DNA of 35,005 bases from a virus: positions 1 through 35,005 of the IMG/VR virus record IMGVR_UViG_3300020201_000063, one strand, 5' to 3'. Made by a program: the position numbers and the translations under genes. Below the pieces are notes generated by a model that was given only the letters and a program-made list of their open reading frames with translations, did not search any database and was not told the DNA's origin. Position 1 is the first letter of the stretch. The number at the start of each line of letters is the position of its first letter. Below, piece after piece: positions 1 through 35,005 of this stretch.

Positions 1-310
1 CGAAACTATAATCGTAGATACCATCTGTATTTAGGTATAGAGTGCCTAAAACTACGCCGTCCTCACCTTCAATGATGTCAATAAAAGTTAATGTCGTGTT
101 TGATGCATATTTTCGGGCAAATTGATATGCCATAACGAAAGGGGTACGGCTATTATTAGCAGAGTAAGCTCTAACGCCTGTTAGCGTGTTGCTGTCTGCG
201 CTAACAAAACCAACATCGAAGCATAATGCTATAGACTGTTCTTTAAAGTCAGCTATATACTCTTGCACATCTAAAAGCGAGTTAAGATCTGTATTATTCT
301 TCATCTTCAT
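1..310 (-). CDS. Hypothetical protein, C-terminus beyond window
   Basis: Reading the minus strand from the ATG at 310 gives an open frame with no stop to the window edge (103 codons seen), so the gene is cut by the window. It starts MKMKNNTDLNSLLDVQEY and continues as a mixed alpha/beta sequence with several Asp and Glu residues; I recognise no family. The start shares the ATGAAGATGAA sequence with the genes starting at 1593 and 2395, and a matching promoter lies just upstream at 332-361. The other in-frame ATG at 304 is a possible alternative start. Confidence 0.75.
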   Translation of the reverse strand, partial: MKMKNNTDLNSLLDVQEYIADFKEQSIALCFDVGFVSADSNTLTGVRAYSANNSRTPFVMAYQFARKYASNTTLTFIDIIEGEDGVVLGTLYLNTDGIYDYSF

Positions 311-331
311 TTATTACTAAAGTTATACTAT

Positions 332-361
332 ATATTTGCACCTTCGCAATGCTTTGTCAAG
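332..361 (-). promoter_or_regulatory. Promoter P1 (CTTGACAAAG type)
   Basis: On the minus strand, the -35 box TTGACA (355-360) lies inside the decamer CTTGACAAAG. A 17-bp spacer leads to AAATAT, a weak -10, with further AT-rich -10-like sequence just beyond. It sits directly upstream of the gene starting at 310. The decamer is identical to that of the promoters at 1617-1646, 2432-2462 and 34331-34360. The -35 is convincing; the exact -10 is not. Confidence 0.6.
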
Positions 362-372
362 AATATTTTGGA

Positions 373-600
373 CTAGATAATACCAAGTTTTCTCTTAGCT
401 AAACTAACTATCTGTCTTATGTTTTCCCTAGAGCAATTATAAGCCTCTCCGATCTCTCGCAATGTCTTTTTATCTATAAAGCGCATGTGCATTATCTTTA
501 AGTATTCAGGTTTTAGACTAGACGATCTAGCACCGATGGCTAGGTCGTTTAATATATCTATAACAAGTTGGTCATTTACTTTATTAGTATGTACTCCCAT
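373..600 (-). CDS. Stand-alone sigma-70 region 4-like DNA-binding protein
   Basis: This 75-residue protein is almost entirely a sigma region-4-like domain. After a roughly 25-residue lead, residues 29-72 read like the family, with the helix-turn-helix LREIGEAYNCSRENIRQIV followed by SLAKRKLG, close to the usual L.EIG...G.SRERIRQIE..AL.KL pattern. In full sigma factors this domain reads the -35 box and contacts the beta flap. No region 2 or 3 is present, so it cannot be a complete sigma factor. It is the last gene of the unit from the promoter at 1617-1646, coupled to the ERF gene by a TAATG overlap. It is likely a transcription regulator; an alternative is an unrelated HTH protein of similar length. 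Confidence 0.75.
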   Translation of the reverse strand: MGVHTNKVNDQLVIDILNDLAIGARSSSLKPEYLKIMHMRFIDKKTLREIGEAYNCSRENIRQIVSLAKRKLGII

Positions 601-1367
601 TAGTCCCTTTCCATTACGTTATTGTATAAATTATCTAGGTTATCTAACTCTTCCTCTGGTAGAATAACATCGTCTGGGTTAACTGTAGTGCCTTCCTCTT
701 CTACTGCGTCCTCTTGTATCGACTCAACCACTTTTTGCTTAAGTTCTGCGGCGGTCTTCTCTATCCGCATTCTATTTTTTGTCATGTTCGCAATAAAATT
801 AGCATTAGTTTGTAGTCTCTTGTGCGTGTCCCATATATAAGACAGTGTTTCCAGATTTTTTACTGAATTAGCTTTAGCATTTGCACTTATTAGGTAATTT
901 GCGTCGGATATTAATTCAGGCGAGTCCGCTTCTGGATCTTTAACGTCTTGCGTAGGTATACAAAATACTTGTAATAAAGCATATTTATGAGCAACGGACA
1001 TAGCTTTATTAGAAGCCTTATCGCCACTGTCCATGCCTTCGCCAATTGTATTAGTTTTTACAAAAGAACCATCCACAGTAAAAAAAGTAAAACGAATGTT
1101 CAAGATCCTATAGATTAGCATTCCCCCGTTTTTCGAGGGTCTTTCTTCATTTTTTTCTGAAACAATTTCCGACGTCGTAAAAACCTGGTGCTTTGCCATG
1201 TGCTTGTTTAGTTCGTTATACACAGCGTCTACGCCTCTAAACTTATAGCGTTGTGCATCGTTGCTAGAATTTTTGGCAACTGGGTTAATATCTGCCATTA
1301 CGCCCGATATCCTAGAATAAATCAGCCCCACTTTCTTGTCCTCCTTTTTACTAATCTTTCTTACCAT
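600..1367 (-). CDS. erf: ERF-family single-strand annealing protein
   Basis: A 255-residue protein with the ERF superfamily core. YKFRGVDAVYNELNKHMAKH lies at about 42-61, followed by the signature IGEGMDSGDKASNKAMSVAH and then KYALLQVFCIPT and DPEADSPE. ERF proteins anneal complementary single strands and promote recombination and circularisation of phage DNA. The C-terminal 80 residues are charged and acidic, as is common in the family for partner binding. The start at 1367 overlaps the upstream gene by 17 nt and the stop overlaps the sigma4-like gene start, so these three genes are one translationally coupled unit. An SSB gene, the usual functional partner, lies far away at 29494. Confidence 0.92.
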   Translation of the reverse strand: MVRKISKKEDKKVGLIYSRISGVMADINPVAKNSSNDAQRYKFRGVDAVYNELNKHMAKHQVFTTSEIVSEKNEERPSKNGGMLIYRILNIRFTFFTVDGSFVKTNTIGEGMDSGDKASNKAMSVAHKYALLQVFCIPTQDVKDPEADSPELISDANYLISANAKANSVKNLETLSYIWDTHKRLQTNANFIANMTKNRMRIEKTAAELKQKVVESIQEDAVEEEGTTVNPDDVILPEEELDNLDNLYNNVMERD

Positions 1368-1593
1368 GTCCAGCCTTTCCGTTTCCGATATTTAAAAATG
1401 AGAAAGCAGAATGATTAGCAATAAAGCTAGGCAAAAATGCACACTCTGGGTCTTTGATAATCATATCGTCTAGCTCTGCCATAGCTTCTAATAGATTAAA
1501 CTTGCTTAAGTCGTCGTTATAGTGCCACAGCCTCAAATAAGCCATTACCAAAGCCCTCTGTTGCACTGGATTTAATATATCTTTCATCTTCAT
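1351..1593 (-). CDS. Hypothetical protein, first gene of the ERF unit
   Basis: An 80-residue protein starting MKMKDILNPVQQRALVMAYLR. It is helical-looking, with no signal peptide or membrane segment, and I recognise no family. The start codon lies about 24 nt downstream of the -10 of the promoter at 1617-1646, and the first bases ATGAAGATGAA match those of the genes at 310 and 2395. Its stop lies inside the ERF start region. Position suggests a small early protein co-produced with the annealing protein. Confidence 0.75.
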   Translation of the reverse strand: MKMKDILNPVQQRALVMAYLRLWHYNDDLSKFNLLEAMAELDDMIIKDPECAFLPSFIANHSAFSFLNIGNGKAGHGKKD

Positions 1594-1616
1594 TATTGCA
1601 ACTAAATTTATATCTA

Positions 1617-1646
1617 ACTTTAACCTATTACTAATACTTTGTCAAG
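1617..1646 (-). promoter_or_regulatory. Promoter P2 (CTTGACAAAG type) of the ERF unit
   Basis: On the minus strand: TTGACA (1640-1645) within CTTGACAAAG, a 17-bp spacer, then TAAAGT (1617-1622). It drives the gene starting at 1593, ERF and the sigma4-like gene. The TGA stop of the preceding gene (1642-1644) is embedded in the -35 box, so the two units abut without a spacer. Confidence 0.72.
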
Positions 1647-1815
1647 TGCTTAGAGCTAAGTTAGGAAGGGAGTATTTTTTATATAAATATTCTTTAAGCG
1701 TTATTTTTTCCGCCGTTTTACTTCTTAAAACTACTTTTTGCCCTATTCTTTCGCCTCTTGTTACCGCTTCGTCAATTATTATCCGTATTTTCTCATTAAA
1801 ATCTTTATTATTCAT
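1642..1815 (-). CDS. Small hypothetical protein, 57 residues
   Basis: The minus-strand frame opens MNNKDFNEKIRIIIDEAVTR and ends YSLPNLALST with a TGA that lies within the -35 box of the next promoter. The protein is basic and probably helical, in the style of small phage nucleic-acid-associated proteins, but no family is recognisable. It is the last gene of the unit that begins at 2395. An opposite-strand frame of 66 codons over the same bases looks like its shadow. Confidence 0.6.
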   Translation of the reverse strand: MNNKDFNEKIRIIIDEAVTRGERIGQKVVLRSKTAEKITLKEYLYKKYSLPNLALST

Positions 1816-1876
1816 TTTTACAAGCTTTATACTTAAATTAAAGTAAAACTTAGCATCAATCTAATTTCTATATATA

Positions 1877-1981
1877 CTAACTACTAGCTAGTAGCATATA
1901 AACAGAAGCAATTAAAAGCACTATAAATAACGTCCATAAAAAAAGCAAAGTTATTAATAATTCTGTTCTATTATTCTTCAT
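1877..1981 (-). CDS. Tiny single-pass membrane peptide, 34 residues
   Basis: The minus-strand frame from 1981 encodes MKNNRTELLI followed by a continuous hydrophobic stretch (residues about 8-32) and a short SS end. A charged N-terminus followed by one membrane span suggests an N-in inner-membrane peptide. The start overlaps the end of the ribbon-helix-helix gene by 11 nt, which supports coupled translation. Function unknown; very small phage membrane peptides often act in lysis control or superinfection exclusion, but nothing here decides that. Confidence 0.5.
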   Translation of the reverse strand: MKNNRTELLITLLFLWTLFIVLLIASVYMLLASS

Positions 1982-2135
1982 TTTCTACATTTTTAGATTT
2001 AATATACATAACTACTAGAGACCGTACATATGCCGAGAGGCTCATGTTTTTATTAACGGCCTCCTTATCTATTGCATTGTAATCTTCTTGTGTAAATCTT
2101 AAGCATACTATCTTTGTTTTTAGTATCTTGCCCAT
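1971..2135 (-). CDS. Ribbon-helix-helix-like DNA-binding protein
   Basis: A 54-residue protein from the ATG at 2135. A beta strand TKIVCLRFT is followed by a helix QEDYNAIDKEAVNKN, a turn MSLS and a second helix AYVRSLVVMYIKSK. This is the strand-helix-helix order of CopG/Arc/MobC-type ribbon-helix-helix proteins, which bind operators as dimers through the strand. It is a plausible autoregulator of the unit starting at 2395. Its end overlaps the membrane peptide start at 1981. The family call rests on pattern only. Confidence 0.6.
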   Translation of the reverse strand: MGKILKTKIVCLRFTQEDYNAIDKEAVNKNMSLSAYVRSLVVMYIKSKNVENEE

Positions 2136-2173
2136 CGTCTTTTAATAACTGGATTTAAATAATAATTAATAAA

Positions 2174-2395
2174 CTAATCTGTCATCGGATTGAAACAACT
2201 GTAGCGGGCTGCATCAATTACCCGTTCGCACTTTTGTGTAAGTGTACAATCTGCATAACAACGTTCAGCAAACTCGTAGTATTCCTCAACTTTCTCTACA
2301 GCATCTTCTCTTTTAACACTAAGCAGGGTATATTTTGACATTATCTTGATTACACGATTTATATAATCCTGCTTAGTGTGTACTTTCATCTTCAT
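2174..2395 (-). CDS. Hypothetical Cys-containing small protein
   Basis: A 73-residue protein starting MKMKVHTKQDYINRVIKIMS and ending SCFNPMTD. It is helical, with four Cys residues (ERCYADCTLTQKC plus one near the C-terminus) that could bind metal, although the spacing matches no standard zinc ribbon. It is the first gene after the promoter at 2432-2462, and its start sequence ATGAAGATGAA is shared with the genes at 310 and 1593. No family recognised. Confidence 0.7.
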   Translation of the reverse strand: MKMKVHTKQDYINRVIKIMSKYTLLSVKREDAVEKVEEYYEFAERCYADCTLTQKCERVIDAARYSCFNPMTD

Positions 2396-2431
2396 CGTTT
2401 TTGTCGTTACCGACTTAATAAGTTATAAATA

Positions 2432-2462
2432 ATTGTAATACATTACTGTGTACTTTGTCAAG
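2432..2462 (-). promoter_or_regulatory. Promoter P3 (CTTGACAAAG type)
   Basis: On the minus strand: TTGACA (2456-2461) inside CTTGACAAAG, an 18-bp spacer, then TACAAT (2432-2437, five of six matches to the -10 consensus). It drives the unit 2395 to 1642. It lies back-to-back with the plus-strand late region, about 36 bp from the candidate plus-strand promoter at 2498. Confidence 0.72.
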
Positions 2463-2497
2463 TACCTTAGACCGAAAGCTTACCGAATACAGCGAAG

Positions 2498-2525
2498 TTG
2501 TAAAATAGGGTACAAGTGCTAAAAT
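2498..2525 (+). promoter_or_regulatory. Candidate promoter of the late (packaging) genes
   Basis: TTGTAA (2498-2503), a 16-bp spacer, then TAAAAT (2520-2525). The ATG of the small terminase gene begins only 9 nt beyond the -10, so a transcript from here would have almost no leader. The match is moderate and the short leader is a reason for doubt; a late activator or an upstream promoter outside this gap is also possible. Confidence 0.35.
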
Positions 2526-2533
2526 AAAAGCAA

Positions 2534-2992
2534 ATGGAAGCAAAAAAGCAGGATTTTACGATAAAACAGCTAATGGGAAGGCATAAAAAGGTCTTAACAT
2601 TAGAAGTGCTATCCAAATTAGAGGAAGCGCTGAAAAGCGATTTTACAATCCAAGAAGCTTGCATATACGCAGGCATAAACGATTCTAGCTACTATAACTA
2701 CCAAATGCTGTCTACACAATTCAGATTAAAAATGGAACGTGTACGGTCTTTTGTTTCTTTTGCTGCAAAAAGAAACGTCGCTAAAGCCGTTGTAGAAGGG
2801 TCTATAGAAGATTCTTGGCGATACCTAGAGCGAAGGCAAAAAAAGTTATACTCTACTAGATCTGAACTTTCCGGAGAAGACGGGGAACCCCTAAAAATGG
2901 AGGTTAATATAACAAACTTTAAAGGATTGACCGATGAGGAATTACAGAAACTTGCTAGAGAAGCGACTGGAGCGGATACAGAAGGCAAATAG
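2534..2992 (+). CDS. Terminase small subunit-like protein
   Basis: A 152-residue protein. An N-terminal helical region with a helix-turn-helix look (residues about 28-60, TIQEACIYAGINDSSYYNY) resembles DNA-recognition domains of small terminases. The central sequence SWRYLERRQKKLYSTRSEL and then GEDGEPLKMEV is typical of phage small-terminase or TerS-like proteins. In such phages the subunit binds pac/cos DNA and regulates the large subunit. It overlaps the large-subunit gene by 59 nt and is the first gene of the plus-strand run. The family assignment rests on sequence style and position. Confidence 0.72.
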   Translation: MEAKKQDFTIKQLMGRHKKVLTLEVLSKLEEALKSDFTIQEACIYAGINDSSYYNYQMLSTQFRLKMERVRSFVSFAAKRNVAKAVVEGSIEDSWRYLERRQKKLYSTRSELSGEDGEPLKMEVNITNFKGLTDEELQKLAREATGADTEGK

Positions 2993-4475
2993 CGACCAGC
3001 TTTATAGGCGGGATCTCTTGCTGGAATGTGCATCCGACGATCTTTTATGGTTCGACACTTTTGCGTGGACCTACGACCCCCGAAATAAAATAGCTAAACT
3101 ACCGCTGATGCTTTACGAAGGGCAGCAGGTCGAGTATTTAAGATACTTAGAATCTTTATTAAAAAATCCGCGCGATGGTTTTGTGGATAAGCCTCGAGAT
3201 GTAGGGATCACGGTCATCACGATGAATTTCTTGCTAAAGCATTGGCTGATGGACGATTTTTTTAATGCTCGCGTAGGATCTAGAAAAGAGGATTATGTAG
3301 ATTCTGCAGGAGACCCCGACACTTTATTCTATAAGCTAGACTATACAATTAGAGAATTACCTGCGTGGATGAAACCCCAAGGTTTTCGGATGGAAAAGAA
3401 CAGAACATACTTAAAGTTAACTAATCCAGCCAACGATAACACTATTACAGGGGAATCAGCAAATCCCAGCTTTGCTAGAGGCGGAAGGCAAACGATGGTT
3501 CTGTTCGACGAATTTGGATTCTGGGGATGGGCTAGGCCCGCGTGGGAATCGGCGGGAGACGTAACAAAGATTAGACTGGCAGTTACTACCCCCCCCGATA
3601 ACGGGAAGACTTCGCATGCGTATAAATTAATAGCAGGCTTAGCAGGTAAAGTAGATGTATTCTCTATCGATTATTCGGCTATCCCTGCTAAAGGCGCAGA
3701 ATGGCTTAAAGAGCAAAGAGGTAGAAGGTCTAAAGAAGAATTCGAGCGGGAAATCTTAAAGTCTTACACGGGATCCATGGAGGGAAAGGTCTATCTATCG
3801 GAATGGCAAAAAAGCGTTAAACTTTCCGACGTTAATTACAACCCCAATTTACCGCTATTTATTTCGTGGGATTTCGGATTGGATACCACCGCATTGATCT
3901 GGTGGCAAAAGGATATGGCGAAAAAGAAGCTATACATAATAGATTGCTATAGTAATGTTAATAAGTCTATAGATTTCTATATCCCTTTTGTAACAGGGCA
4001 AGCGATTTCAGGGATGCATATTTATACACAAGAAGACATTAGCAAGATTCAGTCCCATGTCGACTTTAAGAAAGACGTTAGCCACTTTGGGGATCCTAAT
4101 GTAGACAGCAGAAGCGTAATAACTGGCAGCTCTACACAGACGGTATTAAATAAGTACAATATATATGTAACGTCTAAGCCTTGGGGCGGTAGGAGTCACA
4201 GAGATCTGAGGGAAAAGACAATATTGATGCTTAGGTATACAGAAGTAGATCAGCGGCGTTGTGCGCCTTTAATAGACGCTATGGAAAATGCTCGATATCC
4301 TAGGAGATCAGAGGACTCGCAATCTACAGCAGAGGTTAATAAACCGATACACGATTATACTTCTCACTACCGTACGGCCGTGGAATATTTTGCAGATAAC
4401 GAACCACAGTATTTAAGTAGAGAAGAGGAAAAGATAGAACCGATTAGAGGGTATCGGCCTAACGGCGGATACTAG
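2934..4475 (+). CDS. terL: Terminase large subunit (packaging ATPase-nuclease)
   Basis: A 513-residue protein of typical TerL length. The ATPase half has a Walker A-like KPRDVGIT (86-93) and Walker B MVLFDE (188-193), followed by the coupling motif region around AVTTP (216-220). The RNase H-like nuclease half has FISWDFGLD with Asp313 and HFGDPNVD with Asp387 as likely metal ligands. It powers DNA packaging through the portal and cuts the concatemer. The start at 2934 is preceded by AAAGGA and lies within the small-subunit gene. A 175-bp non-coding gap follows. Confidence 0.92.
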   Translation: MRNYRNLLEKRLERIQKANSDQLYRRDLLLECASDDLLWFDTFAWTYDPRNKIAKLPLMLYEGQQVEYLRYLESLLKNPRDGFVDKPRDVGITVITMNFLLKHWLMDDFFNARVGSRKEDYVDSAGDPDTLFYKLDYTIRELPAWMKPQGFRMEKNRTYLKLTNPANDNTITGESANPSFARGGRQTMVLFDEFGFWGWARPAWESAGDVTKIRLAVTTPPDNGKTSHAYKLIAGLAGKVDVFSIDYSAIPAKGAEWLKEQRGRRSKEEFEREILKSYTGSMEGKVYLSEWQKSVKLSDVNYNPNLPLFISWDFGLDTTALIWWQKDMAKKKLYIIDCYSNVNKSIDFYIPFVTGQAISGMHIYTQEDISKIQSHVDFKKDVSHFGDPNVDSRSVITGSSTQTVLNKYNIYVTSKPWGGRSHRDLREKTILMLRYTEVDQRRCAPLIDAMENARYPRRSEDSQSTAEVNKPIHDYTSHYRTAVEYFADNEPQYLSREEEKIEPIRGYRPNGGY

Positions 4476-4491
4476 AGGACATGCAGATTAG

Positions 4492-4546
4492 CATTTGCGT
4501 AACAAAAGGCAGGAAAATCACCGTGGTTTAATACATTTGCGTAACA
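4492..4546 (+). repeat. Direct repeat CATTTGCGTAACA in the post-terminase gap
   Basis: The 13-mer CATTTGCGTAACA occurs at 4492-4504 and again at 4534-4546, four helical turns apart (42 bp), in the 175-bp gap between the terminase and the next gene. The rest of the gap is purine-rich and then AT-rich, with no open frame or clear promoter. Spacing on one face of the helix fits a protein-binding site, possibly a pac/cos recognition element or an operator. Confidence 0.5.
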
Positions 4547-4650
4547 TTCCCACTTTTTACTATAGGGCAACCTAAAATTTGAGGGTGGAGGTGGTGATCT
4601 ATTTAACTTAGTGCTAGTATTATTTTAATTAAATTTAGTACAACCAAAAA

Positions 4651-5205
4651 ATGGAGTACAAGATAACTAATGTTTCTGATGTAACCGTGAAAGTTAAGTG
4701 GACTATTCCACTTTTAAATGAAAAGGATCGCAGCGATTGGGAGGAATACAAATTAAGTGCTGATTTTATAGGACAGCTCGATGAGGAGAAGATAGCAAAT
4801 AGCAAAACACCGATGGCTAAGAGATTTACAAACTGGCTATCTGGAAAAGAGCTAGGGTCTATGTTTAGGGAAACTTACATAGTAAACGGGATTAAATCGG
4901 TAGTGCCAGCTTATTTTTTTACAATTAAAGCAGGCGAAGCAATAACACTATCTGAGGAAAGAATGGAGCAATTAAAATACCTGGTACGAAAAGAGGTTAT
5001 GCAAAATGAGGACACTATAAAGCGTTCAGGCGGTAAGTTAAAAAATCCGCAATTTGAGGGTTTCTTAACAATAGAGTTAGACGACGAATCGGAATGGCGA
5101 GGTCTGAACAGGAAATCTTTAATTGCAAGGGCTTTGAAGGCTAAATTAGAACATGACCCAGAAGCAACCAGGGACGAGCTTATAAAACTATTAGAGAGTA
5201 ATTAA
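4651..5205 (+). CDS. Hypothetical protein, 184 residues
   Basis: An acidic and lysine-rich protein starting MEYKITNVSDVTVKVKWTIP. The first 120 residues look beta-rich, and the C-terminus (SLIARALKAKLEHDPEATRDELIKLLESN) is helical. No known family recognised. It lies between terminase and portal, where packaging-associated or head-morphogenesis accessory genes are often found. The leader is A-rich without a Shine-Dalgarno match. Confidence 0.7.
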   Translation: MEYKITNVSDVTVKVKWTIPLLNEKDRSDWEEYKLSADFIGQLDEEKIANSKTPMAKRFTNWLSGKELGSMFRETYIVNGIKSVVPAYFFTIKAGEAITLSEERMEQLKYLVRKEVMQNEDTIKRSGGKLKNPQFEGFLTIELDDESEWRGLNRKSLIARALKAKLEHDPEATRDELIKLLESN

Positions 5206-5209
5206 AGTA

Positions 5210-5461
5210 ATGCAGCCTAGTATGGTTACCTGCGACCAGTGCAAATCTAGTGTAACTTACAAGCAGGCGGCGATAGTGTATAAGAAATCTTTAGGGAAAA
5301 CGCTTACCTTATGCCCTAAATGTAATCATACTTTTTACGGGCATGAGGTGCGGAATGTTACAATTAGCAAACAGAATCTAATAATCGCAAATCTATCCGA
5401 TTTAAACGAATTAAAGAAGGATCTAGAGACTTGGAATAATACATTATTAGAAATAACATGA
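5210..5461 (+). CDS. Zinc-ribbon small protein
   Basis: An 83-residue protein with two knuckles, CDQC near residue 8-11 and CPKC near 35-38, separated by about 24 residues: the standard arrangement of a zinc ribbon. The C-terminal half is helical (LSDLNELKKDLETWNNTLLEI). The ATG at 5210 and an internal ATG at 5222 (MVTCDQC) are both possible starts. It ends in an ATGA overlap with the next gene. Function unknown; it may bind nucleic acid or a partner. Confidence 0.7.
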   Translation: MQPSMVTCDQCKSSVTYKQAAIVYKKSLGKTLTLCPKCNHTFYGHEVRNVTISKQNLIIANLSDLNELKKDLETWNNTLLEIT

Positions 5462-5658
5462 AACTAAATCTAACATTTAAAGAGAGCGAGGGCGTTGTTT
5501 CAGAAACAGTAGATTGTAGTTATGAAGAAAGTAAGATCCTACTAGAAATACATAGGTTTCTACAAAATAACGATTTTGGCGAGTTGACTATAAAGAAGCA
5601 TAATAATTCAATTACTTTAATTATAGGTAATAAACAACAATTTACATTTGATGGCTAA
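5458..5658 (+). CDS. Hypothetical protein, 66 residues
   Basis: A small protein starting MKLNLTFKESEGVVSETVDC with alternating strand-like stretches (ELTIKKHNNSITLIIGNKQQFTF). It overlaps the zinc-ribbon gene by 4 nt and the portal gene by 8 nt, so it is translationally coupled to both. No family recognised. Confidence 0.65.
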   Translation: MKLNLTFKESEGVVSETVDCSYEESKILLEIHRFLQNNDFGELTIKKHNNSITLIIGNKQQFTFDG

Positions 5659-8083
5659 AAAAGACGTTAAAAATAGCACAGAGGCTAAGTTAGAAAGGTT
5701 TGATAAATGGGTTGATATCCACGATTATGACACTTCTAAGAAGGGGAAAAGTGCTACGCAGAAGGATTTCGACGACGTAGAACTAGTTAGAGGGCACTAT
5801 GAAGATGCAAAGCGTGAAATAGAAAGCGGTTGTTATTGGCCTTCTTCTCTAGGAGACGAATCAGATACAGTGTCGGGCAGCTCCTGGCGGACACATAGGG
5901 AAAAGAATTTAAAAATGTGGATGCAATGGGCAGTCGAACCATCTAGCGACGACTACAGATCAAATATTAAATCACCTATGACATTAGGTAGAATTGAGTC
6001 GACCTCACAGAAACAAAGAAAACTCACGATTCAATTTTCCGCTAAAGCAACATTCGATGAAGATAGACAAAAAGCAAAGATTTTTGAAATTATAATTAAT
6101 CACATTATGGCGACGACAGAGGGGCGCAAAGAAATTGCGTTAGCATCTAAAGAATCCTTAATTTTTGGGAATGGGTACTTCCAACTTAAATATAAAGAGG
6201 TATGGGTAAAACATACATACAGAGAGAAGAATCCTAAAAGGAGTAAGGACGTAACCGAAGGAACTGAGACTGAGATTAAAGTAACATATCAGAAACCAGC
6301 ACTCGAATGCACTTACTCTGACATAACGATCGAGTACATCCCGACCGAAGAAATTTATTATGACCCGTCTGCAAAACAAATGCAGGGTGTAAATAAATCT
6401 GCACGCTATGTAATGCGCAGGAGAATAGTAAACATAGACGAGATTAGATCCACTTACGCTATAGATCCAGAGGCTAAAAATCTAGATAAGATAAAAGCAT
6501 CTGGAGGTTACTCCGCCACAGATCAGCGCATTTTGTGGTCGGCGCCAACCGATATATTACTAGACGATGATGCTGAGTTGATAGAGTACGAGAATAAGAT
6601 GTTAGATAAGCACATAGTATTAGTAAACGACATCCCTATTATTTCAAAGCCTCTTCCAAATAACCATAAGCAACTAACTTACCACGAGCTGCCTTGTATC
6701 GTTTTCCCCAACCAAAAATACGGCATGGGCCTCCCTGACTTGTTGCAGCACCAGCAGATCGCAGAAGAAATATTGATTAACATGGTGATGGATAAGATCT
6801 ATGAAAGCATGAACAATACTACGTTTATAGATAAATCGGTATGGGGAGAGACTACAGCCGCATTAATTAGAGCAAACAGTAAATATATCCCTATAGACAC
6901 ATCACAATCGCCAAGCATAGGTAATAAGATTATGCCTATGCCTTACAATCCAGTGGGCTTTGATGCATTTAAAGCGCTAGATCTTATCTCGAAAAATGCA
7001 ACTATAGCCTCTCAAATAGACCCCACGCAAACGTCAATTGTTCCATCTAATGCCCCTGCCACGTTTGCGGTAATGTCTAAGGAAACGGCCGAGAACATGA
7101 TAGCTAATATCGTAGACAATTGGGCTATGTACGGCCTTTATAGCGCAGGTGCACAGTTACCACAAATGATTAAGCAATTCTACAGTGAGCCTTATGTTAA
7201 GGGTATGCAGCCAAGGGACGCTAAGAAGATCGAGGATAATCTAAGAACTATTAGGATAGAAGGTAAAAAAGTTGAGATTGACAGCGGATTAGAAGAGGTA
7301 AGAATTAGCGACGATAAGCAGAATTACTCTTTCTTACAAACTAAACCAGAATACCTAGACACAAAAGGGGAGATAGAGGTGCAAGTAACTCCAGATTCAC
7401 TAGAGATTATTTCGCGAGGTCTGGAGATGCAAAAAATATCGAACATGATGACCCAGGTGATACCGTTAGCCGCCAACCCAGATAATCCGCAAAGTGTTGC
7501 TATGAACCCGAACGCAGTGTTTAATCTAAAAGAAGTGGCTAGCTTATATGTAGATACTTTCAATGTGCCGTCTAAGATTTTGTTGAACCAAGACGATTCT
7601 GACGCAGTCGAGATTGCTGACGCGGTCTTAGAGACTAATAGAATGTTAGAGGGGAAGATAGTAGACGGTAGACCAGGGCGCAGTGAGGTGCATCTGCAAT
7701 ACCACGACCAGGTTGCTGAGTCCTTGGAGAATACTAATCTTATGTACGAGCAGACAATTAGCGAGATGGCACAAGAAGCACCAGAGACGGTGGGACCAGA
7801 TGGAATGCCTATAATGTCCAACTTCGAGCCGCCTGCTGATATTGTAAAAGCTATGGAGAGAAACAGTCTAACAATAAGTAATTTAAGGACACATCTGGAA
7901 AGGGACATGACGCTGCCAGTAGTAGCATCTAGGATGCCAGCAGCTCCAGCACCATCAGCCCCAGAGCCAGTTGAACAATCAGCCCTAGGCATGGAAGATC
8001 CAATGGCAGCAATGGGTGGAGCGCCAATGATGGACCCAGCGATGCAGGGTGGTTTCCCTAACCCAGGTTTAGGCCCAGTTTAA
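5651..8083 (+). CDS. Portal protein
   Basis: About 810 residues, in the size range of the long portals of short-tailed phages (P22 type is about 725). Portal-like features include an N-terminal alpha-rich wing, a central region with FPNQKYGMGLPDLLQHQQ followed by a long helical barrel-like segment (IAEEILINMVMDKIYESMNN), and SNAPATFAVMSKETAENM. The last 60 residues are Pro/Ala/Met-rich and low in complexity. The ATG at 5651 is preferred to the TTG one codon upstream. The portal forms the dodecameric DNA channel at the head vertex. The call rests on order (terminase, portal, scaffold, capsid), size and general pattern. Confidence 0.8.
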   Translation: MAKKDVKNSTEAKLERFDKWVDIHDYDTSKKGKSATQKDFDDVELVRGHYEDAKREIESGCYWPSSLGDESDTVSGSSWRTHREKNLKMWMQWAVEPSSDDYRSNIKSPMTLGRIESTSQKQRKLTIQFSAKATFDEDRQKAKIFEIIINHIMATTEGRKEIALASKESLIFGNGYFQLKYKEVWVKHTYREKNPKRSKDVTEGTETEIKVTYQKPALECTYSDITIEYIPTEEIYYDPSAKQMQGVNKSARYVMRRRIVNIDEIRSTYAIDPEAKNLDKIKASGGYSATDQRILWSAPTDILLDDDAELIEYENKMLDKHIVLVNDIPIISKPLPNNHKQLTYHELPCIVFPNQKYGMGLPDLLQHQQIAEEILINMVMDKIYESMNNTTFIDKSVWGETTAALIRANSKYIPIDTSQSPSIGNKIMPMPYNPVGFDAFKALDLISKNATIASQIDPTQTSIVPSNAPATFAVMSKETAENMIANIVDNWAMYGLYSAGAQLPQMIKQFYSEPYVKGMQPRDAKKIEDNLRTIRIEGKKVEIDSGLEEVRISDDKQNYSFLQTKPEYLDTKGEIEVQVTPDSLEIISRGLEMQKISNMMTQVIPLAANPDNPQSVAMNPNAVFNLKEVASLYVDTFNVPSKILLNQDDSDAVEIADAVLETNRMLEGKIVDGRPGRSEVHLQYHDQVAESLENTNLMYEQTISEMAQEAPETVGPDGMPIMSNFEPPADIVKAMERNSLTISNLRTHLERDMTLPVVASRMPAAPAPSAPEPVEQSALGMEDPMAAMGGAPMMDPAMQGGFPNPGLGPV

Positions 8084-8101
8084 ATTTACAGAATAACAAC
8101 T

Positions 8102-8401
8102 ATGGATATCTTTGAGAATGTTGAGCTTCCGCTGGATGCGTTAAGCGATGACGACTTACTTATTATACAAAGATTTAAAGACGATCCCCTGTTTGGTATC
8201 TTAAAAAAGATCTTTGCAATAAGAATAGTGAAGGCAAGGGATATCGTATTCAATTCGGTGCCGTACAACGCAGATATACACAGAACACTGAACGGGCAGG
8301 TGGAGACCATGAAGTATCTACTAGATTTACCCGAGAACGCGAAGGTTATTATAAATGCCAGGGCAATGGCAGCAAAGCTAACCAGCAAGCCAAAATCTTG
8401 A
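8102..8401 (+). CDS. Hypothetical protein between portal and scaffold
   Basis: A 99-residue, mostly helical protein, MDIFENVELPLDALSDDDLL onward. It lies 18 nt after the portal stop. Its own TGA stop lies inside a TTGACA hexamer (8398-8403), echoing the stop-in-promoter arrangement at 1642. No family recognised; probably a head-assembly accessory protein. Confidence 0.65.
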   Translation: MDIFENVELPLDALSDDDLLIIQRFKDDPLFGILKKIFAIRIVKARDIVFNSVPYNADIHRTLNGQVETMKYLLDLPENAKVIINARAMAAKLTSKPKS

Positions 8402-8426
8402 CATCTTTTAAAAAAGAAGAGAGAAT
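8398..8426 (+). promoter_or_regulatory. Weak candidate promoter upstream of scaffold and capsid
   Basis: TTGACA at 8398-8403 is a perfect -35 hexamer. Seventeen bases on is GAGAAT (8421-8426), a poor -10 with four of six matches. It lies in the 125-bp gap before the scaffold gene, a sensible place for extra capsid-gene transcription, but the -10 is weak. Confidence 0.25.
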
Positions 8427-8458
8427 AGGGCTATTGACTACTAGTACAAAACGGAAGA

Positions 8459-8502
8459 ACCGACTGTATAGCGTGGACTAATCCTCTATCGCTGTGGTCG
8501 GT
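8459..8502 (+). other. Interrupted inverted repeat upstream of scaffold gene
   Basis: ACCGAC (8459-8464) pairs with GTCGGT (8497-8502), and an inner AGCG pairs with CGCT, giving an imperfect hairpin about 25 nt before the scaffold ATG. It has no U-tract, so it is not an obvious terminator. It could be a mRNA structure tuning scaffold or capsid expression. Confidence 0.35.
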
Positions 8503-8526
8503 CCTTTAACTTTATATCCCAAAGAA

Positions 8527-9486
8527 ATGAACGAAGAGACTGATGTTTCGGATGAGACTGAGCTAGACCCTTCTTTACAGGCAGCGTTTGACGCAGCAGC
8601 TAAAGGAGATACTTTAGACAAAGACTCATCTAACTCCCCCGACCCTGTGGTCGGACACGAGGAAACTAAAAACGACACAGGTAAAGATGTTGCAACTAAT
8701 CCTATTAAGGAAGAAGACAAGACATCTGATAAAGAGCCCGACGTAGAGACATTAAAACGAGAATACGGAAAGCTTAAGCAAACACAGGAGGAGTTTAAAA
8801 AAGTTCAAGATTCGGTTAAAGAAAAGGATGAGCTACTTCAGTTTTATGAAGGTTTTGTGACTGAGTCTGAGAAAAGATATAGAAGCGCCTTGTCAAAGAA
8901 GGGTGCTACTCCAGACCAGGTAGAGCAGATTGTAGGTCAATTAAAGACTAACAACCCAGAGCTATGGGGACAAGCACAGACCCCACCTTCAAAGAATGAT
9001 ACTAGCGCAGACATACAGAGACTGATCAATGAACATCCTGATATACAGTTTGCAAAAGGACAGAGGGAGGCAGCAGATGCCCAAAGAGTCGAACAGAGGA
9101 AGGAACGAGATACATTGTTCGCATCATTCGAGGCTGAAAGACCTGATATTTATGAGAACAGGAGCCCTGAGGATGCATCTTCTATAAGGAACTCGATTGG
9201 CACTATCTCTCAGAGTATGCAGAACACGCATAAGATGGAAGAGAAAGCTGCACTAGACTATGCGTATAACGCAGTCTTGCATCCCGAGAAGTTAAGAGAG
9301 GAAGGCAGAATGGAGGGATATTTCCAGGCTATTAACAGACAATCTGGAATTAGTAGTAGCCCTGGTGTAAGCAGTCCAACAAAGTCAAGTGTTGATACAT
9401 CCTCTCTTACACAGTTTGAGAGAGAAGTAGCTAAGGAGACAGGATTAAGTCCTGAGGATTATTTAAAGTGGAAAAGAAAAAGTTAA
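8527..9486 (+). CDS. Scaffold-like head assembly protein
   Basis: About 319 residues, very hydrophilic. The N-terminus is acidic (MNEETDVSDETELDPSLQAA), a coiled-coil section follows at about 80-130 (LKREYGKLKQTQEEFKKVQD), and the C-terminus is helical (LTQFEREVAKETGLSPEDYLKWKRKS) and basic at its end. This is the layout of phage scaffolding proteins, whose basic C-terminal helix binds the capsid protein. It sits directly before the decoration and capsid genes. The ATG at 8527 is preferred to a GTG at 8494, which would lie in the inverted repeat. No protease motif is seen. Confidence 0.75.
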   Translation: MNEETDVSDETELDPSLQAAFDAAAKGDTLDKDSSNSPDPVVGHEETKNDTGKDVATNPIKEEDKTSDKEPDVETLKREYGKLKQTQEEFKKVQDSVKEKDELLQFYEGFVTESEKRYRSALSKKGATPDQVEQIVGQLKTNNPELWGQAQTPPSKNDTSADIQRLINEHPDIQFAKGQREAADAQRVEQRKERDTLFASFEAERPDIYENRSPEDASSIRNSIGTISQSMQNTHKMEEKAALDYAYNAVLHPEKLREEGRMEGYFQAINRQSGISSSPGVSSPTKSSVDTSSLTQFEREVAKETGLSPEDYLKWKRKS

Positions 9487-9504
9487 TTTTAAAATCTAAA
9501 CATA

Positions 9505-9969
9505 ATGGCAGCAGGATTAATGTATACTCGCGGCAGCTTCTATGGCTTGCCTGAGATTATTAAAAAGTATGATAGTAATGCAACTATTGCAAACGGTGAT
9601 ACAGTAGTTCTTAAAGCAAGCCAACTAGAAGTTGGTGCCGCTGCAGAGACTCTATTAGGTGTAGCAATACAAGCAATGACCGCTTCAACAGTTGGTGGTG
9701 GTGTAAATTGCACACCTGGACTTGTTGTAATAATGGATTCTAGCTCTACTGGTATCGTAGCCACAGACGCGGGTAAGTATTTCGATACTACAGGTGGTAC
9801 TGGCGCACAAGCGATTGATATCTCAACAAGAGAGACTACTTATAACGGAGCTGGTACAGCCAGAGCGTTTGTATGTACTCTAGTAAATCCACAAGGGGTA
9901 AACCCAGTGTTGGATTCTGACGTTAGTGTCGGTGAGTTTGTGATTGTTAAGCATCAATTTATTAGATAA
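9505..9969 (+). CDS. Putative capsid decoration or stabilising protein
   Basis: A 154-residue protein, rich in Gly, Ala, Thr and Val, with short beta strands (NGDTVVLKASQLEVG, GVAIQAMTAS, VGEFVIVKHQFIR). Small beta proteins immediately upstream of the major capsid gene are commonly decoration or stabilising proteins; the pattern here fits that role but no specific family is certain. It has an A-rich leader and lies 19 nt before the capsid gene. Confidence 0.55.
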   Translation: MAAGLMYTRGSFYGLPEIIKKYDSNATIANGDTVVLKASQLEVGAAAETLLGVAIQAMTASTVGGGVNCTPGLVVIMDSSSTGIVATDAGKYFDTTGGTGAQAIDISTRETTYNGAGTARAFVCTLVNPQGVNPVLDSDVSVGEFVIVKHQFIR

Positions 9970-9988
9970 TTTTATAGAATTTTAAGCA

Positions 9989-10972
9989 ATGGGTACAACG
10001 ACTCCAATGTCAACTCTGCAATTCGGAAAGGCAATCGATCCTGCTATCCGTCATCACTTTACAGACGAGATGGATCAAGTGAAATCTACAATGGAGAAAA
10101 TCTTCACTGTGGAGAAGCAAGAGGATTATAATCAGAAAACTCAGAATTATTCTGACCTAGGTACACTTAGTATAGTTGGTGAGGGTCAGCCTTATCCATC
10201 TCAGTCTATCTTCCAGACATACGGCACAACTTTCACACCAGTCAAGCATGGTGGAGTGATTACGTTAACCGACGAATTTATTCGTTATGATAAGTCTGGC
10301 ATTTCAAAGTCTACTAATCTCGCAAGAGGGCAAGCAGCAAGTGCGCGGAGATCGATTGAGAATAGAAGTGCTGGTGTACTCCGCAACGGTTTTAATACTA
10401 GCTTTACATCTCTAGACGACGGCCGCCGATTGTTTGATCTAACTCATGCTAGAGCAGATGGAAATGGTAATCAGTCCAACGTAAGTTCAACTGGATTGAC
10501 TCTAACAGAGGCCAATCTAGAAACAGGTATGCTTGCCTTTGAGGACGTTTTAAGCGACACTGGACAATTAACAAGCTCTTTTGCTACTACTTTAGTAGTA
10601 CCTAATCAACTCAGAAAAGAGGCATTAATTATAGCCCGTTCCGAGAAGAGAAGCGGAACAGCCGATAACGATCTTAATGTATACGATCGCAAAAATTCAC
10701 AAGAATTTGAGGGATTAAGTATCGATAAAGTCATTGTTTGGAAATACTTGTCTGCAAGTGCTGGTGGTTCCGACACTGCATGGTTCTTGTTGGGGGACGA
10801 ATGTCCTTTAACTTGGTTATGGGGCGTTAGACCAGAGGTTGGCAAGTTAAACGAAACCGTGGGCTACATGAACGATACTTTAATGTGGAAAGTACGATAT
10901 GAGGCTTCAACTGGTTGGACAGACTGGAGAAGAACTTGGGGTTCAAAGGGTGATGGTATTTCTTATACATAA
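9989..10972 (+). CDS. Major capsid protein, Mu gpT-like HK97 fold
   Basis: A 327-residue protein. Characteristic stretches are TTFTPVKHGGVITLTDEFIRYD (about 85-106), the spine-helix-like region LARGQAASARRSIENRSAGV with FNTSFTSLDDGRRLFDLTHA, and the late TTLVVPNQLRKEALIIARSE. This order matches the Mu gpT-type family of HK97-fold shell proteins. It follows the scaffold and decoration genes and is followed by a hairpin-rich gap. No obvious N-terminal prohead cleavage region is present, consistent with use of a separate scaffold. Confidence 0.85.
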   Translation: MGTTTPMSTLQFGKAIDPAIRHHFTDEMDQVKSTMEKIFTVEKQEDYNQKTQNYSDLGTLSIVGEGQPYPSQSIFQTYGTTFTPVKHGGVITLTDEFIRYDKSGISKSTNLARGQAASARRSIENRSAGVLRNGFNTSFTSLDDGRRLFDLTHARADGNGNQSNVSSTGLTLTEANLETGMLAFEDVLSDTGQLTSSFATTLVVPNQLRKEALIIARSEKRSGTADNDLNVYDRKNSQEFEGLSIDKVIVWKYLSASAGGSDTAWFLLGDECPLTWLWGVRPEVGKLNETVGYMNDTLMWKVRYEASTGWTDWRRTWGSKGDGISYT

Positions 10973-10984
10973 GTAATAAACCTT

Positions 10985-11036
10985 TGTGGTAGCTTTAGGT
11001 TAAACCACACCTCGTTATCGAGTCGACCTTATAGGT
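10985..11036 (+). other. Three tandem small hairpins after the capsid gene
   Basis: In the 101-bp gap after the capsid gene: TGTGGT/ACCACA (10985-10990 with 11004-11009), CTCG-TTAT-CGAG (11011-11022) and ACCT-TAT-AGGT (11026-11036). None has a U-tract. Together they could protect the 3' end of capsid mRNA or attenuate read-through. Stems are short, so significance is uncertain. Confidence 0.35.
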
Positions 11037-11073
11037 GAATTAAGGGAATATATTAAGATAACTAAAAATAAAC

Positions 11074-11616
11074 ATGGCAACAACAAATTTCTCAGGACCA
11101 GTGAACAGTGCTAATGGTTTCACAGTAAATGACGTGTCGGTTATCGGTTCGACTGGCGAGCTTGCTAATGTAGCTTATGCGGAAACAGTATCCAGAGATA
11201 CTGGCACTTTTACCGTTACATCAGCCGAACTCCTAGCTTTATTCGCAACTCCGATTAGTGTCGTTGCGGCACCAGGTGCAAATAAAGCTATAACCCCCTT
11301 TCTATGGATTGCTTTTAAGCCAGCTGGCACTGCATATGCAGGCATTGCAGCAGGTGAGGACTTGGTACTAAGGTATACTGACGCTTCAGGCACTATCGTG
11401 TCTGGAATCGAGACTACTGGCTTCTTAGATCAAGCAACAGCACAAACAAGGTATGCATTGGTTCCACAATCAGCAGTAGGAACTGCTAGAGTAGAGCTTA
11501 ATCCAACTGCAAACGCAGCATTGATGGTACACATGACCGCAGGTGAAATAATTACAGGAAACACTAGTCTTCTAATTAGAGTCTTCTACCGTGTTCTACC
11601 AACTGTACTATCTTAA
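11074..11616 (+). CDS. Putative beta-rich virion protein, 180 residues
   Basis: It starts MATTNFSGPVNSANGFTVND, an opening common in phage head- or tail-decorating proteins. The rest is Ala/Thr/Gly-rich and beta-like, ending in SLLIRVFYRVLPTVLS. No charged coiled coil and no signal peptide. By position after the capsid gene it is likely a head-surface or appendage protein. No family assigned. Confidence 0.6.
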   Translation: MATTNFSGPVNSANGFTVNDVSVIGSTGELANVAYAETVSRDTGTFTVTSAELLALFATPISVVAAPGANKAITPFLWIAFKPAGTAYAGIAAGEDLVLRYTDASGTIVSGIETTGFLDQATAQTRYALVPQSAVGTARVELNPTANAALMVHMTAGEIITGNTSLLIRVFYRVLPTVLS

Positions 11617-11618
11617 TT

Positions 11619-11831
11619 ATGGGATTCGACTACGACAAGCACAAAGGAGAGGCAGAGGCTTATGCTAGTGCATCTAGAAGGGACGAGGCTATGTATAAAA
11701 AAGCTGGTTTCGAACACAGAATCGACCGAGCCAATGAGGCTTTAAGACAGGCTAAAACAGAGGCAGAAAAGCAGAAATTTGAGGAGATAAGAAATAAGTC
11801 GATTAAGATTTACAATAAGTATAGTAAATAA
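11619..11831 (+). CDS. Small charged helical protein, 70 residues
   Basis: MGFDYDKHKGEAEAYASASRRDEA onward, rich in Lys, Glu, Ala and Arg, almost certainly one long helix (ANEALRQAKTEAEKQKFEEI). It starts 2 nt after the preceding stop. Function unknown; it may be a minor virion or assembly component. Confidence 0.6.
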   Translation: MGFDYDKHKGEAEAYASASRRDEAMYKKAGFEHRIDRANEALRQAKTEAEKQKFEEIRNKSIKIYNKYSK

Positions 11832-11849
11832 GTTTAACTCTTTACAATA

Positions 11850-12179
11850 ATGTACATTGCAAGAGAAAATGGTGAAGGTTGGAATAAAGAGGAGTATGAG
11901 TGGAAGTCTGGCAGTGCTAATATTGCTGGCGTTAGTGGTGATGTTAATCTAAACACAGTCGCCGCATTTACTACGCTCTTTTCTGGTGTCCGTAAGAAGA
12001 GAGCACATTATATTAGTATCGAGACAACTGGAAGTGTATATATTAGGCTAAATAAATCAACAAACGATATTATCCTGGTAACTTCTACTACACCGTTCAG
12101 GAGTGATGTTATGGCTATCTACGCCATATTTGCTACTACGGCCGCTGCTGCAGTTACTATAACTGTTACGCTCATATAA
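11850..12179 (+). CDS. Putative small appendage protein, 109 residues
   Basis: MYIARENGEGWNKEEYEWKS followed by beta strands (KRAHYISIETTGSVYIRLNK, AAAAVTITVTLI). The C-terminal two-thirds resemble the small beta sandwiches found in phage fibre clusters. Its stop overlaps the start of the coiled-coil gene at 12179 (TAATG), so the two are coupled. No family assigned. Confidence 0.55.
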   Translation: MYIARENGEGWNKEEYEWKSGSANIAGVSGDVNLNTVAAFTTLFSGVRKKRAHYISIETTGSVYIRLNKSTNDIILVTSTTPFRSDVMAIYAIFATTAAAAVTITVTLI

Positions 12180-12688
12180 TGGATAAGCAGATATTAGAGA
12201 AACAAAAAACATTAAATGAGATAGCAGTGCGAACAGCTGACTTGAGACATCAAAACGTCTCAACAAAGCAAGAGACAGAGAAGATAGAGGCTGACTTCAG
12301 ATCTAGCAAAGAGGCCTATGACCGATTTGTGAGTGAACTACAAGAGCTTGATGTACGTGTAGCAGAACAGCGAACACTGAAGATGGAGTACGATGTGTTG
12401 ATTACCACCCTAGATAACGAGTCTATTACTAAAAGAGACTCTAATAGGGACCTAGACACAGATCTGGCGAGGAAGAAGGATACTCTAGCACAATTAGAGT
12501 TAGAGCATTCTAGAAGGCTAGTAGAGCTGGATAATCGCGAGAAGGTAGTGGAGCAACAAGAGAAAACATTAAATATGAATCAGGCCACTCTTGATGCCTA
12601 TAGAGAAGAGATAGAGATTAAGGACGCAATGGTGACACGTAAAGAGAGACTTGTAGCAATGCTTAGTAAGACTGATAAAGACAAATAG
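12179..12688 (+). CDS. Coiled-coil protein, copy 1 of a duplicated pair
   Basis: A 169-residue protein, strongly charged with near-continuous heptads from about residue 5 to 160. Its C-terminal section (ELDNREKVVEQQEKTLNMNQ, then TLDAYREEIEI and RKERLVAML) aligns with the end of the protein at 16010-16507. Each copy is followed at once by a protein with a shared IDG..N..AT N-terminus, so this is a paralogous two-gene module. The role is probably structural, for example an oligomerising stalk or assembly chaperone for the downstream appendage protein. Confidence 0.7.
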   Translation: MDKQILEKQKTLNEIAVRTADLRHQNVSTKQETEKIEADFRSSKEAYDRFVSELQELDVRVAEQRTLKMEYDVLITTLDNESITKRDSNRDLDTDLARKKDTLAQLELEHSRRLVELDNREKVVEQQEKTLNMNQATLDAYREEIEIKDAMVTRKERLVAMLSKTDKDK

Positions 12689-12691
12689 TAA

Positions 12692-13045
12692 ATGACAGAA
12701 GATAAAATCGTCAAAATTGTTGATGGTGACAACACAAACATCCAGGCTACCGTTCTGACACAGGGTGCGAATGGGGCTGTAGTTGTTACCATCTCTGATG
12801 GATCAGGTGGTACTATTACCGCATTTGGAGACACGGCCAACTATTCCTTTCGCTCAGATTCAACCACCACAACAGATATTACCTACTACGGATTTTGCGC
12901 AATGGGCAGTTATGCCTCCACAAGTGCAGCGATCTGGAGGGTCTTTAGATTATCCGACGTTGATGGTGAGGGTAAAACTTGGGCTGATGGTAATGCTAAC
13001 TTTGATAATATCTGGAGTAATAGAGCGGCTTTATCTTATTCTTAA
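12692..13045 (+). CDS. Short appendage protein with IDG-type N-terminus, copy 1
   Basis: A 117-residue protein. Residues 6-46 (KIVDGDNTNIQATVLTQGAN, then GAVVVTISDGSGGTITAFGD) align with the first 50 residues of the 438-residue protein at 16509. Past this shared domain it has its own short beta-rich end (TTDITYYGFCAMGSYAS, then WRVFRLSDVDGEGKTWADG). It is likely a small virion appendage with the N-terminal domain serving as the docking part. Spaced 3 nt after the coiled-coil gene. Confidence 0.6.
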   Translation: MTEDKIVKIVDGDNTNIQATVLTQGANGAVVVTISDGSGGTITAFGDTANYSFRSDSTTTTDITYYGFCAMGSYASTSAAIWRVFRLSDVDGEGKTWADGNANFDNIWSNRAALSYS

Positions 13046-13056
13046 CCTTTAACACA

Positions 13057-13296
13057 ATGTGGGATAAAAAATTCGATAGAATAGAGAGATTGGATGACAA
13101 CAATATGCAAGTTATTGTCAGACTTCATAATGACAAAGAAAGTGAAGATATAACGATTGCCTTCCAAATGGACGCAGATACTGACATTAATATCTTATTT
13201 GCTGAATTGACTGCAAAGGTAAAAGATAAGTTAGATTTCAAAGATTCAATTGACGATAAGCTAAACAAATTAAAAACCAAATTAGGAATAGAATAA
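13057..13296 (+). CDS. Small hypothetical protein before the large adhesin
   Basis: A 79-residue protein, MWDKKFDRIERLDDNNMQVI onward. Beta strands in the first half are followed by a charged helix ending KLNKLKTKLGIE. It starts 11 nt after the preceding stop and ends 1 nt before the 890-residue gene, so it may be a partner or chaperone of that protein. No family recognised. Confidence 0.6.
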   Translation: MWDKKFDRIERLDDNNMQVIVRLHNDKESEDITIAFQMDADTDINILFAELTAKVKDKLDFKDSIDDKLNKLKTKLGIE

Positions 13297-13297
13297 T

Positions 13298-15970
13298 ATG
13301 GCAATATTAGGTGCAACCACTAATACCACTCTTAGCACAGCTAACGGTTTTGTGGTTAGTCACGCCTCTAATCTGGGTGTATTTAGTGCAACGCTTCTCT
13401 CTTTGTCTAGCTCAAGACAAATACCAATTACCTTCTCGGCGACTGGCAACCTCAAGTGGGTGGCGTTGTGTCTGCGTCCTGGTACTGGTTATTCAGTCAC
13501 CGTAGACTTTCAAGAGTTTGTAGCGTCAGTTTGGACTACTCGAATAAGCAGAACGCTTACTAGTGCCGAGCTTGGTAACTCAACGGTTCTCACAACAACA
13601 GCTCTAGCAGTCCCCTTTGTTTTCTCAAGCAGTTATGCCTACACCACCGCAGCGAGTACATGGAGACTTAACATCTCATCTAGCGGAGCTGGAACGCAGC
13701 CTACTCTTGTTACCTCAAACGGTACTAATCCTTTTTATGCGACTTTCTCAGAGACTACCGCTACTTTTGCTGATAACGATACGATTGTCTGTGGCAGAGG
13801 AGACATTGGCACGGTTACAGTAGACCAAACAGCTACAGTTGTTGGTGTTCTTGGTACTGGGGACGCAACACAGTCAGTTGCTTTGATTGCGTGTCGAAGT
13901 ACTGATGTCACGAATCAGGACTGTTTAATTTGGGGAACTGGTGGATCGTATACCCTCACGATTAGAGGCTGGGGTATACTTAGTCTATACGGTGGACTCA
14001 GGGCAGGTACATCTGGTAGTCCTATCACCATTACCAATAGAGGTAAGATCAGAATAGAAAATGCGACTCTTGGAACGGCAAGTAACACAGGGCTTAGAGG
14101 GTTAGGGCTTAATTCAGGATTGGTGCAAGAAGGATCTTCAGTTAATATCTTTGGACAACTCCCCACCGATCGCTATGCCTATCTCTCAGGTGCTCACACT
14201 TCAGGAGCTTCTTTTATCACTGTAGATAGAGACGTAAGTGCAGGAGCAGTAAAACCCTGGCTCAATGGAGACGTTATCTATGTAGGATATCGAGACGCGC
14301 TCACCACTACGGTGACAAAATACACGATCAGCACTATTTCAGGAACTCAAATTAACATCACAGGTACTCTGGCCGCTAACTATTTGGCAGGTGGGTTTGT
14401 CTTTAGAACGAACTTTACTGATTACGGCTTTGAAATTGAAAATGCAACATCAACTACATTCTTATCTACTGGTTTAACTTTTTATCCTCACTACTGGAAC
14501 ATTAAAGGATGTGCTTTACGCTCTATCGGCTGGACTGCACGAACCGCCACCACCGCTAATATTTATGAAGAGAATCTGACACGAAGGTCAATGCCAACCA
14601 CTGATAGTAACTACATGTTTTTTCCCAACAACAGTAGTTTCTTTCTTCAGGCTTTATTCACGAAGTTCACTGGTGGAGCGGTGATTGATAATAATATTCT
14701 GGAGACTGGAGGCTTAATAAGTAACGGTACGGTTTTTTCATCTGTATATCCTTTTTATGTGCGAGGTAACTATCAAATGCCTTCTCTTGGAGGTACAGCG
14801 GTGATTCAGAATATCAATTATTACGAGAATAATATATTCGACAACTGTTATTTTACGAACGGTGGTAATGGTGGATACAACACAACGGGTGGCAGTTTCA
14901 AGGGGAATATCTTTCACAGTGGTGGAGGTTCAGGCACCATGATCTGGGGCATCAACTCTATTGTTAACCTGCAAGACACTGTGGGAAATGTTTTTCGGTC
15001 ACTACCAATTCCGATCACCCTTTCTAACTTGGCGGTAAACTCGCTTATTAAAGAGTCAGTATGGGTATCAGTAGGTGCATCAGACATTAACCCCTCGGCT
15101 GGCTCATTTTTTACTAACTTTGGCTTTTCTAACGCAACAGGGAGTCCTACCTTTTCTGTTGCGAACCAATCAAGCTGGGCACCTAATTCGACCTTTTCTT
15201 TCGAGGATTACAACAACGTGGCTGGGGATAACCGTGTGTATAAGACAGAAGGTATTATCTTTTCAACAGGTTTTGGCTTAGCAGATACTACGGCTTTGAA
15301 GGCGAATAATTCTTGGGGTGTGGCTGTAGCAGGGGAAAAATCGGTTAAGTTTAGCCCATCTAAACCTTTATCATTACTAACTTATCAAGATAATAATGGC
15401 TCATCTTTAATTGGTAATTCGCAAAACCTAGACTGTAGTGTTTCTATATATATAAAAATCAACAACGCAACGTTTTATGCTGGTGTTCATACAAAGCCAA
15501 CCCTTCGAGTAACCTACGACAACACTACCGTTATAACGAATGTGGCATCAGGCACAACAGCAGGGCAGATACTACAAGTATCTTTCACGCCTACTACTAC
15601 AGTGCCTAAAATAACCGTTCAGCTCGAGATGCAAACAGATGCTACAGGCACAAATAGAGACGTGTATGTAGGCAAAGTGGTAATAAGAAACGGTTCTGGA
15701 GTGGTGATTGATACACAGAAACTCGATGCTTTTGACGATTATGGAATACCACTTGCTAGCTCAAGAACATTACCTACTGCAGATAATGTATGGAACGCTG
15801 TCTCTGTTAACAATGATTTTGCTGGCACGATGGGCAGGTCTCTGAACGATTCCACTAATAGCAAAGTCTGGGGCTATCAAACAAGTAACGTCGAGTTTAC
15901 GAATACTGGGACTGCAGGGAGACTTTTAAATAAAGCGTTAAGTGTCCTAAAGTTTCTCGGTCTAAAATAA
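13298..15970 (+). CDS. Large beta-rich tail fibre or spike-like protein
   Basis: An 890-residue protein rich in Thr, Ser, Gly and Asn and low in charge. The N-terminal 150 residues look like a beta sandwich. Residues about 165-520 have solenoid-like runs (SYTLTIRGWGILSLYGGL, SPITITNRGKIRIENATLG, VIDNNILETGGLISNG) suggestive of a right-handed beta helix as in tailspikes and pectate lyases. A later part (about 650-810) looks like a carbohydrate-binding-type sandwich (VSIYIKINNATFYAGV). No catalytic motif is identifiable. It is the best candidate for a receptor-binding or depolymerase-type protein. It is not a tape measure: no long helices are present. Confidence 0.6.
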   Translation: MAILGATTNTTLSTANGFVVSHASNLGVFSATLLSLSSSRQIPITFSATGNLKWVALCLRPGTGYSVTVDFQEFVASVWTTRISRTLTSAELGNSTVLTTTALAVPFVFSSSYAYTTAASTWRLNISSSGAGTQPTLVTSNGTNPFYATFSETTATFADNDTIVCGRGDIGTVTVDQTATVVGVLGTGDATQSVALIACRSTDVTNQDCLIWGTGGSYTLTIRGWGILSLYGGLRAGTSGSPITITNRGKIRIENATLGTASNTGLRGLGLNSGLVQEGSSVNIFGQLPTDRYAYLSGAHTSGASFITVDRDVSAGAVKPWLNGDVIYVGYRDALTTTVTKYTISTISGTQINITGTLAANYLAGGFVFRTNFTDYGFEIENATSTTFLSTGLTFYPHYWNIKGCALRSIGWTARTATTANIYEENLTRRSMPTTDSNYMFFPNNSSFFLQALFTKFTGGAVIDNNILETGGLISNGTVFSSVYPFYVRGNYQMPSLGGTAVIQNINYYENNIFDNCYFTNGGNGGYNTTGGSFKGNIFHSGGGSGTMIWGINSIVNLQDTVGNVFRSLPIPITLSNLAVNSLIKESVWVSVGASDINPSAGSFFTNFGFSNATGSPTFSVANQSSWAPNSTFSFEDYNNVAGDNRVYKTEGIIFSTGFGLADTTALKANNSWGVAVAGEKSVKFSPSKPLSLLTYQDNNGSSLIGNSQNLDCSVSIYIKINNATFYAGVHTKPTLRVTYDNTTVITNVASGTTAGQILQVSFTPTTTVPKITVQLEMQTDATGTNRDVYVGKVVIRNGSGVVIDTQKLDAFDDYGIPLASSRTLPTADNVWNAVSVNNDFAGTMGRSLNDSTNSKVWGYQTSNVEFTNTGTAGRLLNKALSVLKFLGLK

Positions 15971-16009
15971 ATGTTATTATCAATTATATTTAAAATAAAC
16001 AACTAGACT

Positions 16010-16507
16010 ATGCGAAACATCATTAGTTCCGAGGGTGATTACAACGAATGGGCACTGAAAGTGGCCGAACTAAAAGAGCAGAACAAACAATTCACAGCTG
16101 AGAATACTTCACTACTCGAAAGAGTAGAAGGGAATCAGGTTATCTTTAATGCTTCACAGAAGCAAGTAGATGATCTTGAGAATAGAACGAGGGTACTACA
16201 ACTGGAAGTATCACAATTTGAAGCCGAGAAACAAGTTAAAGATAACGAGGTTAGTGTGAAACAGTTAGAGTTAGAGGCTATTAATAAGAGTCTAACAGAA
16301 ATTGGTCAAAAGTTAGTTTTAACAGAGCATAAACTACTCGATCTGGATAAGGAAATCTCTAGCAAGACATACGAACTAACAGAGCGTGAGAAAAGTGTAA
16401 AGATGAATGAGGTTACATTATCTGACTACAAGCGTGAACTCGATCTCCAGAAGGGCTTACTAGAAAAAAGAGAAAGAATTTTAATTATGGAAGCACAGGC
16501 GAAGTAA
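16010..16507 (+). CDS. Coiled-coil protein, copy 2 of the duplicated pair
   Basis: A 165-residue protein, charged and heptad-rich throughout (LKEQNKQFTAENTSLLERVE onward). Its C-terminal 50 residues (ELTEREKSVKMNEVTLSDYK, then RELDLQKGLLEKRERILIM) are clearly related to the protein at 12179-12688; the N-terminal part is more diverged. It is followed 1 nt later by the IDG-type protein. The ATG at 16010 has no Shine-Dalgarno, only an A-rich leader. Confidence 0.7.
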   Translation: MRNIISSEGDYNEWALKVAELKEQNKQFTAENTSLLERVEGNQVIFNASQKQVDDLENRTRVLQLEVSQFEAEKQVKDNEVSVKQLELEAINKSLTEIGQKLVLTEHKLLDLDKEISSKTYELTEREKSVKMNEVTLSDYKRELDLQKGLLEKRERILIMEAQAK

Positions 16508-16508
16508 T

Positions 16509-17825
16509 ATGCCTACTGAGCAACAGCATACAAAACTGATAGACGGTCTTAATGCTAACGTCTGGGCAACAATCTCTCAGAGAGGCGCCAAGGGGGTAGT
16601 TTCAACGGAGTTAGTAGATGCTTCTGGTAATCCTATTACTTCATTTGGGGGCGGTACTCAATATGTAGAGGGCGCTACAAGTGCCTCAATGACTGGTACA
16701 GTGGCTATGGGCGAGTCGACAGGGAATGCAATTCAGCCTCTCCAGTTGGATGGATCTAATAATCTGAAAGTTAATATTGCTGCTGGTAGCTCTTCAGGTA
16801 CCCAATACACCGAGGATGCAGTAGCTGCAACTGATCCGATTGGTACGGCATTAAATTTAATTAGAGCAGATGCGCTAGGTGCGGCTGTCAGTGCAGATGG
16901 TGACAATGTCGCTGCAAGAGGAACTGGTAAAGGTGAATTATATGTAAAGCATGTAGACTCTATCCCTATTACAGATAACTCTGGTTCGCTAACAGTCGAT
17001 GCACCAGTTGGCACGCCTGCTTTTGTTAGGCTGTCTGATGGTACTTCTGCAATAGCGACATTGCCTATTTCAGTTGCAAGTGTCCCGAGTCACCCTGTTA
17101 CTAACGCAGGTACTTTCGCAGTACAAGAGAACGGCGCATCACTCACCGCCTTGCAATTACTCGATAATATCGTATCTGGTGCAGGAGCAAATATTAGCCA
17201 GATGAATGGCGTGGCAGTGACAATGGGTAACGGCGGCTCTGGAACTGGTGTTCAAAGGGTTACAATGGCGAGTGATTCTACTGGTATATTAGCAACTGTG
17301 ACAACTGTGTCCACAGTTACTACTGTTTCAACTCTAACAGGTGCAAGTGTTGCACACGACGGCGTTGACTCTGGCAATCCACACAAGATGGGGGCAAGAG
17401 CTACCAATGTTGATATAGCTGCAGTGGCTAATAACGATAGGACAGATCTGGTTGCCACGTTAACAGGTAAACAGATTGTGCAGCCTTACGCTGCACCAGA
17501 GAACTATATAAGTGGCAACATTACCAGTGCTATGACTGGGACTACATCGACTTTATTAATAGCAGCGCCTGGTGCTGGTCTTAGAAATAATATTACTAAT
17601 ATAACAGTGTCTAATGCCCATGCTACAGTAGGGACTGATATTATCTTTCAAGATGGTGATGGCGGCACGGTACTAACATTATCACCTGCTGGCGCTAATT
17701 ATGGCGGTGCTGCAATTAGTTTTAATGTGGCGTTAAGACAATCTCTTAACACAGCCTTATTTTGCGCAAATGTGACAACAGGCGCTAGCACTAAGGTGTC
17801 AGTAGTAGGTTACAGATCTGCTTAA
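16509..17825 (+). CDS. Appendage protein with IDG-type N-terminus, copy 2 (long)
   Basis: A 438-residue protein. Residues 9-50 (KLIDGLNANVWATISQRGAK, then GVVSTELVDASGNPITSFGG) match the 117-residue protein at 12692. A central region, LNLIRADALGAAVSADGDNV then AARGTGKGELYVKHVD, is a type often seen in phage virion fibres. A Val/Thr/Ser repeat (ILATVTTVSTVTTVSTLTGA) forms a linker, and the last 100 residues form a beta domain ending SVVGYRSA. Likely a neck, head or tail fibre. It is not enzymatic by any visible motif. Confidence 0.65.
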   Translation: MPTEQQHTKLIDGLNANVWATISQRGAKGVVSTELVDASGNPITSFGGGTQYVEGATSASMTGTVAMGESTGNAIQPLQLDGSNNLKVNIAAGSSSGTQYTEDAVAATDPIGTALNLIRADALGAAVSADGDNVAARGTGKGELYVKHVDSIPITDNSGSLTVDAPVGTPAFVRLSDGTSAIATLPISVASVPSHPVTNAGTFAVQENGASLTALQLLDNIVSGAGANISQMNGVAVTMGNGGSGTGVQRVTMASDSTGILATVTTVSTVTTVSTLTGASVAHDGVDSGNPHKMGARATNVDIAAVANNDRTDLVATLTGKQIVQPYAAPENYISGNITSAMTGTTSTLLIAAPGAGLRNNITNITVSNAHATVGTDIIFQDGDGGTVLTLSPAGANYGGAAISFNVALRQSLNTALFCANVTTGASTKVSVVGYRSA

Positions 17826-17851
17826 TATAGCTATTAAAGGTATAAGAAATA

Positions 17852-18811
17852 ATGGTATTTGATAAAACATGGTTTATAAAAAACCAGAACGCCTTACTAC
17901 TCTTTGCAAATTCTTTTATTGGGCATTTGGTACTCCGTATAGATAGTAGGCAAAGGATTGATGCAATTCTACCTAACGCAATCTTTACTTTTGGGGATAA
18001 CGGAAATGTAAAGGGTGTATTTAGAACGCATGATAAATACTCGAAACGATTGTATTATGGCCTTAAACCTTTTTGGCAGGTCCTACACACTCTGGATATA
18101 TTATTTAGTAAACTGGGAGCTAATATCAACTTTGGTTTTGATACGTTAACTGCTTATCCAGCTGCTGGTTCTGGGGGTACTACGGTGGACGGATATACAG
18201 CAAGAGTGTCTATAGACGAGACATTTGCAACTATCAGGGCTGGTGCTGGGAACCAAGCTGTCAAAACAACAACATTCGACTCTGTTACTAGACTTGCTGG
18301 GTCTACAACATCAAATCAATTTGCTGGGCTAAATCGTCCAATCTACACGTTTGATACCACTATAGTAAGTGGTACTATTAATTCCTCAACATTCTCACTA
18401 TTTATAGATGGAAAACAGAATGGTGTGGGTGACGATGGTCTACATGTGGTAAGCGCAACACCTGCAAGTAATAACGACTTAGTCAACGCAGACTTTACCA
18501 CACTGGGTTCTACCACATTTGGTTCGGTCACTTACGCAGGTGTTACAACTGGTGCTTATGTTGATATAACACTAAATGCGAACGGCAGGGCTAATGTTAC
18601 ACTTGGAGGCATTAGTAGATTTGGTGCTAGGGGTGCTTGGGATTTTAATAATTCGTTTACTGGGGTATGGGCAAGTGGTGGGGAATCAAGACTGCTAGGG
18701 TATTACGCTGATGAGGCTGGAACGTCCCGTGATCCGAAGCTCTTTGTAGATTACACACCTGCTGGCGGAGTTCTTCCTAGGCGCTTGGGTCTATTGGGGG
18801 TGGGACGATGA
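17852..18811 (+). CDS. DNRLRE-like virion protein
   Basis: A 319-residue protein. The first 110 residues are a distinct, more hydrophobic domain (MVFDKTWFIKNQNALLLFAN onward). From about 115 a DNRLRE/carbohydrate-binding-like sandwich follows: SIDETFATIRAGAG, PIYTFDTTIVSGTINSSTFS, DDGLHVVSATPASN and LTLNANGRANV-like strands, ending PKLFVDYTP. Such domains occur in phage tail proteins and bacterial surface proteins and are thought to act in adhesion. It ends with a basic, Gly/Leu-rich tail. No signal peptide. Confidence 0.6.
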   Translation: MVFDKTWFIKNQNALLLFANSFIGHLVLRIDSRQRIDAILPNAIFTFGDNGNVKGVFRTHDKYSKRLYYGLKPFWQVLHTLDILFSKLGANINFGFDTLTAYPAAGSGGTTVDGYTARVSIDETFATIRAGAGNQAVKTTTFDSVTRLAGSTTSNQFAGLNRPIYTFDTTIVSGTINSSTFSLFIDGKQNGVGDDGLHVVSATPASNNDLVNADFTTLGSTTFGSVTYAGVTTGAYVDITLNANGRANVTLGGISRFGARGAWDFNNSFTGVWASGGESRLLGYYADEAGTSRDPKLFVDYTPAGGVLPRRLGLLGVGR

Positions 18812-18879
18812 TAAGCACAAGAAATTGATATCTTGTAGACAAAACAGTAGAATGAGTTAATTAACCTAGATGACGCACG

Positions 18880-18990
18880 ATGGATAACCCAACTGCAGAA
18901 AAAGAAAAGGTGTCTCTATTAGCGCAGGATAAACCTTTAACAGTAGGGGAGAAGTGGGCGAGATTAGATCGGTTACTAGAAAAGCTCTGA
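18880..18990 (+). CDS. Tiny hypothetical protein, 36 residues
   Basis: The ATG at 18880 opens MDNPTAEKEKVSLLAQDKPL, then TVGEKWARLDRLLEKL, and stops at TGA. It is charged and helical at its end, consistent with a short oligomerising helix. It fills part of the 246-bp gap between the DNRLRE-like and LTDY genes; the rest of the gap shows no other frame of note. There is no clear ribosome binding site, so it is only probable. Confidence 0.4.
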   Translation: MDNPTAEKEKVSLLAQDKPLTVGEKWARLDRLLEKL

Positions 18991-19057
18991 CTTCTACAGA
19001 CTGAACACGGTACGGTTTTATGTCCTGTTATGCGGATAGAGGCACGTTCAACAGACT

Positions 19058-19243
19058 ATGCCAACACTAACTGACTACACTACGACATCTACAACACTAA
19101 CAGACTACGCAGGCGTGAATCCCATGTGGTGCTCTAATGATTATTGGTGCAACGTCTCATTTTGGTGCCTAGACTTTGCCTCACCTTTAACTGATTACTC
19201 TGGATCTTCTACTAATCTAACCGATTACACATATGGCAGCTAG
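19058..19243 (+). CDS. LTDY and Trp-Cys repeat mini-protein
   Basis: A 61-residue protein built of repeats. LTDY occurs four times, as LTDYTTTSTTLTDYAG near the start and LTDYSGSSTNLTDYTYG at the end. These flank a central WCSNDYWCNVSFWC section with three Trp-Cys pairs at six-residue spacing. An in-frame TAG lies just upstream, so the ATG is the first possible start. The end overlaps the next gene by 11 nt. Repeated aromatic turns of this kind suggest a small beta-structured virion part; function unknown. Confidence 0.6.
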   Translation: MPTLTDYTTTSTTLTDYAGVNPMWCSNDYWCNVSFWCLDFASPLTDYSGSSTNLTDYTYGS

Positions 19244-20132
19244 TTTTCCAATAAGCATAGTAACACACAGTGATTTGATTTGTGGGGACGCTAGACTCCC
19301 TAAAGATCAGGTTAATGATGTCTTTGATGAGGTCATCGCTATCGAGGCAGCACTTGGTATTCCTGGAAGTGCCGTAGCCTCTAGTTTGGATTATGTGGTT
19401 AAGAATACTGTAGGAGGACATAGGCATAGTGGGGCAGATAGTCGCAAAGTCTTAGCTACTAATCTAGATGTGGCTTCTTTGACCTCTAATCAGTTACTAA
19501 GAGTAAGTAGTGGTGGAACTGCCGTAGAATCTAGTGGCAAGATAGCACCAGTTGGCGTGATTATAGGTGATACAGACACTCAGACTCTAACGAGCAAGAC
19601 ACTGACTCAGCCAACAGTAACTTTAAAACAGAGTACCACGCCAACACCCACCGCAGAGGGAGATATACAATGGGATACAGATGACAATGCTTTAATGATT
19701 GGAGATGGGGTCAATACCTTACGAACCGACTTTGGTGTATGGAGGACTTGGGTTCCCACGTTTACTAATCTTTCTGGGGGGACGTTGAACTCTGCAAGAT
19801 ATGCCCAACATGGGAGGACAGTGCACATTATGATCACCTACACTCTAGGAGGAGCTGGGGTATCAGGCTCCGTATCTTTTACGCCACCTATTAACCTTAA
19901 TAGTAATTGGGCTAGTGTAGTTGGGTTCGCGCCAATCGGTCATGTGGGTATTGAGGATTTTGGGACTACCACCTACCTCGGCGTGGTTGGAGTATTAAGT
20001 GTGTCATCGTTGCGTTTGTACGTCCTTAACTCTGCTAGTACATACACAACCGAGAATCAATTATCTGCCACAGTACCAATGACTTTTGCAACTAGTGATA
20101 AGTTATTTATAACTGGTACCTATGAAATTTAA
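19233..20132 (+). CDS. Putative tail fibre protein
   Basis: A 299-residue protein. An N-terminal attachment-like region (DLICGDARLPKDQVNDVFDE, GGHRHSGADSRKV) leads to the fibre-typical GVIIGDTDTQTLTSKTLTQP (about 110-130), then EGDIQWDTDDNALMIGDGVN. The last 110 residues form a beta domain (TWVPTFTNLSGGTLNSARYA onward) like the C-terminal heads of short tail fibres. Proteins with the TQTLTSKTL motif are common in phage tail regions and appear in receptor-binding or fibre genes. Confidence 0.65.
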   Translation: MAASFPISIVTHSDLICGDARLPKDQVNDVFDEVIAIEAALGIPGSAVASSLDYVVKNTVGGHRHSGADSRKVLATNLDVASLTSNQLLRVSSGGTAVESSGKIAPVGVIIGDTDTQTLTSKTLTQPTVTLKQSTTPTPTAEGDIQWDTDDNALMIGDGVNTLRTDFGVWRTWVPTFTNLSGGTLNSARYAQHGRTVHIMITYTLGGAGVSGSVSFTPPINLNSNWASVVGFAPIGHVGIEDFGTTTYLGVVGVLSVSSLRLYVLNSASTYTTENQLSATVPMTFATSDKLFITGTYEI

Positions 20133-20153
20133 CTAAATAGAATATATTAAATT

Positions 20154-21086
20154 ATGAGTTTGACTTTATTAGAGATGAAGAGAAGAGCAGGGAAGATTCT
20201 GCAGATCTACTCTACAGCAGGTGGGTGGTTGACTAATCGAGGAGTAGCAGAGGTCGATATTGAGGAGATCGCAAACGACACATATAGGAACGACATCTTT
20301 CCGTTATTCGCTCCACACAATCCGTCTGATTTTAGAAGAGTTGGCTATGCAGACAACTGGGTTGCAAATGGAACTGTATCGGCATCTAGCACGGCATCCA
20401 CACTGGTAGCGACCACTGCAATCTTTAACGCTTCTATGGTTGGGCTAACGGTAAACAATAGCACTGATAGTGTTAGTGCAGTAATTACAGCATTTACCAG
20501 TACTACAACCGTAACAGTAGATGTAGTGATTGGAGATACTTGGGACGGCAACAGTATTTTTGTACTAGGCAAAGAGTTTAGTTTTGGGGGAGATGGGAGT
20601 GATATATGGATGATCGAAACTGTAGCGGCTAAATATAGTGATACTGCGACATATAAAACAATCTTTAGTAAGGGTCTTAAGCACGATATATACCAACAGG
20701 GTAATGAGTCAGGGTCGGATGGTTATCCTGTATTTTACACAACTAATCTCACGGTAAATGGTATTGATGTTTTAGGAATAGGAATAGAACCAAGGTTTAA
20801 ATCAAAAATATCTCAGGCATTTGAAATAAACTACATACAATTACCAGCAGCGATGACTGATGCTTCCACGTTGAGGATACCTCATCTAGATCTGGCTTTA
20901 ATTGATGCTATGGTCAGCCGAGGATACGACTTGAAACAAGATAGTAAAAGAGCGCAGATGTGGTGGGATAGGTATGAAAAGAAAAGAATGGATGCATTTA
21001 TTAGATATGCTCCTAACTCATTTAATCCCACGATGGGAACAGCTCTACCTAGGCACATAAGTGCTATAGCAAGGAGAACAAGATAA
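20154..21086 (+). CDS. Neck or head-tail adaptor protein with inserted beta domain
   Basis: A 310-residue protein. The N-terminal helices (LLEMKRRAGKILQIYSTAGG, then DIEEIANDTYRND) and C-terminal helices (LDLALIDAMVSRGYDLKQDS, RAQMWWDRYEKKRMDAFIRY) resemble portal-adjacent adaptors (gp4 or tubular-A type) of short-tailed phages. Residues about 75-137 (STASTLVATTAIFNASMVGL, VVIGDTWDGNS) form a beta domain that recurs in the hub protein at 24809. It probably closes the portal and joins it to the tail hub. Confidence 0.6.
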   Translation: MSLTLLEMKRRAGKILQIYSTAGGWLTNRGVAEVDIEEIANDTYRNDIFPLFAPHNPSDFRRVGYADNWVANGTVSASSTASTLVATTAIFNASMVGLTVNNSTDSVSAVITAFTSTTTVTVDVVIGDTWDGNSIFVLGKEFSFGGDGSDIWMIETVAAKYSDTATYKTIFSKGLKHDIYQQGNESGSDGYPVFYTTNLTVNGIDVLGIGIEPRFKSKISQAFEINYIQLPAAMTDASTLRIPHLDLALIDAMVSRGYDLKQDSKRAQMWWDRYEKKRMDAFIRYAPNSFNPTMGTALPRHISAIARRTR

Positions 21087-21769
21087 TGGCTAATCTTTAC
21101 CAATTAATAAGGGACGTATCAGGTAAGGCCCAACTCAAGGGGGGGACAGACTATGCTAAGCAAAAAGAACTATACTCACGTCTTGGCTCGCCTCAAGGAA
21201 ATTACGCAGGTACAAGGGGTCAGAATATGTTCTTATTGCAACAGATTGCTAAGGGTAATTTCGGGCTAGGTCAAGCAGCGCCTGCGGCTCCTCAACAAGC
21301 AGGTACTCAAGCACTTGCAGGTACGGCGCCACAATTGAGAAAATCCTTCAATGAGGTTCTACCATTCGATACCGTCTTTAATGATAACTTGGTGACTGGA
21401 TTAGCTGAGTCTCAGATAAATCCAGAGATACAAAGACAGTCTTACGACTCCATGAACAACTTGAATCGTAATCTTGCGCAGAGTGGCGCTTATAGAACTG
21501 GTGGTGCTAATTATCAACGAGGATCATTATCAGACGCGTATGAAAGGCAGAGGAAGGAGCAAGTGGGACAATTCTCTGGACAGATTAAGAACTACGCAAC
21601 AGATTGGTATAATAGACAATACGAGGACTACAACAAGAATCCAGCTATGTTTGCGATGCCTTCTGTACCCTCTGCAAATGAGTTCTTAAAGACTAATCCA
21701 GGGTTAGCGCAACAGTATAATCAACAAACCAGTGCTCCAACTACTTATACTAATCCATATAAATTCTAA
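21086..21769 (+). CDS. Putative ejection (internal virion) protein 1
   Basis: A 227-residue protein rich in Gln, Asn, Ala and Tyr, with low-complexity stretches (GLGQAAPAAPQQAGTQALAG) and a charged helical middle (SLSDAYERQRKEQVGQFSGQ). It is first of three consecutive genes of similar composition placed between adaptor and hub, where P22-type phages carry gp7, gp20 and gp16 and T7-type phages carry internal core proteins. A good Shine-Dalgarno AAGGAG lies 9 nt before the ATG, which overlaps the adaptor stop. Confidence 0.5.
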   Translation: MANLYQLIRDVSGKAQLKGGTDYAKQKELYSRLGSPQGNYAGTRGQNMFLLQQIAKGNFGLGQAAPAAPQQAGTQALAGTAPQLRKSFNEVLPFDTVFNDNLVTGLAESQINPEIQRQSYDSMNNLNRNLAQSGAYRTGGANYQRGSLSDAYERQRKEQVGQFSGQIKNYATDWYNRQYEDYNKNPAMFAMPSVPSANEFLKTNPGLAQQYNQQTSAPTTYTNPYKF

Positions 21770-21771
21770 AG

Positions 21772-22635
21772 ATGCCAAACACACAACAGGAATATAACGA
21801 CACTAGATCTCAGGCTGATAATGTTTTCAAGCAATACCAATCAATGGGGGATTTGCCAGATTTTAAGAACCAAATAACACAGCTATACGACACTCCAGTC
21901 TTGAGACCACTAGTAAACGAAAGGGCGGGACTTGAGTCTCAATACTTACCATCTCTATTTGATCCATTTACAAAGATGGGAACTGGGGCATCTGATATGT
22001 CACCTGCTGCTAAATTGTCATTATTGGGTGGTTCTCTTGGTAGACTGACTAGTCGCATTGGTGCTAATCAGGGTATACAAAACTACTATGGCGCGCAGAT
22101 CGACAACCTAGCTGAGACTGAGAGAGGGAAGTTCCAAGATAAGAGGCAGAATTTTATGACTCAGTACGATGTACTAAACAACAGAGCAGGGCAACTACAA
22201 CAACAGCTACAGTCACAGAGGGCAAGGGCAGCTCAGAATAATTCAGCAAGAACTCAGGCAGACCAATATAGAAGGATGCAGGAGATAATAGCAGAAAGAA
22301 ACAGACGGTCTGGACTAATAGACCAAGGTCGTAATGCGCAAGGGATTGCCGAACAAGCAGCAGCACAACAAGGGGCGATGAGTGGAGGCAATGGGGCGGC
22401 TGATGCAATGGGGAATCCAATGTACCAGACTATTGCTGGTCTTAGGGCAGGACAAAGAAACGCAGCTGATATTTACAGCCAGTATAGTGGGGGTAGGAGC
22501 ATGGGTAATGGTTTGGCGGATCGCGCTCGTGCCTTCATCGCTGACCCTGGCTCTGCAGCTAGGGCGAACATAGAGGGCTCTCTTGACTTTCTTAGAGGCA
22601 CTGTTCCAGATAAATTTTACGATAGAGCATATTAA
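21772..22635 (+). CDS. Putative ejection (internal virion) protein 2
   Basis: A 287-residue protein rich in Gln, Ala, Arg and Asn. A long Gln-rich helical region at about 115-205 (RAGQLQQQLQSQRARAAQNN, then RMQEIIAERNRRSGLIDQGR) suggests coiled-coil assembly. The N-terminus, NTQQEYNDTRSQADNVFKQY, is also helical. No enzyme motif. It lies 2 nt after the preceding gene and 3 nt before the next, a tight virion-gene series. The ejection-protein role is inferred from composition and position. Confidence 0.5.
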   Translation: MPNTQQEYNDTRSQADNVFKQYQSMGDLPDFKNQITQLYDTPVLRPLVNERAGLESQYLPSLFDPFTKMGTGASDMSPAAKLSLLGGSLGRLTSRIGANQGIQNYYGAQIDNLAETERGKFQDKRQNFMTQYDVLNNRAGQLQQQLQSQRARAAQNNSARTQADQYRRMQEIIAERNRRSGLIDQGRNAQGIAEQAAAQQGAMSGGNGAADAMGNPMYQTIAGLRAGQRNAADIYSQYSGGRSMGNGLADRARAFIADPGSAARANIEGSLDFLRGTVPDKFYDRAY

Positions 22636-22638
22636 ACT

Positions 22639-24819
22639 ATGGCAAGACCCACAAGACCAGATTACGGACTTCTTGGTAACTTAGCAGATGGGATAATTAG
22701 ACCATTAGTAGATCCATTTCTATCTATGGCTGAATTTGCAAATGCAGGTATTTACGCAGCTGGGGATGGGAAGATAAGCGGTTATAAGCCAAGGTTCCAA
22801 TACGATGATTTATATACCGACCCTGTAGGGACTGGTGTTAGACAAACTGCAGGGTTTGGGGCTTCATTATTACCTGGGACAAAGTTCGGATCTACGGTTG
22901 CTGGTTTAGCAGCGAGTGGTGCTGGATCAGGTTTCGCTAACTCCGATTTCGAAGATCCAACTGACATCCTAAGAAATGTTGGAATGGGCGCTGCGATTGG
23001 TGGTGTCACTGGTGTTGCCTCTAAAGCTCTAAGTAAGCAATTTAATAAATTGACACCACGTGGCAGAGCAGCGAACGCACTGCGGAATGCTGGTCTAATA
23101 GATGACGCTGGTAATACAATTAATAACACAGGCGGTAAAGGTGTTATTAAAGCATCTGGCGATAAGTACAACTCTTTACTGGAGGGTATTGGTCGTATAG
23201 ATGATCCAGAGCAACAGAAGTTATTAGCTTCGCAATTCTTGAACTACACACCTAATAATGCAAAGTTAACTAATAGTTCCGATGCAATCGCTAGGAGTAT
23301 ATATGGGGCCGACGAGGCATTGCTTGGCAATGAGAGTAGAGGGGTTGGACAGAAACTGATTAACCAAGGACGCGATATGCAATACAGGGGTAGTGGTCTT
23401 GGGTTCTCATCTAAGCGAGGGTTAGACTTTACTGGAGCCTACAAAGGCGACACGAAAGCCCTTGATAAGATGTATAAATTAACAGGGGCTGGCGATAAGG
23501 GGATAGGACCAGAAACGATAAGTAAATTGGCCGAGGGAATGGGTAACCTGAGAGATAATGAACTTGCAGGATTGACAATTAATTCTAATATAAACGACTT
23601 AGTCGACGAGGTGGCACCTAGAGTTGCAAAACTACAAGGAATACAACTGTCAAAGACTAGGGGGTTAGTTAGAGATGCTTTGATAAATTCTGTAGAAATA
23701 CCTGACTCTATACTGAGGAATGCGGACGCTTACACTAACAGCCGAGTACCACTGTCTGCAGGCGATTTCCACGATCTCTCTATCCAATTCGGGCCGATGG
23801 CTCGCAAGGTCGCAAGGAGTGTTAATCCAGTCTCAAATGAGGCTCAGATCTCAAAAGTAATTAGTGATGTATCTAAAGGCAAACTTAAAGCAGCATCTCC
23901 ATTATACAAAGATATTAACCGAGCGTACGTAGCTTTATATGATCAGCTACCTGGTATGGTAAAAGCTGCGAATAGGGGGCAGATATCAGTTACAGGCGGA
24001 CGAGCAGAGTTACTAGCACAGGCCCAACCGTTTCTAGAAAGAACTGCAGGAAGAGGTATGGAGAAAGTCGGTAAGGTCCTGTCTGGGATGGGAGACAGTA
24101 ACTTGATTAATAAGACGAGTGATGTACTATCAAATCAAGCAGCTAAGCCACTCTTAAATTCGGCTTTAATTAATACTTTAACTAGATCTGGAGAAAACAT
24201 GGGACCACAAGACCAAGATAGTTTAGACATGGGTTATATGGAGGATGGGCAATCAGATCCACGTGCAGCATTAAATAGTATTAACTCAGCAGGGGGGACA
24301 CAGATGACTCCTGATCTGGTTATGGAATTTATCAATGCTGGAATAGATCCGAAGAATATCCAGGGATTTATGAGCCTGCAGTCTGCATTCGAGCCTGCTA
24401 AAGCTAGGTCACTGAGTGCTAATGCGCAGTCGCAATTAAACGACATACAGACAACAGATCGTGATCTGCAAGGCTTGCAACAAGACATCACTGGACAGTA
24501 CGCCAATAGATTCGGACCAATCCAAGGTGGCATCTTGGGAGACTTAATCGGGAATCTGGGACTAGATCCTGAAGGGGATGCATTAAGGATGCGGATAGGT
24601 CTACTTTCTCAGAATGTTGCCAAATCTGCAGAAGGTGGTAGGGTAACAGATAAAGATAGGGAATACTATTTGAGTCTACTACCTAGTCGGAGAGATAATC
24701 CTGCAAATGCGCTCGCAAAGACTACATCTCTAAGAGAGATGTTAGCTAATAGATACCAGAATACATCGCGAGGATTTCAAGGAGCAGGGTATGACATAGG
24801 TGATCAATATGGCAATTAA
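22639..24819 (+). CDS. Large internal virion (ejection) protein
   Basis: A 726-residue protein. Glycine-rich, weakly hydrophobic segments with small-residue spacing lie at about 75-130 (GFGASLLPGTKFGSTVAGLA, VGMGAAIGGVTGVASKAL), as in membrane-penetrating ejection proteins. Mixed helical segments cover the rest, and the C-terminal third is helical and polar. No lytic transglycosylase or peptidase motif is visible. Size and position between ejection-like genes and the hub favour a gp16 or internal-core-like role: passage through the host envelope with the DNA. A 129-codon opposite-strand frame here is a shadow. Confidence 0.5.
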   Translation: MARPTRPDYGLLGNLADGIIRPLVDPFLSMAEFANAGIYAAGDGKISGYKPRFQYDDLYTDPVGTGVRQTAGFGASLLPGTKFGSTVAGLAASGAGSGFANSDFEDPTDILRNVGMGAAIGGVTGVASKALSKQFNKLTPRGRAANALRNAGLIDDAGNTINNTGGKGVIKASGDKYNSLLEGIGRIDDPEQQKLLASQFLNYTPNNAKLTNSSDAIARSIYGADEALLGNESRGVGQKLINQGRDMQYRGSGLGFSSKRGLDFTGAYKGDTKALDKMYKLTGAGDKGIGPETISKLAEGMGNLRDNELAGLTINSNINDLVDEVAPRVAKLQGIQLSKTRGLVRDALINSVEIPDSILRNADAYTNSRVPLSAGDFHDLSIQFGPMARKVARSVNPVSNEAQISKVISDVSKGKLKAASPLYKDINRAYVALYDQLPGMVKAANRGQISVTGGRAELLAQAQPFLERTAGRGMEKVGKVLSGMGDSNLINKTSDVLSNQAAKPLLNSALINTLTRSGENMGPQDQDSLDMGYMEDGQSDPRAALNSINSAGGTQMTPDLVMEFINAGIDPKNIQGFMSLQSAFEPAKARSLSANAQSQLNDIQTTDRDLQGLQQDITGQYANRFGPIQGGILGDLIGNLGLDPEGDALRMRIGLLSQNVAKSAEGGRVTDKDREYYLSLLPSRRDNPANALAKTTSLREMLANRYQNTSRGFQGAGYDIGDQYGN

Positions 24820-26473
24820 ACGATTAAACAATCTATCAGGCACTATGAATCAACATAGTGCTCCCAACTTACTTAGAGATCAAGACTCTGAGTTAGCGAT
24901 CAATCTATCGCAAGATGAAGACGGGGCTATTGCGACAAGGGCGGGCTCAGACAGATACCTAACACAGATCTCTGGTACCACACCTGTTAGGGGGTTACAT
25001 ATGTTCGAGAAGCCTGACCGAACATTCTATCTCCATTGGGTTTATGGGGGTAATCTGTATGTGGATATTAGCGGTGCTTGGGTAGCACAAGCTAGCAGTG
25101 AATGGAGTAATACCTCAGAGATTTCTATGGTGAACTTTATAGATAGACACTACATGGCCTCATCAGCTGCTGGAGAGTACGTTAGATGGTTCACAGAAAC
25201 AGGTTCACGCACTTACGTTAAAGTTATTTCGACAACAGTCTCATCTGCCTCTACTGCTAGTACACTAGTAGCGACAACGACAATATTTAGTAGTGGGATG
25301 GTGGGGATGAAGGTATTTAATACAACCGACGCTAGCTCGGCTATTATAACCGCATATACAGACCCTAACATAGTCACTCTAGATACTGCGATAGGCGACA
25401 CGTGGGATGGTGATAATATCGAGATAAGACTTGAAGCAAAGTATTTAGCAGTCAACGGTGGCTATATGCTAGGAGTCGGTGGTACCACTTATCCTAGGAG
25501 AGGCTATTTTACTAATCTAGATTCTGATAAAGTTTCGGTTGCAACTGATTATTTTATATTCTCCTCACTTCCAACTGGGGTTACCGCCTTTGGTAATGGT
25601 AGACCTTTTGTTGTTTTCTATGAGAACGGCTATATGACAGCTGATCCAGCCACCTTGTTTACAAATGAAGTAGAAGGGTTTGGGTGCGTTTCGCATAAGT
25701 CGATAGCCGTTCTCAACGGTAATATTATGTATTTGGGCAGAGACGCTTTTTATATGCTGGCTCCAAACACTACACATCCAGAAAAAATGAGTTTGCCTAT
25801 CTCCAACGACGTGACTGGAGATGCTATCTTTAACAAGATTGATACCGCTAACTTTGAGGTAATAGGCGCTGTGGCGACAGAGGATAGATACTACTGTGCT
25901 TTAAGAAGTCTAACAGGGACTGTTAAGGGGCAGACACTTAGTTACGCGCTAGTTGAATTTGATTATAACCAGAAAAACTGGAAAGTCGACACGTTTAATG
26001 CTGCTCAACTGGCACCTTTCTTGACTAGGTATATAACTGGAGGGAAGAAGGTAGTAATTGGTGGCAGTCTAACAAGTGGCACTGTCCATAAATTGTTCCA
26101 GGTCGGTACGTTCACAGATGATCAGGCTGATGGGCAGATTGCAGCGTACACGTCTTTATATAGGACTAAGCACTTTGTGCTAAGTAGTAGGACAGAGGGA
26201 AGTTTTGCCATGAACGAGATATCCACTTTAGAATTTAAATATTACTCTTCAGTACCTATATCTGTAAAAGTAGCTCTAGATGGCTCACACAGTTACGCAA
26301 CACTATCCTCCCTCCCTGCGGCTACAACTAATCGATACGAACATGCGTCGGTTTTATTTGGTGGTAATGCTCGAACTATAAGCATTGAGTTGAGTTGGAC
26401 GGGTGAAGCGAGAATTTACGAGATACAGATTAACCATGAATCTTTAGATATAGTTGATCTGAAAGCCCTCTAA
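24809..26473 (+). CDS. Tail hub / tubular-B (gp10-like) protein
   Basis: A 554-residue protein from the ATG at 24809; a GTG at 24800 is less likely. The start KRLNNLSGTMNQHSAPNLLR, then SELAINLSQDEDGAIATRAG, is typical of P22 gp10-like stabilisation proteins and T7 tubular-B proteins of podoviruses. Beta-rich domains follow, with YLHWVYGGNLYVDISGAW, FVVFYENGYMTADPATLF, VAVLNG-like VLNGNIMYLGRDAFYML and a C-terminal sandwich. Residues about 142-206 (SSASTASTLVATTTIFSSGM, TAIGDTWDGDN) carry the domain also found in the adaptor at 20154. It forms the tail tube or hub below the portal. Confidence 0.7.
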   Translation: MAIKRLNNLSGTMNQHSAPNLLRDQDSELAINLSQDEDGAIATRAGSDRYLTQISGTTPVRGLHMFEKPDRTFYLHWVYGGNLYVDISGAWVAQASSEWSNTSEISMVNFIDRHYMASSAAGEYVRWFTETGSRTYVKVISTTVSSASTASTLVATTTIFSSGMVGMKVFNTTDASSAIITAYTDPNIVTLDTAIGDTWDGDNIEIRLEAKYLAVNGGYMLGVGGTTYPRRGYFTNLDSDKVSVATDYFIFSSLPTGVTAFGNGRPFVVFYENGYMTADPATLFTNEVEGFGCVSHKSIAVLNGNIMYLGRDAFYMLAPNTTHPEKMSLPISNDVTGDAIFNKIDTANFEVIGAVATEDRYYCALRSLTGTVKGQTLSYALVEFDYNQKNWKVDTFNAAQLAPFLTRYITGGKKVVIGGSLTSGTVHKLFQVGTFTDDQADGQIAAYTSLYRTKHFVLSSRTEGSFAMNEISTLEFKYYSSVPISVKVALDGSHSYATLSSLPAATTNRYEHASVLFGGNARTISIELSWTGEARIYEIQINHESLDIVDLKAL

Positions 26474-26919
26474 TGGCCATAAATGACATATCCGAGGCTG
26501 GTTTTGATGAACTATTAAGAAAGGAGACACCGAACGGGTCGCTAGTTCATAATAGAAATGAATTCCAACCAGAAGGGTATAGGAGCTTAGCGAATACTCT
26601 AATTTACGATGAGATAATTAAACACACCCTCTCAGCAAGTTTTACGGGGTCTGCTGACATTCCCTATAAGAACCAAAACTATAACAAGTCCCCTACTGCT
26701 ATAGGTTTTATGGGCTATCACAATGGGTCTAAATTCAATACGTATAAGTTACCATTTTACGAGACTGCGGACGTAGGATTTCCGCCTAACTTTTTGTTAA
26801 TATTTTTATACGCTAGGATAATTCCATTTAAAAGATATGTAAGCGTGCAAATCGATTCGGAATATGATCCACCTAACAAATTTGAGTTTGAGATTTACAT
26901 TATAAACACAAAGACATAG
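26473..26919 (+). CDS. Small beta protein, tandem family copy 1
   Basis: A 148-residue protein. The core NTLIYDEIIKHTLSASFTGS, ADIPYKNQNYNKSPTAIGFM is followed by strands ending FEFEIYIINTKT. It aligns by pattern (N..I.DEI...T.S, G.A.IPY/F, K.P..IGF) with the next two genes, so three relatives lie in tandem. TAATG overlaps the hub stop. The role is probably structural at the tail tip or as a fibre cap; family unknown. Confidence 0.55.
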   Translation: MAINDISEAGFDELLRKETPNGSLVHNRNEFQPEGYRSLANTLIYDEIIKHTLSASFTGSADIPYKNQNYNKSPTAIGFMGYHNGSKFNTYKLPFYETADVGFPPNFLLIFLYARIIPFKRYVSVQIDSEYDPPNKFEFEIYIINTKT

Positions 26920-26929
26920 AGACAATAGA

Positions 26930-27337
26930 ATGCCTGATCTAACAACGCACAACATTAATCCAGAACTAAATAAGTACTTATTTAATTCAATCGCTATTGA
27001 CGAGATCTTAGACGTAACTGTTTCACTTGCTCTGTCTACTTATTATTTTGAAGGTACTGCAACTATTCCTTTTAGGAAAGGAGAGAAGAGAAAAACTCCG
27101 CAAGTTATTGGTTTATGGAGAAACCCTAACGGAAGAACTGACTGCAATGCGTTTGTGCCTCATGTTGAGTTCCAGGTGAATGGAATGGTTTATGCAACAT
27201 CGATTAATTCTTCGGTCGACATAAACCCATCCACCTCAGATGTCACGGTTGTGGTTAGAACTTATTTTACTAGTAACGAGGCAAGGTTTACTTTATTTGT
27301 ATTAAAAGATAGAGGAGCTCAACTTGCAAGACAATAA
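26930..27337 (+). CDS. Small beta protein, tandem family copy 2
   Basis: A 135-residue protein. FNSIAIDEILDVTVSLALST, YYFEGTATIPFRKGEKRKTP and QVIGLWRNPNG follow the same order as copy 1. The C-terminal half is beta-rich (VTVVVRTYFTSNEARFTLFV). It lies 10 nt after copy 1 and overlaps copy 3 by 14 nt. Confidence 0.55.
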   Translation: MPDLTTHNINPELNKYLFNSIAIDEILDVTVSLALSTYYFEGTATIPFRKGEKRKTPQVIGLWRNPNGRTDCNAFVPHVEFQVNGMVYATSINSSVDINPSTSDVTVVVRTYFTSNEARFTLFVLKDRGAQLARQ

Positions 27338-27734
27338 TGCATTAGTACTACAGTCTTTGGTACCTGAAGAATTGGCAAGATACGGCGATGCGTTTATTAT
27401 TAACGAGACAATACCATTTACCGTTGATGTATCTACTGAGCCCCCGCCATGGGGCACCTTCTACAGAGGAACTAAAGATGTTTACTTTAAAAGGCCTTTT
27501 AAAAGTCCTCCCCTTACATTTTGCTTCGTGGAATATGAGGATAGTAGCCAACAATTGTCTTACGCTAATATTATACTTGTCGGTGGGGGGGACTGGGCCA
27601 TTACTTCCTCGTTCAGTTATCTAATATTTCCCGATAGGATACAGGTATACGTTGCCCATTTTGCGATCGTGACTTTTAATCTAGTTGCGGTAGTTGTTGA
27701 ATACAAACTGCCAAGTCAGATTAAGAATAACTGA
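27324..27734 (+). CDS. Small beta protein, tandem family copy 3 (TTG start)
   Basis: A 136-residue protein. GDAFIINETIPFTVDVSTEP, then FYRGTKDVYFKRPFKSPPLT and FCFVEYEDSS match copies 1 and 2 by pattern, with beta strands to the end. No in-frame ATG is available near the beginning. The TTG at 27324 has a good Shine-Dalgarno, AGAGGAG, ending 7-8 nt upstream within copy 2, which decides the start. The ATG at 27337 is out of frame. Confidence 0.55.
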   Translation: MQDNNALVLQSLVPEELARYGDAFIINETIPFTVDVSTEPPPWGTFYRGTKDVYFKRPFKSPPLTFCFVEYEDSSQQLSYANIILVGGGDWAITSSFSYLIFPDRIQVYVAHFAIVTFNLVAVVVEYKLPSQIKNN

Positions 27735-27823
27735 TAAAGATTAACTAGGATGTCAAGTACCTACAAATAGTGTAAGCTGGTAATATAGACGAGATAACTT
27801 AATTGAAGAATAGTAAGTTCTAG

Positions 27824-28228
27824 ATGATAACCATAACCGAAAGAGTAGCAGTCGTTGAGTCTAATTATAAGCATCTAAGCAAAGCAATCGATGAGCTAAA
27901 GGTTAATGTAGACGAGAGGTTTGACAGGTCTGAGGAAACGCAACAGGGGATTTTAGACAAGATTGTTAGTTTAAGTGACTTAGTTGGGCAGCGTCTATCT
28001 AAGTTAGAGTTCCAGGACAAGGTTAGGGCAGAGGAATTACTTTTACAACGTAAAGATGCTGTCCAAGCACTTGCAAAGATACACGAGATGTCCGAATTTA
28101 TCGACGAATTGAAATTTGTCCAAAAATATTGGCGTGTATTCGCAATTGGCGGCATAGTATTATTAGTAATAGAATTTGGGGCAATACTAGTTTTATTCGA
28201 TAATTATAGAAAAATACTCCAGACATGA
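27824..28228 (+). CDS. Coiled-coil, C-terminal TM protein of the lysis cassette
   Basis: A 134-residue protein with a charged coiled coil (about 1-100: ITERVAVVESNYKHLSKAID onward) and one C-terminal membrane span (103-125, WRVFAIGGIVLLVIEFGAIL), then a short basic tail. This is the layout of XhlA-type lysis accessory proteins, longer than the usual 90 residues, but could also be a spanin-like or anchoring protein. It overlaps the endolysin start by 4 nt (ATGA). The 89-bp gap before it has no gene; only a weak TAATAT -10-like sequence is present. Confidence 0.6.
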   Translation: MITITERVAVVESNYKHLSKAIDELKVNVDERFDRSEETQQGILDKIVSLSDLVGQRLSKLEFQDKVRAEELLLQRKDAVQALAKIHEMSEFIDELKFVQKYWRVFAIGGIVLLVIEFGAILVLFDNYRKILQT

Positions 28229-29115
28229 AACTAGGCAATTTAATACAAGGTAATGTCCTAGTTCTTACCCAGCGAACGCACGGCGTTAATCAAAATAATC
28301 ATGCGCTTGATATATCCTCCAGGTTCGGCGCTGGCATAGCGCCTGCTGAAGGCCGCTTCTTATCTGAGTATAAAGGATCGGGGGCAACCGACGATGATGA
28401 TGCCTTTCTGTGGGGTAAGCCTGAGGATGGGTGGGTAATTCAGTTTACACACTCGCGCTGTATAAACAGGGGGAATGTAACTAGGGGGACTAGGTTATTT
28501 GATACGACAACGAACCACTACCACATTGCGTTAATGGAGAATCCAAAAGCGTGGGCTGGCGGATTGCCTAAAGGTGGCACTTGGCGTGTAATTATCGACT
28601 ATATGGATCGTAGCCTAGGGCTTGGCTGGCTAACTCCCAGTGGTAAGCATCCAGTCTGGACCAGTTGGGGGACATACACAGATAGGCATTTGCGCCCCCT
28701 GGCGAAAGTGGTAGAATATGAAATGGTAGGATTGCAATTTCCTGTAAAGTGCGTTACTACAAACACAACAGATATGAACGTTCGAAAAGAGCCGAGCACT
28801 AAATCCGAATCGATTCGCAAGGTAGCACCTAACACCCCGTTTGAAACACGCACACTCTCATCAGGCGAGGCAATAGACGGTGTTAGCACTTGGTATTTTA
28901 TGGGCGATGGCTGGGTATCTGGGCGCTATGTGAATCAAATACCTTCTACAAATAACGAACAACTAGAGAAAGATCTAGTCGAAACAAAGGCGCAGGTTAC
29001 TACACTTAATCAGGAAAGGCAAGTATTAGAGACTAAGAATTTAGCGCTTGTAACTGAAATAGATTTACTAAAACCAATTGTAGAAGCACTTAAGTTAGTT
29101 AATAATACAAAGTAA
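28225..29115 (+). CDS. Endolysin-like M23-type peptidase with SH3 domain
   Basis: A 296-residue protein. The N-terminal domain shows LytM/M23 landmarks: NHALDIS (His26, Asp29) for the first zinc pair, His76 in VIQFTHS and HYHIAL (His98, His100) for the HxH motif. The first motif is H-x2-D rather than the classical H-x3-D, so activity needs proof. A bacterial SH3-like domain follows at about 172-240 (MNVRKEPSTKSESIRKVAPN, then WYFMGDGWVSGRYV), which binds cell wall. A C-terminal coiled coil covers about 243-290. It cleaves peptidoglycan cross-links if active. Its neighbours are a TM accessory and a holin-like gene. Confidence 0.75.
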   Translation: MKLGNLIQGNVLVLTQRTHGVNQNNHALDISSRFGAGIAPAEGRFLSEYKGSGATDDDDAFLWGKPEDGWVIQFTHSRCINRGNVTRGTRLFDTTTNHYHIALMENPKAWAGGLPKGGTWRVIIDYMDRSLGLGWLTPSGKHPVWTSWGTYTDRHLRPLAKVVEYEMVGLQFPVKCVTTNTTDMNVRKEPSTKSESIRKVAPNTPFETRTLSSGEAIDGVSTWYFMGDGWVSGRYVNQIPSTNNEQLEKDLVETKAQVTTLNQERQVLETKNLALVTEIDLLKPIVEALKLVNNTK

Positions 29116-29453
29116 TGAATAATATAGAAGTTCTAGTGTCACTTTTGGGCGGTGTGTTTGTGCCACCTGTGATAGATTTTATTAGAATTAGATTAAACAT
29201 AACTGACAGCAAACAAGCAGTAGCATTAACTTACTTGATTAGTTTCTTATTTGGTTACTTAGCCACATTTGCATCTGCAACACCAGCTACATTTAGCACG
29301 ATCTTTATTAACGGCCTTGCAGTGTACGCAGCAACACAACTAGCTTTTAAAGGCCTCGGATATGATAAGAGTGCGATTAGAAAAGATTTAGCAGGTAGTG
29401 CGAGCGATCCAGAACAGTCCGATAAAGATAACAACGATGATAGTGTGGGTTGA
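29115..29453 (+). CDS. Holin-like membrane protein
   Basis: A 112-residue protein. Hydrophobic segments lie at about 4-22 (EVLVSLLGGVFVPPVIDFI), 38-56 (LTYLISFLFGYLATFASAT) and 60-80 (FSTIFINGLAVYAATQLAF), and a highly polar C-terminal tail ends DKDNNDDSVG. Size, two or three spans and a charged cytoplasmic tail are typical of holins. TAATG overlap with the endolysin supports a lysis cassette. Confidence 0.65.
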   Translation: MNNIEVLVSLLGGVFVPPVIDFIRIRLNITDSKQAVALTYLISFLFGYLATFASATPATFSTIFINGLAVYAATQLAFKGLGYDKSAIRKDLAGSASDPEQSDKDNNDDSVG

Positions 29454-29493
29454 GTTACTTTAAGGTTACGAGATTATTTTAAAAGATTTAACT

Positions 29494-29940
29494 ATGTCCT
29501 TATTCGGAGATTTAAACGAAGTTAGGCTTCTTGGTAATATTACTCAAGATATTGAGCTAAGATTCACACCAAGCGGCGCCGCAGTAGCTAATTTTAGCAT
29601 TGCTACTAACCGTCGTTTTAAACAAGGTGAAGAATGGAAGGATGAGAGTGAATTTCACAATATTGTAGTATGGAGCAATCTGGCACAACAGTTAATGCAA
29701 AGAGCTAAGAAAGGAACTAGGGTAATGGTTGTAGGACGGTTACAAACTCGTAGTTGGGAGCAACAAGGACAGAAGAAGTATAAGACTGAGATTATAGCTG
29801 ATGATGTATTCTTAATTGATAGATATGAACGTGGCAAATCAGATACTGCAACACCAGCTACTAGAGAAAATAATAATCCTTTCTTGAATACTGGCGTAAG
29901 TGATGTGAGCCAGATTGACCCTGCAGATTTACCATTTTAG
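29494..29940 (+). CDS. ssb: Single-stranded DNA-binding protein
   Basis: A 148-residue protein with the full OB-fold pattern of bacterial-type SSB: EVRLLGNITQDIELRFTPSG, AAVANFSIATNRRFKQGEEW, ESEFHNIVVWSNLAQQL, KKGTRVMVVGRLQTRSWEQQ and TEIIADDVFLID. The C-terminal tail ends in the acidic tip DPADLPF, used to recruit partner proteins. It coats single strands during replication and recombination, and may present substrate to the ERF protein encoded at 600-1367. It sits behind the lysis genes after a 40-bp gap. Confidence 0.95.
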   Translation: MSLFGDLNEVRLLGNITQDIELRFTPSGAAVANFSIATNRRFKQGEEWKDESEFHNIVVWSNLAQQLMQRAKKGTRVMVVGRLQTRSWEQQGQKKYKTEIIADDVFLIDRYERGKSDTATPATRENNNPFLNTGVSDVSQIDPADLPF

Positions 29941-30072
29941 TCTCGATGTGGGTTAATTAACTTATTAACGACTAGACATTTTAAAACGTCTTCTTAAAGA
30001 TCCAGACTTAGGTTCTAAAATTGGTGTTTCCTGTTTAACGTGCTTTACTATATTTATTATTCTTTTCTTCTA

Positions 30073-30234
30073 ATGGATTTACTAGCTGTTATTGTTGTCT
30101 TAGTGGTTATATTCTTAGTGTTCGGTGGTAGCCTGGTATTTTCTACAGACCTGCTATTTAAGATCTTATTAGTGATCCTTCTTACAGCAGTAGGCGTCTG
30201 GGTGATTAGATATCTCAGAACTAGCAGGCCTTAG
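30073..30234 (+). CDS. Small two-TM membrane protein, 53 residues
   Basis: From the ATG at 30073: MDLLAVIVVLVVIFLVFGGS, a turn with STDLL, a second span FKILLVILLTAVGVWVI and a basic end RYLRTSRP. A GTG at 30040 would add 11 residues but lies in poor context. It is the last plus-strand gene before the convergent accessory operon. The 132-bp gap before it has a near-palindrome AGACATTTTAAAACGTCT but no gene. Function unknown. Confidence 0.6.
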   Translation: MDLLAVIVVLVVIFLVFGGSLVFSTDLLFKILLVILLTAVGVWVIRYLRTSRP

Positions 30235-30244
30235 ACTTTAGATA

Positions 30245-30294
30245 ACAGGCTTTTTTGCCTGTTTAATAGTCCCTAGTCTTTTCCAGTTAAATAC
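30245..30294. repeat. Gene-end repeat copy A with hairpin; convergent junction
   Basis: ACAGGC-TTTTTT-GCCTGT forms a perfect hairpin (extendable to AACAGGC/GCCTGTT). The 50-nt element, through ATTTAA on the minus strand, is nearly identical to 31045-31094, and its first 40 nt resemble 33346-33386. It lies where the plus-strand late genes meet the minus-strand operon, so it could end transcription from both sides, although no U-tract follows on either strand. In one minus-strand frame it encodes VFNWKRLGTIKQAKKPVI. Confidence 0.6.
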
Positions 30295-30334
30295 TCCTAA
30301 CTCCCCATTCTGGCAACTCTGCAGTGTCTGTCAT
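30287..30334 (-). pseudogene. 15-codon remnant ORF at end of accessory operon
   Basis: The minus-strand ATG at 30334 (ATGA overlap with the preceding gene) encodes MTDTAELPEWGVRSI and stops at TAA. A +1 shift would continue into GVFNWKRLGTIKQAKKPVI of repeat copy A. The good overlap with a stop soon after suggests a frameshifted or truncated gene rather than a functional peptide. Its VRSI end resembles the VRSILGGI end of the 91-residue gene. Confidence 0.35.
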
Positions 30335-30627
30335 AGCTGCTTTCCTAAATTGATAATCGACCCTACTTCATCCATGTTTTTTCGTGTTATTTTTCGTTTA
30401 ATTTCTTCTAGGCGTATTTTGTCTTCACAACTTGTGATAAATGTTTCGCTTGCTTTCTTAGTGATGTCTTTCAATGTAATACAAAACACCTTCTTTTCTC
30501 TTGGACAGTAAAACAATTCACCGTTTAACCATCCATTTTCTACGACTTCAAGATAGTCACCACACTTTGGGCAATAAACTTTACTACCTCTTTCAGTTAG
30601 ATTTTCATATCCGCTATATTCTTTCAT
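30331..30627 (-). CDS. Zinc-ribbon protein, 98 residues
   Basis: MKEYSGYENLTERGSKVYCP begins a zinc ribbon: YCPKCGDYLEV at about 18-28 and YCPREKKVFC at about 40-49, giving a CxxC / C-x7-C arrangement. The second half is a charged helix (RLEEIKRKITRKNMDEVGSI). The leader has AAAGGA 9 nt before the ATG. It is in the minus-strand accessory operon and overlaps the 15-codon remnant. Function unknown. Confidence 0.65.
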   Translation of the reverse strand: MKEYSGYENLTERGSKVYCPKCGDYLEVVENGWLNGELFYCPREKKVFCITLKDITKKASETFITSCEDKIRLEEIKRKITRKNMDEVGSIINLGKQL

Positions 30628-30640
30628 AATTTAGTCCTTT

Positions 30641-30808
30641 TTAGTTAGATTCTCTATCTATAATCTTATCAACACAATGAATACCCGCAAGCTTTCCACA
30701 ACCAGAACACTTCCAGCTCATCATCAATTTTTCTTCTTTATAAAAACTGTATGGCACACCATAATTCCAACCAAGCCAGTGTGCTATTTTATGTATCATT
30801 TTTGTCAT
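30641..30808 (-). CDS. Small Cys-containing protein, 55 residues
   Basis: The minus-strand frame from 30808 gives MTKMIHKIAHWLGWNYGVPY, then SFYKEEKLMMSWKCSGCGKL and AGIHCVDKIIDRESN. CSGC and a later HC could bind one metal. The leader GAAGGAATAACTT gives a Shine-Dalgarno AAGGA. The gene sits between the 70- and 98-residue genes with 3-13 nt gaps, which supports it as real. Confidence 0.6.
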   Translation of the reverse strand: MTKMIHKIAHWLGWNYGVPYSFYKEEKLMMSWKCSGCGKLAGIHCVDKIIDRESN

Positions 30809-30811
30809 AAG

Positions 30812-31024
30812 TTATTCCTTCAATGTAATATCTAGCGGTTCTTCTACTATTTTTATTACGTGGTCATCAAATAATTGTGGCAATATAAAAATCAAAGCGT
30901 TCATTTGCTCGTTATTGAGAGCAACTTGGTGGGTTTTGTTTTTATTACTAATCAAAACAACACAAATTTGTTTGCCTTTTTTCCAGATAAGTTCTTTTGT
31001 GTCTGTCATAGGTTGTATTTTCAT
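30812..31024 (-). CDS. Hypothetical protein with MKIQPMTD start, copy 1
   Basis: A 70-residue protein, MKIQPMTDTKELIWKKGKQI onward; strands then a helix (NNEQMNALIFILPQLFDDHV). Its first 25 nt and the 21 nt upstream are identical to those of the 91-residue gene at 31362, but the proteins diverge after MTD. The leader GGGGGA is 11 nt from the first ATG; the internal ATG at MTD may be an alternative start. No family recognised. Confidence 0.6.
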   Translation of the reverse strand: MKIQPMTDTKELIWKKGKQICVVLISNKNKTHQVALNNEQMNALIFILPQLFDDHVIKIVEEPLDITLKE

Positions 31025-31045
31025 GTGGTTAATAATCCCCCTATA
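31000..31045 (-). repeat. 46-nt start cassette, copy 1
   Basis: A 46-nt block identical to 31338-31383. On the minus strand it covers TATAGGGGGA, the spacer, ATG and the codons for KIQPMTD. Here it lies after the hairpin repeat copy B, in non-coding sequence before the ATG. Exact identity over 46 nt with diverged flanks indicates a recent copy. Confidence 0.85.
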
Positions 31046-31094
31046 CAGGCTTTTTCACCTGTTTAATAGTCCCTAGTCTTTTCCAATTAAATAC
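31045..31094 (-). repeat. Gene-end repeat copy B with hairpin
   Basis: 50 nt nearly identical to 30245-30294. On the minus strand it reads GTATTTAA at the end of the 91-residue gene, then a WKRLGTIKQVKKPV-coding relic that is out of frame, then the hairpin ACAGGU/GCCUGU. The C-to-U change keeps pairing as a U-G wobble, suggesting the stem is maintained. No U-tract follows. Confidence 0.75.
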
Positions 31095-31362
31095 CCCCTA
31101 AAATACTTCTTACCTGCTTGGCGGTCATAGTAAGTGGCACATCGTAGTCGTTGAACACTTGTAGTAGCTCGAGTAGGAGTTTTGATCTTTCTTCTGCCTT
31201 GGCTTGGGCTAGTTCATCGGCAAATAATTTCCAAAGTTGAATAGACAGGTGATCTTCAAAATTACCATCTTCGGGGTCTATGGTTGGCTCTAGCATGTTA
31301 AATTTTAATATCTCTATAAACTTTTCTTTTAATTTTTTGTCTGTCATAGGTTGTATTTTCAT
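31087..31362 (-). CDS. Hypothetical protein with MKIQPMTD start, copy 2
   Basis: A 91-residue protein, MKIQPMTDKKLKEKFIEILK onward, helical and acidic, ending QVRSILGGI. The start overlaps the stop of the 149-residue gene (ATGA), and the start cassette at 31338-31383 supplies GGGGGA upstream. No family recognised. The middle (LWKLFADELAQAKAEERSKL) looks like a helical bundle. Confidence 0.65.
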   Translation of the reverse strand: MKIQPMTDKKLKEKFIEILKFNMLEPTIDPEDGNFEDHLSIQLWKLFADELAQAKAEERSKLLLELLQVFNDYDVPLTMTAKQVRSILGGI

Positions 31363-31383
31363 GTGGTTAATAATCCCCCTATA
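31338..31383 (-). repeat. 46-nt start cassette, copy 2
   Basis: Identical to 31000-31045. Here the same bases also encode the last residues FIGGLLTT of the 149-residue gene, with ATGA overlap, so this copy is probably the original and the one at 31000 derived from it. Confidence 0.85.
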
Positions 31384-31808
31384 AATGTTTTTGTCTTTTC
31401 CGACTGAGCATTAAAGTCGTCTTCAGATAAGTTCCAGAATACATTTTTATAGACTGGGTTTTCTGACCAAACCTGAAATTCTCCTTTTGAATTGATTGCA
31501 ACTGGTGTGTCTGGATTTTTCCATTCGGTATATTTTGTATCTATCGCCAACAAAACCACTGCTAGTGTGATAGGCTTGCCAAGGGTGTTTATGTTATCAA
31601 AATAATATCCATCTTCATACGCTATCAATTCTCCCTTTTCGTCATATGCTTTTTTAGGGCCAAAATTAAGGTGGTAAGTTCTTATAAAATCTTCTTGATT
31701 AAAATAACCAAAATCAATTTCAAAACATCTAACACTGCAACCCTCTTGCAATTCCATAACACTTGGCACTAATTCCTGTATTCGTTTTATTGTTTCTTCG
31801 TGTGTCAT
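31359..31808 (-). CDS. Hypothetical protein, 149 residues
   Basis: It starts MTHEETIKRIQELVPSVMEL and contains a Cys pair (EGCSVRCFEIDFGYF), a beta-rich middle (ELIAYEDGYYFDNINTLGKP) and a helical end KTKTFIGGLLTT. No family recognised. The leader AAAAAGGGCTAAACT places AAGGG before the ATG. The first 39 nt around its start are copied upstream of the methyltransferase at 33094-33132. Confidence 0.65.
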   Translation of the reverse strand: MTHEETIKRIQELVPSVMELQEGCSVRCFEIDFGYFNQEDFIRTYHLNFGPKKAYDEKGELIAYEDGYYFDNINTLGKPITLAVVLLAIDTKYTEWKNPDTPVAINSKGEFQVWSENPVYKNVFWNLSEDDFNAQSEKTKTFIGGLLTT

Positions 31809-31823
31809 AGTTTAGCCCTTTTT
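31785..31823 (-). repeat. 39-nt start cassette of the 149-residue gene (donor copy)
   Basis: 39 nt identical to 33094-33132. It includes AAAAAGGGCTAAACT, the ATG and codons for THEETIK. Here the left part is also coding for the end (TKKG) of the gene at 31812, so this copy is embedded in two genes and is probably the original. Confidence 0.85.
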
Positions 31824-32024
31824 GGTTAATGATTCGTCTACTAGAGATGAGATGATATGTTTACAAGTATCGATATCACTTTCTCCTATGTGTATCTCTT
31901 TGCCGTCTCCTTGCTTCCGATAAAACTCTTCTTGCTTCTGATAGATCTCTATAATATGCTTACTTGTTATGCGGTCTAACAAACTAGGTTTATACGATAT
32001 ACCTTCATTAGTAATTATGGCCAT
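31812..32024 (-). CDS. Hypothetical protein, 70 residues
   Basis: From the ATG at 32024: MAIITNEGISYKPSLLDRIT, then SKHIIEIYQKQEEFYRKQGD and a helical end. An upstream TTG at 32039 is open, but TTAGGA lies 8 nt before the ATG, so the ATG is preferred. Its stop overlaps the ribosome-binding segment of the next gene. No family recognised. Confidence 0.6.
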   Translation of the reverse strand: MAIITNEGISYKPSLLDRITSKHIIEIYQKQEEFYRKQGDGKEIHIGESDIDTCKHIISSLVDESLTKKG

Positions 32025-32044
32025 GTGTTTTCCTAACAATTAAA

Positions 32045-33094
32045 TTAATTAACTAAAAAGCTGAGTATATGTGCAGCCACATCACAGTTAAAAGCATTAC
32101 CAAGCATTTTGTAGCGTTGGGTGTTGCTTACTCCTTCGGTGTAGTTGTCAGGTACGCCCTGTAGTCGTTCGCACTCGATAGGTGTTAGTTTTCGGATCTG
32201 AGTGTCTATTCTTACCATACTATCAGTCTGCACTGTTGTCATTGCGTTCGCTTTACCAGTTCCATTGTATTCTGGTTTCTTACCCTCTCCGCGATTTCTT
32301 AGAGCCACTGGTACTGCATACAACCCAGTTTTTGCACCTCTACCACCACCGAGAGTTGATGACCCTACTGACTTGCCTTCTGAAGAGTAGATACGCTCAC
32401 CTTGTCCACCTTTGCCGATTTGACCTACTCTCATTAACGACATTCCGTCCTTTTGGATTACAAGTTGCCTTCTTCCTTTTTCAATGTACTGTTTCCAACT
32501 AGCACCTTTGGCATAATTTGCATCTATGCAATAACTTTTTAATCTATCACTGTCCCCATTTTCTAAAATATCCTTTAACAATATCCCCCTATCCGCTGGC
32601 AATGTTACATTTGGTATATTCGTCCAAAACAATCTTTTCCTGTTCTGTGCTGACACAAGTGCAGCGTTAATCATAATCGGCTCTACTCCGAGAACTTCGG
32701 TAATAGTAGCCTTTGCTTCTTTTGGCATGCTGTTTACATTCTCAAGTATAAAATACTTTGGTTTTACTTCCTGTAAGATACGCACATACTCCCGGAATAA
32801 ACCAGAACGGGCTCCGTCTAGTCCTTTACGGTCTTTCTTTGCTATTGATAGGTCTTGGCAAGGTGAGCCACCAATCAGGAGGTCTATGTAAATTGGCTCG
32901 TTAGTAGGACTTGGTGTGTCCCAAGCAACTTCTGTCACACTCCCCATCTGCACAATATCAGGATAGTTCTTTGCTGATATTTGCATGGCGTACTTATCAA
33001 CCTCACTAGCATAATACGCTTCCACGGGTACCCCTGCTCTTTCTAAAGCTACTCTTGCACATGATATTCCATCAAACAAACTTAGTATTTTCAT
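32045..33094 (-). CDS. dcm: DNA (cytosine-5) methyltransferase
   Basis: A 349-residue protein with all main C5-methylase motifs in order: motif I LSLFDGISCARVALERAG (4-21, cofactor binding), EVD (31-33), motif IV GGSPCQDLS with catalytic Cys79, motif VI ENV (118-120), motif VIII QNRKRLFWTN (150-159), then a variable target-recognition region and motifs IX-X (KLTPIECERLQGVPDNY, YKMLGNAFN). It adds a methyl group to C5 of cytosine from S-adenosylmethionine. The SLFDGI...SEVD style recalls DNMT3-like phage enzymes. No restriction gene is nearby, so self-protection against host restriction is likely. The start overlaps an 8-codon mini-ORF. Confidence 0.95.
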   Translation of the reverse strand: MKILSLFDGISCARVALERAGVPVEAYYASEVDKYAMQISAKNYPDIVQMGSVTEVAWDTPSPTNEPIYIDLLIGGSPCQDLSIAKKDRKGLDGARSGLFREYVRILQEVKPKYFILENVNSMPKEAKATITEVLGVEPIMINAALVSAQNRKRLFWTNIPNVTLPADRGILLKDILENGDSDRLKSYCIDANYAKGASWKQYIEKGRRQLVIQKDGMSLMRVGQIGKGGQGERIYSSEGKSVGSSTLGGGRGAKTGLYAVPVALRNRGEGKKPEYNGTGKANAMTTVQTDSMVRIDTQIRKLTPIECERLQGVPDNYTEGVSNTQRYKMLGNAFNCDVAAHILSFLVN

Positions 33095-33117
33095 TTTATT
33101 GTTTCTTCGTGTGTCAT
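33091..33117 (-). other. 8-codon mini-ORF coupled to the methyltransferase
   Basis: The ATG at 33117 encodes MTHEETIK and ends in TGA overlapping the methyltransferase ATG (ATGA). It has a good ribosome binding site, AAGGG. The codons are identical to the first eight of the 149-residue gene, carried in by the 39-nt cassette. Translation of the mini-ORF would deliver ribosomes to the methylase start. Confidence 0.5.
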
Positions 33118-33132
33118 AGTTTAGCCCTTTTT
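33094..33132 (-). repeat. 39-nt start cassette, copy before methyltransferase
   Basis: Identical to 31785-31823. It gives the methyltransferase a ready ribosome binding site and creates the mini-ORF MTHEETIK. Identity ends at the methylase ATG, and flanks differ. Confidence 0.85.
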
Positions 33133-33139
33133 AGTTAGT

Positions 33140-33307
33140 TTAATCTCTTTTAATTTCGTCTTTATGTTTTGTGTACATTTCATTTAACTCCGTCATATAG
33201 TAAATTCCGAAATCATATCCATGATGTTTCAATGTGTAGTTCATTATTTTGCTCATTTGATGCCAATACCATGATATTATTTTGTCTTTTAATGTTTCTT
33301 TTCCCAT
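33140..33307 (-). CDS. Small hypothetical protein, 55 residues
   Basis: The minus-strand frame from 33307 reads MGKETLKDKIISWYWHQMSK, then IMNYTLKHHGYDFGIYYMTE and LNEMYTKHKDEIKRD. It is helical and rich in Lys, His and Tyr. It lies 23 nt before the methylase mini-ORF and 34 nt after the 50-residue gene. No Shine-Dalgarno match; A-rich leader. No family recognised. Confidence 0.5.
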   Translation of the reverse strand: MGKETLKDKIISWYWHQMSKIMNYTLKHHGYDFGIYYMTELNEMYTKHKDEIKRD

Positions 33308-33341
33308 ATTTGTTTTTTGTAATAATTAATTAATAATCCCC

Positions 33342-33494
33342 CTATACAGGCTTTTTTGCCTGTTTAGTAGCCCCTAGTTTTTCCAGAATAAGCCCATCAA
33401 TCCAGCCAATAACCCCATCAATACTATCTGACATATTGTGTGTGTAAAGGTTAACTAGCTTCCTAGATAACTCCATCTTTTCGTCTGCTGTCAT
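33342..33494 (-). CDS. Small hypothetical protein, 50 residues, KKPV end
   Basis: The minus-strand frame from 33494 (ATGA overlap with the 131-residue gene) reads MTADEKMELSRKLVNLYTHN, then MSDSIDGVIGWIDGLILEKL and GATKQAKKPV. Its last 13 codons are made from the hairpin repeat (copy D), which in copies A and B is non-coding or frame-broken. This copy is therefore probably the original gene end. No family recognised. Confidence 0.55.
   Translation of the reverse strand: MTADEKMELSRKLVNLYTHNMSDSIDGVIGWIDGLILEKLGATKQAKKPV
33346..33386 (-). repeat. Gene-end repeat copy D with hairpin (coding)
   Basis: The hairpin ACAGGC/GCCTGT with an A6 loop, continuing into CTAGGGGC..., matches about 40 nt of copies A (30245) and B (31045). 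Here it encodes LEKLGATKQAKKPV at the end of the 50-residue gene. It is followed on the minus strand by TATAGGGGGATTATTAA, shared with the 46-nt start cassette. Confidence 0.7.
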
Positions 33495-33886
33495 GATTTT
33501 TCACTTTTCTTAAATACTATTGAACTTTGCAGTTTAGCCTTCTTTGGTTTAGCACTTAAAATCCTCTCTGACTTACCCCCAAGGCCGTCATTTAATACCA
33601 TACATCCTATCATTACTAGGTTATCGGCTAATTCTAGCTTCCTTGTTCGTGACTGGGATGATACGAAATCCATAAACATTGCTGTAATTTGTTCGACTGT
33701 TGCGTGACTTACAGACTTATTAGGCTTATTGTTTTTAGGTACCGCTATTTCAAGATTTAAAAACGCTTTAATATTACCTTTACCTAATTCTTGCATCTGG
33801 TAATTATAAAACTGTTTCCTCATGTCCACATTGCTCTGCACTTTTGTGCCATACACCAAACGCCAGATCTTTGCAAAGATACTCAT
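33491..33886 (-). CDS. Hypothetical protein, 131 residues
   Basis: MSIFAKIWRLVYGTKVQSNV begins a mainly helical basic protein with VEQITAMFMDFVSSQSRTRK in the middle and a Lys-rich end (KPKKAKLQSSIVFKKSEKS). No membrane segment. No family recognised; the basic tail could bind nucleic acid. The ATG at 33886 has only an A-rich leader; the stop overlaps the next start (ATGA). Confidence 0.6.
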   Translation of the reverse strand: MSIFAKIWRLVYGTKVQSNVDMRKQFYNYQMQELGKGNIKAFLNLEIAVPKNNKPNKSVSHATVEQITAMFMDFVSSQSRTRKLELADNLVMIGCMVLNDGLGGKSERILSAKPKKAKLQSSIVFKKSEKS

Positions 33887-33912
33887 TGCTATTAAATAAT
33901 AAACTAAAATAA

Positions 33913-34179
33913 TTAATTTCGCTTAGCTTGGCTAAGCAGTGTTAGTAACATCTTTGTTTCCTCGTTGATACCCATCGCGTCAACCGCTAGTTCTCTATTT
34001 GCGTATTGGTGGAAAAAATCATCACCCTCTACCTTTTTAAGTAGTGGGAATGTAAAGAAATACTGTCTATTATCCTCTGGGTTTGGTACTAACTCGATCC
34101 TATGCCCTAGCACTTTTAAAGCCGCTGCGAAACCTACGTCAGTTGTCTTGTAACCATCCCAATTTGAGAATTGATCCAT
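33913..34179 (-). CDS. Hypothetical protein, 88 residues
   Basis: MDQFSNWDGYKTTDVGFAAA begins a mixed alpha/beta protein with beta-like PEDNRQYFFTFPLLKKVEGD and a helical end (NEETKMLLTLLSQAKRN). The start is 2 nt after the stop of the 44-residue TM gene. No family recognised. It is the second gene from the promoter at 34331. Confidence 0.6.
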   Translation of the reverse strand: MDQFSNWDGYKTTDVGFAAALKVLGHRIELVPNPEDNRQYFFTFPLLKKVEGDDFFHQYANRELAVDAMGINEETKMLLTLLSQAKRN

Positions 34180-34181
34180 GT

Positions 34182-34316
34182 TTATTTCCTAGTAATTAAG
34201 TAGAATAATAGCGCAAAGGTAAATATAAGGTTGATAATCATCATTGCTAGATAAATATTCAAAGCCCTCAACCTTGACTTGTTGTTTTGTCTGGATTTCT
34301 TAATAGTTGTATTCAT
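34182..34316 (-). CDS. Tiny single-pass membrane protein, 44 residues
   Basis: The minus-strand frame from 34316 encodes MNTTIKKSRQNNKSRLRALN, strongly basic, then a membrane span IYLAMMIINLIFTFALLFYL and ITRK. A basic N-terminus and a single span predict N-in orientation. It is the first gene after the consensus promoter at 34331-34360 and ends 2 nt before the next gene, which makes it credible despite its size. Function unknown. Confidence 0.6.
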   Translation of the reverse strand: MNTTIKKSRQNNKSRLRALNIYLAMMIINLIFTFALLFYLITRK

Positions 34317-34330
34317 TATGTTATACGTTA

Positions 34331-34360
34331 ATTATAGATTACCCACTGCGCTTTGTCAAG
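34331..34360 (-). promoter_or_regulatory. Promoter P4, perfect sigma70 consensus
   Basis: On the minus strand: TTGACA (34354-34359) in the shared decamer CTTGACAAAG, a 17-bp spacer and TATAAT (34331-34336). Both boxes match the consensus exactly. It drives the accessory operon from 34316 leftward. A nested inverted repeat lies directly upstream of the -35. Confidence 0.88.
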
Positions 34361-34369
34361 TTTTAAACC

Positions 34370-34414
34370 CTAACAGGCAGGGTAATTGCTTACCCTTGCT
34401 AGCGTGCCTGTTAG
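34370..34414. other. Nested inverted repeat upstream of P4
   Basis: CTAACAGGCA (34370-34379) is perfectly complementary to TGCCTGTTAG (34405-34414). Inside, GGGTAA-TTGC-TTACCC (34380-34395) forms a second perfect hairpin stacked on the first, leaving a 9-nt bulge. The next 130 bases to 34540 hold further inverted repeats: CGTTCTAG (34442) with CTAGAACG (34477), and the palindrome CACGTTGCAACGTG (34498-34511). There is no gene in 34317-34540. It could be a terminator of the upstream gene, an operator cluster, a small RNA or part of an origin. Confidence 0.55.
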
Positions 34415-34540
34415 TTTGCTGTCGAAGTCGGTTTAACCCGCCGTTCTAGCCCCATATAGACTGCGTTTCAACATAACTAGAACGCCTTAAATCGCAGCAC
34501 GTTGCAACGTGTTAGTAGGACTAAACGACGTTGCAAACTG

Positions 34541-34729
34541 CTAAGATATAAGATCCTTTAGTCCACATGCCACAATCGCCGAGTCGAACTCGTCAGGATT
34601 GCAAAGCATTGCCAGGCAATCCACGAAAAAACCTAGTGTCAATTCACCTTGTTGGTACATATCAAAATGCTCTTGTATTGCTGTATACCGTGCTATTTCA
34701 GCAACTTTAAAACTTGGATTTCCTTCCAT
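34541..34729 (-). CDS. Hypothetical protein, 62 residues
   Basis: MEGNPSFKVAEIARYTAIQE, then HFDMYQQGELTLGFFVDCLA and MLCNPDEFDSAIVACGLKDL. Helical, acidic, three Cys residues. It starts 4 nt after the octapeptide-repeat gene stop. No family recognised. Confidence 0.6.
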   Translation of the reverse strand: MEGNPSFKVAEIARYTAIQEHFDMYQQGELTLGFFVDCLAMLCNPDEFDSAIVACGLKDLIS

Positions 34730-34733
34730 AATT

Positions 34734-35005
34734 TTAATCAGCTAAATTTAAATATTTAACATCGCTCCCCTCAAATGCGTACACATCGCTCCCATCATAT
34801 GCTTTCACATAACTCCCCGCATGTGCGACCACATAACTCCCCTCATATGCTTTCACATAACTCCCATCAAATGCTTTCACATCGCTACCCTTAAATGCTT
34901 TGACAGAACTCCCTGCAAATGCGTACACAATACTTCCATTATGTGCTTCCACGACACTGCCCCCATATGCGTACACAACACTATCCTCATTTGCGTCTAC
35001 AAAAC
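34734..35005 (-). CDS. Octapeptide-repeat protein, N-terminus beyond window
   Basis: The minus-strand frame is open to the window edge; a GTG at 34976 is internal to the repeats, so the true start lies beyond. At least ten 8-residue repeats of the form V-x-A-(Y/F/H)-x-G-S-x are seen, for example VVYAYGGSVVEAHNGS and DVKAFDGSYVKAYEGS, ending KYLNLAD. The DNA has a matching 24-nt period with variation mostly at third and variable positions. Regular Val/Ala/Gly-Ser spacing suggests a beta-solenoid. Function unknown. Confidence 0.75.
   Translation of the reverse strand, partial: FVDANEDSVVYAYGGSVVEAHNGSIVYAFAGSSVKAFKGSDVKAFDGSYVKAYEGSYVVAHAGSYVKAYDGSDVYAFEGSDVKYLNLAD

Follow-up and report, generated by a model that had tools for sequence, protein, structure and literature searches.

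Repeated elements at the borders of small genes have been described in several phage groups. In T4-type phages, the promoter early stem-loops (PeSLs; Arbiol 2010 and Comeau 2014, as cited in PMC4503421) are, in the account given by the citing paper, stem-loop junction elements repeated between small unknown genes, with modules shuffled among phages. In Cluster K mycobacteriophages, near-identical start-associated sequences (SAS/ESAS; PMC3203893) precede many small genes of different families within one phage, and start-associated sequences are also present in Microbacterium phages (PMC7302621). The boundary sequences and relaxed homologous recombination of lambdoid phages (PMC3029335; PMC3945230) combine short homology at module borders with Rad52-like recombinases, including Erf. 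The ORFanage of the cyanophage S-PM2 (PMC4503421) is a block of small unknown genes of unstable content.

The locus analysed here lies in a virus record of 35,005 nt (IMG/VR IMGVR_UViG_3300020201_000063; the window is this whole stretch). Judging from sequence comparison, it is probably (at about 0.78 by our estimate) an accessory operon put together by cassette exchange at short joints.

Layout and coding content of the operon

The operon is situated near the end of the phage genome, and its genes are mostly tiny and mostly without a recognised family (44-149 aa, plus one cytosine methyltransferase of 349 aa). Its components are:

34331..34359 (-): sigma-70 promoter of perfect consensus, TTGACA-17-TATAAT (12/12), 5' of gene 1
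34316 to 30287 (-), leftward: whole operon, 12 genes (ORFs of 44 aa or more, almost without gaps) and two scraps of 8 and 15 codons
34182..34316 (-): gene 1, 44 aa, single hydrophobic segment
33913..34179 (-): gene 2, 88 aa, no credible family match
33491..33886 (-): gene 3, 131 aa, no credible family match
33342..33494 (-): gene 4, 50 aa; the final 14 codons, LEKLGATKQAKKPV and stop, represent the hairpin end cassette in coding form
33140..33307 (-): gene 5, 55 aa, common to G003/G004
33091..33117 (-): 8-codon leader MTHEETIK-stop, orphan start cassette of the 149-aa gene, preceding Dcm
32045..33094 (-): Dcm, C5-cytosine DNA methyltransferase, 349 aa (PF00145, 2.8e-45)
31812..32024 (-): gene 7, 70 aa from ATG; TTG start at 32039 possible
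31359..31808 (-): gene 8, 149 aa, MTHEETIK family
31087..31362 (-): gene 9, 91 aa, N-terminus MKIQPMTD
30812..31024 (-): gene 10, 70 aa, N-terminus MKIQPMTD, body unrelated to gene 9
30641..30808 (-): gene 11, 55 aa, one CxxC pair
30331..30627 (-): gene 12, 98 aa, a weak zinc-ribbon-like CxxC motif that falls below the cut-off
30287..30334 (-): 15-codon remnant, MTDTAELPEWGVRSI and stop

The sequence-only reading had proposed an operon of about a dozen genes, and the 12 ORFs agree with it in number and coordinates (34316-30287); its size range of 44-149 residues holds for the tiny genes but not for Dcm. The ATGA overlaps that it took to couple the series occur four times (33491/33494 between genes 3 and 4, 33091/33094 between the leader and Dcm, 31359/31362 and 30331/30334), and the truncated 15-codon remnant that it described is present. 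The 8-codon scrap before Dcm is an addition to that description. The promoter is the only match in the window with at most one mismatch, against a chance expectation of 0.41 at the same stringency, and a promoter scan of the internal joints gave no 12/12 or 11/12 match.

Dcm, a methyltransferase of the orphan type, was the sole credible match when the small genes were compared with family libraries, the weak zinc-ribbon matches of gene 12 falling below the cut-off. A PADLOC scan of ten genes (with a defence, not a counter-defence, library) returned the cytosine methyltransferase as its single match. Support for the host-takeover or anti-defence function suggested earlier does not extend beyond this enzyme. 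Where Dcm resembles other phages in nucleotide sequence, the similarity stops near the boundaries of the ORF and the flanks are not shared; therefore, it reveals no same-locus relative. A comparison of the accessory proteins with 50,697 phage genomes gave no match.

Repeated joints at gene starts and ends

The operon contains exact repeats of 46, 39, 28, 27, 21 and 17 nt (the 46-nt repeat at 31000-31045 and 31338-31383, the 39-nt repeat at 31785-31823 and 33094-33132), the longest repeat among 300 dinucleotide shuffles being 16 nt. Across the 35-kb record, all exact direct repeats of at least 20 nt but one (within an octapeptide array at 34.8 kb) are in the operon, at gene starts or ends, in agreement with the earlier description of genes lying between repeated start and end cassettes. 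As for the 39-50 nt homologies claimed there, two repeats reach at least 39 nt and the others are shorter or imperfect. The joints are:

33114..33137 (-): ribosome-binding site (RBS)/start joint, copy 1, TAACTAAAAAGGGCTAAACTATGA
31805..31828 (-): RBS/start joint, copy 2, TAACCAAAAAGGGCTAAACTATGA
30624..30647 (-): RBS/start joint, copy 3, TAACTAAAAAGGACTAAATTATGA
31338..31383 (-): MKIQPMTD start joint, copy 1, exact repeat of 46 nt that takes in the end of gene 8 and the start of gene 9
31000..31045 (-): MKIQPMTD start joint, copy 2, exact repeat of 46 nt
33330..33391 (-): end cassette, copy 1, hairpin ACAGGC-A6-GCCTGT, then a 17-nt TATAGGGGGATTATTAA scar at 33330-33346
31029..31090 (-): end cassette, copy 2, with an orphan 17-nt scar at 31029-31045
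30229..30290 (-): end cassette, copy 3, at the convergent end that faces the SSB operon; hairpin present

Several genes are preceded, at the ribosome-binding position, by TAACTAAAAAGGRCTAAAYTATGA (three times) or GGGGGATTATTAACCACATG (twice). Genes 9 and 10, with their unrelated bodies, have start windows 98% identical over 50 nt, whereas none of 538 shuffled windows matched better than 0.68. The same hairpin is found in all three end cassettes; its interpretation as a plain terminator was rejected, the stem having no T run after it. An Rfam search gave no match. The 15-codon remnant starts like the MTD of the MKIQPMTD genes and ends in VRSI-stop as gene 9 does, which gives it the look of a copy with an internal deletion. 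The exact 27-nt joint had no match in IMG/VR and, among the contigs compared, the window's own record was the only one with the hairpin cassette and the three RBS joints.

The MKIQPMTD starts, the hairpin ends and the remnant can also be read as a single unit present twice that has suffered an internal loss, as if local tandem duplication and decay within a single lineage had left the repeats behind, with no exchange between phages. We regard this as very unlikely: unrelated bodies follow identical starts, and sharing across phages already contradicts it, two genes being found at 79-87% aa identity in distant phages and the 149-aa gene in five unrelated ones (see below).

Genes, gene ends and scars shared with other phages

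Gene 8 is the sole protein common to the window and five otherwise unrelated phages (G005, G006, G007, G008 and G010). The start, centre (LGKPITL) and end (TFIGGLL) of its family are conserved, with variable stretches between them; in G005, for example, the C-terminal half is 87% identical at the nucleotide level and residues from about 24 to 75 are not alignable. Copies of its start ATGACMCACGAAGAAACAATAA and end TATAGGGGGATTATTAA are present as scars in the operon and elsewhere as 31-codon genes made of the ends only. A degenerate scan of IMG/VR located the MTHEETI(K/N) start in 12 stretches, ahead of several unrelated bodies and, in all but one, spelled ATGACMCACGAAGAAACAATAA out of 384 possible spellings. 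At conserved residues of the family, synonymous identity is 0.90 over codons 2-11 versus 0.64 over codons 12-22; this strong conservation of the start could come in part from selection on translation. The end is equally recognisable:

31367..31383 (-): element at the genuine 3' end of gene 8, TATAGGGGGATTATTAA, 17/17 identical in G007 (three times), G010 and G011

The scars thus comprise the orphan start before Dcm, the two orphan copies of the 17-nt end, the 15-codon remnant and, in other phages, the 31-codon genes. Neither the start cassette nor the 149-aa family matched GTDB genomes and, therefore, no host was found; an AlphaFold model of the 149-aa gene (6 sequences; pLDDT 42) was unusable. 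The possibility that this gene is a transposon-like element was rejected, as it matched no family whatsoever, its ends showed no inverted repeats, and in G007 the upstream gene is duplicated together with the 31-codon gene.

Gene 5 is 85-87% identical in amino acids and 90-93% in nucleotides to its counterparts in G003/G004, the homology being confined to 33137/33140-33333, between two repeats; the structural proteins of these phages are mostly 30-49% identical to those of the window (weakest for the terminase, about 20%). A comparable arrangement is found at the left site:

2174..2395 (-): 73-aa gene, second accessory site, common to G003 (79% aa) and G002
2383..2490 (-): promoter/start cassette, TTGACA-18-TACAAT ... 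ATGAAGATGAAA

This cassette has 107-nt copies at 95-97% identity, and a partial copy in G001, preceding different genes. The homology of the 73-aa gene to G003 stops at the cassette, which in G001 leads to different genes: at this site G001, collinear with the window over 27 kb at 98-99.6% identity, has about 2.2 kb of other genes instead. The close relatives G001 and G002 both end before 30-34 kb, and turnover was seen at the left site and between G007 and G012. Given that the start and end pieces, like two or three of the genes, are found in otherwise unrelated phages, the row was apparently built by cassette swapping.

Alternatively, the repeated starts and ends may be functional signals (for translation initiation, coupling or RNA stability) kept by selection, as in mycobacteriophage SAS, with turnover by illegitimate recombination filtered to keep the signals. 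Similar repeated start elements are known with no role in exchange shown (PMC3203893; PMC7302621), the joints do contain ribosome sites and hairpins, and the 31-codon genes are joined at about 3 nt; some junctions such as these need only that much homology and could be of illegitimate origin. However, the start conserved across phages begins at the ATG and not at the ribosome site, the 17-nt coding end of one gene persists as an orphan before other genes, exact repeats of 39-46 nt are longer than a signal needs, and the foreign genes in common stop at joints. Overall, we consider this explanation unlikely. An assembly artefact, in which repeats led the assembler to join pieces of different phages, appears more improbable still. 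All sequences are metagenome contigs, but the start, end and 31-codon elements are found again in distinct records that carry different metagenome numbers, the joints leave ORFs and overlaps intact, and the window is in agreement with G002 over 15.4 kb, the 73-aa gene included.

Probable exchange at the joints and relation to known systems

The phages G007 and G012, which are related to each other and carry the cassettes, have flanks 92-99% identical and an operon content almost wholly different. Of their short shared patches, 13 of 19 span a gene start or stop, versus 3.7 expected at random (0 of 20,000 random trials as extreme), with blast patches counted as independent and neither phage being a close relative of the window. 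A fixed content with repeats off the gene borders, which would have spoken against shuffling, is contradicted by this pair and by the left locus of this phage (G000 versus G001). The joints, the shared genes ending at them, the scars and the G007/G012 turnover are all established at the level of sequence comparison, and the proposed cassette shuffling is backed by homology ending at repeats, by the scars and by this turnover.

The claim that the phage encodes an ERF protein was borne out by a profile match, and an ERF match in G007 (3.6e-36) means that both lineages encode one:

600..1367 (-): ERF-family single-strand annealing protein (phrog_155, 1.2e-24)
29494..29940 (+): SSB (phrog_44, 3.1e-43); used as a handle, it retrieved no relatives

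Homology traces are present at the borders of exchanged fragments, and the Erf of phage D3 recombines diverged sequences efficiently (PMC3945230). In the exchange that we propose, partly coding joints of 17-60 nt would serve as homology patches at gene starts (ribosome site, ATG and first codons) and gene ends (final codons with the stop, the hairpin and the ribosome site that follows), where tiny genes would be inserted, replaced, duplicated or trimmed. The partners would be co-infecting phages with the same joints in otherwise unrelated genomes, and the phage's ERF would act as the catalyst. The joints may be retained for their additional role as a source of translation signals and coupling, and the genes would be cargo useful against some hosts. 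More tentatively, and with some doubt on our part, phages without other common genes may share such translated joints, coding for starts and ends, so that tiny genes and inner segments (the variable middle of the 149-aa family, for instance) form a communal pool in circulation, with a standard adapter, supplied by the ends of the 149-aa gene, that leaves recognisable scars.

The majority of phage genes are tiny and of unknown role and, to our knowledge, there is little documentation of how they pass from one phage to an unrelated one. In this operon, which belongs to a non-model phage group, the borders can be read base by base, scars included, and the joints provide a pattern of 17-23 nt with which to search for further cargo genes. 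If they are indeed an exchange route, accessory genes could be collected systematically through them and then tested for host effects.

Compared with the systems introduced above, the content difference between relatives at PeSL elements has its parallel in G007/G012 and the left site, and the PeSL stem-loop in the three hairpin end cassettes. In contrast to PeSLs, described in PMC4503421 as composite promoter-terminator elements between genes with an early promoter per junction, the joints carry ribosome sites with coding ends and starts, pass between phages without any other common gene, and are accompanied by one perfect promoter before gene 1 and the promoter/start cassette at the left site. 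The S-PM2 stem-loop elements are too few to explain its instability (PMC4503421), whereas here repeated joints mark the borders. Lambdoid boundary sequences delimit large exchanged modules, whereas here single tiny genes and gene parts would be exchanged. With SAS the locus has in common an element repeated at the ribosome-binding position of several genes. SAS elements are about 13 nt long at the ribosome site (Cluster K consensus GGGATAGGAGCCC, with a 17-bp inverted repeat upstream); the joints, as read here, are other sequences, their conservation reaches into the coding region, gene ends are conserved as well, and the elements stand at exchange borders.

Layout of the operon and its joints

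The window, a single IMG/VR record of 35,005 bases with its two ends unjoined, represents a tailed phage (ERF, terminase, portal, capsid and SSB genes by profile match). On the minus strand, from 34316 to 30287, it carries 12 nearly contiguous genes, as anticipated in the sequence-only reading of a dozen-gene operon; the ATGA overlaps proposed there to couple the series were found for 4 gene pairs and a truncated remnant is indeed present. The description as "tiny genes" fits 11 of the 12 (44-149 aa), but not the remaining one (349 aa). The features are:

34359-34331, minus: perfect sigma-70 promoter, preceding the 12 genes
within the operon: C5-cytosine methyltransferase, 349 aa
33091-33117: scrap MTHEETIK-stop, overlapping the methyltransferase start
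30287-30334: scrap MTDTAELPEWGVRSI-stop, the truncated remnant
three copies: RBS/start joint TAACTAAAAAGGRCTAAAYTATGA
three copies: end cassette with hairpin, one of them coding (last 14 codons of gene 33342-33494)
17-nt joint TATAGGGGGATTATTAA, two times followed by CCACATGAAAATACAACCTATGACAGACA

The joints (short repeated pieces at gene starts or ends) sort into three kinds. Gene starts and ends are linked by exact direct repeats of 46, 39, 28, 27, 21 and 17 nt, the longest repeat in shuffled sequence being at most 16 nt. Over the whole record, all exact repeats of at least 20 nt lie in the operon locus except one, inside the octapeptide array at 34.8 kb. CCACATGAAAATACAACCTATGACAGACA begins two genes whose bodies are unrelated, with start windows 98% alike across 50 nt (shuffled windows, at most 0.68). 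The stretch from the operon promoter to the gene upstream of it contains an imperfect 25-nt inverted repeat (34486-34552; 80%, 17-nt gap), possibly a regulatory or origin element.

Genes and gene ends common to distant phages

The 149-aa gene (31359-31808, minus) belongs to a family whose 3' coding end (FIGGLL) is the 17-nt TATAGGGGGATTATTAA; this piece is identical in the phage contigs G007 (three times), G010 and G011; of the window copies, one ends the 149-aa gene and two are orphan. The family start also occurs alone, as an 8-codon leader of the methyltransferase, is joined straight to the family end in 31-codon genes of G007 and G012, and is fused in frame with another gene in G008. A degenerate scan of IMG/VR gave 12 stretches with MTHEETI(K/N), spelled ATGACMCACGAAGAAACAATAA in every one but L116 (∼1.6% chance each time by codon usage), ahead of several different bodies. 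Synonymous identity at conserved residues is 0.90 for codons 2-11 versus 0.64 for codons 12-22, and comparison of unrelated phages showed no conservation 5' of the family ATG.

This family is the sole protein common to the window and G005, G006, G007, G008 and G010. The second half of the 149-aa gene is 87% identical in DNA to G005, while most of the first half beyond the conserved start is not alignable, which argues for exchange inside the gene as well. With G003 and G004, structural proteins are 30-49% identical and terminase ∼20%, against 85-87% (protein) and 90-93% (DNA) for the 55-aa gene 33140-33307, a similarity confined to 33137/33140-33333, repeat edge to repeat edge. A tRNA-Leu (CAG) lies near this gene in G003 (L043 4038-4110) and G004 (L046 11387-11459). 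These two phages also carry tandem paralogous genes of 70-110 aa with near-identical starts MSSPLSRDGYGDGYG (L045 of G004, 1946-4428; L047, approximately G004 41941-43348; L044, G003 end).

Variable content between related loci

At the left site, the 73-aa gene 2174-2395 has a 79% identical counterpart in G003, the similarity stopping at a repeated promoter/start cassette. The close relative G001 is collinear with window 2389-29371 (98-99.6%) and has, in place of the 73-aa gene, ∼2.2 kb of other genes, including octapeptide-repeat genes preceded by copies of this cassette; G002 carries the window's version, and both contigs stop short of the operon at 30-34 kb. One gene made of the 24-nt (8-residue, GSxVxAxx) repeat lies at window 34734-35005, cut by the right end; L014 (G001) 359-2029 holds three paralogues ahead of the small terminase gene (two of 146 and 200 aa, the latter with no credible family match). 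A 54-aa protein like the ribbon-helix-helix mobilisation protein NikA (1971-2135; PF21983, 6.7e-08) adjoins the variable site.

G007 and G012 share the flanks of a 6.4-kb tiny-gene operon (98-99% identical on one side, 92% on the other), and apart from a few whole genes and some short patches nearly everything inside differs. Of the 19 short patches, 13 extend across a start or stop codon, as compared to 3.7 for random placement (0 of 20,000 trials reached 13). Fixed content with repeats off gene-gain borders, named in the sequence-only reading as contrary to shuffling, is contradicted by this pair, which are cassette-sharing phages and not close relatives of the window's phage. An SLDKPLTDK-type coda ends several unrelated genes of the pair, including those for 209-aa and 428-aa proteins. 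In G007 (L057), the operon (7040-13430) holds more than 20 tiny genes and has both this coda and a common middle motif, QAIAEDRERVR, on unrelated proteins, a pentapeptide-repeat protein among them.

Possible mechanism, cargo and relation to known systems

The most likely route of exchange is annealing-type recombination between co-infecting phages, acting at the joints. The annealing protein invoked earlier is encoded (ERF) and would be the obvious candidate, although its role in exchange is our inference. Erf of phage D3 is efficient on diverged sequences, and ∼30% of temperate phage mosaics were bordered by homology traces in one study (PMC3945230). The 31-codon genes are joined at ∼3 nt, which means that some events took place without the joints. 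As to the suggested anti-defence cargo, only methylation could be assigned: among the ten genes compared with PADLOC, a defence library, the methyltransferase alone matched, and the cargo proteins had no relative among 50,697 phage genomes. GTDB genomes gave no match to the start cassette or the 149-aa family, and hence no host assignment. The collections covered were IMG/VR, GTDB and INPHARED, the compared phages all being metagenome records. A 112-kb phage contig (L107, ∼4957-5156) holds a phage cytosine methyltransferase remnant with start and end motifs joined and the middle missing.

The locus is alike in working to boundary-sequence recombination and to the T4 PeSLs, the latter as described in PMC4503421; since its internal joints, unlike those, are without promoters, we do not class it as a PeSL. 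The likeness to mycobacteriophage SAS is partial and in appearance. What is distinctive here is that the joints are partly coding, lie at both gene ends and are common to phages sharing nothing else.
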